Position numbers and translations under genes: made by a program. A stretch of DNA of 35,194 bases from a virus: the IMG/VR virus record IMGVR_UViG_3300031576_000200, positions 1 through 35,194 of that record. One strand, given 5' to 3'. The notes beneath the pieces are model-generated. The model was not told where the DNA came from. It did no database searches and saw only the letters and a program-made list of their open reading frames with translations. Below, piece after piece: positions 1 through 35,194 of this stretch; positions within the stretch are counted from its first letter, which is position 1, and every line of letters begins with the position of its first letter.

Positions 1-15
1 CCCGACACCGCGTGA
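1..15 (+). CDS. 3' end of an upstream gene (partial)
   Basis: Frame 1 reads Pro-Asp-Thr-Ala-stop, and the TGA at 13-15 overlaps a GTG at 12-14. The GTGA overlap is the usual gene junction in this window, so a coding sequence probably enters from the left. Only four codons are visible and no product can be named. Confidence 0.3.
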   Translation, partial: PDTA

Positions 16-317
16 GCCCGTTTCTGGAGTTTCCGGTCACGAAACGTGACCGCCCGCTTACGGTCGCCCGGCGAATGAAAAGCCCCAGCCCACGCCACTT
101 CCTCTGCGCCCTGCTGACGGGACACCGACCGCGACGCCGGCCGACCTTGACGCCGTTCTCCATGGGGAGCTGGGCCCAGGTCCCCTGCCGCTGCGGCCGG
201 GCGACCTGGCTCGTGTTGATGGAACCCGACGACGAGGAGCAGGACGAGGGCACGGGTCGCGATCACGCGCGACTCCGCGCCACGGACGACGGGCCGGGCG
301 TGGTGCGCGACTACTGA
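12..317 (+). CDS. Small basic zinc-binding-like protein, unknown function
   Basis: This is a 101-residue frame if it starts at GTG 12, which overlaps the preceding TGA. It gives 80 residues from ATG 75, after a perfect palindrome at 34-52. The N-terminal half is very basic and hydrophobic (SPRHFLCALLTGHRPRRRP). It is followed by a Cys-Arg-Cys-Gly knuckle and an acidic tail. Short phage proteins with a C-x-C-G or C-x2-C knuckle after a GHR-type segment are common and mostly uncharacterised. The stop is 19 bases before the next ATG, which has a good AGGGGAGGAG ribosome site. The gene is plausible because of spacing and orientation. The exact start is uncertain and no function is recognised. Confidence 0.5.
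   Translation: MSPFLEFPVTKRDRPLTVARRMKSPSPRHFLCALLTGHRPRRRPTLTPFSMGSWAQVPCRCGRATWLVLMEPDDEEQDEGTGRDHARLRATDDGPGVVRDY
34..52. promoter_or_regulatory. Perfect palindrome CGGTCACG-AAA-CGTGACCG
   Basis: Eight-base arms at 34-41 and 45-52 flank a three-base AAA spacer. It lies between the stop of the entering gene and the alternative ATG at 75. It could be an operator or a short hairpin. If the following gene starts at GTG 12, the palindrome is inside coding sequence. Confidence 0.4.
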
Positions 318-336
318 CCGACCAGGGGAGGAGCCC

Positions 337-798
337 ATGACGGATTACCGGGAGGCGCCCGCGGCCGCGGAGATCGCCTCCAAGCTGATCGAGGAGCATC
401 ACCCGGAGCTGGGGACCATCCGCATCGACTACCTCTTCCGATCGCCTCCCACCACGCGATCGGGGCGCCTGGTCCTGGGCAAGGCACGCCGGATCAGCGG
501 CCTGAACGCCTGGCTCGCCAACCACCCGGGAGCCTTCTTCGTGATGGAGCTCGCGGACGAGCCCTGGGAGCAGCTGGGCGAGCGGCGGCGCGCGGCGCTG
601 ATCGACCACGGGCTGTGCCACATGGACGTGGACGAGGACGGGGCGCCCGTCCTGGTGTCGCACGACGTGGAGGAGTTCACGCGCGTTGTCGAGCGCCACG
701 GCATCTGGACGTCCGACCTCGACACCTTCAACCTCGCGCTGCAGCTCGCCCTCCCCTTCGAGGGCGCCGACGGTGACATCCCCGGGGGCATCGCGTGA
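337..798 (+). CDS. Phage metallopeptidase-like protein with altered catalytic motif
   Basis: The 153-residue protein resembles the putative phage metallopeptidase family (PhageMetallopep type). In this family a short N-terminal alpha/beta region leads to a D-H-E-L-C-H zinc motif followed by an acidic segment. Here the segment is A-L-I-D-H91-G-L-C-H95-M-D-V-D-E-D. Both zinc histidines are present, but the usual catalytic glutamate is Gly92. The C-terminal region (DVEEFTRVVERHGIW) also matches the family. The protein may therefore bind metal without hydrolysing peptide, or use another base. The ATG follows a strong AGGGGAGGAG site. The last four bases overlap the methyltransferase start (GTGA at 795), so the two genes are translationally coupled. 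Family assignment is from memory of motif and length and is moderately sure. Confidence 0.65.
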   Translation: MTDYREAPAAAEIASKLIEEHHPELGTIRIDYLFRSPPTTRSGRLVLGKARRISGLNAWLANHPGAFFVMELADEPWEQLGERRRAALIDHGLCHMDVDEDGAPVLVSHDVEEFTRVVERHGIWTSDLDTFNLALQLALPFEGADGDIPGGIA

Positions 799-1988
799 CG
801 ATCCGCGATCGCATCCTGGATCTGCGCCGGGTGGCCGCCGGCCAGCTGGTCCCCCACCCTCAGAACTGGCGCACGCACCCGGACGCCCAGCGCCGGCTCC
901 TGGGGGACCTATTCACCGAGGTCGGCTTCGCCGCGGCGGTGATCGCGCGTGAGCTGCCCGACGGCCGGCTGCAGATCATCGACGGGCACCTGCGCCAGGA
1001 GGAGGTCCCGGCCGAGCAGGAGATCCCGGTCCTGGTGCTGGACGTCACCGAGGCCGAGGCCCGGAAGCTGCTGCTCTCGCTCGACCCACTGGCGGCCATG
1101 GCGGAGAGCGCCGAGGACCGGCTGCAGGAGCTAGCCGTGCAGATCGAGCCCGAGACCGACGGGCTGCGCAAGCTCGTCTCGTTCATGGCCAAGGATCACG
1201 GCGCCCGCGAGAAGGACACGCCCGCCGGCGATCCACCGAAGGAGCCGGAGACCGAGCTGGGCACGCTCTGGCAGCTGGGCCCCCACCGAGTGCTCTGTGC
1301 CGACGCCCTCGACGCCAACGCCCGGGTCAAGCTCATGGGCGGGGAGGCCACGGCGATGGTGGCCACCGACCCGCCCTACGCGATCTACGGCAGCTCGTCA
1401 GGCGTCAGCTCCGCCGTCGCCGACGATCGCATGGTGCGGCCATTCTTCGAGGCCATGCTCGGCGCCTTCGCGGAGCTGCTGCCCCTCTGGGGCCACGGCT
1501 ACACCTTCTGCGACTGGCGGTCGTGGGCATCCGTGTGGGAGGGCTCGCGGCGGTCCGGCCTCACCCCGAAGAACATGCTCGTCTGGGACAAGGGTGACGG
1601 GGGGCTGGGGAACAACTACGCCAACACGCACGAGCTGATCGGCTTCTTCGCGAAGCTCCCCCCGCCCAAGACGATGCGCGCCGGCGGGCCTACCGGACAG
1701 CGCCCCGTGCTCCGGCCGAACATCTTGCGGTTCGATCGCACCCGCGGCGCCGAGCGTGAGCACAACGCCGCGAAGCCGGTCGCCCTGCTCGAGGAGCTCA
1801 TCACGAACAGCTCGGAGACGGGACAGATCGTCGTGGACCTGTTCGGTGGTTCGGGATCGACGCTGATCGCGGCGGAGAACCTTGGGCGGCGGTGCTTCAC
1901 CATGGAGATCGATCCCGTCTGGTGCGACGTGATCGTAGATCGCTGGCGGCGTGCCACGGGCGGCGAGGCGAAGCGGGACGCCGCGTGA
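795..1988 (+). CDS. ParB-domain DNA methyltransferase (fusion)
   Basis: The 397-residue protein has two parts. Residues about 10-110 are a ParB/Srx-like domain, with PHPQNWRTHPDAQ at its start and I-I-D-G-H-L-R near residue 62. Residues about 145-390 are an amino-methyltransferase. The catalytic D192-P-P-Y195 comes first, then an HNAAKP segment, and then the S-adenosylmethionine loop D348-L-F-G-G-S-G-S. This permuted order is that of beta-class N6-adenine or N4-cytosine methyltransferases. Such fusions are frequent in phages and are usually orphan enzymes thought to shield phage DNA from restriction or mark it. No restriction partner is nearby. GTG start overlaps the upstream stop, and the next gene overlaps by GTGA. 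A paralogue lies at 33667-34890 on the other strand. Confidence 0.88.
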   Translation: MTIRDRILDLRRVAAGQLVPHPQNWRTHPDAQRRLLGDLFTEVGFAAAVIARELPDGRLQIIDGHLRQEEVPAEQEIPVLVLDVTEAEARKLLLSLDPLAAMAESAEDRLQELAVQIEPETDGLRKLVSFMAKDHGAREKDTPAGDPPKEPETELGTLWQLGPHRVLCADALDANARVKLMGGEATAMVATDPPYAIYGSSSGVSSAVADDRMVRPFFEAMLGAFAELLPLWGHGYTFCDWRSWASVWEGSRRSGLTPKNMLVWDKGDGGLGNNYANTHELIGFFAKLPPPKTMRAGGPTGQRPVLRPNILRFDRTRGAEREHNAAKPVALLEELITNSSETGQIVVDLFGGSGSTLIAAENLGRRCFTMEIDPVWCDVIVDRWRRATGGEAKRDAA

Positions 1989-2407
1989 GCCGTGCACGCA
2001 TCGGTGCAGCCATCTGCCCGGAGTGCAGCGGGCCCATGCCGCCGGCGCAGGAGAAGGGGCGACCCCGCCAGGTGTGCTCCGATCGCTGTCGGCAACGCCG
2101 GCGCCGACACCGGAACGCGCTTCCCTGGCCGCCCACGGCGCCGCCCAGCTTCCCCATGGACCCCGAGACGCTGCGCCGTCGAACGGCGGAGGCCCTCACG
2201 CGCGTCCTCTCGGAGGACACGGTCGCGCCCCCGGAGGACCAGCTGCTGCAGGGGCTGCTCGAGCTGGACTGGATCGGCTATCGGCTGCAGGCCTTGGAGC
2301 GCCAGCTGCCCCGCCGGCTGGCCGGCCGGGCAGCCGACCTCGGCCGCCAGGTCGTGGCCATGAAGCGGCGCCTATTCCCAGGCACGGATCTCCAGGAGGC
2401 CACATGA
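1985..2407 (+). CDS. Small basic zinc-finger protein, unknown function
   Basis: The 140-residue protein starts at GTG 1985, overlapping the methyltransferase stop. Near the N-terminus it has C11-x2-C14 and, after GRPRQV, C31-S-D-R-C35 followed by RQRRRRHR. This CxxC...RPR.CSD.CRQ pattern is typical of small actinobacterial zinc-binding proteins. Residues about 55-140 look helical, with many charged residues. The stop overlaps the next ATG (ATGA at 2404). It may bind nucleic acid, judged from the metal knuckle and basic patch, but the function is not known. Confidence 0.7.
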   Translation: MSRARIGAAICPECSGPMPPAQEKGRPRQVCSDRCRQRRRRHRNALPWPPTAPPSFPMDPETLRRRTAEALTRVLSEDTVAPPEDQLLQGLLELDWIGYRLQALERQLPRRLAGRAADLGRQVVAMKRRLFPGTDLQEAT

Positions 2408-2622
2408 ACCGCGCCGAGCGCCGCGCCTATGCCCGCGCCAAGGTCCACCGATCGAAAGGGCGCGACCCCCAGGCCCAGCGTCGCACCGTCGCCCGCGCCC
2501 TGCGCACCGTCGAAGTGGCGGACGAGATACGTGAGGCCGATCCCGAGCCCGGCATCACGCGCCGGCGTTCCGGCCTGCTGGCCGTGCGGCACGGGATCAT
2601 CCGCACCGGGCGGCCGACGTGA
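2404..2622 (+). CDS. Small basic protein, unknown function
   Basis: A 72-residue, strongly basic protein beginning MNRAERRAYARAKVHRSKGR. The ATG sits in an ATGA overlap with the preceding stop. Its own TGA at 2620-2622 overlaps a GTG at 2619. The N-terminal RAERRAYARA repeat suggests a basic helix that may contact DNA or RNA. No family is recognised. Confidence 0.6.
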   Translation: MNRAERRAYARAKVHRSKGRDPQAQRRTVARALRTVEVADEIREADPEPGITRRRSGLLAVRHGIIRTGRPT

Positions 2623-2640
2623 GGGGCGGGGGGTGCCGAG

Positions 2641-3297
2641 CTGCAGGCCTGCGCCTGGCCGGGATGCTCGCGGGAGTTCGGTTCGGCCGAGGCCCGGAGG
2701 CTGCACCGCGCGAACGCCCATGGCGAGGGCGGAGACCCCTACGCCTTCCCCTGCGGGGATGCGTTCTGCGGGGCCAGCTTCGGGAACCGGGCGAACCTCG
2801 AGGAGCACGTGCGGATCACGCATCCGTCCGAGAGTCCGGCGCCACCGGCGCCGACAAGTGCCGCGACCATCGCGGCGAGGAAGGAGGTACCCGTGGTGCA
2901 GACGGTGCACCGATTCACCTGCCCGGACTGCCAGTTCCAGGGCGGCGCCCACGGCCTACAGGTTCACCAGGCCTGGGCCCGGCATGGCCAGTTCAAAGGG
3001 AAGCCTCCGCGAAGGGGACCGGCCAAGGCGCCGGCGCGGGAGACCCCGGAGCGCAAGATCGTCCCGACCTCACGTCCCATCCGGGCGCCAGCCCCGGCGG
3101 AGACACCCGAGCGGAAGGGGCGCGTCGCGCCCCTTCCCACGGCCGCGCCCACGGTCCAGGCCCAGGACGCCCTCTGCACCATCCACGGCCAGGTAACGCT
3201 CGAGCTGCTGGGCACGATCGCGGCCGCCCTCGGTGCCGGCGAGATCCGCGCCTGTCCGAACGGCGCCCCGGGGATCGAGCTGTTGAGGGCCGGATGA
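2641..3297 (+). CDS. Multi-finger C2H2 zinc-finger protein; start codon missing or frameshifted
   Basis: The frame downstream of TGA 2620-2622 encodes two near-classical C2H2 fingers: C-x4-C-x12-H-x4-H from C at 2650, and again around 2752-2823 with the conserved F-x5-L-x2-H spacing. A third, looser C-x2-C-x11-H-x5-H finger (CPDCQFQ...) follows. A proline/arginine-rich linker and a C-terminal helix end the protein at 3297, overlapping terS by ATGA. There is no ATG, GTG or TTG in this frame before the fingers. The options are CTG 2641, seven bases after a GGGGGG run at 2628-2633, or GTG 2619 (which makes the usual GTGA junction) with one G too many in that run. The coordinates assume the CTG. 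The product was probably 218-225 residues. Tandem classical fingers are unusual in phages. A DNA-binding role is inferred. Confidence 0.6.
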   Translation: MQACAWPGCSREFGSAEARRLHRANAHGEGGDPYAFPCGDAFCGASFGNRANLEEHVRITHPSESPAPPAPTSAATIAARKEVPVVQTVHRFTCPDCQFQGGAHGLQVHQAWARHGQFKGKPPRRGPAKAPARETPERKIVPTSRPIRAPAPAETPERKGRVAPLPTAAPTVQAQDALCTIHGQVTLELLGTIAAALGAGEIRACPNGAPGIELLRAG

Positions 3298-3773
3298 CGC
3301 GAGGCCGCAAGCCCGACCCGACCCGCGCCCGCCGGCGTACGGGGCACCGCCGGAAGCCCGACGAGGCCCCACGCCTGCGGGCCCTGCCGGCGCCGGTCGA
3401 GATCGCACCGGGCCTGGTGGCGCCCGAGCACCTGCACGAGGCCATGGTCCCGACCTGGGATCGCATGGTCCGCCTGGTGGGCGAGTTCGGCGTGCGGGAG
3501 GCCGACGCCTTCGGGATCGAGGCCCTGGTTCGCCAGTATCACCGGATGATCGAGGCCGGCCGCCTGGTGGACGAGTACGGGGTCCTGTCGCGGAACGCCG
3601 CCGGCGACGTGATCCCGAACCCCTTCATGAAGGCGGAGCGGGACGCAACCGCGATGTTCCTCCGCCTGGGCGAGCAGTACGGCCTCACCGTCGCGGCCAG
3701 GATGCGGCTGGGCCTCATGCAGCTGGCGGGCAAGACCTTGGCCCAGGCCCTGCACGAGGATCTGACGCAGTGA
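3294..3773 (+). CDS. terS: Terminase small subunit, P27 family
   Basis: This 159-residue protein has the layout of P27-type small terminases. It has a basic N-terminus (TRGRKPDPTRARRRTGHRRKP), then P-x3-A-P-E-H-L, a helical region W-D-R-M-V-R-L-V-G...D-A-F-G-I-E-A-L-V-R-Q-Y, and a tail ending in the G-L-T-V-A-A-R-M-R-L-G type motif before QLAGK. Small terminase rings recognise phage DNA and hand it to the large subunit for packaging. Length matches the family. ATG 3294 overlaps the zinc-finger gene stop, and the large subunit starts 37 bases after this stop. Confidence 0.85.
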   Translation: MTRGRKPDPTRARRRTGHRRKPDEAPRLRALPAPVEIAPGLVAPEHLHEAMVPTWDRMVRLVGEFGVREADAFGIEALVRQYHRMIEAGRLVDEYGVLSRNAAGDVIPNPFMKAERDATAMFLRLGEQYGLTVAARMRLGLMQLAGKTLAQALHEDLTQ

Positions 3774-3810
3774 CGGATCTCAGCCCCGACGTGCGCGAGG
3801 GACGGATCGC

Positions 3811-5304
3811 GTGACCGCCCGGGCGGCCCCCGCAGCTGCGGCCCTCCCGGTCCTGCCATCGGAGATGCTGCGCCGGTTCGGCGAGCGGCGGCTCCGCCAC
3901 GGCAAGGGTCGATTCGCCGGCCGGCCATTCACGCTCGAACCCTGGGAGATCGAGGTCGAGCAGGGCATCTTCGATCCCGTCGACAAGAACGGCTTCCGCA
4001 CGATCCGCGAGGCAATCGTCGGCGTCCCGAAGAAGAACGGCAAGACCCACCTGGCGGCGCGCTGGGGATGCTACGGCACGTTCGCCGATGGTCACTGGGA
4101 GCACCGTGGAGGCACCTGGGAATGGATCCCCGAGTACGGCGCCGAGGTCTACAACGTCGCCGGCTCGAAGGACCAGGCCAAGGTCCTGCACCAGATCGGT
4201 GAGGGGTTCGTGCTCCGCGACCCGCTGCTCCGATCCATGGCCCGTGTCTACAAGGATGCGATCGAGGTCCCGGAGACCGGCGCCGTGTGGCGGGTCCTGG
4301 CGTCGGACGCGAAGCTCGCGCATGGCCCCAACCCCTCCATGGCCATCGTCGACGAGTGGTGGGCGCACCGCGACGGGACCCTCTATGAGGCTTTCGCGAG
4401 CGCCGGCGCCGCCCGCGACCAGCCGCTGGTGATCGTGATCACCACGGCCGGCTATGACCTGGAGCACCCGCTGCACAAGACCTACAAGGCCGGCATGGCC
4501 GCGGCCCGCTCCAAGAAGGTGACCCGGGCCCGGACGTTCTACTTCCGGTGGTGGGGCGTCCCCCCCAACACGAGGCTGGACGACTTCGCGGCCTACAAGC
4601 GTGCCAACCCATCGCGATGGGTCACGACCAAGTACCTCCGCGACGAGCTGGCCCGCGCGCGGCGGAACGGGTCCGAGCACGAGTACCGCCGCTGGCACGG
4701 GAACGCCTGGACCTCGACGAAGGAGGCCGCGATCCCGATAGAGCTCTGGGACAGCTGCGCAGCCCGGCCGACGATCCGGCCCGACGATCCTGTCGTGATG
4801 GCCATCGACTCCGCGCCCAAGCGTGACTCGACGGGGATCGCGATCCTGCGCAAGGACTCGAAGCGCACGATCCACGTCCGCATGCTGAAGATGGTGGCCG
4901 ACCCCGAGACCGGCTACCTGGACTTCGGTGCCCTCGAGGATCTGGTGCGCGAGACGTGCCGCACGCTGAACGTGAGCCGGATCCTGGTCGACCCCGCCTA
5001 CATGATCCGCTCCATGCTGCTGCTGCTCGACGAGGGGTACCCGGTCGAGGAGTACCCCCAGGGCGACCCGATGATGGTGCCGGCATCGATGCACCTCTAC
5101 GAGCTGCTGATCGAGGGGCGCCTGCGCCACGGCGGGCTCGCGTGGATGCGCGAGCAGGTGCAGGCCGCGAACAAGCGGATCACCGAGCGGGGCTGGCGCT
5201 TGGCCAAGAAGACCTCGGGTGTCATCGACGGGCTGGTGGCCTGCGCGATCGGGGCCTACGAGCTGGACCGCACGCCGGAGGAGGCGCCGCTGCAGCTATG
5301 GTGA
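3811..5304 (+). CDS. terL: Terminase large subunit
   Basis: The 497-residue packaging motor has an N-terminal ATPase and a C-terminal nuclease. The Walker A loop is G71-V-P-K-K-N-G-K-T79, of the K-x-N-G-K-T type seen in HK97-like terminases. Walker B is M-A-I-V-D181-E182. A T-T-A-G-Y coupling motif follows. The RNase H-like nuclease has acidic residues in M-A-I-D333-S, I-L-V-D394-P and V-I-D473-G. It cuts concatemers and pumps DNA into the prohead through the portal. GTG 3811 is chosen from a GAGGG site a few bases upstream and because the protein aligns from there with P-W-E and F-x-L-E-P-W blocks. The last seven bases overlap the next small gene. Confidence 0.95.
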   Translation: MTARAAPAAAALPVLPSEMLRRFGERRLRHGKGRFAGRPFTLEPWEIEVEQGIFDPVDKNGFRTIREAIVGVPKKNGKTHLAARWGCYGTFADGHWEHRGGTWEWIPEYGAEVYNVAGSKDQAKVLHQIGEGFVLRDPLLRSMARVYKDAIEVPETGAVWRVLASDAKLAHGPNPSMAIVDEWWAHRDGTLYEAFASAGAARDQPLVIVITTAGYDLEHPLHKTYKAGMAAARSKKVTRARTFYFRWWGVPPNTRLDDFAAYKRANPSRWVTTKYLRDELARARRNGSEHEYRRWHGNAWTSTKEAAIPIELWDSCAARPTIRPDDPVVMAIDSAPKRDSTGIAILRKDSKRTIHVRMLKMVADPETGYLDFGALEDLVRETCRTLNVSRILVDPAYMIRSMLLLLDEGYPVEEYPQGDPMMVPASMHLYELLIEGRLRHGGLAWMREQVQAANKRITERGWRLAKKTSGVIDGLVACAIGAYELDRTPEEAPLQLW

Positions 5305-5468
5305 GCCCCACTCCGCCATCGGAACCAAGCCCCTTCTCCTGCAACGATTGCGGGGCCGAGCTGGCGGCCGTTCCCTTCGAGCGCCGCCCGGACGCCCAGC
5401 GGCCGTGGATCACCCGGTGGGTGTGGGCATGCGCTAACTGCGGCGCCGTGCTCACCGTTGCACCGTGA
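5298..5468 (+). CDS. Small zinc-ribbon protein
   Basis: A 56-residue protein with two CxxC knuckles: C15-N-D-C18-G and C45-A-N-C48-G. These would hold one zinc in a rubredoxin-like ribbon. ATG 5298 overlaps the end of the large terminase gene by seven bases. It lies between terminase and portal and is presumably co-transcribed with them. The specific role is unknown. Confidence 0.65.
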   Translation: MVSPTPPSEPSPFSCNDCGAELAAVPFERRPDAQRPWITRWVWACANCGAVLTVAP

Positions 5469-5481
5469 CCGCCCCGGCAGC

Positions 5482-5643
5482 ATGACGCCCGTGCGCGAGC
5501 GGGTCCTGCAGATCGTCCTGGACGTGGCCGGCGCCGTAGCTATCACCATCGGTTGCTGGTGGATCGATCCGGCCGTGGGCCTGATCGTGGGCGGGGCCCT
5601 GGCCCTTGGCCTCTCGGCCGTCATGGATCGGCACCGCAGGTGA
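5482..5643 (+). CDS. Small membrane protein, unknown function
   Basis: The frame gives 53 residues from ATG 5482. Two hydrophobic stretches (LQIVLDVAGAVAITIGCWWI and VGLIVGGALALGLSAVM) are separated by Asp-Pro and end in a basic DRHRR tail. This is consistent with a two-helix membrane hairpin. It ends in a TGA that overlaps the portal GTG. A TTG at 5458 would extend it by eight residues. A membrane peptide at this position is inferred to be a minor accessory. No function is recognised. Confidence 0.55.
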   Translation: MTPVRERVLQIVLDVAGAVAITIGCWWIDPAVGLIVGGALALGLSAVMDRHRR

Positions 5644-6908
5644 GCCTGCTCCGGGCGCTCGCCGGCGCGGCGACCCAGGCGCGGTCCTGGGAGGCGTTCC
5701 TCGACCCCAACCGGATCCCGTCGAACGGCGAGCTGATGGGCTACTCGGCCGCCGGCGAGCCGATCAACGAGCGCAGCGCCATGCGCATGCTGACGGTGCA
5801 CGCCTGCGTCCGGGTGATCACGGACACGGTGGCCCAGCTGCCGGTCGGCCGGTTCCGCGGGGTGGGCCCGGCGCGCGAACGCCTGCCCGATCATCCCCTG
5901 CTGACGGAGCCGGAGATCGGCAAGGAATGGAACGAGTGGATCGGGGAGGGCATGGTCAGCGACCTGTTGCGCGGCAACGCCTACTCGCGCATCGTCGATC
6001 GCGACGGCCTGGGCCGGGCCCGGGGCACCATCACGCTCCACCCGGACGAGTGCAAGCCCTACCGCGACCGCGAGACGGGCGCGGTCCGTTACCGGGTGTC
6101 GGGCGAGCGCGAGCCTCTGGACCCGTCTGAGATCATCCACGTGAAGGGCCTCACGCCGGCGGGGCGCTACTCCCTGGAAGGGCTCTCCCCGATCGAGTAC
6201 GCGGCCCAGACGATCGGCCTGGCCCTCGGGGCGGAACGTTTCGGGGCCCAGTTCTTCGGCGATGGGGGGCACCCCTCGGGGATCCTCACGTCCGACCAGG
6301 TCCTGGACCCGGCCACGGCGCTCGAGGCCAAGAGGCGGTGGATGGCGGCGCAGGGCCGCAACCGCGAACCCGCCGTCATGGGGAAGAACCTCAAGTGGCA
6401 GACGGTCTCGATCCCGCCGAACGAGTCCCAGTTCCTGGAGACCATCGACGCTAAGGCCGGGACCATCTGTGGCTTCTTCGGCGTGCCGCCCCATCTGATC
6501 TCGATCGTCTCGAAGTCCACGTCGTGGGGCACCGGCATCGAGGAGCAGGTCCTGGGCTTCATCACCTTCGCCATCGGCATGTGGCTCGTGCGCTGGGAGG
6601 CGCGCGTCTCGCGGGAGTTCGCGCCGGGGGAGTACATGAAGTTCAACGTCGCCGGCCTGCTCCGCGGCCGACTGCTCGACCGCTACCGCGCTTACCTCAT
6701 GGGGCGCCAGGGCGGCTGGCTCAACATCGACGACGTGCGCGCGAAGGAGGACGAACCGCCGCTTCCCGAGGGCAAGGGCGAGGACTACCTGACGCCGCTG
6801 AACTACGGGCCCATCCCGCCGGGTGGCCTCGTGATCGATCCGACCAAGGAACCGGGGGAGGACGAGGGTCCGCCGATTGCCGGCGACGAGGACGACGAGG
6901 AGGAGTAG
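5640..6908 (+). CDS. Portal protein, HK97 family
   Basis: The 422-residue protein forms the dodecameric portal through which DNA enters and leaves the capsid. Family features are M-L-T-V-H-A-C-V-R-V-I-T-D-T-V-A-Q-L-P near the N-terminus, an M-V-S-D-L-L-R-G-N-A-Y-S segment and D-P-S-E-I-I-H-V-K-G. Later come an F-G-V-P-P-H-L-I block and a C-terminal stem region with R-Y-R-A-Y-L-M-G-R-Q-G-G-W. The tail is acidic (EDEGPPIAGDEDDEEE), as often seen. GTG 5640 overlaps the preceding TGA and gives the usual family length. The prohead protease ATG is six bases after the stop. Confidence 0.93.
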   Translation: MSLLRALAGAATQARSWEAFLDPNRIPSNGELMGYSAAGEPINERSAMRMLTVHACVRVITDTVAQLPVGRFRGVGPARERLPDHPLLTEPEIGKEWNEWIGEGMVSDLLRGNAYSRIVDRDGLGRARGTITLHPDECKPYRDRETGAVRYRVSGEREPLDPSEIIHVKGLTPAGRYSLEGLSPIEYAAQTIGLALGAERFGAQFFGDGGHPSGILTSDQVLDPATALEAKRRWMAAQGRNREPAVMGKNLKWQTVSIPPNESQFLETIDAKAGTICGFFGVPPHLISIVSKSTSWGTGIEEQVLGFITFAIGMWLVRWEARVSREFAPGEYMKFNVAGLLRGRLLDRYRAYLMGRQGGWLNIDDVRAKEDEPPLPEGKGEDYLTPLNYGPIPPGGLVIDPTKEPGEDEGPPIAGDEDDEEE

Positions 6909-6914
6909 AACGCC

Positions 6915-7973
6915 ATGGCCCCTTGGCACATCGAGGACGACAACCCGGACTGCGACGGCTGGGCTGTCGTCAAGGACGACGATGATTCGATCGCCGGCTG
7001 CCACGACTCCGAGGCGGAGGCCGAGGCGCAGATGGCCGCCCTCTACGCCGGCGAGGACGACGCGAACAGCACCCGAGGTCTCGGCCGCCAGCCCGGCCGC
7101 GGCGGTGAGTTCGTGCCCCCGCGGTTCGGGACGCGTGACCCGCGGGCGACCATGCCGGCCGTGGACCTGAGCCTCCGAGCCGAACGGGCCAAGCGCCTCG
7201 TGCGCGAGCAGCGGTTCGTGCACGCGAGCACCGAGCACCCCCTCTCGATCCGGGCCAAGGCCGACGACCCCGAAGCGAAGGATAGCGACCTGCTGCTGTT
7301 CAACGGCTACGCGGCCATCTTCGGCGCGGTCTACGAGGTCTGGGACTGGCTCGGCATGTACGAGGAGTCGGTCGAGGCCGGCGCCTTCACCAAGACCCTG
7401 CGCGAGCAGGACGACGTCCGGTTCCTGATCGAGCACGAGGGCCTCGCGATCGCGCGCACGAAGTACCACACCCTGCGCTTGCACGAGGACGACATCGGCC
7501 TCGCGACCGAGGCCGATCTGCTCGCGACCGACCCGGACGTGCAGCGCCTGGCGGCGAAGCTCCCCCGGGGGGACGTCGACCAGATGTCGTTCATGTTCGA
7601 GGCCACACGGCAGGAGTGGAACGAGGACTTCACGCGGCGGCGGATCATGGAGGCCAAGCTCTGGGACGTCTCGGTCGTCACCTTCCCCGCCTCGGACAGC
7701 ACCACGGCCGGGCTCCGCGGGATGGATCTCGTCCTGGCGCTGGCCGACGCGGATCCGGACCAGCTGCTCGTCGCGGCGCGATCGGCCAACGGCGACCTGA
7801 CCCGGAGCGCCGTAGAGCGGGCCCAGGCCACGCTCGCGCGCCTGCTCGAACCCGAGGGCCGGGCACATTCCGAAGGAATCACGCCGCCCGCGCCGGCGCC
7901 GCGTGACCCGCCCAGCACCATCACCCCCGATGAGGTCCGTCGGAACCTGGAGCTGCTGACGCTCAAGGGCTGA
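6915..7973 (+). CDS. Prohead protease, HK97 family, with N-terminal extension
   Basis: The 352-residue protein has a central HK97 prohead protease domain (residues about 95-290). The probable catalytic pair is H174 in F-L-I-E-H-E-G and S225 in Q-M-S-F. The enzyme trims the capsid precursor during maturation. Residues 1-50 form an extra small domain (WHIEDDNPDCDGWAVV...AEAQMAALYA) of a kind often fused to phage proteases. It is followed by a linker containing G-G-E-F-V-P-P at 63-69. The same seven residues occur at 186-192 of the capsid protein. The C-terminal 60 residues are low-complexity and Pro/Ala-rich, possibly scaffold-like. The ATG follows the portal stop by six bases. Confidence 0.92.
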   Translation: MAPWHIEDDNPDCDGWAVVKDDDDSIAGCHDSEAEAEAQMAALYAGEDDANSTRGLGRQPGRGGEFVPPRFGTRDPRATMPAVDLSLRAERAKRLVREQRFVHASTEHPLSIRAKADDPEAKDSDLLLFNGYAAIFGAVYEVWDWLGMYEESVEAGAFTKTLREQDDVRFLIEHEGLAIARTKYHTLRLHEDDIGLATEADLLATDPDVQRLAAKLPRGDVDQMSFMFEATRQEWNEDFTRRRIMEAKLWDVSVVTFPASDSTTAGLRGMDLVLALADADPDQLLVAARSANGDLTRSAVERAQATLARLLEPEGRAHSEGITPPAPAPRDPPSTITPDEVRRNLELLTLKG

Positions 7974-7979
7974 CGGGCA

Positions 7980-7998
7980 CCCACGCCGGACGCGTGGG
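7980..7998 (+). other. Short hairpin in the protease-capsid gap
   Basis: CCCACGC and GCGTGGG pair around a CGGAC loop just after the protease stop. There is no T-run, so it could be a weak terminator, an RNA processing site or chance. The rest of the 136-base gap is C-rich and shows no clear promoter. Confidence 0.35.
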
Positions 7999-8073
7999 AC
8001 GGTGACCGCGCCGGGGCCCCGAGCCCCACCCGGTCCCCCGTTCCCCGACCACCTGGGTGAAGGAAACCGAGGA

Positions 8074-8087
8074 GCGGCCTAGGCCGC
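8074..8087. promoter_or_regulatory. Perfect 14-base palindrome upstream of the capsid ribosome site
   Basis: GCGGCCTAGGCCGC is fully self-complementary. It lies seven bases before the capsid gene's GAGGAGG ribosome site (8095-8101). It is a possible protein-binding site or translational control element. No spacer is present, so it is a poor RNA hairpin. Confidence 0.35.
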
Positions 8088-8109
8088 GGGAAACGAGGAG
8101 GACGGAACG

Positions 8110-9585
8110 GTGGAGAAGATCCTGAAGGCGCTCCGAGACCGGCGGGCACTCCTGCTCGCCGCGATCGAGAAGGCCATGACCGAGACCCGCACCGAGGGCG
8201 ACGCTGACACCGCGGTGCTGGTCCTGACGGAGGAAGCGCAGAAGCGCTACGACGAGGCCAAGACTGAGGTCGAGGCCATCGACGAACGGGTCGCCGAGCT
8301 GGTCGAGCTGCGCGACCGCCAGACGCTGGCGGACGACGCAGCGAAGAAGGTCACCCGCGGGGGCCACGTGCAGGTCGTGCGCGAGCCCATGACGTACGAC
8401 CGGAGCGGGCGCCGGAGCTACTTCTCGGACGTGTTCCTGGCCGGCCGGGGGGACCCGGATTCCCAGACCCGCCTGCGCCGGCACGCATCGGAGCAGGCGA
8501 CGGAGCTGGAGCGCCGCAAGTCGGCGTGGGAGGCCTACCGTGACGAGATCGCGGAGGAGCAGTTCGAGTTCCTCAAGCTCTCGTCCGACGCCGGCGTACG
8601 GGACGCGGAGAAGCGGCTGCGGATGCAGCTCGAGACCCGCGACCTATCCCGCACCGACGGCGCCGGCGGCGAGTTCGTGCCACCCCTGTGGCTGATCGAC
8701 GAGTTCGTGCCCCTAGCGCGGGCGTCCCGGGTCTTCGCGGATTCGTGGAACGTCCGGCCCCTGCCACCGGGCACGGACTCGATCAACGTGCCGAAGGTGC
8801 TCACCGGCACCACGACCGAGCCGCAGACCGCGGACAACGCGGCGGTGTCGGAGACCGACGCCACCACGAGCTCGATCAGCGCGCCCGTGCGTACGATCGC
8901 GGGCCAGCAGGACGTCGCGATCCAGCTCCTGGAGCAGAGCCCAGTCAGCTTCGACGAGATCGTGTTCGGGGACCTGATCGCGGCGTACAACGCCAAGCTC
9001 GACCTGCAGCTGCTCAACGGGTCGGGCGCGGCAGGCCAGCTGCAGGGCGTCCTGGGGCTCGCGGGGATCAACGCGATCACCTACACCGACGCGACCCCGA
9101 CCGTGTCGGAGCTGTACCCGAAGATCGCGGACGCGCAGAACCAGGCGGCCGTGGGGCGCATCCTGCCGGCGACGCGGGTCTTCATGCACACGCGCCGGTG
9201 GTTCTGGCACGTGGCGGCGGTGGACTCGCAGGGACGGCCGTTCGTGGTGCCGATGACCTCGAACCCCATGAACGCGGCCGGGGTGTTCGAGCAGGGCCAG
9301 GCGGAGGGACAGGTCGGCGTGCTGCAGGGGCTGACGACCCTCGCGGACCCGAACGTCCCGATCAACCTGGGGGCGGGCACGAACGAGGACCGCATCATCG
9401 TCTGCCGTCCTCCGGACTTCTGGCTCTGGGAGTCCGTGCTCCGCACGCGCACCATGCCTGAGGTCGGGTCGGGCACGCTCACGGTGCGCCTGCAGCTCTA
9501 CAACTACTGCGCTGCGACCGCTGGTCGATACCCGGCGGGCATCAGCGTGATCTCGGGCACCGGGCTCATCACCCCGACCTTCTAA
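8110..9585 (+). CDS. Major capsid protein, HK97 fold
   Basis: The 491-residue protein has an N-terminal delta-type scaffold (residues 1-90, charged and coiled-coil). A variable region follows, then the conserved G-G-E-F-V-P-P block at 186-192 and the capsid fold. Fold features include R-P-L-P-P-G-T-D-S-I-N-V-P-K, an S-F-D-E-I-V-F-G-D-L spine-helix region and Y-N-A-K-L-D-L-Q-L-L-N-G-S-G. The family also has the Q-L-Q-G-V-L-G motif and the terminal beta segment. No separate scaffold gene is seen, so the N-terminal domain is the likely scaffold and is probably cut off by the protease upstream. GTG 8110 lies eight bases after a strong GAGGAGG site, which suits high expression. A strong hairpin follows the stop. 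Confidence 0.93.
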   Translation: MEKILKALRDRRALLLAAIEKAMTETRTEGDADTAVLVLTEEAQKRYDEAKTEVEAIDERVAELVELRDRQTLADDAAKKVTRGGHVQVVREPMTYDRSGRRSYFSDVFLAGRGDPDSQTRLRRHASEQATELERRKSAWEAYRDEIAEEQFEFLKLSSDAGVRDAEKRLRMQLETRDLSRTDGAGGEFVPPLWLIDEFVPLARASRVFADSWNVRPLPPGTDSINVPKVLTGTTTEPQTADNAAVSETDATTSSISAPVRTIAGQQDVAIQLLEQSPVSFDEIVFGDLIAAYNAKLDLQLLNGSGAAGQLQGVLGLAGINAITYTDATPTVSELYPKIADAQNQAAVGRILPATRVFMHTRRWFWHVAAVDSQGRPFVVPMTSNPMNAAGVFEQGQAEGQVGVLQGLTTLADPNVPINLGAGTNEDRIIVCRPPDFWLWESVLRTRTMPEVGSGTLTVRLQLYNYCAATAGRYPAGISVISGTGLITPTF

Positions 9586-9613
9586 GGTCGAGGGACGGGT
9601 CGGGGCACGGCGT

Positions 9614-9641
9614 GGATCGGGGGGCTTCGGCCCCCCGATCC
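9614..9641 (+). terminator. Strong 12-bp hairpin with UUCG loop after the capsid gene
   Basis: GGATCGGGGGGC and GCCCCCCGATCC form a perfect 12-base-pair stem around a TTCG loop closed by C-G, the very stable cUUCGg tetraloop. No T-tract follows. It may be a partial terminator or an mRNA-stabilising end that raises capsid mRNA over the downstream genes. Confidence 0.7.
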
Positions 9642-9661
9642 CCGAGGGAAGGGGAGCGGAC

Positions 9662-9928
9662 ATGACGACCGAGGAACGGTCGAAGGAGCGGGCCGAGGCC
9701 CAGCGCGCCGCGCTGGACCACGAGCTCGAAGGCTACGAGGCGAAGGTCGCCGGCGCGAAGAAGCGTGGCGACGCCGTCGCCGAGGGCATGTACAAGTCGC
9801 GCATCGCGGACGTGAAGGCCGCCATGAAGGATGCCGACAAGGAGGCCAAGGACCGCAAGCCGGCCTCCAAGCAAGAGGCCGCCGACGAGGCCGCCGCCGC
9901 GAAGGCTGCCGAGGACGAGGCAGCCTAG
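9662..9928 (+). CDS. Small charged helical protein, unknown function
   Basis: The 88-residue protein is nearly all Ala, Glu, Lys, Asp and Arg (for example EERSKERAEAQRAALDHELE). It is predicted to be one long helix or coiled coil, with a KPASKQEAADEAAAAKAAED tail. The position directly after the capsid gene is where many phages encode head accessory proteins, so a head role is possible. That is inference only. A GGGAAGGGGAG ribosome site precedes ATG 9662. Confidence 0.7.
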   Translation: MTTEERSKERAEAQRAALDHELEGYEAKVAGAKKRGDAVAEGMYKSRIADVKAAMKDADKEAKDRKPASKQEAADEAAAAKAAEDEAA

Positions 9929-9930
9929 CC

Positions 9931-10218
9931 GTGGAGTTCCGCCGCACCGCCTACGACGTCGCCCTGGACGCCGAGGGGCAGACCGTCGACGAACCCGTGC
10001 TCGACGCCGAGGGCGGCACCGTCATGGATCGCGCGGGCCGGCCCATCACCCGACCGGCTGCGGCAGAGGGTGGCTTGGCGGTCTGGGAATCCACGGAGGT
10101 CTTCGAGGTCATCACACCGGGCGCACTCAAGGAGGCCTTGACGTCGTTCAAGGACAGGGCCGTCGATCGGATCGCCCTCACGGCCGGCGGGCCCGTGACG
10201 GTCCGGGTGAGGGGCTAG
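9931..10218 (+). CDS. Unknown protein in the head-gene block
   Basis: The protein is 95 residues from GTG 9931, two bases after the preceding stop. It has an acidic N-terminal half with repeated V-L-D-A-E-G-type phrases and a C-terminal alpha/beta-looking segment (ALKEALTSFKDRAVDRIALTAGGPVTVRV). No family is recognised. It is tightly packed between head genes and probably cotranslated with them. Confidence 0.65.
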   Translation: MEFRRTAYDVALDAEGQTVDEPVLDAEGGTVMDRAGRPITRPAAAEGGLAVWESTEVFEVITPGALKEALTSFKDRAVDRIALTAGGPVTVRVRG

Positions 10219-10221
10219 GCC

Positions 10222-10965
10222 ATGGGCCTGGACGTGGGCGGCGCGATCGGCCCCCGGGGGGACCTGGGTCTTGAGATCATCCGCGCGGACGGCACGGTGC
10301 AGAAGGTCTGGATGGACGGGCCGCCCCCGCCCCCGGAGACCTCCCACGAGCTGAGCCTCCGCGAGATCGCAGCCCTGGGCATGCCGGCGTTCGGGCTCGA
10401 CCCCGAGGTCAACCGCTGGCGCCGCGCCAACTGGCCGAGCCTCCGTCGCGGGCTGCTCCGCATCGGGGCGGCCCGGGCCCTGCGCGTGCCGCACTTCTAC
10501 GGCTCGCTCTACCTCCGCAAGCTCTGCGGCGACGGGCGGGTCATCGACTACGGCCTGGCGTCCATGCGGGTCGTGACCGACAACGGCGCCGGCTTCATCG
10601 TCGATGCCTTCCAGAACCTGGTCGAGCTGGAGAACATGCGCTTCCACAGCATCGGCACCGGCTCGACCGCCGAGGCCGCGACCGACACGGCGCTCGTGAC
10701 CGAGCTGACGACCCAGTACAACCCGGACAACACCCGGGCCACCGGCTCGCTCGAGGAGGCCTCGCAGAAGGTCTTCCGCACGATCGGCACGAACACCCCC
10801 GACAGCGGCCACCCGATCTCGCTGCGCGAGCACGGGATCCTCTCGCAAGCGGCCACCGGGGGCGGCGTGCTGCTCGACCGCACGGTGTACGCGCTGATCA
10901 CGCTCGACGTGAACGGCGACGCGCTGCAGTCGACCTACACGTTCACCATCAACAGCGGGAGCTAG
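10222..10965 (+). CDS. Virion structural protein, head/neck region
   Basis: The protein has 247 residues. After a variable N-terminus there is a block that recurs in phage structural proteins: F-H-S-I-G-T-G-S-T-A, T-D-T-A-L-V-T-E-L-T-T, R-A-T-G-S, G-I-L-S-Q-A and L-L-D-R-T-V-Y-A-L-I-T. It ends in T-Y-T-F-T-I-N-S-G. This order (GTG-ST motif, D.AL.T, R..G, E/H-G-I-L, RT.....) is known from minor head and tail proteins that carry a small beta-rich domain. The exact role is unknown. ATG 10222 is three bases after the previous stop. Confidence 0.7.
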   Translation: MGLDVGGAIGPRGDLGLEIIRADGTVQKVWMDGPPPPPETSHELSLREIAALGMPAFGLDPEVNRWRRANWPSLRRGLLRIGAARALRVPHFYGSLYLRKLCGDGRVIDYGLASMRVVTDNGAGFIVDAFQNLVELENMRFHSIGTGSTAEAATDTALVTELTTQYNPDNTRATGSLEEASQKVFRTIGTNTPDSGHPISLREHGILSQAATGGGVLLDRTVYALITLDVNGDALQSTYTFTINSGS

Positions 10966-11011
10966 TCGTGCGCCGCCGGGCTCTCGGCCGGGCTGCGGAT
11001 CGGGACCCAGC

Positions 11012-11209
11012 ATGACGACGGTCGTCTTCACATGTCCCCTGGACGGCCTGGCCCTCGAGACGGAGGCCCCGACGGTCTTGGGTCAGAACCAGGCTCGGGA
11101 CTCCGAGCCCGGCCGGCATCTGCACCTGGCCGTCGACGCCGGCTTCACATGCCTCAACGGACACGAGTGGCGCTGCCGGGACAGCCTCACGTTGGAGCGG
11201 GTGAGCTGA
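11012..11209 (+). CDS. Small zinc-binding protein
   Basis: The 65-residue protein has T-C-P-L-D near the N-terminus and T-C-L-N-G-H-E-W-x-C in the C-terminal half, a plausible Cys/His zinc site. It resembles rubredoxin-like mini-proteins scattered through phage structural operons. ATG 11012 is 46 bases after the previous stop. It ends directly at the next gene's TTG. Confidence 0.6.
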   Translation: MTTVVFTCPLDGLALETEAPTVLGQNQARDSEPGRHLHLAVDAGFTCLNGHEWRCRDSLTLERVS

Positions 11210-12058
11210 TTGCTATGGGTTCCGGGCAAGGGCGACCTTCGGGTCGAGCACAACACCGGGGCGGTGGGCACGACCACGCCTGGGTCTTCCGTCACCACGG
11301 GCGCCGCATCATCGACCAAGGGAGCGCCGGTCGAGCTATTCGCCTCGACGGCGTTCGACGCCTACTGGATCGCGATCTACGCCTCCCACTACGGAGCCTC
11401 GGCCACGGCCTCCGCGGGGTGCCTGGACATCCTGACGGGGGCGGCCACCGAGGAAGTCTTGATCCCCGACCTGCTGATGGGCTACTGCGGCGGGTCGCAT
11501 GCGTCGGCATCGGTGAACACGCTCGGCGGCAAGATCTGGCAGTTCCCGCTGTATATCCCGGCCGGCTCGCGGATCGCGGCTCGGGTGGCGGGCGCGCGTC
11601 TGTCGACGGCCATGCGGGTGGCCGTCTACCTCTACGGTGGACACGGCGTGCCACCGTTCCGCGTGGGGTCGAAGGTGACGACGTACACGGTCACCACCGT
11701 CCCGAACGGCGTGACGATCGTGCCCGGTGCATCGGGCGCCGAGGGCTCATGGACGGAGCTGGTCGCCTCGACGAGCGAGGATCACTTCGCCTTCTTCCCG
11801 AGCCTCCAGGTCCAGGGCGACACGACCATCTCCCCATGGAAGAACATCGCCGTCGATCTCGGCCAGGGCGCGGCGCCCGAGGAGCAGATCGGCGAGGGGT
11901 TCTGGTTCTCACTCGACCAGCTCGAATCCATGGGGGGCCCGTGGCCCTCGATGCCGGTGTTCAAGGACATCCCCTCGGGGACCCGGCTGGTCATGCGGGC
12001 CTCGAGCAGCGGCGCGGTGGACTCGCAATACGGCGCGGCGATCCACGCGGTGAGCTGA
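11210..12058 (+). CDS. Virion structural protein, unknown type
   Basis: This 282-residue, Gly/Ser/Thr-rich, beta-type protein (LWVPGKGDLRVEHNTGAV...) has low charge and many small residues, as in head fibres or decoration proteins. The start is taken as TTG 11210 immediately after the preceding TGA, with GGAGCGG about 10 bases upstream. No ATG in frame would keep the conserved-looking N-terminal strand. The C-terminal part has M-P-V-F-K-D-I-P-S-G-T-R-L-V-M-R-A-S. Its neighbours suggest a head-surface or neck role, which is inferred. Confidence 0.65.
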   Translation: MLWVPGKGDLRVEHNTGAVGTTTPGSSVTTGAASSTKGAPVELFASTAFDAYWIAIYASHYGASATASAGCLDILTGAATEEVLIPDLLMGYCGGSHASASVNTLGGKIWQFPLYIPAGSRIAARVAGARLSTAMRVAVYLYGGHGVPPFRVGSKVTTYTVTTVPNGVTIVPGASGAEGSWTELVASTSEDHFAFFPSLQVQGDTTISPWKNIAVDLGQGAAPEEQIGEGFWFSLDQLESMGGPWPSMPVFKDIPSGTRLVMRASSSGAVDSQYGAAIHAVS

Positions 12059-12068
12059 GGGAGGGGCG

Positions 12069-12278
12069 ATGATCGAGAAGAAGTACGTGTCGATGGGCAA
12101 GGAACGGGCGCGCGAGCGGATCGAGGCCGGCCTGCTGACGGTGGACGGCAAGACCTGGACCTGGGACGACGGCGAGCTGCTCCGGGTGTTCAAGTACCTG
12201 GGCTACGACCGGCGCTCGAAGTCCTACCGGCTGCGCGTGGTGCACCAGGAGCGGCGGGTGACCGATGGCGATCTCTGA
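12069..12278 (+). CDS. Small unknown protein
   Basis: The 69-residue basic protein (MIEKKYVSMGKERARERIEAG...) contains W-T-W-D-D-G-E-L-L-R-V-F-K-Y-L-G-Y. ATG 12069 follows GAGGGAGGGG. The end overlaps the next gene by 14 bases. No family is recognised. Confidence 0.6.
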   Translation: MIEKKYVSMGKERARERIEAGLLTVDGKTWTWDDGELLRVFKYLGYDRRSKSYRLRVVHQERRVTDGDL

Positions 12279-12621
12279 GCCCTACGAGCTGGACGGCGTG
12301 ACGGTCGGCGCGACCGAGCTGTCGATCGTCTCCGGCACCACGACCCTGCAGACCATCACCGACGACGGCGTGTACCAGCTCTGGGTCGATCCGGTCGGGG
12401 CGGCCATGGCGAAGGGCGACGAGTACGCGTTCCGCATCTACGAGAAGGTCGAGGGCACGGGGGGCACCAAGCGGGTGGCGTTCAAGGCGACCCTCTCCGA
12501 TGCCCAGTCCGAGAACATGCCCTTCCCCATGCTGATCCTCATCAACGGGTGGGACATGACGATCCAGAAGGTGGCCGGCACCGACCGGGCCTGGGACGCC
12601 AGTATCCGGAAGATCGCCTAG
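12265..12621 (+). CDS. Small virion-associated protein, unknown function
   Basis: The 118-residue protein has alternating beta-type segments: V-T-V-G-A-T-E-L-S-I-V-S-G-T-T-T, Y-Q-L-W-V-D and E-Y-A-F-R-I-Y-E-K-V. It is followed by an R-V-A-F-K-A-T-L segment and a hydrophobic M-L-I-L-I-N-G-W-D-M. The pattern matches small head or tail proteins of unknown role near adaptor genes. ATG 12265 lies inside the preceding gene's end. The stop is one base before the repeat gene's ATG. Confidence 0.6.
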   Translation: MAISEPYELDGVTVGATELSIVSGTTTLQTITDDGVYQLWVDPVGAAMAKGDEYAFRIYEKVEGTGGTKRVAFKATLSDAQSENMPFPMLILINGWDMTIQKVAGTDRAWDASIRKIA

Positions 12622-12622
12622 C

Positions 12623-13579
12623 ATGAGCGGCCCCGCGGCCGTCTGGTACAACCCTGCGGCCGCGGCCGCGCAGCTGCAGGCGGCCAGCGGGCCCACGACC
12701 TTCACCCTGAGCGCGGCCGGCACGATCACGCCGACCGGCCTGCTGCTGAAGCTCGTCTCGAAGGCGCCTGCCGGCACGATTACGCCGACCGGCCTGCTGC
12801 TGAAGCTCGTCTCGAAGGCGCCTGCCGGCACGATCACGCCGGCGGGCGCCCTGACCAAGCGGGCCGACAAGGCGCTCGCCGGCGCCACGTCGCCCACGGG
12901 GGCCCTCGTGAAGCAGGTGGCCAAGATCGCCGCCGGCACGATCGATCCGGCGGGCCTGCTCACCAAGCTCGTGCTGAAGGCCTTCGCCGGCACGATCACC
13001 CCGGCGGGCGCCCTGACCAACGTGAAGACGAAGATCCTCATCGTGGCCGGCGCCATCACCCCGGCGGGCGCCCTGACCAAGCGGGCCGACAAGGCGCTCG
13101 CCGGCGCCACGTCTCCCAGCGGCGCCCTGACCAAGCGGGCCGACAAGGCGCTCGCCGGCGCCACGTCTCCCAGCGGCGCCCTGACCAAGCTGGTCGCCCG
13201 CATCCTCGGGGGCGCCATCACCCCGGCGGGCGCCCTGACCAAGCGGGCCGACAAGGCGCTCGCCGGCGCCACGTCTCCCAGCGGCGCCCTGACCAAGCAG
13301 GTGGCCAAGATCGCCGCCGGCGCCACGTCTCCCACCGGCGCCCTGACCAAGCTGGTCGCCCGCATCCTCGGGGGCGCCATCACCCCGGCGGGCGCCCTGA
13401 CCCCAGTCGACATCTCAGTCCCGGGCCGGCAGCTCTCGTGGGCGCAGCGCGCCTTCTCCGCGGCCTTCGGACAGACGCGCACCAGTGGGGAGCCTGCTAG
13501 TCGCGCCAGCTCGCCCGAGCGGACGGAGGGCCGTGGAGTGACCGGCGACCTAGGGTCGCGTGGGAGGTCGAACGAGTAG
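12623..13579 (+). CDS. Tandem-repeat protein, possible fibre
   Basis: The 318-residue protein has residues 32-260 made of thirteen repeats, mostly 18 residues, with consensus A-G-x-[IT]-[TS]-P-x-G-A-L-x-K-x-x-x-K-x-L. One unit is two residues longer. The N-terminus has a V-W-Y-N-P-A-A-A-A-A start. The last 55 residues are Ser/Arg-rich, charged and non-repetitive. The regular G-x4-G-A-L pattern suggests a stacked beta or fibrous rod, such as a head or tail fibre. That is inference from periodicity only. Repeat copies differ little at DNA level, so the number of units may change by recombination. It sits between neck genes, and ATG 12623 is one base after the previous stop. Confidence 0.75.
   Translation: MSGPAAVWYNPAAAAAQLQAASGPTTFTLSAAGTITPTGLLLKLVSKAPAGTITPTGLLLKLVSKAPAGTITPAGALTKRADKALAGATSPTGALVKQVAKIAAGTIDPAGLLTKLVLKAFAGTITPAGALTNVKTKILIVAGAITPAGALTKRADKALAGATSPSGALTKRADKALAGATSPSGALTKLVARILGGAITPAGALTKRADKALAGATSPSGALTKQVAKIAAGATSPTGALTKLVARILGGAITPAGALTPVDISVPGRQLSWAQRAFSAAFGQTRTSGEPASRASSPERTEGRGVTGDLGSRGRSNE
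12716..13402 (+). repeat. 54-bp tandem repeat array, 13 units
   Basis: Units of 54 bases, in frame, encode 18 residues each. The sixth unit is 60 bases and the last is truncated. Several are nearly identical, for example those beginning near 12851, 13079, 13133 and 13241. The first two units (12716 onwards) match each other almost perfectly. All lie inside the 12623-13579 gene. Confidence 0.9.
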
Positions 13580-14446
13580 ATGGATCGTGTTCTCCGAGAC
13601 GCGGGCGGCAAGGTCACGCTCACGACGTACGACTCCAACGGCGACCCTGCCGACGTCGATGGCATCACCAACCCGGCCGCTGGCAGCCAGGTGACGGACT
13701 CGGCTGGCGCTGTCGTCGCCGGCTTCACCTTCGCGCGCACCGGGCCCGGGGTGTACGACTGCACGTTCCCCGGGAACTTCGACACACTGGATCTCTACGA
13801 CGTCTTCTGGGTCTGGTCCAACGGCCAGAGCCGGCGCACGCAGTTCGAGCTCGTCGGGGGATTCCTGTTCACGCTGGCCGACGTGCGCGCTTACGACGCG
13901 GCCTTCACCGAGACCGCCTACCCCGACGCCAAGCTGATCGACACCCGGGAGAAGGTCGAGGACACCTTCGAGGGCGCCCGGACCACCGGCGTGGCTTTCC
14001 GGCCACGGGGTCGGCGGGAGTTCCTGGACGGCACCGGCACGACCTGCCTGTTCGTCTCGGCCAGCCTGCTCCGGCGGGTCCTGTCCGTGAAGATCGACGG
14101 CGTAGCGTTCACGGGCCCCGAGCTGGCGGACCTCAAGGTCTACGAGCACGGCGAGATCATCCGCGACGAGCTGGGCACCTTCGCCCGCGGACTCCGCAAC
14201 GTCGAGGTCCTGTACGAGCATGGCTTCGGTTCCGTGCCGGGTGACGTGTGGGAAGCCGGGCTCGTGCTGAACAAGTACGTCATGGCCAAGGGTCCGATGG
14301 ATGGGGACGGCCGCGCGACGGCGGTCTTCACCGAGTTCGGCGGCTACCGCCTCACGATCGCCGGCCGCGACGGTTGGACGGGCCTGCCCGACGTCGACGC
14401 CGTCCTGGGCCGGTATTCGCGCGCGGCGGCCCTGGGGTTCGCGTGA
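13580..14446 (+). CDS. Head-tail adaptor/connector-like protein
   Basis: The protein has 288 residues in two parts. Residues 1-95 resemble an immunoglobulin-like beta domain (VTLTTYDSNGDPADVDGI...VAGFTFARTGPGVYDCTFPG). Residues about 95-288 are helical and look like gp6/gp15-type connectors: F-T-L-A-D-V-R-A-Y, A-Y-P-D-A-K-L-I-D-T-R-E-K-V-E-D-T-F-E, then V-L-Y-E-H-G-F-G-S-V-P-G-D-V. Such proteins bind the portal and close the head before tail joining. The assignment rests on the D.KL...RE..E pattern and gene order. A beta domain in front of the connector is uncommon. ATG 13580 touches the preceding stop. Confidence 0.7.
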   Translation: MDRVLRDAGGKVTLTTYDSNGDPADVDGITNPAAGSQVTDSAGAVVAGFTFARTGPGVYDCTFPGNFDTLDLYDVFWVWSNGQSRRTQFELVGGFLFTLADVRAYDAAFTETAYPDAKLIDTREKVEDTFEGARTTGVAFRPRGRREFLDGTGTTCLFVSASLLRRVLSVKIDGVAFTGPELADLKVYEHGEIIRDELGTFARGLRNVEVLYEHGFGSVPGDVWEAGLVLNKYVMAKGPMDGDGRATAVFTEFGGYRLTIAGRDGWTGLPDVDAVLGRYSRAAALGFA

Positions 14447-14559
14447 ACGCCTCCCAGCCCCTAGCTGGCGCACAGCGGGCCTGCGCCCCACAACACTGGG
14501 AACCCCTTTCCGGGGCTCTCCGTGGCTCTCAGGGGCTGCCTTCGGGCGGGATCCGCTAG
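14443..14559 (+). CDS. Possible 38-residue peptide between connector genes
   Basis: GTG 14443 overlaps the connector stop (GTGA). The frame stays open for 38 codons to TAG 14557-14559, which overlaps the next gene's GTG. Both overlaps mirror true junctions in this window, and otherwise the stretch 14447-14558 would be an odd 112-base gap. The peptide (MNASQPLAGAQRACAPQHWE...) matches nothing I know. It may only serve translational coupling. Confidence 0.35.
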   Translation: MNASQPLAGAQRACAPQHWEPLSGALRGSQGLPSGGIR

Positions 14560-15026
14560 TGGCCCAGGTCTCCGCACTCGACGCGGCCGAGGACGGGCTG
14601 CTGGCGGCGCTGATCGTCCGGGCCGCGGTAGGCGGCTCCGAGCTGGCCGGCGGGGTCCTTTTCACCGAGCTGGGCGAGCCCGCCTCGATCAAGGGGACCG
14701 ATGCCGTCTGGGTCCGGGAGGACTTGGACGAGCAGCCCGTGCAGCGCCACGACAGCACAGGGGTGGGCGCCCAGCGCAAGCACGAGGTCTTCATCATGCG
14801 GGTCGCGTGCTTCGTGGCCTGGGCGGGGGACGACTTCAAGACGGTGCGCGATCGCTGCCACGCCCTGGCGGAGGAGGTCGAGCTGGCGGTCCTGGCCAAC
14901 GAACGGCTGGGCGGCGCCGTCTTCCACGCCAAGGTCTCCGGCTACCGGCGAACCTCGGGGGCCCTCGCGGAGGCCCGCGGGATGGTGATCGACGTGCTCG
15001 TCTGGGCCGAGGCCTACAACGCGTGA
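14559..15026 (+). CDS. Tail terminator-like minor protein
   Basis: The protein is 155 residues from GTG 14559. It shows the pattern of phage tail-terminator or tail-completion proteins: an N-terminal helix (ALDAAEDGLLAALIVRAAV), a beta segment, and K-H-E-V-F-I-M-R-V-A-C-F-V-A-W-A-G-D-D. A helix with R-D-R-C-H-A-L-A-E-E-V-E follows, and it ends in V-I-D-V-L-V-W-A-E-A. Position between connector and tail tube supports this. These proteins cap the tail tube and form the head-tail joint. No ATG is suitably placed, so the GTG overlapping the micro-ORF stop is used. Confidence 0.65.
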   Translation: MAQVSALDAAEDGLLAALIVRAAVGGSELAGGVLFTELGEPASIKGTDAVWVREDLDEQPVQRHDSTGVGAQRKHEVFIMRVACFVAWAGDDFKTVRDRCHALAEEVELAVLANERLGGAVFHAKVSGYRRTSGALAEARGMVIDVLVWAEAYNA

Positions 15027-15337
15027 CCGCCCCCGCAGACTGGCGCCCGATGCCGGAGACCACGAAAGCCCCGAAGGCGCCGGCCTGGGAGATCCTCGCG
15101 GACGTGCGCGGGGAGACCTTCGACCCGATCCTGGGCGAGCGGTTCGAGTTCACCGCCAAGGCGGGGAGCTTCACCCCGAAGGGAGATCGCGACGTCTCCA
15201 TGCTCGAGCATCTGTTCGGCATCGGCTACGCGCGGCGCCCGGACGGAACAGCGGTCCTGTCCCCGGGCAAGCTGGCCGACGATGCGGCGGCCGAAGCGGC
15301 TGAGGCCGCCGCCGCCGCGGCCCTCGAGGAGGCCTGA
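15023..15337 (+). CDS. Small protein before the tail tube gene, unknown
   Basis: The protein is 104 residues from GTG 15023, which overlaps the previous TGA. ATG 15050 is an alternative. It has a central ordered part (WEILADVRGETFDPILGERF, FTPKGDRDVSMLEHLFGIGYARR) and an Ala/Glu-rich helical tail. The gene-to-gene overlap with the tail tube (TGATG at 15335) shows coupling. It may be an adaptor, but no family is recognised. Confidence 0.65.
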   Translation: MTAPADWRPMPETTKAPKAPAWEILADVRGETFDPILGERFEFTAKAGSFTPKGDRDVSMLEHLFGIGYARRPDGTAVLSPGKLADDAAAEAAEAAAAAALEEA

Positions 15338-16335
15338 TGCCCCCCCAGCAGAAGCTGACCGGCATCGTCGGCCTGACCCGTCAGACGGGCGGCAAGGGCG
15401 TGCCGATCGTAAGCCCCGCGACCTGGGGCCTCGGGGTGATGGACGGGAACGTCTTCAACGCTCCGATCACGTCGGACTACGACGAGATGACCCTGGGGGG
15501 CGGGGCCTCGGACCGGTTCGCCCCGCGCACGATCCGGACCGAGATCAACCCCGGCATGGCGTTCAAGTGCCGTGCCCAGCCGCGCACGATCGCCTTCCTG
15601 AACTACCTGGCCCTCGGCGCGAACAGCACGACCGGGGCCGGGCCCTTCACCCACACCGCCAGCCCGGCCCAGGACCTGCCGTACGCCACCGGCTTCGGCC
15701 GGCTCGACGCGAACTACGAGCGGATCCAGGACCTGCGCATCGACGAGATGACGATCAGCTGGTCCGAGCGCCAGGCCTGGGAGGTCGACCTCGTCCTGCT
15801 CGGCACCATCCCGCTCATCGGCGCCGGCGGCGCCTTCACCGTCACCAACGACGAGACGGTGCAGGAGCTGTACAACCCGCACGAGGGCGTCTTCCAGATC
15901 GACGTTCAGGGCACGACTCTGGCGGCCACCAACCTCACGGCTGCAAGCATCCGCATCGCGAACAACCTCCAGCCGATCCCGCTCTCGAAGTCCGTGCTGC
16001 CCGACGACGTCTTCCCCCGGCGCCAGCTGGTCGAGGGCTCGATCACGATCGTGCCGAACAGCCTGGACGACTGGCGCGAGATCCTCACCGCCTCCCCGTC
16101 GGGCACCGCGGTCGAGGACGACCCGATCTACGGCGGGTTCAGTCTCAAGGGGATCATCGACGCGAACACCGACGTCACCTACGCGGCCACCCGGGTCGAG
16201 TTCCTGACCGACTTCCCCGAGCAGGACCCAGAGGGCGGCGCGGCCGAACTCGAGCTGGCCTTCCGCGTCGTCCGCCCCCTGGACGGGTCGGCGGCCTTCA
16301 CAGGCGTCGCCCGCAACGGGGTCGCGACCCTCTAA
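15337..16335 (+). CDS. Major tail (tube) protein
   Basis: The 332-residue protein is beta-rich with repeated small residues. It has hallmarks of actinophage tail-tube subunits: an early V-M-D-G-N-V-F-N-A-P-I-T-S-D-Y segment and I-R-T-E-I-N-P-G-M-A-F-K-C. Later come R-I-D-E-M-T-I-S-W, L-V-E-G-S-I-T-I-V-P-N-S and a C-terminal F-R-V-V-R-P strand. It lies directly upstream of the tail chaperone pair, which is the canonical order. Subunits would stack in rings to form the tube whose length the tape measure sets. ATG 15337 overlaps the preceding TGA. Confidence 0.82.
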   Translation: MPPQQKLTGIVGLTRQTGGKGVPIVSPATWGLGVMDGNVFNAPITSDYDEMTLGGGASDRFAPRTIRTEINPGMAFKCRAQPRTIAFLNYLALGANSTTGAGPFTHTASPAQDLPYATGFGRLDANYERIQDLRIDEMTISWSERQAWEVDLVLLGTIPLIGAGGAFTVTNDETVQELYNPHEGVFQIDVQGTTLAATNLTAASIRIANNLQPIPLSKSVLPDDVFPRRQLVEGSITIVPNSLDDWREILTASPSGTAVEDDPIYGGFSLKGIIDANTDVTYAATRVEFLTDFPEQDPEGGAAELELAFRVVRPLDGSAAFTGVARNGVATL

Positions 16336-16430
16336 GGCTCGCGACACGTCGGGCCCCTCCCCGGGCCCACCGGCGCCACCCGTCGCCGTTCCAGATTCTG
16401 TCGGAATGCATCCCGAGGAAGGAGCGCACC

Positions 16431-16820
16431 ATGGACCAGCTGCACGAGCTGAAGATCACCACGTACGACGGCGCCGAGCACATCACGATCACGCCCTACT
16501 TCGCGGGCACCGCGGACCGGATCGCCTGGGAGCACCAGTTCGGCCTGGCGTCGATCAAGCTCAAGCTCCTGGACGAGTTGTTCGACAACGCCGGTGAGCT
16601 GCTGCCCTCCGACCAGTTCCCGGCGGAGGCCTCCGAGTACCGCGAGGAGTGGGCCGTGTTCCTCGCGTGGCGCTGCGCGGAGCGCGAGATCCCCGAGTTC
16701 CACGGCTCGGACCTGGCGGGCTTCACCGACCGGTGCGCGCAGATCGAGATCCGCCAACTGAAGGCCGAGGAGGCTACGGCCGCGGCCCCTTTGCCCGAGG
16801 CGGCCGCGACCACCGGATGA
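16431..16820 (+). CDS. Tail assembly chaperone, upstream product (G-like)
   Basis: The 129-residue protein lies between tail tube and tape measure, the standard site for tail assembly chaperones. It is helical and acidic, ending in a low-complexity Glu/Ala stretch that carries a slippery heptamer at 16787-16793. Ribosomes that slip back one base there would continue into the 16817 frame, giving a 181-residue fusion like lambda gpGT. Translation without slippage ends at TGA 16818-16820. An AGGAAGGAG site lies seven bases before the ATG. The 95-base gap upstream of it contains a short GGGCCC-ctcccc-GGGCCC hairpin (16351-16368) and an AT-richer patch, but no convincing promoter. Confidence 0.8.
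   Translation: MDQLHELKITTYDGAEHITITPYFAGTADRIAWEHQFGLASIKLKLLDELFDNAGELLPSDQFPAEASEYREEWAVFLAWRCAEREIPEFHGSDLAGFTDRCAQIEIRQLKAEEATAAAPLPEAAATTG
16787..16793 (+). other. -1 ribosomal frameshift slippery site C CCT TTG
   Basis: In the zero frame the heptamer reads C-CCT-TTG, the X-XXY-YYZ pattern with X=C, Y=T and Z=G. Both tRNAs can re-pair on CCC and TTT after a -1 slip. The -1 frame is then open through 16817 to 16975. It lies 30 bases before the zero-frame stop, as expected for the lambda G/GT type. Confidence 0.75.
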
Positions 16821-16975
16821 TCGCGGCCCTGGCCCTCCGCTCAGGTGTGTCACCCCGCGAGTGGCTGGCGTATCCCGAGATCCTCGAACACGCCCTGACC
16901 ATCGCCCGGAACGAGGATTCGGCGCAGCGGCGCGAGGGCCTGCTCGATCGACTCAGGAGGCGCCATGGCGCGTGA
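16817..16975 (+). CDS. Tail assembly chaperone, downstream part (T-like)
   Basis: The frame encodes 52 residues from ATG 16817 (S-G-V-S-P-R-E-W-L-A-Y-P-E-I-L). The G-x-x-P-x-E-W-x-x-x-P pattern is typical of the second half of actinophage chaperones. It is in the -1 frame relative to the upstream gene, with no stop between the slippery site and this ATG. It is therefore most likely expressed as the C-terminal part of a fusion protein. ATGA coupling would also allow separate translation. The chaperones would coat and deliver the tape measure during tail assembly. Confidence 0.75.
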   Translation: MIAALALRSGVSPREWLAYPEILEHALTIARNEDSAQRREGLLDRLRRRHGA

Positions 16976-17363
16976 TAGGCCGACCATCGTGATCGAGAAC
17001 CTGGCGGCGTTCCGGCGCGACCTCGCGCACGCCCAGAGCGCCTCGGCGCGGGACCTCACGAAGGCGATCAAGGTCGCCGGCGACACCCCCCTCGCCACGG
17101 CCCGCCGGCACGCCTCCAAGGCCTCCAAGTCCGGGGCCCACGCCGCCGGCTTCCGGGTGAGCGCACGGGGCACGACGGGGTCCATCACGAACCGGGAGCC
17201 CTACGGGGCCAAGGCCGAATGGAGCAAGATCCCCGGGTTCAACCGCTACGGGCCCCCGGGGCGGTTCGCCGCCCGCGCGATCGACGAGGACGCCGAGACG
17301 ATCCTGCAGAAGATCGCGGAGGGCCTCAAGGAGCTCGTGACCCTAGCGGGCTGGGCGAGGTAG
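16965..17363 (+). CDS. HK97 gp10-like neck/tail protein
   Basis: The 132-residue protein matches the HK97-gp10/tail-completion pattern. It has an N-terminal helix (IENLAAFRRDLAHAQ, KAIKVAGDTPLATARRHA), then K-S-G-A-H-A-A-G-F-R-V-S, E-P-Y-G-A-K-A-E-W and G-P-P-G-R-F-A-A-R-A-I. A C-terminal helix ends the protein. Members join head and tail. It lies after the chaperones and just before the tape measure, later than usual (normally before the tail tube). ATG 16965 overlaps the previous gene by 11 bases. Confidence 0.7.
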   Translation: MARDRPTIVIENLAAFRRDLAHAQSASARDLTKAIKVAGDTPLATARRHASKASKSGAHAAGFRVSARGTTGSITNREPYGAKAEWSKIPGFNRYGPPGRFAARAIDEDAETILQKIAEGLKELVTLAGWAR

Positions 17364-17365
17364 CC

Positions 17366-18985
17366 ATGGCCGAGAAGACCCTCAAGGTCAAGTACGTCGG
17401 CGACGAGGCCAGCCTCAAGCGCACGGTGGCCGGCATCGACCGGATGCACGCCTCTCTCGGCTCGAAGGTCCGGGGGATCGGCACGACGGTCGCCCGCGGG
17501 CTGGGCACCGCGGCCAAGGCCAGCGGCGTGGCACTGCTGGCGATCGGGGGCTTCGCGCTCAAGGCCGCGGCCGAGGCCCAGACGGTGGGCGCCCAGACGC
17601 GAGCCGCGATCGAATCCACGGGCGGCGCGGCCGGCGTCACCGCCAAACAGGTCGACGCCCTCGCGACCTCGATCCAGGGCTACTCGGGCATCAGCGACGA
17701 GGCCGTGGCCTCGGGCGCGAACATGCTGCTGACCTTCACGAACATCAAGAACGCCGCTGGCGAGGGCAACGACATCTTCGACCAGTCCACGAAGGTGCTG
17801 GCCGACATGAGCACGGCCCTGGGCACGGATATGAAGACGTCGGCGATCGGGCTCGGGAAGGCGCTGAACGATCCGGTCCGGGGCGTGACGGCCCTGCGGC
17901 GTGTCGGCGTGTCGTTCACCGAGGCGCAGGAGAAGCAGATCGCGGCCATGGTGAAGGCCGGCGACACGATGGGCGCGCAGAAGCTCATCCTCGGCGAGCT
18001 GACCACAGAGTTCGGCGGATCAGCCAAGGCGATCGGTAGCACGTTCACGGGCCAGCTGAACATCGCGAAGGAGACCGTGGGCAACGCCCTGGAGAGCATC
18101 GGGGGCACGCTCATCACGAAGCTGGGTCCGATCCTGCCGACCATCACCAACGCGATCATGAGTCTCGTCAACATCGTGGGCCCGGTGCTGGGCCAGCTGT
18201 TGGGCGTCGTGGCCAAGACCATCGGCGAGCTGCTGCCGATCCTCGCGCCGGTCGTCCGGGTCCTGGGGACCCAGCTCGCCGGCGTCGTGCGCCAGCTCGC
18301 CCCCCTGCTCAAGCAGCTGCTGCCGCCCCTGGCCCAGCTGGTGAAGGCGATCCTCCCTCTCGTGCCGTTGGGGATCCGGCTGATCCTGCTCGTGCTGAAG
18401 CCGCTGATACCGGTCATCAACTTCGTGATCACCCGGGCCCTGGTCCCCCTGGTGAACGCGTTCGTCGACGTCGTGCGGTTCATCGTGGGGAAGGTGCAGC
18501 CCACCCTGAAGGTCATGGCCGGCGTCTTCCGGTCCGTGTTCGGGGGGATCAAGGACTTCGTGCTGGGCGTCTGGGACGCGATCTGGGGCGGCATCCGCAC
18601 CGTGATCAACTTCGTCATCGGAGGCCTGCAGACCCTCATCAACGCCGGCATCAGGGCCTACAACTTCGTGGCCAACCTGCCGTTCAACCCCATGGACCCC
18701 GTGGCCGCCGTCACGCTCCCGCGGCTCGCCCACGGCACGCGATCGTTCGCCGGCGGCGCCGCGGTGCTCGGCGAACGGGGACCGGAGATCGCGGCCCTGC
18801 CCCGGGGCACCCGGGTCTTCGATGCGGCCCAGACCCGCGACATGATGGGCGGTGGGGTCGTGGTGAACATCACCGTGCAGGGCTCCGTGGTCTCGGAGGC
18901 CGAGCTGGTCGAGACTGTGCGGCGGGGGCTCGTGCGTCTCGGCCGCCGCAACGGGACCCTGGGGAACGCGCTGGGGCTGGCGTGA
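17366..18985 (+). CDS. Tail tape measure protein
   Basis: The 539-residue protein has a coiled N-terminal part (KVKYVGDEASLKRTVAGIDRM), a small membrane-like segment (SGVALLAIGGFALKAAAEAQ), and a central region with repeated hydrophobic helices (about residues 270-420, many L-L/P-L and V-V-R-V/L-A-P phrases). The C-terminus is Gly-rich, with G-E-R-G-P-E-I-A-A-L-P-R-G and V-V-V-N-I-T-V-Q-G, typical of actinophage tape measures. At roughly 0.15 nm per residue, 539 residues would give a tail near 80 nm. The ATG is two bases after the upstream stop. The next gene overlaps by GTGA. Confidence 0.92.
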   Translation: MAEKTLKVKYVGDEASLKRTVAGIDRMHASLGSKVRGIGTTVARGLGTAAKASGVALLAIGGFALKAAAEAQTVGAQTRAAIESTGGAAGVTAKQVDALATSIQGYSGISDEAVASGANMLLTFTNIKNAAGEGNDIFDQSTKVLADMSTALGTDMKTSAIGLGKALNDPVRGVTALRRVGVSFTEAQEKQIAAMVKAGDTMGAQKLILGELTTEFGGSAKAIGSTFTGQLNIAKETVGNALESIGGTLITKLGPILPTITNAIMSLVNIVGPVLGQLLGVVAKTIGELLPILAPVVRVLGTQLAGVVRQLAPLLKQLLPPLAQLVKAILPLVPLGIRLILLVLKPLIPVINFVITRALVPLVNAFVDVVRFIVGKVQPTLKVMAGVFRSVFGGIKDFVLGVWDAIWGGIRTVINFVIGGLQTLINAGIRAYNFVANLPFNPMDPVAAVTLPRLAHGTRSFAGGAAVLGERGPEIAALPRGTRVFDAAQTRDMMGGGVVVNITVQGSVVSEAELVETVRRGLVRLGRRNGTLGNALGLA

Positions 18986-21498
18986 GCGCTCGCGCTACCT
19001 ACGCGGTCCAGGCCGCCTTCGGCATCGCCGCGCTGACCGACCCGACCGCCGGGCAGTGGGTGGACGTCACGGCCTACGTACGCGGCGGTAGCTTCGCCCG
19101 CGGCCGCCAGCACGAGCTGCAGCGCACGAACGCCGGCACGCTCGCCCTGACCCTCGACAACGCCGACCGGCGTTTCGAGCCTGAGAACGAGGCCTCGCCC
19201 TACCACCCCAACCTCCGCCCGATGACCCACGTCCGGGTCCGGGCGACCTTCAGCGCGGTCACCTATGACCTGTTCCGGGGCTACGTCGAGAACTGGGGCC
19301 AGGGCTGGCGGGGCCGCCCGCTGCGTCTCGGGGGCCCGACCGAGGTCACCGTCGAGGCCGTCGATGCTTTCAAGGTCTTCGCCCAGGACCTGGCCGCCTA
19401 CTCGACCGTCGTCCTGGCGGAGGGCCCCCTGGGGTACTGGCGCCTGGACGATCCGGGGGGGACGCCCAAGGCGGCGAACCTGGGCAGCATCGGCGAGGCC
19501 ATCGACCTCCCCTACATCGGGGGGCAGCCGGGCGGGATCGCCCCGGGGCCCCTGCAGGGAACCGGCGCGCACTTCGACAGTGCCACCGGATTCCTCACCA
19601 GCGCCCGCAACGCCGGCCTGAACCTGGCTCAGGCGCTCACGGCCACCATGCTCGTGAAGCTCGACTCGCTGGCCTCCATCGAGAACCTGATCGAGCTGGC
19701 GGACACGTCCGCGGTCTACTGGCTGCGGATGCGCACGACCACGGGGGGCGACCTCGAGGTCACGCGCTACGTGGACAGCGTCAGTCAGACGATCACCCTG
19801 CAGACCAACCTCGTGGCCGGAACGTGGTACCACCTGGCCCTCGCGATCACGGCCGCCGGCGTGGCGACGGCCTTCGTCGATGGGGTGAGCGTCGGGTCCG
19901 CGAGCCTGGGCAGCGCGCAGCGCACCGTCTTCAACTCCAACGCCGATCTGATCGTGGGCCTGACCACGGTCGAGGCGCACATCGCGCACGTGGCCCTGTG
20001 GAATCGGGCGCTCTCGGCCGAGCGGATCGCCGAGCAGGAACGCGCGGCGGTCTTCGATACCTTCGAGCAGCAGAGCGCGACCTCCTACGTGGGAGAGCTC
20101 CTGGACGTCCTGGGCTGGCCGGCCGGCCTCCGATCGCTCGACAGCGGCACGGTGATGGTGGCCCGCCATGTCCCTGACGGATCGGCCCTCGACCTCATGC
20201 TCGCCGCCGCGGAGGACACCGAAGGCGGTCTGCTGCACGTGCGGGGGGACGGCGTCGTCCGCCTCGTGAGCCACCAGGCCCTGCTGCAGAAGATCACCGC
20301 CGACGCGACCTTCGGGGACGGCTACGCGCACCCCCCCGACCTCGGGAGCCTCGAGGCGTGGTTCGACGCGGGGCAGATCCCCTTCGTGACGGACGGCTCG
20401 ACCATCCAGACCTGGCCCGACGTCGGCGGGAAGGCCCGGGACGCAACCCAGGCCACGGCGGGCAACCGCCCCAGCTACCAGACGGCGGAGCTGAACGCGC
20501 ACCCCATCGTCCGGTTCGACGGCACGACCGACTTCATGGAGACGGCGGCCTTCAGCGCCGCCCTGGCCCAGCCCTTCACGATCGTCGCCGTGGTCCGCCG
20601 CAACACCGAGGGGACGCTGGACACCTTCGCGGCCGGCCGTGCGAACCGGGTCCGCCTGCAGGCGACCGCCACGGACGACTGGCAGATCGACGCCGGGAGC
20701 GCCGCGGCGGGCGGCGACCCGGACACGGCGTGGCATGTCCTGGTGGCCACCTACACGGACACGGATCTCCTGCACGTGGACGGCGTACAGGTCATCAGCG
20801 CCGCGGTGGGGGCGAACACGCTGGACGGGCTCACGCTCGGCGCCGACGAGGCCGCTGCCAACTTCCTCGACGGCGACCTGGCCGAGGTCATCGTCTACTC
20901 CAAGGCCCTCACGACGGATGAGCGCCAGCGCCTCGAGGACTACCTGGGCCGCAAGTACGCCCTGGCTTCGGTGCCCCTCTACACCGGTGCCACGGTGGGC
21001 GAGGAGCCCTACGCGGACGCCCAGGTCCGCTACGACGACGACGACCTCTACAACCGGGCCGAGATCATGCCGGCCAGCGGCGAACCGGCCACGGCGAGCG
21101 ACAGCGCCGCCGCGCTCACCTACGGGACCCGCAGCCTCGAACGGTCCACACGTCACTCGGATCCCAACGACGCAGTGGGGCTCGCCGAGGCGATCGTGCG
21201 GGCCTACAAGGATCCGCACCTGCGCCCCGTGCTCCTGACGCTGGAGCCCGGCTCGGACTCCCTGCTCACGCAGATGCTGGACCGCGATATCGGGGACAGG
21301 ATCGCGCTCCGCCGGCGCCCGCCGGGAGCCGGCGCGACCATGGCTCTCGAGGCCCTGGTCGAGGGCGTCCGCCACGGCTGGCACGGAGCGGATCCCCACG
21401 ACGTGGACCTGTCGCTCGTGCCCACCTTCGAGACGTTCTGGATCCTGGGTGACGCCACCTACGGCGTCCTGGGCACCACAACCAAGCTGGGGGGCTGA
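18982..21498 (+). CDS. Large minor tail protein with two lectin-like domains
   Basis: The protein has 838 residues. The N-terminus (V-D-V-T-A-Y-V-R-G-G-S-F-A-R-G-R) and conserved G-T-L-A-L-T-L-D-N match the tail tip (distal-tail type) proteins that follow the tape measure. Into this are inserted two concanavalin/LamG-like beta domains. The first, residues about 145-360, opens with P-L-G-Y-W-R-L-D-D. The second, about 453-665, opens with L-E-A-W-F-D-A-G-Q-I and ends with L-A-E-V-I-V-Y-S-K-A-L. The final 150 residues (D-R-D-I-G-D-R-I-A-L) look like the tail-hub part again. Lectin domains at the tail tip are likely carbohydrate binders for host attachment. The fold assignment is from motif and order. 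GTG 18982 overlaps the tape-measure stop. Confidence 0.85.
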   Translation: MSARATYAVQAAFGIAALTDPTAGQWVDVTAYVRGGSFARGRQHELQRTNAGTLALTLDNADRRFEPENEASPYHPNLRPMTHVRVRATFSAVTYDLFRGYVENWGQGWRGRPLRLGGPTEVTVEAVDAFKVFAQDLAAYSTVVLAEGPLGYWRLDDPGGTPKAANLGSIGEAIDLPYIGGQPGGIAPGPLQGTGAHFDSATGFLTSARNAGLNLAQALTATMLVKLDSLASIENLIELADTSAVYWLRMRTTTGGDLEVTRYVDSVSQTITLQTNLVAGTWYHLALAITAAGVATAFVDGVSVGSASLGSAQRTVFNSNADLIVGLTTVEAHIAHVALWNRALSAERIAEQERAAVFDTFEQQSATSYVGELLDVLGWPAGLRSLDSGTVMVARHVPDGSALDLMLAAAEDTEGGLLHVRGDGVVRLVSHQALLQKITADATFGDGYAHPPDLGSLEAWFDAGQIPFVTDGSTIQTWPDVGGKARDATQATAGNRPSYQTAELNAHPIVRFDGTTDFMETAAFSAALAQPFTIVAVVRRNTEGTLDTFAAGRANRVRLQATATDDWQIDAGSAAAGGDPDTAWHVLVATYTDTDLLHVDGVQVISAAVGANTLDGLTLGADEAAANFLDGDLAEVIVYSKALTTDERQRLEDYLGRKYALASVPLYTGATVGEEPYADAQVRYDDDDLYNRAEIMPASGEPATASDSAAALTYGTRSLERSTRHSDPNDAVGLAEAIVRAYKDPHLRPVLLTLEPGSDSLLTQMLDRDIGDRIALRRRPPGAGATMALEALVEGVRHGWHGADPHDVDLSLVPTFETFWILGDATYGVLGTTTKLGG

Positions 21499-21500
21499 GG

Positions 21501-21842
21501 ATGGGCCACACGCTCAGGGCATGGGCCTACGTGAACCACGGCCGCTGGGTGGCCGACTGCCCCTTCTGCCCCTCCGCCGAGCTACTGGGCCCGCTACCGC
21601 TGGGAGGCGAGCGCCCGCCCAGGGCGTTCCTCTGTGCCGAGTGCGGCAACGCGTCGGTCGCGGACGGTCTATCGATCCGGATCGGCTGGCCCAGGTCCGA
21701 GGCGCTGGCCGCCATCGAGGCCCTACTCGGGCTGCGGCCCGACCCGATCAACCGGAACTGGGAGCGGCGCGAGACGCCGGCCGATCTCGCGCAGGAGAAC
21801 GCCGCGCACGGGCTCCCCGATCTCGGCCTGGGAGGTATCTGA
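21501..21842 (+). CDS. Zinc-ribbon protein in the tail block
   Basis: The 113-residue protein contains C20-P-F-C23 and C45-A-E-C48-G, a four-cysteine zinc ribbon. Its start GRWVADCPFC and the tail N-W-E-R-R-E-T-P-A-D-L are common to many phage tail operons of this kind. Function is unknown. The ATG is two bases after the tail gene stop. Confidence 0.7.
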   Translation: MGHTLRAWAYVNHGRWVADCPFCPSAELLGPLPLGGERPPRAFLCAECGNASVADGLSIRIGWPRSEALAAIEALLGLRPDPINRNWERRETPADLAQENAAHGLPDLGLGGI

Positions 21843-21845
21843 GCC

Positions 21846-22391
21846 ATGGTCTGGACGACGCCCCGCACCTGGACGACCGGCGAGGTCGTCACCGCCGCCA
21901 TCATGAACACCCACGTCCGCGACAACCTCAACTTCCTGCGGGCCCATCACGGCGCCCGCGTCTTCAAGAGCACCAGCCAGACCGTGGCCGGCGGCAACAC
22001 CGACGTGGTGAGCTTCAACTCCGAGGACTACGACACCGACGCCGCGCACGACAACGTGACGAACAACAGCCGGATCACGATCCCATCCGCGCTCGACGGG
22101 TTCTGGGAGGTGATCTTCGCCACCGATGTGGACGCCGACTTGTCGAACCACAACGGCCGCATGAGCCTCCAGGTCCGCAAGAACGCGGCGGGCGCAAGCG
22201 GGAGTGGGACCCAGCTCGAGAACAAGGGTTTCGATACCCACGCCAACATCCAGAGCGGGCTGATCACCTGGCAGGGATCCCTGGTGGCCGCCGATCACGT
22301 CGAAGCATTCTTCTTCTCCGCCACCGAAACCCGGGTCCTGGAGGCCGCGACGGCGGGCACCGCGATGACGGCCAAGTACCTCGGCAGCTGA
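21846..22391 (+). CDS. Tail fibre-like protein
   Basis: The 181-residue protein begins with W-T-T-P-R-T-W-T-T-G-E-V-V-T-A-A-I-M-N-T-H-V-R-D-N-L. This is a trimerising motif found at the N-terminus of many phage fibre and receptor-binding proteins. The rest is beta-rich, with Y-D-T-D-A-A-H and F-W-E-V-I-F-A-T-D-V segments, and resembles C1q/TNF-type jelly rolls. It would form the fibre or tip contact. The similarity to C1q is inferred and moderate. The ATG is four bases after the zinc-ribbon stop, and a GTG-start gene follows nine bases after its own stop. Confidence 0.75.
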   Translation: MVWTTPRTWTTGEVVTAAIMNTHVRDNLNFLRAHHGARVFKSTSQTVAGGNTDVVSFNSEDYDTDAAHDNVTNNSRITIPSALDGFWEVIFATDVDADLSNHNGRMSLQVRKNAAGASGSGTQLENKGFDTHANIQSGLITWQGSLVAADHVEAFFFSATETRVLEAATAGTAMTAKYLGS

Positions 22392-22399
22392 GGGCGACC

Positions 22400-23176
22400 G
22401 TGACCCTCCCGGGACACTCGGGGGCGATGGGGATCACCCACCTCCGCCGCTACCGCATCCAGGCCCCCGACGGCTCCTGGCGTGGGCCCTATCAACGGGC
22501 GGACGTCATGAACCGTGTCGACGGGCGCGTGCCGAAGCACGAGACCTACCACATCGAGAGGCGCGGCACCGGGGTGACAGGCGCCCCGATCCTCCGGCGC
22601 TCGCGCGCGATCGACGACTACGCCGACGCCCTGGCGGAGGGCAAGGTGGGCGAGGTCTTCCGCCTGGCCTGGGGAGACGCGGACCAGGAGATGGTCCTGG
22701 TGCGGACGGTCCAGATCGAGGTCCGCACCCTCGAGACTCCCGGCAACGCTCACGTCGACGCGTTCGCCTCGGAGGTCTTCACCCGTTGGCCCGGCGCCGA
22801 GAACTGGGGCACGCTCTCCCACCGCTACATCGGCACCACGCGAACCCCCTCTCAGCACTGCGCCTTCAAGCCACTGCGCGCGACCGAGGCCAGGCGCTAC
22901 GGCTTCGCCCTCGCTGGCGCCTCCGCGGGCGCGAACGCCATCGACCTCCACGACGACGCCCCCAAGCGCATGGGCGCCACCTTCACGCTCGCGATCGCTG
23001 AGGCCGATCGTTTCGGGATCGCCCACGCCATCTACAACCTGCGCCAATGGACCCCGGAGGACGGGCTCCGGCCCTACGATCCGCCCCCGGGGGGATCGGC
23101 GCACAAGGACCACGGCCACTACGCCTTCCGCCGGTTCCGGCGCGAGGACGAGCTCGCCTATCCGATCGGGCGGTGA
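22400..23176 (+). CDS. Putative cell-wall peptidase/endolysin-like protein
   Basis: The protein has 258 residues from GTG 22400. ATG 22427 is an alternative. The N-terminal 100 residues are of unknown type (THLRRYRIQAPDGSWRGPY...). The C-terminal 150 residues resemble the ARB-07466/M15-like peptidase pattern: a T-P-S-Q-H-C segment, A-N-A-I-D-L-H, an I-A-H-A-I-Y-N-L-R-Q-W segment, and the metal triad-like H-K-D-H-G-H-Y. These residues would bind zinc in a cell-wall peptidase. It sits before the membrane and holin genes, as a lysin should. The match is to motif order only and the N-terminus is unexplained. Alternatively it could be a tail-associated wall enzyme. Confidence 0.55.
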   Translation: MTLPGHSGAMGITHLRRYRIQAPDGSWRGPYQRADVMNRVDGRVPKHETYHIERRGTGVTGAPILRRSRAIDDYADALAEGKVGEVFRLAWGDADQEMVLVRTVQIEVRTLETPGNAHVDAFASEVFTRWPGAENWGTLSHRYIGTTRTPSQHCAFKPLRATEARRYGFALAGASAGANAIDLHDDAPKRMGATFTLAIAEADRFGIAHAIYNLRQWTPEDGLRPYDPPPGGSAHKDHGHYAFRRFRREDELAYPIGR

Positions 23177-23673
23177 GCCCCAACATGACGGCTACCCTGG
23201 TCGCGGACCTCGAGCGTCACCTGACCCTGTTCCTGGCCACCGGCGCGGTGCTGATCGGGTTGGGGTTCCTGGTCGGCCAGTTCCGCCTCGGCCGCATCCG
23301 AGGGGCCACCGAGGCCCTGCACCTGCAGGCAGCCGAGCTCGACGTGCTCCGCCAGCGGAACGTCACGATCACCGCGGACCTCAAGGCGGCCGAGGCCGAG
23401 GTCCACACCCTGCGCGGGATCGTCGAACAGCTCCGCGAGGACAACCGCGAGCTGCGCAGCCTCGTCATGGGCGAGACGGTCCCGCCGGCCCTGCAGCACG
23501 CCCTCGACACGGCGTTCGCCCGCGCCGTCGAACAGCTCGGGTCGACATTCGCGGCCGAGGCCGACCGGCGGATGACCGAGGTCATCGCATTCTTCGAGCA
23601 GCAGTTCCACCCGGTGGCTCAGGGGCTCGACCGGCTCCTGACCGCCGGCGGACGAGAGGGGGTGACAGCATGA
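23173..23673 (+). CDS. Membrane-anchored coiled-coil protein in the lysis cassette
   Basis: The protein is 166 residues from GTG 23173, overlapping the preceding stop. ATG 23185 is an alternative. One hydrophobic helix (LTLFLATGAVLIGLGFLVGQF) is followed by a long heptad-like coiled coil (LHLQAAELDVLRQRNVTITA through REDNRELRSL) and a second helix near the C-terminus. The pattern resembles inner-membrane spanins or other lysis helpers. It lies between the peptidase and holin. No spanin partner is visible, so the role is inferred. Confidence 0.6.
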   Translation: MSPNMTATLVADLERHLTLFLATGAVLIGLGFLVGQFRLGRIRGATEALHLQAAELDVLRQRNVTITADLKAAEAEVHTLRGIVEQLREDNRELRSLVMGETVPPALQHALDTAFARAVEQLGSTFAAEADRRMTEVIAFFEQQFHPVAQGLDRLLTAGGREGVTA

Positions 23674-23858
23674 AGGTCTCGCGGATCGTGAAGGCGATCG
23701 TCGCGGGCGTCGCTGGGCTCGCCCAGCTGGCGAACGCTGCCGTGAACGACGGCACCATCACCCAGCACGAGTGGTTCGTGATCGGGATCGCCGCGGCCGC
23801 CACGGTGGGCGTCTTCTTCGCCCCCAACGCGCCCAAGCCGGCGCCCGCATCCCACTAG
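23670..23858 (+). CDS. Holin
   Basis: The 62-residue protein has two hydrophobic stretches (IVKAIVAGVAGLAQLANAAV and WFVIGIAAAATVGVFFA) joined by N-D-G-T-I-T-Q-H-E-W. It ends in a short Pro/Ala tail. This layout, with T-x-x-E-W between the helices, is typical of actinophage holins that form membrane lesions at lysis. ATG 23670 overlaps the previous TGA. Two hairpins after the stop end the late operon. Confidence 0.8.
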   Translation: MKVSRIVKAIVAGVAGLAQLANAAVNDGTITQHEWFVIGIAAAATVGVFFAPNAPKPAPASH

Positions 23859-23872
23859 CCGCGGCCGAGGCG

Positions 23873-23896
23873 CGGCCGGAACCTTCCTCCCGGCCG
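23873..23896 (+). terminator. First hairpin after the late operon
   Basis: CGGCCGG and CCGGCCG form a seven-base-pair stem around a 10-base loop (AACCTTCCTC). It stands in front of a stronger hairpin and could be part of a tandem terminator. It starts 15 bases after the holin stop. Confidence 0.5.
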
Positions 23897-23907
23897 CCCC
23901 GTCGCTG

Positions 23908-23943
23908 GCGACAGGCCCCCATCTTCCCCCGGGGGCCTGTCGC
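23908..23943 (+). terminator. Main late-operon terminator hairpin
   Basis: GCGACAGGCCCCC (23908-23920) and GGGGGCCTGTCGC (23931-23943) make a perfect 13-base-pair stem around a 10-base loop. No T-tract follows, which is common for high-GC actinobacterial terminators. It lies 13 bases before a promoter. Confidence 0.8.
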
Positions 23944-23955
23944 GTCCGCGGCTGC

Positions 23956-23983
23956 TTGACTCGCCCCCCCAGAGTGACAAACT
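23956..23983 (+). promoter_or_regulatory. Sigma-70-type promoter of the early/replication operon
   Basis: A -35 box TTGACT (23956-23961) is followed by a 16-base spacer and a -10 box CAAACT (23978-23983) preceded by TGA, an extended -10. It reads toward GTG 24017, which has a GGAGGAAGGGGG ribosome site. The segment is the AT-richest around and lies just past the terminator. Confidence 0.65.
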
Positions 23984-24016
23984 CGCCTTCGCGCCTGGAC
24001 GGAGGAAGGGGGCGCC

Positions 24017-24184
24017 GTGATCGCGATCTGTGAGGGCAACGGCGGGCACCGCGTCCGCTGGACACGCCGGCGCCATAGACGCCTCCCCACCTGCCCCATC
24101 CACGACCGCCCCCTGCACGGCCTGCAGCACCCCTCCCAACAGAACCCCCGCCGGCGCCAGCCGAACGGGGGGCTTGCCCGGTGA
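24017..24184 (+). CDS. Small basic protein, first gene of the early operon
   Basis: The frame encodes 55 residues (MIAICEGNGGHRVRWTRRRHRRLPTCP...). A strong GGAGGAAGGGGG ribosome site precedes GTG 24017, and the end overlaps the next gene by GTGA. The protein is rich in Arg, Pro, His and Gln with two cysteines, C5 and C26. No family is recognised. The good ribosome site and overlap favour a real gene. Confidence 0.6.
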   Translation: MIAICEGNGGHRVRWTRRRHRRLPTCPIHDRPLHGLQHPSQQNPRRRQPNGGLAR

Positions 24185-24411
24185 CGCCGAGCCTCGAGGC
24201 CATCCTGGCGTTCGAGCGTGCCCATCCCGAGATCGGGCCCGCACGCGTACGCGCCGTCCGTGCCGCCTTCGGCATCGGCGTGCTGACCTACTCCATGGCT
24301 CTGGCGAAGATGCTCGAGAGCGACGAGCCCGACCGCCTCGACCCCATCACCACGGCCCGCCTGCGCCGGCGCCGGGCATGGTTGCGGGCCCGAGCGGGGC
24401 GCCGGCCATGA
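24181..24411 (+). CDS. DUF3263-like small protein
   Basis: The protein has 76 residues. The pattern A-I-L-A-F-E-R-A-H-P-E-I-G-P-A-R-V-R-A-V-R-A-A-F-G-I then L-T-Y-S-M-A-L-A-K-M-L-E-S followed by a P-I-T-T-A-R-L-R-R-R-R block matches DUF3263. This family is an actinobacterial helix-turn-helix-like one of unknown function. The normal -Y- follows FG. It is the clearest single hint of an actinobacterial host. GTG 24181 and the stop both overlap neighbours, so all three genes are coupled. Confidence 0.75.
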   Translation: MTPSLEAILAFERAHPEIGPARVRAVRAAFGIGVLTYSMALAKMLESDEPDRLDPITTARLRRRRAWLRARAGRRP

Positions 24412-24962
24412 CCGAGCGGCGGTTCCGCTTCCGCACCCGCTGGGGCATCGCCCTGCGGTACTCGGGCCTCTCGCCGGCCGCGCGCGCGGTCGCGCACGGG
24501 CTGGCCACCTTCATGAAGCACGACGGCTCGCGCTGCGGCCCGGGCCTGGATCGGATCACGCAAGCCACCGGATACTCGCGCGCCACCGTCTGCCGCGCCC
24601 TGGCAGAGCTGCAGGGCCAGGGCTGGATCCATCGCGGCCCGGCCGGCGGCCGCGGGAGCCCCACCGTCTACACGCCCACGCTGCCCCAGGGTGCCGAGGA
24701 ACGGGTCGAACAGGTGCTCGGAAAGGGTCGCACCCATGAGACCCTTTCGGGCCACAAAGGGTCGCACCCACGAGACGAAAGGGTCGCACCCATGAGACCC
24801 ACACCTATTAGCCTTGAAGAACCTGAGCGCGACGGCGGCGCCGTCGCCGATCCTGAATGGGTACGGCAACTGCTGGCCGAAGCCAGACGCCGGCTCACGC
24901 GGGGTGAGTCTCTCGACGGCCTGGGCGGGCCCGCACCGCCGGCCACGGCGGAGGAGGCCTGA
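24408..24962 (+). CDS. Winged-helix replication-type protein with internal iterons
   Basis: The protein has 184 residues. Residues 1-90 form a helix-turn-helix/winged-helix domain of the type found in phage and plasmid replication initiators: L-S-P-A-A-R-A-V-A-H-G-L-A-T, then I-T-Q-A-T-G-Y-S-R-A-T-V-C-R-A-L-A-E-L-Q. A following beta wing reads W-I-H-R-G...R-G-S-P-T-V-Y. The middle is disordered because it is written over three copies of a DNA repeat at 24721-24800. The C-terminus is charged (W-V-R-Q-L-L-A-E-A-R-R-R-L-T-R). Placing repeats inside the initiator gene is like lambda O with its origin. The protein would bind the repeats and start replication, which is inference. ATG 24408 overlaps the DUF3263-like stop. 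Confidence 0.75.
   Translation: MTERRFRFRTRWGIALRYSGLSPAARAVAHGLATFMKHDGSRCGPGLDRITQATGYSRATVCRALAELQGQGWIHRGPAGGRGSPTVYTPTLPQGAEERVEQVLGKGRTHETLSGHKGSHPRDERVAPMRPTPISLEEPERDGGAVADPEWVRQLLAEARRRLTRGESLDGLGGPAPPATAEEA
24721..24800. repeat. Three iterons; candidate replication origin
   Basis: Three direct copies of AGGGTCGCACCCAYGAGAC, each preceded by AA, start at 24722, 24756 and 24778. The spacings are 34 and 22 bases, so each copy is read in a different frame. The first copy sits in an inverted repeat with nine-base arms, GAAAGGGTC at 24721-24729 and GACCCTTTC at 24740-24748. A mildly AT-richer stretch follows (ACACCTATTAGCCTTGAAG). The arrangement suggests a DNA-level function, most likely an origin. 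Confidence 0.7.
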
Positions 24963-25108
24963 TGGCTCACCAGCTAGGCCGCATCGTGTGGGACCTCGCA
25001 CCACCACGACCCGACCGAGCCGACCGGCGGAGGGATCTCCTCGCCGGCTGCATCCTGGTCGGCATCGTGCTCGCGATCGGCGTGCTGATCGGGGCCTGGC
25101 TCTGGTGA
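24962..25108 (+). CDS. Small membrane protein
   Basis: The frame encodes 48 residues. The N-terminal half has R, D and P residues; the C-terminal half is one hydrophobic helix (LLAGCILVGIVLAIGVLIGAW). ATG 24962 overlaps the preceding TGA, and TGA 25106 overlaps the next GTG. Function is unknown. Its overlaps support a real gene. Confidence 0.6.
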   Translation: MAHQLGRIVWDLAPPRPDRADRRRDLLAGCILVGIVLAIGVLIGAWLW

Positions 25109-25605
25109 CGATCACGGCCGTCGACTTCGCCCTCATCATCCCGGGCCCGCCCGCCATCGCCTGGTCCGATCGGGTCCAACCCATCCCGTTGCACCGGGCA
25201 CGCATCACGGCCCACGGCAACCATCTGGTCGCCCTCGACCGTGAGCACCGGCACGACCTGCAGACCCGCTGGCGGTACGCCCGGCTCGTGCGGACCCCGC
25301 TGGAGGGCGACCTGGCGTTGTCGCTCCGGATCGCGGGGAGCACTCGGGTCCCGGACAACCGCGCGCGCAACGGGATCCGGCGCGCGGACCGGCCGGACCT
25401 CTCGAACGTGCTCAAGGCCGTCGAGGATGCCGCCAACGGCCTGCTCTGGGAAGACGACAGCCAGGTGCGGATCACCTACACCGAGCTGGTCGCCTGGGGG
25501 CCTGAGGTCGAGCCCGGCATGGCCCTTGACGTGTGGCAGATCGATGGTGCGGGGACCCAGGTACTTTCGCGGTTCCCGACCGGCGGCTGGGGCGCGGGGC
25601 ACTAG
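25105..25605 (+). CDS. rusA: RusA-family Holliday junction resolvase
   Basis: The 166-residue protein has an N-terminal beta region (IPGPPAIAWSDRVQ...) and R-P-D98-L-S-N-V-L-K-A-V-E-D-A-A-N-G-L-L-W-E-D117-D118-S-Q-V. This matches the catalytic RusA pattern D-x-x-N...K...D, with the following W-x-D-D. RusA cuts Holliday junctions at recombination or replication intermediates. A resolvase in the early operon next to the replication protein is common in phages. GTG 25105 overlaps the upstream stop. The neighbour downstream begins at the base after this stop. Confidence 0.85.
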   Translation: MTITAVDFALIIPGPPAIAWSDRVQPIPLHRARITAHGNHLVALDREHRHDLQTRWRYARLVRTPLEGDLALSLRIAGSTRVPDNRARNGIRRADRPDLSNVLKAVEDAANGLLWEDDSQVRITYTELVAWGPEVEPGMALDVWQIDGAGTQVLSRFPTGGWGAGH

Positions 25606-25776
25606 ATGGCCCCGCGACCCCGCGGCGACCGGTGGCGCGTCAAGGCCGGCGGGACCTGGATCACCGTCATCCGTGGGCAGCGTCCCCGGGTGGGCGGGAT
25701 GCTGAACGTGGCCCCCGGCGTCCGATGGAGGATCACGGCCGTCCAGCCGGTCGAACGAGAGTCGGTCCGAGCGTGA
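25606..25776 (+). CDS. Small basic protein, unknown function
   Basis: The frame encodes 56 residues (MAPRPRGDRWRVKAGGTWIT...). ATG follows the RusA TAG directly, and the end overlaps the next GTG. The beta-type short sequence with many Arg and Trp may bind nucleic acid. No family is recognised. Confidence 0.55.
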   Translation: MAPRPRGDRWRVKAGGTWITVIRGQRPRVGGMLNVAPGVRWRITAVQPVERESVRA

Positions 25777-25976
25777 ACGGCCACCCGGTCTACGAGGCCA
25801 CCAGCCCTGCGGCCGTCGGGGTCGCTTGCTCTGTCTGCGGCTCCCTGGTGCTCATGGAGAGCACCCACGCTCACGACCGATGGCACCGGGCGCTAGCCGC
25901 CGGCCTCGAACGCGCCGGCGTGGGCACCGGGCGCCCGCCCCTGGACGATCTGGACGGGGGCCGGCGTGGAGACTGA
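25773..25976 (+). CDS. Small C2H2-like zinc protein
   Basis: The 67-residue protein has C19-x2-C22 followed by H32, H34 and H38, compatible with one zinc finger. The C-terminus is Gly/Asp/Arg-rich. The gene is coupled to its neighbours by GTGA at its start and an 11-base overlap at its end. A nucleic-acid role is inferred only. Confidence 0.6.
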   Translation: MNGHPVYEATSPAAVGVACSVCGSLVLMESTHAHDRWHRALAAGLERAGVGTGRPPLDDLDGGRRGD

Positions 25977-26703
25977 TCCGGTTCAAGCGGCCGCGCGAGA
26001 CCTCCGACGCGAAGGATGGACGGTGCTGGTGGGCGGGTGGCCGGCGCTGCTCGCCCTCCGCGATGGGGATGCCATCATGGCCGTCGACGTCCGCCGGGAT
26101 CACCTGACGCTGGCGCAGCGCAAGATGCACGAGGCCCTCGAGCAGGTCGGGATCCGGGTCCACATCACGGGCAAGCGCCCGCCCCGCGATGGCCCCCAGC
26201 GGCCCTGGACCACGAAGGAGCTGCAGACACTTCGCGCCAACGCGGCCCAGGGGGCCGCCGGCGTGGCGGAGCTGCTGGATCGCTCCATCGCATCGGTCAA
26301 GCGCCAGGCCCAGCAGCAGCGGATAAGCCTCCGATTGGACGGCGAGCGCCGCGGCCTGCTGATCGGCCAGCCCAGGGCCATCAGCTTCCGATCCGGGGCG
26401 AACAAGCTCGCGCAGCTCGTGGAGCTCCGGCGCGCGGCGCTGGCCGGCGAGGTAGATCTGCAGATGATCGAGCGGCGCGTCCGGCTGATCGCGCACGGGG
26501 CCCCCCTCTGTCCCGCATGTACCGCACGCCCGATCGAGAAGGCGAGCACGGGCCTCTGCACCGACTGCCATCTGGATGGGCTCACCGACCAACACCGCCT
26601 GGCCTCTCGGACCGTGCTCCGCCAGCGGGAGCTCGACCTGCAGCGGCAGAACAAGGCACGCGCCCGGCGGGGAAGGGTTGCCAGCGCACCCCCAGGCATG
26701 TAA
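25966..26703 (+). CDS. Fusion of nuclease-like fold, Myb-like HTH and zinc ribbon
   Basis: The 245-residue protein has three parts. Residues 1-70 resemble a VRR-NUC/restriction-endonuclease fold: A-R-D-L-R-R-E-G-W-T-V, then D-A-I-M-A-V-D41-V-R-R and L-T-L-A-Q-R-K-M-H-E-A-L. The usual catalytic E-x-K is replaced by D-V-R-R. Residues 79-123 are a SANT/Myb-like helix-turn-helix (P-W-T-T-K-E-L-Q-T-L, S-I-A-S-V-K-R-Q-A). Residues 180-205 form a zinc ribbon with C182, C185, C198 and C201. Such a protein could bind DNA and cut or mark it. Whether the first domain is active is unclear. GTG 25966 overlaps the preceding gene. Confidence 0.6.
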   Translation: METDPVQAAARDLRREGWTVLVGGWPALLALRDGDAIMAVDVRRDHLTLAQRKMHEALEQVGIRVHITGKRPPRDGPQRPWTTKELQTLRANAAQGAAGVAELLDRSIASVKRQAQQQRISLRLDGERRGLLIGQPRAISFRSGANKLAQLVELRRAALAGEVDLQMIERRVRLIAHGAPLCPACTARPIEKASTGLCTDCHLDGLTDQHRLASRTVLRQRELDLQRQNKARARRGRVASAPPGM

Positions 26704-26737
26704 GGCTGCCCGGCTCACCGACCCGAAAGGGGGAGAG

Positions 26738-27214
26738 ATGCGTAGCTTCACGATCACCCTCCTCGTGGCCGCGCTGCTGGCGACGATCGCGCCGCCGGCG
26801 GCCGCCAACCACGCGAGGGGACCCTGCACGGGCTACCGCGCCCGAGCAGCCGACATCGAACATCCCGCCACCCGGCGCATCGTGGCGGCTGAACGAACCA
26901 TCGACCTGACGTGGTGCCTGTGGCGGGCGCTGGACGCCGACCGCGTCGTGCGCTGGTCCACCCTGCTCGACCTGGGGCAGCGGGAGTCCGGCTTCATCCC
27001 CTGGGCTTTCAACCGGACGGGCTGCAACGGCTACGGCTGCGGGGGCGTGTTCCAACATCACCTAGCCTACTGGCCCGGACGAGCCCGGAACCTGCCACGA
27101 CGGTGGTACCCCCACCAGTGGCCGGGGATCGGGTGGGGGAACCCCCGCGCGAACGTCCACGCGGCCCTCAGGATGATCAAGGCGCAGGGCGGGATCTGCC
27201 CGGCCTGGTGCTAG
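26738..27214 (+). CDS. Secreted lytic-transglycosylase-like protein
   Basis: The 158-residue protein has a signal peptide-like N-terminus (MRSFTITLLVAALLATIAPP) ending with A-A-A-N-H. The rest resembles an SLT/lysozyme-like fold: L-L-D-L-G-Q-R-E83-S-G-F with the likely catalytic glutamate, N-G-Y-G-C-G-G-V-F-Q-H, and N-V-H-A-A-L-R-M-I near the end. Four or more cysteines fit an exported fold. It would cleave peptidoglycan outside the membrane. Its place at the end of the early operon, far from the lysis genes, suggests a role other than final lysis. A good AAAGGGGGAGAG site precedes ATG 26738. An alternative is a host-like protein carried as cargo. Confidence 0.7.
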   Translation: MRSFTITLLVAALLATIAPPAAANHARGPCTGYRARAADIEHPATRRIVAAERTIDLTWCLWRALDADRVVRWSTLLDLGQRESGFIPWAFNRTGCNGYGCGGVFQHHLAYWPGRARNLPRRWYPHQWPGIGWGNPRANVHAALRMIKAQGGICPAWC

Positions 27215-27341
27215 CGTTCTCAGTGCCCCCTCTCCGCTGAGCGGGGCATACCCGGGCGACCGGGGGGTGGGCGGTCAATCTTCCCGTCCCGTGAGCCGGG
27301 GTCGCGGACCTCGCATCCCGCGCCCCGGGCCCTCCGTCGCC

Positions 27342-27370
27342 TGGACATTCCGGTTCGGGGGCCTTATCGT
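27342..27370 (+). promoter_or_regulatory. Promoter for a leaderless transcript
   Basis: The -35 TGGACA (27342-27347), a 17-base spacer and the -10 TATCGT (27365-27370) sit so that transcription would begin at or next to ATG 27377. A leaderless mRNA is therefore expected, as often in actinobacteria. Bases 27365-27377 share the 13-mer TATCGTGACGGCA with 34897-34909. The upstream part of the gap, from 27215, contains only weak GC-rich inverted repeats and no clear terminator. Confidence 0.65.
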
Positions 27371-27376
27371 GACGGC

Positions 27377-27637
27377 ATGCACGTGACCGCGAAAGCTCTC
27401 CGCCGGGCCCTGCAGGCGGACGCACCCTGGATCAGCCTGCAGCCGGCCCGCATGGTCTGTCTGCGGTGCGGCATGGGGGCGCCGATCCCCCAGCCCGTCA
27501 CGCTGCAGGGAGCCGTGGCCATGGCCATCGCCTTCCTCGAGTGGCACGTGAGCTGCCCGCTAACGGGCGCGGCCGCGCGCGGCGAGCAGCTTCGGATCCC
27601 GGCCCCCATGGCCGAGCAGGTCCGGCTCCCGGCCTGA
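27377..27637 (+). CDS. Small CCHC-type zinc protein
   Basis: The 86-residue protein has C28-x2-C31 and H57-x2-C60, a likely zinc site, with a hydrophobic helix (LQGAVAMAIAFLEWHV) between. ATG 27377 has no ribosome site; it lies seven bases after a -10 box, so the mRNA may be leaderless. The ORF ends 10 bases before the HNH gene. No family is named with confidence. Confidence 0.6.
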   Translation: MHVTAKALRRALQADAPWISLQPARMVCLRCGMGAPIPQPVTLQGAVAMAIAFLEWHVSCPLTGAAARGEQLRIPAPMAEQVRLPA

Positions 27638-27647
27638 TTCCGGGGGA

Positions 27648-28052
27648 ATGGCGGCGCCGCGGCGGCGAGCGATCCCCCGGCCTTGTATCGACTGCGGTCG
27701 GCGCACCTACGTCGGCCGGCGGTGTGACGACTGCCGGCCGAGGTACGAGGCCAAGCGGAACGAAGACGCGATCTGGCGCGCGGCCTATCGCTCGCCCCTG
27801 TACCGGACCGAGCGCGCGGCCGTACGCGATCGCGCCGGCGGGCGTTGCGAGGCCTACGCCCCTGCGGGCAACGAGCGCTGCCCCGAGCCCGGCGTAGAAG
27901 CCCACCACCTGCGCCCGCTCTCGAGCGCCCGTACGCTCGAGGAGGCCCTGGCTCTCTGCGTCCGCTCGAACCTGGCCTGGGTGTGTGCCAGGCACAATCC
28001 ACGGGGCCCTCAGCGGGCTCCTAACGGGGGCGCACACGATCCGGGCCTCTAG
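27648..28052 (+). CDS. HNH endonuclease
   Basis: The 134-residue protein has an N-terminal zinc knuckle (C13-x2-C16 and C28-x2-C31). The nuclease core has G-G-R-C-E-A-Y, then V-E-A-H86-H87-L-R-P-L and a following V-R-S-N-L-A-W-V-C-A-R-H-N. This is the C...HH...N...H(N) order of HNH enzymes. HNH proteins often help terminase at packaging or act as homing nucleases. Here the gene stands alone, not beside terminase. A GGGGGA ribosome site precedes ATG 27648. Two hairpins follow the stop. Confidence 0.85.
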   Translation: MAAPRRRAIPRPCIDCGRRTYVGRRCDDCRPRYEAKRNEDAIWRAAYRSPLYRTERAAVRDRAGGRCEAYAPAGNERCPEPGVEAHHLRPLSSARTLEEALALCVRSNLAWVCARHNPRGPQRAPNGGAHDPGL

Positions 28053-28065
28053 GGCGCACTCCTGC

Positions 28066-28121
28066 CCCAGGTCATGCCTGGGCCGCGAGGCGGCGCCAGG
28101 GGGGGCGCTGCGCGTGCCCCC
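28066..28121 (+). terminator. Two hairpins after the HNH gene
   Basis: CCCAGG and CCTGGG pair around TCATG at 28066-28082. GGGGGC and GCCCCC pair around a nine-base loop at 28101-28121. They fill the start of the 152-base gap before a promoter and may act as a terminator. No T-run is present. Confidence 0.45.
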
Positions 28122-28151
28122 GGCAGCCCTCGATGAATCTGGCTGCAAGGC

Positions 28152-28181
28152 TTGCTACCAGATGTCCGCATCGCATACACT
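28152..28181 (+). promoter_or_regulatory. Promoter of the small-gene operon
   Basis: TTGCTA (28152-28157), an 18-base spacer and TACACT (28176-28181) form a good sigma-70-type promoter. It stands 23 bases before ATG 28205, which has a GAAGGGAGAAG ribosome site. The stretch is locally less GC-rich than its surroundings. Confidence 0.65.
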
Positions 28182-28204
28182 CAGGGTCGAGGAAGGGAGA
28201 AGAG

Positions 28205-28489
28205 ATGCGGATCGATGAGTGCGAGTACACGGACCGCGGCCAGGGCCACTTCGGCGCGAAGCGCGGATGGTTCGCGAGGGTGAACGACGAGGGCGCCCGT
28301 AGCGGCCGCACGCTCAACCTCTCGCGGCTGGACGGCGAGACCGAGTGGACCATGGACGCCCTGTTCCTCTCCAACGGCTACCCGGTCTTCGTTCACGGCT
28401 TCGGTTCCCGCGTGACGATCCCGCAAGTGCTGATGGACCCCGACACGGTCGCGGCGCTCGATGCCCGCGCCAGAGGAAGGAGGGCCTGA
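28205..28489 (+). CDS. Unknown small protein
   Basis: The 94-residue protein is mixed alpha/beta in look (HFGAKRGWFARVNDEGARSG, EWTMDALFLSNGYPVFVHGF). The ATG has a good GAAGGGAGAAG site and a promoter directly upstream. Its C-terminal basic tail (DARARGRRA) precedes a two-base gap to the next gene. No family is recognised. Confidence 0.65.
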   Translation: MRIDECEYTDRGQGHFGAKRGWFARVNDEGARSGRTLNLSRLDGETEWTMDALFLSNGYPVFVHGFGSRVTIPQVLMDPDTVAALDARARGRRA

Positions 28490-28491
28490 GG

Positions 28492-28722
28492 ATGGCCACG
28501 AAGAAGAAGCAGGGACCGGCGCTCTCGCCGGCGCAGAAGGCCTGGGAGACCCGGCGTGCCGCCGGCGACCCTGGGGCCGCAGCCCGCAAGGCCTGGGAGA
28601 CCCGCAAGGCCGCTGCGACCAAGGCGAAGAAGGGGGGCAAGACCACGGACAAAGCGACGAAGAAGGCGACGACCGCCAAGCCCCGAACCCGGAACGTTCG
28701 GCGCGAGGCCAAGGTCGCTTGA
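28492..28722 (+). CDS. Lysine/alanine-rich basic protein with short repeats
   Basis: The 76-residue protein carries two copies of K-A-W-E-T-R-[RK]-A-A and a Lys/Thr/Ala-rich tail (KAKKGGKTTDKATKKATTAK), histone-tail-like. It may bind DNA non-specifically or be a small nucleoid-like protein. That is inferred from composition only. AGGAAGGAGGG precedes ATG 28492. A hairpin follows the stop. Confidence 0.65.
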   Translation: MATKKKQGPALSPAQKAWETRRAAGDPGAAARKAWETRKAAATKAKKGGKTTDKATKKATTAKPRTRNVRREAKVA

Positions 28723-28735
28723 CCCAGCGCGCCTC

Positions 28736-28762
28736 CGACCCCGGCCAGTGCGGCCGGGGTCG
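28736..28762 (+). terminator. Perfect 11-bp hairpin
   Basis: CGACCCCGGCC and GGCCGGGGTCG form an 11-base-pair stem with a five-base AGTGC loop. GCGCG-type bases on both sides could extend it. No T-run follows. Like the other hairpins in this window it may end or attenuate transcription. Confidence 0.65.
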
Positions 28763-28785
28763 CCGCGCGAGAGGAGAGATGCGGC

Positions 28786-29154
28786 ATGAGCACCGACCTG
28801 TACGACTCCGAGACCTTCGGGGACTTCACCCCGGAGGTCTTCCGTATCCCCTGCCCCGCCTGCGGCGGCGCCCGGATCATCGGCGTGGTGGGGGGCACCG
28901 TCCGATGCACGGCCTGCGGGCAGGGCTGGCATCCCGCCGGCATCCTGGGCACGCGCTTCTGCTCCCAGGCGACCGAGGTCACGATCAGCCCCACCGCGGC
29001 GCCGGCATTCGAGCAGCTGCTGGGGGCGCTGCTCTTGACCGGCTACGTGACCGCGGCAGACGACACGCTCCGCCCCGACGAGCACCGGGCACTGCGGATC
29101 TTCACCCCGGAGGGCGAGGTCCTACGGGTGGCGCTGGTCAGGGGTGCGCTGTGA
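28786..29154 (+). CDS. Zinc-ribbon protein
   Basis: The 122-residue protein has an N-terminal zinc ribbon with C23-x2-C26-G-G and C41-x2-C44-G-x-G-W. A C-terminal alpha/beta part follows (FEQLLGALLLTGYVTAAD, ALRIFTPEGEVLRVALV). The GAGAGGAGAG ribosome site is shared with an out-of-frame ATG at 28779. The end overlaps the next GTG. Function is unknown. Confidence 0.7.
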   Translation: MSTDLYDSETFGDFTPEVFRIPCPACGGARIIGVVGGTVRCTACGQGWHPAGILGTRFCSQATEVTISPTAAPAFEQLLGALLLTGYVTAADDTLRPDEHRALRIFTPEGEVLRVALVRGAL

Positions 29155-29372
29155 ACGTCCCGCGACCCGATGAGCGTTTCCCCCAGGGGCACGCACCATC
29201 GACCTGGGTCGTGGCCTGGGCCTGGGACGGGCGCTGTATCCACCGTCAGAGGCTCCCCGGGCGAGACGCCGGCATCCGGCGCGAAGCCGATCGGCGGGCC
29301 CTGATCCTGATCTCCGACGCGGAGGTCATGCACGTCTACGTCGGCGACGACGAGAGGGGAGGGAAGCGGTGA
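29151..29372 (+). CDS. Unknown small protein
   Basis: The frame encodes 73 residues from GTG 29151 (GTGA overlap). W-V-V-A-W-A-W-D-G-R-C-I-H-R-Q-R and A-L-I-L-I-S-D-A-E-V-M-H-V-Y-V are the main ordered-looking segments. The next gene overlaps by GTGA. No family is recognised. Confidence 0.55.
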   Translation: MNVPRPDERFPQGHAPSTWVVAWAWDGRCIHRQRLPGRDAGIRREADRRALILISDAEVMHVYVGDDERGGKR

Positions 29373-29587
29373 GCGAGGAACGAGCGGGGGATCTGCTCGA
29401 CGCGCTCGAGGCCGGGCTGTACCTGATCGCTCAGGCGACCCGGGACTGGGTGGTTCGCGACGTCGTGTGCGGCCCCCCAGGTGCCATCCTGGTCAAGCTG
29501 GGGGCGGAGGACGTGTGGGCGGTCCGGGTCGAACCCTGGACGCCTCTCCCGGCTTCGCGGGACCTGCTGCGGAGGGGGGCACGATGA
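29369..29587 (+). CDS. Unknown small protein
   Basis: The frame encodes 72 residues from GTG 29369. The N-terminus is helical (EERAGDLLDALEAGLYLIAQ); the rest is beta-type (CGPPGAILVKLGAEDVWAVRV). Both ends overlap neighbours. Function is unknown. Confidence 0.55.
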   Translation: MSEERAGDLLDALEAGLYLIAQATRDWVVRDVVCGPPGAILVKLGAEDVWAVRVEPWTPLPASRDLLRRGAR

Positions 29588-29802
29588 TGGCCGACGGCCA
29601 CGACAGCTACGAACAGGAACACGGGGCCCACGGTCGGGCGCTGCAGGCGCTCCTATGGCGCGGCAACGTAGGCGATCACCTGGCCCAGTTCATCCGGGAG
29701 CTGATCGAGTCCGAGGTCCTGCACCCCGAGATCAGTCCGCAGCTGGTCGCCGAGGGCGAGCGCCTGCTGCACGCCTGGGCCGAGACGAGGGAGGAGTCGT
29801 GA
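29584..29802 (+). CDS. Unknown small acidic protein
   Basis: The frame encodes 72 residues from ATG 29584 (ATGA overlap). It is helical (LQALLWRGNVGDHLAQFIRE, LIESEVLHPEISPQLVAEGE), with several His residues at the start. No family is recognised. Confidence 0.55.
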   Translation: MMADGHDSYEQEHGAHGRALQALLWRGNVGDHLAQFIRELIESEVLHPEISPQLVAEGERLLHAWAETREES

Positions 29803-29812
29803 GGGGGTGAAG

Positions 29813-30004
29813 ATGGCCACAGAGGGAAGGCCCGATCTGACGGGCCACGAGCTGGCTTCGTGCGATCTGTGCGGAGACGGCCCCGGGTTCGACGTCCTGG
29901 TGTTCGACGTCATGCGACCCGGGACCATGGTCGGCGTGCTGGTGCTCGACGCCAAGTGGGAGCACCTGATCCGAAGCGGCGCGATGAGGATCGCGCGCGC
30001 CTGA
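29813..30004 (+). CDS. Small protein with a CxxC knuckle
   Basis: The frame encodes 63 residues from ATG 29813, chosen because GAGGGGGTG lies just before it. GTG 29807 would add two residues. It has C17-D-L-C20 and a core V-L-V-F-D-V-M. It precedes the ParB gene by 16 bases. Function is unknown. Confidence 0.55.
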   Translation: MATEGRPDLTGHELASCDLCGDGPGFDVLVFDVMRPGTMVGVLVLDAKWEHLIRSGAMRIARA

Positions 30005-30020
30005 GAGGAAGGGAACGACG

Positions 30021-31439
30021 ATGGCAACCAAGACAGCCAAGAAGGCCGCGCCGAAGGCGCGGAAGCCGGCAGCACGGAAGGCGCCGGCGCCGGCGCTTCC
30101 ACACCGGGGTGAGGCCATCACCTACATCTCGGTTGCCAACACGGCGCCCCATCCGGGCAATCCCCGGACCAACCTCGGGGACCTGGCAGAGCTGGCCGCC
30201 TCGATCAAGGCGGTGGGGGTCCTGCAGCCCGTCGTGGCTCGCCCCAAGATGCCCGTGGGCTGGGAGCTGATAATCGGGCACCGGCGGCTGGCCGCGGCTC
30301 GACTCGCCGGCGTCAAGACCATCCCGGCCATCATCCATGACCTGAACGACAGGTACGCCATCGAGGCCATGCTGGTGGAGAACCTGCAGCGCCAGGACCT
30401 GACCGCGTTCGAGGAAGCCAACGGCTACAAGGCCCTGGTGGATGCGGGCATGACCCAGGCGACGATCTGGAAGCGGGTCGGCAAGTCGCAATCGCACGTG
30501 TCGAAGCGGCTCGCGCTGCTCGGCATCCCGGTCGAGGCCCGGGGCCTGATCGAAGACGGCACCGTGCCCGTGAACGACGCCAAGGCCCTGCGTGGGCTCG
30601 CGAAGCTCCCAGCCGCCGCGCAGAAGAAGGCGGTCAAGCGGATCCGCGATCGCTCGCGGTCCTACGGCAGCGCGGACCCTGGGGCGGAGATACGCAAGAC
30701 CGAGGAGGAGCTGGCCTTCGAGGCGAAGATGGCTGGGTGTGTGGCACGCGCCGAGAAGGACCCTGCCCCCGTCGTCACGCTCGATCCGTACAAGTCCCGG
30801 ATCGGAGGGCCGCGGTACCTGGGCAAGGGGCACGACGAGGTTGACGTGCCGACCTCGAAGCACATGAAGCTCGACTGCCACGCCATCGCGGTCTACGCCC
30901 CGAGCTGGGAGCGCTCCGCCTCGGGCATCCGCGTGCGCTACGTGTGCACCGATCCGACCAAGCACGCGACCGGGGAACAACGCAAGATCGACGCCAAGAT
31001 CGCGGCGCAGCGCCAACAGAAGGCCGACGACACGCGGCTGCTGAACGAGAAGGCCAACCAACGGCGAGCCTTCGAGATCGAGGTCCTGACCAAGGCCGGA
31101 GCGGACGATGCGGCTCAGCTGCTGCTCGCGGCCGCGGTCAACGACTTTTACGGGGACGCCGGGGGATCGGCCGCCGCCCTGCTGGGCATCGAACCGCCCG
31201 CGGACACGCCCGCGGGGTCCGCCGACACACCGTGGGCGCTGCTGCTGGAAGAACGGGCAAGGAAGTCGAAGGCGGAGGCCTGGCGGATCGGTGCGGCGGT
31301 CGGCGTGGAGCTGCTCGAGGAATGCCTGACCGGCTACGGGAAAGATTGGGCGGCCCCGGCCTTGTTCGGGTGGCTGGAATCGAAGGGCTACGAGACCAGT
31401 CCGCAGGAGCGGGTCGAGTACATGGGATCGGGCAAATGA
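30021..31439 (+). CDS. ParB-family protein
   Basis: The protein has 472 residues. An Ala/Lys tail-like N-terminus (residues 1-28) leads into a ParB/Noc core: P-H-P-G-N-P-R, G-V-L-Q-P-V-V, I-I-G86-H-R-R-L-A-A-A and the nucleotide-contact box E120-N-L-Q-R124. A helix-turn-helix follows at about 142-163 (TQATIWKRVGKSQSHVSKRL). The remaining 300 residues are unrelated to chromosomal ParB and include a Cys/His-containing segment. No ParA is present. Phage ParB-like proteins may bind DNA for partition of plasmid prophages or have nuclease roles. Without ParA, partition is not assured. An AGAGGAAGGG site precedes ATG 30021. The end overlaps the next gene by ATGA. Confidence 0.82.
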   Translation: MATKTAKKAAPKARKPAARKAPAPALPHRGEAITYISVANTAPHPGNPRTNLGDLAELAASIKAVGVLQPVVARPKMPVGWELIIGHRRLAAARLAGVKTIPAIIHDLNDRYAIEAMLVENLQRQDLTAFEEANGYKALVDAGMTQATIWKRVGKSQSHVSKRLALLGIPVEARGLIEDGTVPVNDAKALRGLAKLPAAAQKKAVKRIRDRSRSYGSADPGAEIRKTEEELAFEAKMAGCVARAEKDPAPVVTLDPYKSRIGGPRYLGKGHDEVDVPTSKHMKLDCHAIAVYAPSWERSASGIRVRYVCTDPTKHATGEQRKIDAKIAAQRQQKADDTRLLNEKANQRRAFEIEVLTKAGADDAAQLLLAAAVNDFYGDAGGSAAALLGIEPPADTPAGSADTPWALLLEERARKSKAEAWRIGAAVGVELLEECLTGYGKDWAAPALFGWLESKGYETSPQERVEYMGSGK

Positions 31440-31798
31440 CGGCGGGACCGTTCCTGGGCCTCGCGGAGGTCGGGGAGCTGCTCGGCCTCACGCGGCAGGT
31501 CGCGCAGGCATGGAACCGGCGGGGGAAGCTTCCCCCGCCGGTCGCCCGCCTCCGCATGGGTCCCCTGTGGCTCCGCGACCAGTTCAGCGATGACGATGCG
31601 GACCTGCGATCGCCCACGCTCAGCGCCTTCATGGACGGCACGCCGGACACGATCACCATGGCCAAGGAGCTGCTCCCGGGGGCCGCGCTCTTCGATCGCT
31701 ACCTCTGGTGGGCCTTCGATCATGACGGGCATCGCTTCGCGATCGAGGTCGACCTGACCACATGGGCGAGACAGCCAAGCGATTCGCCGCCAGCCTGA
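31436..31798 (+). CDS. Excisionase/MerR-like HTH protein
   Basis: The 120-residue protein has an N-terminal winged-helix/MerR-like motif: F-L-G-L-A-E-V-G-E-L-L-G-L-T-R-Q-V-A-Q-A-W, then P-P-P-V-A-R-L, G-P-L-W-L-R-D-Q-F. The C-terminal part (DRYLWWAFDHDGHRFAIEVD) is of unknown type. It may regulate or assist recombination, but no integrase is near. The ATG overlaps ParB's stop. Confidence 0.65.
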   Translation: MTAGPFLGLAEVGELLGLTRQVAQAWNRRGKLPPPVARLRMGPLWLRDQFSDDDADLRSPTLSAFMDGTPDTITMAKELLPGAALFDRYLWWAFDHDGHRFAIEVDLTTWARQPSDSPPA

Positions 31799-31959
31799 TC
31801 GCCGAGGCGGCGGAGGCCGAACGGCTCCGCCGGGCGGGGCAGCCGGGCGCCTGCGTGGCCGTCCGGCTGCCCTTCGGCCTGGTGATCGAGCTGCACCCAC
31901 GCACCGCGCGCGATCTCGCGAAAGCGGTCCGCACGGCGCTCGAGAAGGAGAGCACATGA
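31762..31959 (+). CDS. Unknown small protein
   Basis: The frame encodes 65 residues (ETAKRFAASLIAEAAEAERL, then V-A-V-R-L-P-F-G-L-V-I-E-L). ATG 31762 is 37 bases inside the preceding gene. The end overlaps the DUF5131 start by ATGA, which supports it. It looks alpha/beta and has no recognised family. Confidence 0.5.
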   Translation: MGETAKRFAASLIAEAAEAERLRRAGQPGACVAVRLPFGLVIELHPRTARDLAKAVRTALEKEST

Positions 31960-32888
31960 CGACGGAGACGAAGATCAGCTGGACCAACCGGACGTGGAAC
32001 CCGGTCACAGGATGCTCGAAGGTGTCGGCCGGCTGCGATCACTGCTACGCCGAGACGCTGAGCCTCGACCGCGGGTGGAGTCGCTTCCCCTGGGAGAAGC
32101 GGTACGCCCAGGACAACGTCACGCTCCACCCGGAGCGCCTGCGGGCACCGATCGGCTGGCACGAGCCGGCCATGGTCTTCGTGAACAGCATGTCCGACCT
32201 GTTCCACGAGCTGGCGCCGGCGTCGTTCGTGGCGGAGGTCTTCGCGACGATGCTGCTCGCACCCCAGCACACCTACCAGGTGCTCACGAAGCGGCCCGGG
32301 CGCATGGTGTCGATGCTCGGTGACCAGTACTTCCGCTCCGCCATCATGCGGGCCATCGCGGTCCAAGAGAAGGGCCAAACGAGCCTCTTCAACGAGCCGG
32401 CGTGGCCCCCGCCCAACATCTGGCTCGGCACATCGGTCGAGGATCAACGCTGGGCCGACGTCCGAGTGGCCAAGCTCCTCGAGCTGCCCGCGGGCTGGAC
32501 GCGCTTCCTATCCGTCGAGCCGATGCTGGGGCCGGTGCACCTCCGCCCCTGGCTCGCGAGGATCGAGCCTGGCGAGCTGGAAGCGGGTCCGATCTCGGAG
32601 GCCACCGGCCCGCTCCCGGAGGTTCACCCCGCCCTCGCCTGGGTGATCGTCGGCGGTGAATCGGGCCAGCACCTGGCTGGCCTGGGGCCGGGAGACGACC
32701 GATGGATGCTGCAGAGCTGGGCCCGGGACGTTCGGGACGCCTGCGTCGATGCCGGGGTGGCCTTCTTCTACAAGCAAGACGCCGGCGTGCGGACAGAGCT
32801 GCGGCCCTGGCTGGTCGAGGAGGATGGCTCACGCTGGGAGTGGCACCAGTTCCCCGGCCGGCTCACCCCGCCGAGGAGGCTGGCATGA
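31956..32888 (+). CDS. DUF5131 (phage Gp37/Gp68) protein, radical-SAM-like
   Basis: The 310-residue protein has the family start I-S-W-T-N-R-T-W-N-P-V-T-G-C20-S-K-V-S-A-G-C27-D-H-C30-Y-A-E, a Cys cluster like those that bind a [4Fe-4S] group. Conserved blocks follow: F-V-N-S-M-S-D-L-F-H, V-L-T-K-R-P-G-R-M, W-L-G-T-S-V-E-D, F-L-S-V-E-P-M-L-G and V-I-V-G-G-E-S-G. This is the complete family core at its normal length. The reaction is not known. Phage copies may modify DNA, RNA or protein. It is the third gene of a run of overlapping genes. Confidence 0.85.
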   Translation: MTTETKISWTNRTWNPVTGCSKVSAGCDHCYAETLSLDRGWSRFPWEKRYAQDNVTLHPERLRAPIGWHEPAMVFVNSMSDLFHELAPASFVAEVFATMLLAPQHTYQVLTKRPGRMVSMLGDQYFRSAIMRAIAVQEKGQTSLFNEPAWPPPNIWLGTSVEDQRWADVRVAKLLELPAGWTRFLSVEPMLGPVHLRPWLARIEPGELEAGPISEATGPLPEVHPALAWVIVGGESGQHLAGLGPGDDRWMLQSWARDVRDACVDAGVAFFYKQDAGVRTELRPWLVEEDGSRWEWHQFPGRLTPPRRLA

Positions 32889-33493
32889 AGGACGTGGAGG
32901 ATCTGCTGACCACGATCATCGGCGACGTAGGTCCCACACAGTTCGAGGCAGCCGTCCACGAGATCGAGCGCAAGAACAGGCTTAGGAAGAGACTGCAGCG
33001 TGAGGAGGCCAAACACGCCCGGGAGCTGATCGCTCGCCAGGGTCGCGCGGATGCACGAGCGCTCTACGTTCGCTGGAAGAGCATCCCCGAGCTTGGACGG
33101 GCGATAGGTCTCAGAGGGGGCTTCAGCGATCTCTATGCTTTCGTGTACGGGGGCTCCAGTGGTGGGCGCTCCTACCCACCACGGCTTAGGGAGCTTGCGA
33201 TCCGGGAAGGCATCACCGACGAGGAACGCCGATGGGCGACGAACTGGTTCGAGAAAATACTGAGAGATGACGAGCATGCAGAGGCCGTTGCCGCGCACCG
33301 ACTCGAGGCACGCTACCGGCTTGACGATGAGATCACTTACCTCAAGGAACTGCTCCGATTGGGCACAACCATCGAGCAGGAGCTCGTGCGGGTGCGGGCG
33401 CTCCGAGCGGCTCTGATTGAGACTGAGACCTCCGGCCGGGGCCATGGCAGTCGCTCAGAACTGCTCGCACAGCGGAAGGGTGAACTCCCATGA
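32885..33493 (+). CDS. Unknown protein with distinctive base use
   Basis: The 202-residue protein has a charged helical N-terminus (EIERKNRLRKRLQREEAKHA), then S-I-P-E-L-G-R-A-I-G-L-R-G-G-F-S-D-L-Y-A-F-V. A long helical C-terminal half follows (RLEARYRLDDEITYLKELLR). Its codons are visibly less GC-rich than its neighbours, with ATA, AGA, AGG, CTT and TTA-type choices rarely used elsewhere in the window. ATG overlaps the DUF5131 stop. It may be a recent arrival. No family is recognised. Confidence 0.65.
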   Translation: MKDVEDLLTTIIGDVGPTQFEAAVHEIERKNRLRKRLQREEAKHARELIARQGRADARALYVRWKSIPELGRAIGLRGGFSDLYAFVYGGSSGGRSYPPRLRELAIREGITDEERRWATNWFEKILRDDEHAEAVAAHRLEARYRLDDEITYLKELLRLGTTIEQELVRVRALRAALIETETSGRGHGSRSELLAQRKGELP

Positions 33494-33570
33494 CCGATAT
33501 CGTGGAGGCTCTGGCGGCGCTCGCCCGCAAGATGGGCGGGACGGTCCGTATCCGGTGGGAGGAGGTCTGA
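33490..33570 (+). CDS. Possible 26-residue peptide
   Basis: ATG 33490 overlaps the preceding TGA. The frame ends at TGA 33568-33570, which overlaps the next ATG (TGATG). The peptide starts MTDIVEALAALARKMGG. Double overlap suggests a real or coupling ORF, but it is too short for confidence. Confidence 0.4.
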   Translation: MTDIVEALAALARKMGGTVRIRWEEV

Positions 33571-33710
33571 TGGAGCTGTTCGAGTGGTTCGTGCTCGCCG
33601 CGCTTGCCACGTCGAGCGTCCTGCAAGCCCTCATGATCCGGCGTCTGCAGCGTGAGACCCGGGTGCTCACGAGGATGTTCTTCGCCCGCCTCGATCCCCC
33701 GAGGCCCTGA
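33570..33710 (+). CDS. Small membrane protein
   Basis: The frame encodes 46 residues. The N-terminal 25 residues form one hydrophobic helix (FEWFVLAALATSSVLQALMI); the rest is basic (RRLQRETRVLTRMFFARL). A single-pass membrane protein of unknown role. Its last 44 bases overlap the antisense methyltransferase tail. Confidence 0.5.
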   Translation: MELFEWFVLAALATSSVLQALMIRRLQRETRVLTRMFFARLDPPRP

Positions 33711-34890
33711 CCTTCTCGGCCAGCTTTCCCGAGCCCTCCGGTGCGGCAGCCGGGGGGCTCGGTCCTTCCCAGGGTTCAGGGCCCGCCAGGGCGAGCCCAG
33801 CGCGCTCGAAGCGCGATAACGCCAACGCGGCCAACCCGGGATCATGCTCGATCCCCACCACGGTCTTGGCCAGGTGCTCGCCGGCGAGGATCGCGGTGCC
33901 CCCGCCGAGGAACGGATCCACCCACCGCTGCCACTGGAAGCCGGCCATCATCGCGACGAACAGATCGGTGCCCTTGGCGTGGGAGAAGGTCTCCATGTCG
34001 AACTCCTGCTCGACCTCCACGACGGAGCCGAACCCCGACCACGGGCGACGCCAGCCGAGCGACCGGCGCCGACCCTGGGTCGCGAGCAGGATCCAGACGT
34101 GATAGTTCACGGGCCAAGCCCGGTGCCGCTGGACACGTGGCACGCGGCGATGCCAGACAAGATCGAGGCGCGTCTCCCAGCCGGCCACCCCACCCATGAA
34201 GGCCCGCGCCATCGCCCCGGGGGGCACGAGCATCGCCACGACGGGCGCCAGGCCGGCCAGTAGCTCCCCGACCTCCCGAGCGTCGGCGTCGTACTCGGGA
34301 TCCGTCACGATCGCCTCGGCACGGAAGCCCTCGCGGATCCACGATTGCACGGCCTCATCGCGCGAGTCCGCGATCAACAGCGAATGCCGGCCCTCGACCT
34401 TCCACGCCTGACCCGACGCCGTGCCCCATCGCTGCATGGCCTTCTGCCGTTCCGCGATCCAGAGGGGCTCGGCGTCACGCCACGGGCGGGCCGAGGCCTC
34501 CGCGGCGAGCTGGGCGAGCAGCGCCTGCAGCTCACCCTCGGCCTCAAGACCGTGCAGCAGCTCGGCCAGCCTCGGGGCATCCATGCGGGCCATGGCCCCC
34601 AGGGGATCGAGAGTAGCCAGCACCAGCTGCTCCTCGGGCTCGGAGACCTCGATATACGCCACGGGCACGGTCGGCACCCCGAGACGGACGGCGATCTCGA
34701 CCCGCAGATGCCCATCCAACAGATGCCCCGTCGTCCGGTTCACGAGGATCCGCTGCACCCATCCCAGGCGCTCGAGGACCTGGGTGAGGGCGGCCTGCTG
34801 GGCCTTCGGGTGGGTCCGCCAGTTCTGTGGATTCGGGGTCAGCTCCCGAGGGTCAACCTCCGCCTGGTCCACGATCGCGTTGCGCACCAT
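33667..34890 (-). CDS. ParB-domain DNA methyltransferase, atypical catalytic motif
   Basis: The protein is 407 residues from ATG 34890. Longer in-frame extension upstream runs through the divergent control region and is rejected. Residues about 14-115 are a ParB-like domain (L-T-P-N-P-Q-N-W-R-T-H-P, L-L-D-G-H-L-R) closely related to the one at 795-1988. Residues 160-370 form the methyltransferase. The catalytic motif reads T-D-P-E-Y (197-200) instead of D-P-P-Y. It is followed by an H-A-K-G segment and the AdoMet loop V-D-P-F-L-G-G-G-T (324-332). The order is again permuted. The changed Pro could reduce or alter activity. The C-terminus is disordered and overlaps the plus-strand membrane gene. 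It is the only clear minus-strand gene here. Confidence 0.85.
   Translation of the reverse strand: MVRNAIVDQAEVDPRELTPNPQNWRTHPKAQQAALTQVLERLGWVQRILVNRTTGHLLDGHLRVEIAVRLGVPTVPVAYIEVSEPEEQLVLATLDPLGAMARMDAPRLAELLHGLEAEGELQALLAQLAAEASARPWRDAEPLWIAERQKAMQRWGTASGQAWKVEGRHSLLIADSRDEAVQSWIREGFRAEAIVTDPEYDADAREVGELLAGLAPVVAMLVPPGAMARAFMGGVAGWETRLDLVWHRRVPRVQRHRAWPVNYHVWILLATQGRRRSLGWRRPWSGFGSVVEVEQEFDMETFSHAKGTDLFVAMMAGFQWQRWVDPFLGGGTAILAGEHLAKTVVGIEHDPGLAALALSRFERAGLALAGPEPWEGPSPPAAAPEGSGKLAEKVRASGDRGGRRTSS
33729..33762. terminator. Hairpin inside the 3' end of the methyltransferase gene
   Basis: CCGAGCCCTCCGG (33729-33741) and CCGGGGGGCTCGG (33750-33762) form a 13-base-pair stem with one G-T wobble and an eight-base loop. 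On the plus strand it is followed by a T/C-rich stretch (TCCTTCCC), so it could stop the 28205-33710 transcript. On the minus strand it lies before the methyltransferase stop. Confidence 0.55.
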
Positions 34891-34896
34891 CCGAGC

Positions 34897-34917
34897 TATC
34901 GTGACGGCAGCGTCACG
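34897..34917 (+). promoter_or_regulatory. Divergent control region: -10 box and palindrome
   Basis: TATCGT (34897-34902) is a TAnnnT -10 box that would start transcription near 34909 toward the HTH gene. A palindrome CGTGACG-GCAG-CGTCACG (34900-34917, seven-base arms) overlaps the box and start. TATCGTGACGGCA here equals the sequence at 27365-27377. No good -35 at the normal distance is visible, so an activator may be needed. Confidence 0.6.
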
Positions 34918-34932
34918 GAAAGGGGGCAGCTC

Positions 34933-35130
34933 ATGCGGCTGTCGATGCGAGAGCAGCAGGTCCTGGAGGGCTGGGCCAGGGGCCAGACCCTGCAGCAGAT
35001 CGCGAACGACTGCGGGATCGCCCACGGCACGGCGCAGGTCTACGCCAAGCGCCTCCGCGCCAAGGCCCAGCCCCATCGCCGGCGTACAGCTATCGTGGCC
35101 CAGGCCTATCGCGAGGGGCTCATACGCTGA
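34933..35130 (+). CDS. LuxR-type helix-turn-helix protein
   Basis: The 65-residue protein consists of a single GerE/LuxR-type HTH: L-S-M-R-E-Q-Q-V-L-E-G-W-A-R-G-Q-T-L-Q-Q-I-A, then G-I-A-H-G-T-A-Q-V-Y-A-K-R-L-R-A-K-A. It has a basic C-terminal arm (RRRTAIVAQAYR). There is no sensor domain. An AAAGGGGGCAG ribosome site precedes ATG 34933. The gene is divergent from the methyltransferase across a palindrome, a layout typical of a regulator of its own region. It may control the methyltransferase, itself, or both. Confidence 0.75.
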   Translation: MRLSMREQQVLEGWARGQTLQQIANDCGIAHGTAQVYAKRLRAKAQPHRRRTAIVAQAYREGLIR

Positions 35131-35151
35131 GGCCGTGACCGCTCGGCCAGG

Positions 35152-35194
35152 ATGCCGGGCATGGACATCAAGCGCGTAGCGTCCGCCGATCCGG
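35152..35194 (+). CDS. Possible start of a gene running off the window
   Basis: ATG 35152 (or ATG 35161) opens a frame (MPGMDIKRVASADP) that stays open to the window edge. GGCCAGGA lies just upstream. Only 14 codons are visible, so the call is weak. Confidence 0.25.
   Translation, partial: MPGMDIKRVASADP

Follow-up and report, generated by a model that had tools for sequence, protein, structure and literature searches.

The window analysed here is the whole of a viral record, 35,194 bases at 70.7% GC, and two of its noncoding gaps, 27215-27376 and 34891-34932, stand at the heads of rightward gene runs and hold the same 13-mer core, TATCGTGACGGCA. An exact search of both strands of the whole record places this string on the plus strand at two positions, 27365-27377 and 34897-34909, which confirms the positions given in the original prediction; the search for more copies that it had proposed returned no further exact match on either strand of the 35,194 bases. 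With two mismatches allowed, only two extra sites appeared, at 12769 and 12823 on the minus strand, in a coding tandem-repeat array (the 318-aa gene at 12623-13579 carries a tandem array with copies spaced roughly 54 bases). We refer to the two exact copies as site 1 and site 2, and the features around them are as follows.

27342 to 27347, plus strand: -35 box TGGACA of site 1, from a sigma-70 scan
27365 to 27377, plus strand: first copy of the 13-mer, with -10 box TATCGT, discriminator GACGGC and a predicted +1 A that opens the start codon ATG
27377 to 27637, plus strand: 86-aa gene identified by codon pattern, predicted leaderless, at the head of the right-arm gene run
27382 to 27387, plus strand: second CGTGAC of site 1, in direct orientation, within the first codons of the 86-aa gene
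33667 to 34890, minus strand: divergent ParB-like/DNA methyltransferase gene (phrog_498, profile match)
34897 to 34909, plus strand: second copy of the 13-mer, with -10-like TATCGT and the same discriminator and predicted +1 as the first
34900 to 34917, no strand assigned: perfect palindrome CGTGACG-GCAG-CGTCACG (7-4-7) from an inverted-repeat search, a candidate operator overlapping the second copy
34933 to 35130, plus strand: 65-aa GerE/LuxR-type helix-turn-helix (HTH) gene, preceded by the purine-rich ribosome site AAAGGGGG

The gene set behind this map is approximate, having come from a simple codon-score prediction followed by refinement by hand, and it leaves 20 noncoding gaps totalling 1,843 bases. 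The methyltransferase start was first predicted at 35076 and was reset to 34890 because the phage codon pattern is seen in the plus-strand HTH frame and is absent from the minus-strand extension. This phage has two phrog_498 ParB-like/DNA methyltransferase genes, at 795-1988 and 33667-34890. The frame that opens at ATG 35161 is stop-free across the end-to-start junction to 317 (35161-35194 plus 1-317; 116 aa), and the record may therefore be a circular or circularly permuted genome. Relatives of the major capsid protein were found at 4 viral and 38 genome loci; as we read the titles of the latter, 37 are actinobacterial and one is a Planctomycetota MAG. Because these relatives are almost all actinobacterial, the host is likely actinobacterial as well, and leaderless genes are common in such bacteria.

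The start at 27377

At site 1, TGGACA is followed by a 17-base spacer, TATCGT (27365-27370), six bases and the ATG at 27377, so that a TANNNT-type -10 box makes the first base of the ATG the predicted +1 and a TTGACN-like -35 box, sought at 16-19 bases, is present at 17. This is the sole sigma-70-type match in the window (none in a scan of 1-18000, one in 17000-35194). When gene heads were simulated 20,000 times and scored for a -35 box matching at least five of six positions, a 16-18 base spacer and a TANNNT box 5-8 bases ahead of the start, the probability of such an arrangement among 20 heads was 5e-5; one of the 20 real heads, that at 27377, has it. The start has no close Shine-Dalgarno sequence, the nearest G-run ending 15 bases upstream.

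Together with structural relatives in Actinomycetota, the -35 box, the spacing, the -10 box, the exact distance to the ATG and the lack of a close Shine-Dalgarno sequence support the proposal that transcription would begin at the ATG and yield a leaderless mRNA. The assignment of site 1 as a predicted leaderless promoter of the sigma-A type found in actinobacteria is well supported, and such a promoter would be ordinary for phages of actinobacteria. Farther along the right arm, TTGCTA-18-TACACT (28176-28181) forms a second plausible promoter upstream of the 28205 gene, which has a Shine-Dalgarno sequence.

The 86-aa frame has the codon pattern of the phage, with GC of 0.75, 0.56 and 0.91 at positions 1-3 against 0.70, 0.50 and 0.90 in the training genes. 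Its protein has no credible relatives in viral contigs (four stretches fit the pattern and none was confirmed) or in phage records. A weak match in contig G003 (32% identity, 13.7 bits) was treated as spurious because it falls in a 441-aa frame that overlaps a match to the window's gene at 5640-6908.

The 13-mer occurs in none of the 42 capsid-relative loci (766,792 bases). Taken literally, this is the absence from relatives that the original prediction had named as counting against it, but these loci are uninformative on conservation, none of the 42 having matched either gene. The 15-mer TATCGTGACGGCATG, which includes the ATG, is present at 46 viral loci in 36 distinct contexts; at 11 of them it starts an open reading frame of at least 60 aa with an in-frame stop no more than 60 codons upstream, and three of these 11 (L016, L037 and L048) also have a -35 box matching at least four of six positions. 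A control string, found at 14 loci in 10 distinct contexts, gave no such case; the numbers, three of 36 contexts and none of 10 for this single control, are too small for significance.

The gap at 34891-34932

Site 2 lies in a 42-base gap between the leftward ParB-methyltransferase gene and the rightward GerE-type HTH gene. Its TATCGT, at 34897-34902, is the sole TANNNT of the gap, and the best -35 box at 16-19 bases matches two of six positions. The original prediction had taken each copy of the 13-mer as a -10 box plus start region; that description suits site 1, and at site 2 it is possible but weaker.

The second copy does overlap a palindrome, as had been proposed. By chance, a 42-base gap would contain a perfect inverted repeat of this kind (7-base arms, loop of at most 4) with a probability of 2.6%, or 1.4% when the gap is shuffled. 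The exact palindrome occurs at three loci in other viral contigs, two with identical surroundings and one unrelated, and these have no context in common. A CRP-type site was considered and rejected here, since GTGA and TCAC are separated by 6 bases in the CRP consensus and are 8 bases apart in this palindrome. The record holds other symmetrical or repeated elements. A second CGTGAC dyad, CGGTCACGAAACGTGACCG, with its arms facing the opposite way, lies at the left end (34-52); it was set aside as a third operator, for if the record is circular it would be inside the open frame that spans the junction. A perfect 28-base palindrome, ACCGGCGGGGGAAGCTTCCCCCGCCGGT, lies within a predicted gene at 31515-31542, and the region 24721-24798 has AAAGGGTCGCACCCA in three near copies, two of them with TGAGACCC behind, and includes inverted parts.

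On the rightward side of the gap, a profile search places the product of the 34933 gene in the GerE/LuxR HTH family (PF00196) with 42.9 bits against a curated cut-off of 23.5 (E 3.8e-11). Searches for relatives of this 65-aa protein found no close one; four stretches matched and none was confirmed. The methyltransferase on the other side has relatives at three viral loci (five stretches matched) and in 13 phage records, none of which covers 80% of the protein; inspection of the three viral loci by eye showed no copy of the palindrome and no divergent HTH gene.

What the shared 13-mer may be

When the two sites are aligned on the 13-mer, the identity fills precisely the interval between the opening base of the -10 box and the predicted +1, both included, and 14 of the 48 other columns agree, about the chance level for GC-rich DNA. 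The dyad follows different limits: it starts three bases later, extends eight bases further and is incomplete at site 1. Identity that is confined to the interval from -10 to +1 and falls to chance outside it points to contacts with RNA polymerase and not to an operator, and this extent, together with the missing second half of the palindrome at site 1, favours a shared promoter core over one regulator. Our preferred reading, with a probability of about 0.6, is that both copies are promoter cores for the host's principal sigma-A-type RNA polymerase and that the palindrome is a separate operator. The original prediction had left the choice between one phage regulator and a sigma preference acting on both genes, and it is the sigma preference that fits better.

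On that reading, the host's main sigma factor would recognise the -10 box TATCGT, the discriminator GACGGC and the +1 A at the head of each rightward run. Preferences given for Mycobacterium tuberculosis in the available part of PMC3898074 agree with the -1 C and +1 A of this core. At site 1, the -35 box 17 bases upstream would complete the promoter and the first transcribed base would be the A of the ATG; the resulting message, leaderless for its first gene, would carry the genes of the right arm from 27377 to about 33493. The core at site 2, without a good -35 box, would give a leadered transcript (about 24 nt) for the GerE-type HTH protein and the genes beyond. The palindrome over +1 would be an operator in its own right; most simply, the GerE-type protein would repress its own gene there, with an effect on the divergent methyltransferase gene as well. 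Judged by its position and family alone, this protein probably limits its own transcription. By the sequence statistics, the same core is most likely used at both heads. What is seen directly is the sequence, the spacing, the palindrome, the gene layout and the HTH family, and from these the transcription starts, the sigma factor, the operator function and the protein acting there are inferred. Against the preferred reading stand the two-of-six -35 box at site 2, the unclear enrichment of TANNNT boxes, the small number of 15-mer cases and the post hoc character of the tests. In M. tuberculosis, promoters have no conserved -35 motif, so a -35 box is not obligatory there, according to the available part of PMC3898074.

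Those tests were chosen after the data had been seen and rest on the approximate gene set. The record contains 401 repeated 13-mers, many of them from the tandem array at about 12.7-13.4 kb, against 58-121 in 30 Markov simulations, and a repeated 13-mer as such is unremarkable at 70.7% GC. A same-strand 13-mer common to noncoding gaps arose in 14.6% of 2,000 simulations and 15.7% of 20,000. One that also contains a TANNNT box arose in 1 of 20,000, so the anchoring of the repeat on a -10 box is not unremarkable and goes beyond ordinary repeat chance, in a post hoc test on an approximate gene set. Taken by themselves, TANNNT boxes show no clear excess in noncoding DNA: the gaps contain four, one of them inside a 26-aa frame, against about 1.7 expected.

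A single phage regulator, for instance the 34933 HTH protein, could instead bind the CGTGACG-containing 13-mer at both genes and control both promoters, with a full dyad at its own gene and a half-site or direct CGTGAC repeat at the leaderless gene. The 13-mer does contain a full half of the dyad, the HTH gene adjoins that dyad, a second CGTGAC 14 bases downstream at site 1 keeps the half-site model alive, and the BPs repressor has full and partial sites at several promoters (available part of PMC4557955). We nevertheless consider this unlikely: the dyad is complete at site 2 only, reading the sequence at site 1 gives two matches out of seven in the partner half, the shared stretch opens three bases ahead of the half-site and stops at +1 in the manner of a promoter core, and the genome has just two copies of the 13-mer.

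Coincidence appears similarly improbable. Here site 1 would be a real leaderless promoter, the match at 34897 would be due to chance and the 34933 gene would be transcribed from elsewhere, while the palindrome might have no function, or might form a hairpin in the RNA of a longer leader. Repeated 13-mers are indeed common in a GC-rich genome, the chance of a shared noncoding one is 15-16%, site 2 is without a -35 box and the palindrome region folds as RNA; the single TANNNT-bearing shared 13-mer in 20,000 simulations and the position of TATCGT as the only TANNNT of the 42-base gap argue the other way. Quite doubtful is a bifunctional 13-mer, both a -10/start core and a half-site for the GerE-type regulator. 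The small protein would then bind the full dyad at its own promoter, its target at the leaderless promoter would be a half-site or direct repeat, and the phage's two units of rightward transcription would be coupled.

Known systems and significance

Leaderless phage promoters have already been described, and the present case would be a further example. In the available part of PMC4351075, the SigA-like promoters of Cluster O mycobacteriophages are predicted to yield leaderless messages, and some of these promoters lie in a divergent intergenic region. Like site 1, their PL1, PR2 and PL2 are SigA-like, stand at the head of phage genes and have a predicted +1 that coincides with the initial base of the start codon; they are predicted throughout the cluster's five phages, whereas ours is one site in one genome. 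The M. tuberculosis leaderless genes, which the available part of PMC3898074 puts at 26% of genes with a primary start site, likewise have a TANNNT -10 box near the start codon, a purine start and no Shine-Dalgarno sequence, but their starts were measured, whereas ours is predicted. The start-associated sequences of Cluster K phages, as described in the available part of PMC3203893, are also short 13-bp strings that directly precede start codons, most of them pointing the same way. They have an AGGAG-type ribosome-binding core and many copies, whereas the 13-mer here has two copies, a different sequence and no such core, and we do not class it with them.

For the palindrome, the nearest likeness is to the BPs operators, where a palindrome lies between divergent genes, a regulator gene adjoins it and related sites occur at other promoters (available part of PMC4557955). 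Those sites were demonstrated by footprint and reporter, whereas ours are read from sequence alone and site 1 lacks the palindrome; any link to BPs-type regulation is tentative. The 65-aa protein, little more than a GerE domain, recalls the single-domain LuxR/GerE regulators of Actinobacteria (available part of PMC3466318), with the difference that it is phage-borne and that our searches found no close relative.

Overall, the phage is small and has few named relatives, and the analysis provides a clean promoter map of it that can be tested. If it is true that the HTH protein acts on both promoters, the two sites would form a compact genetic switch.
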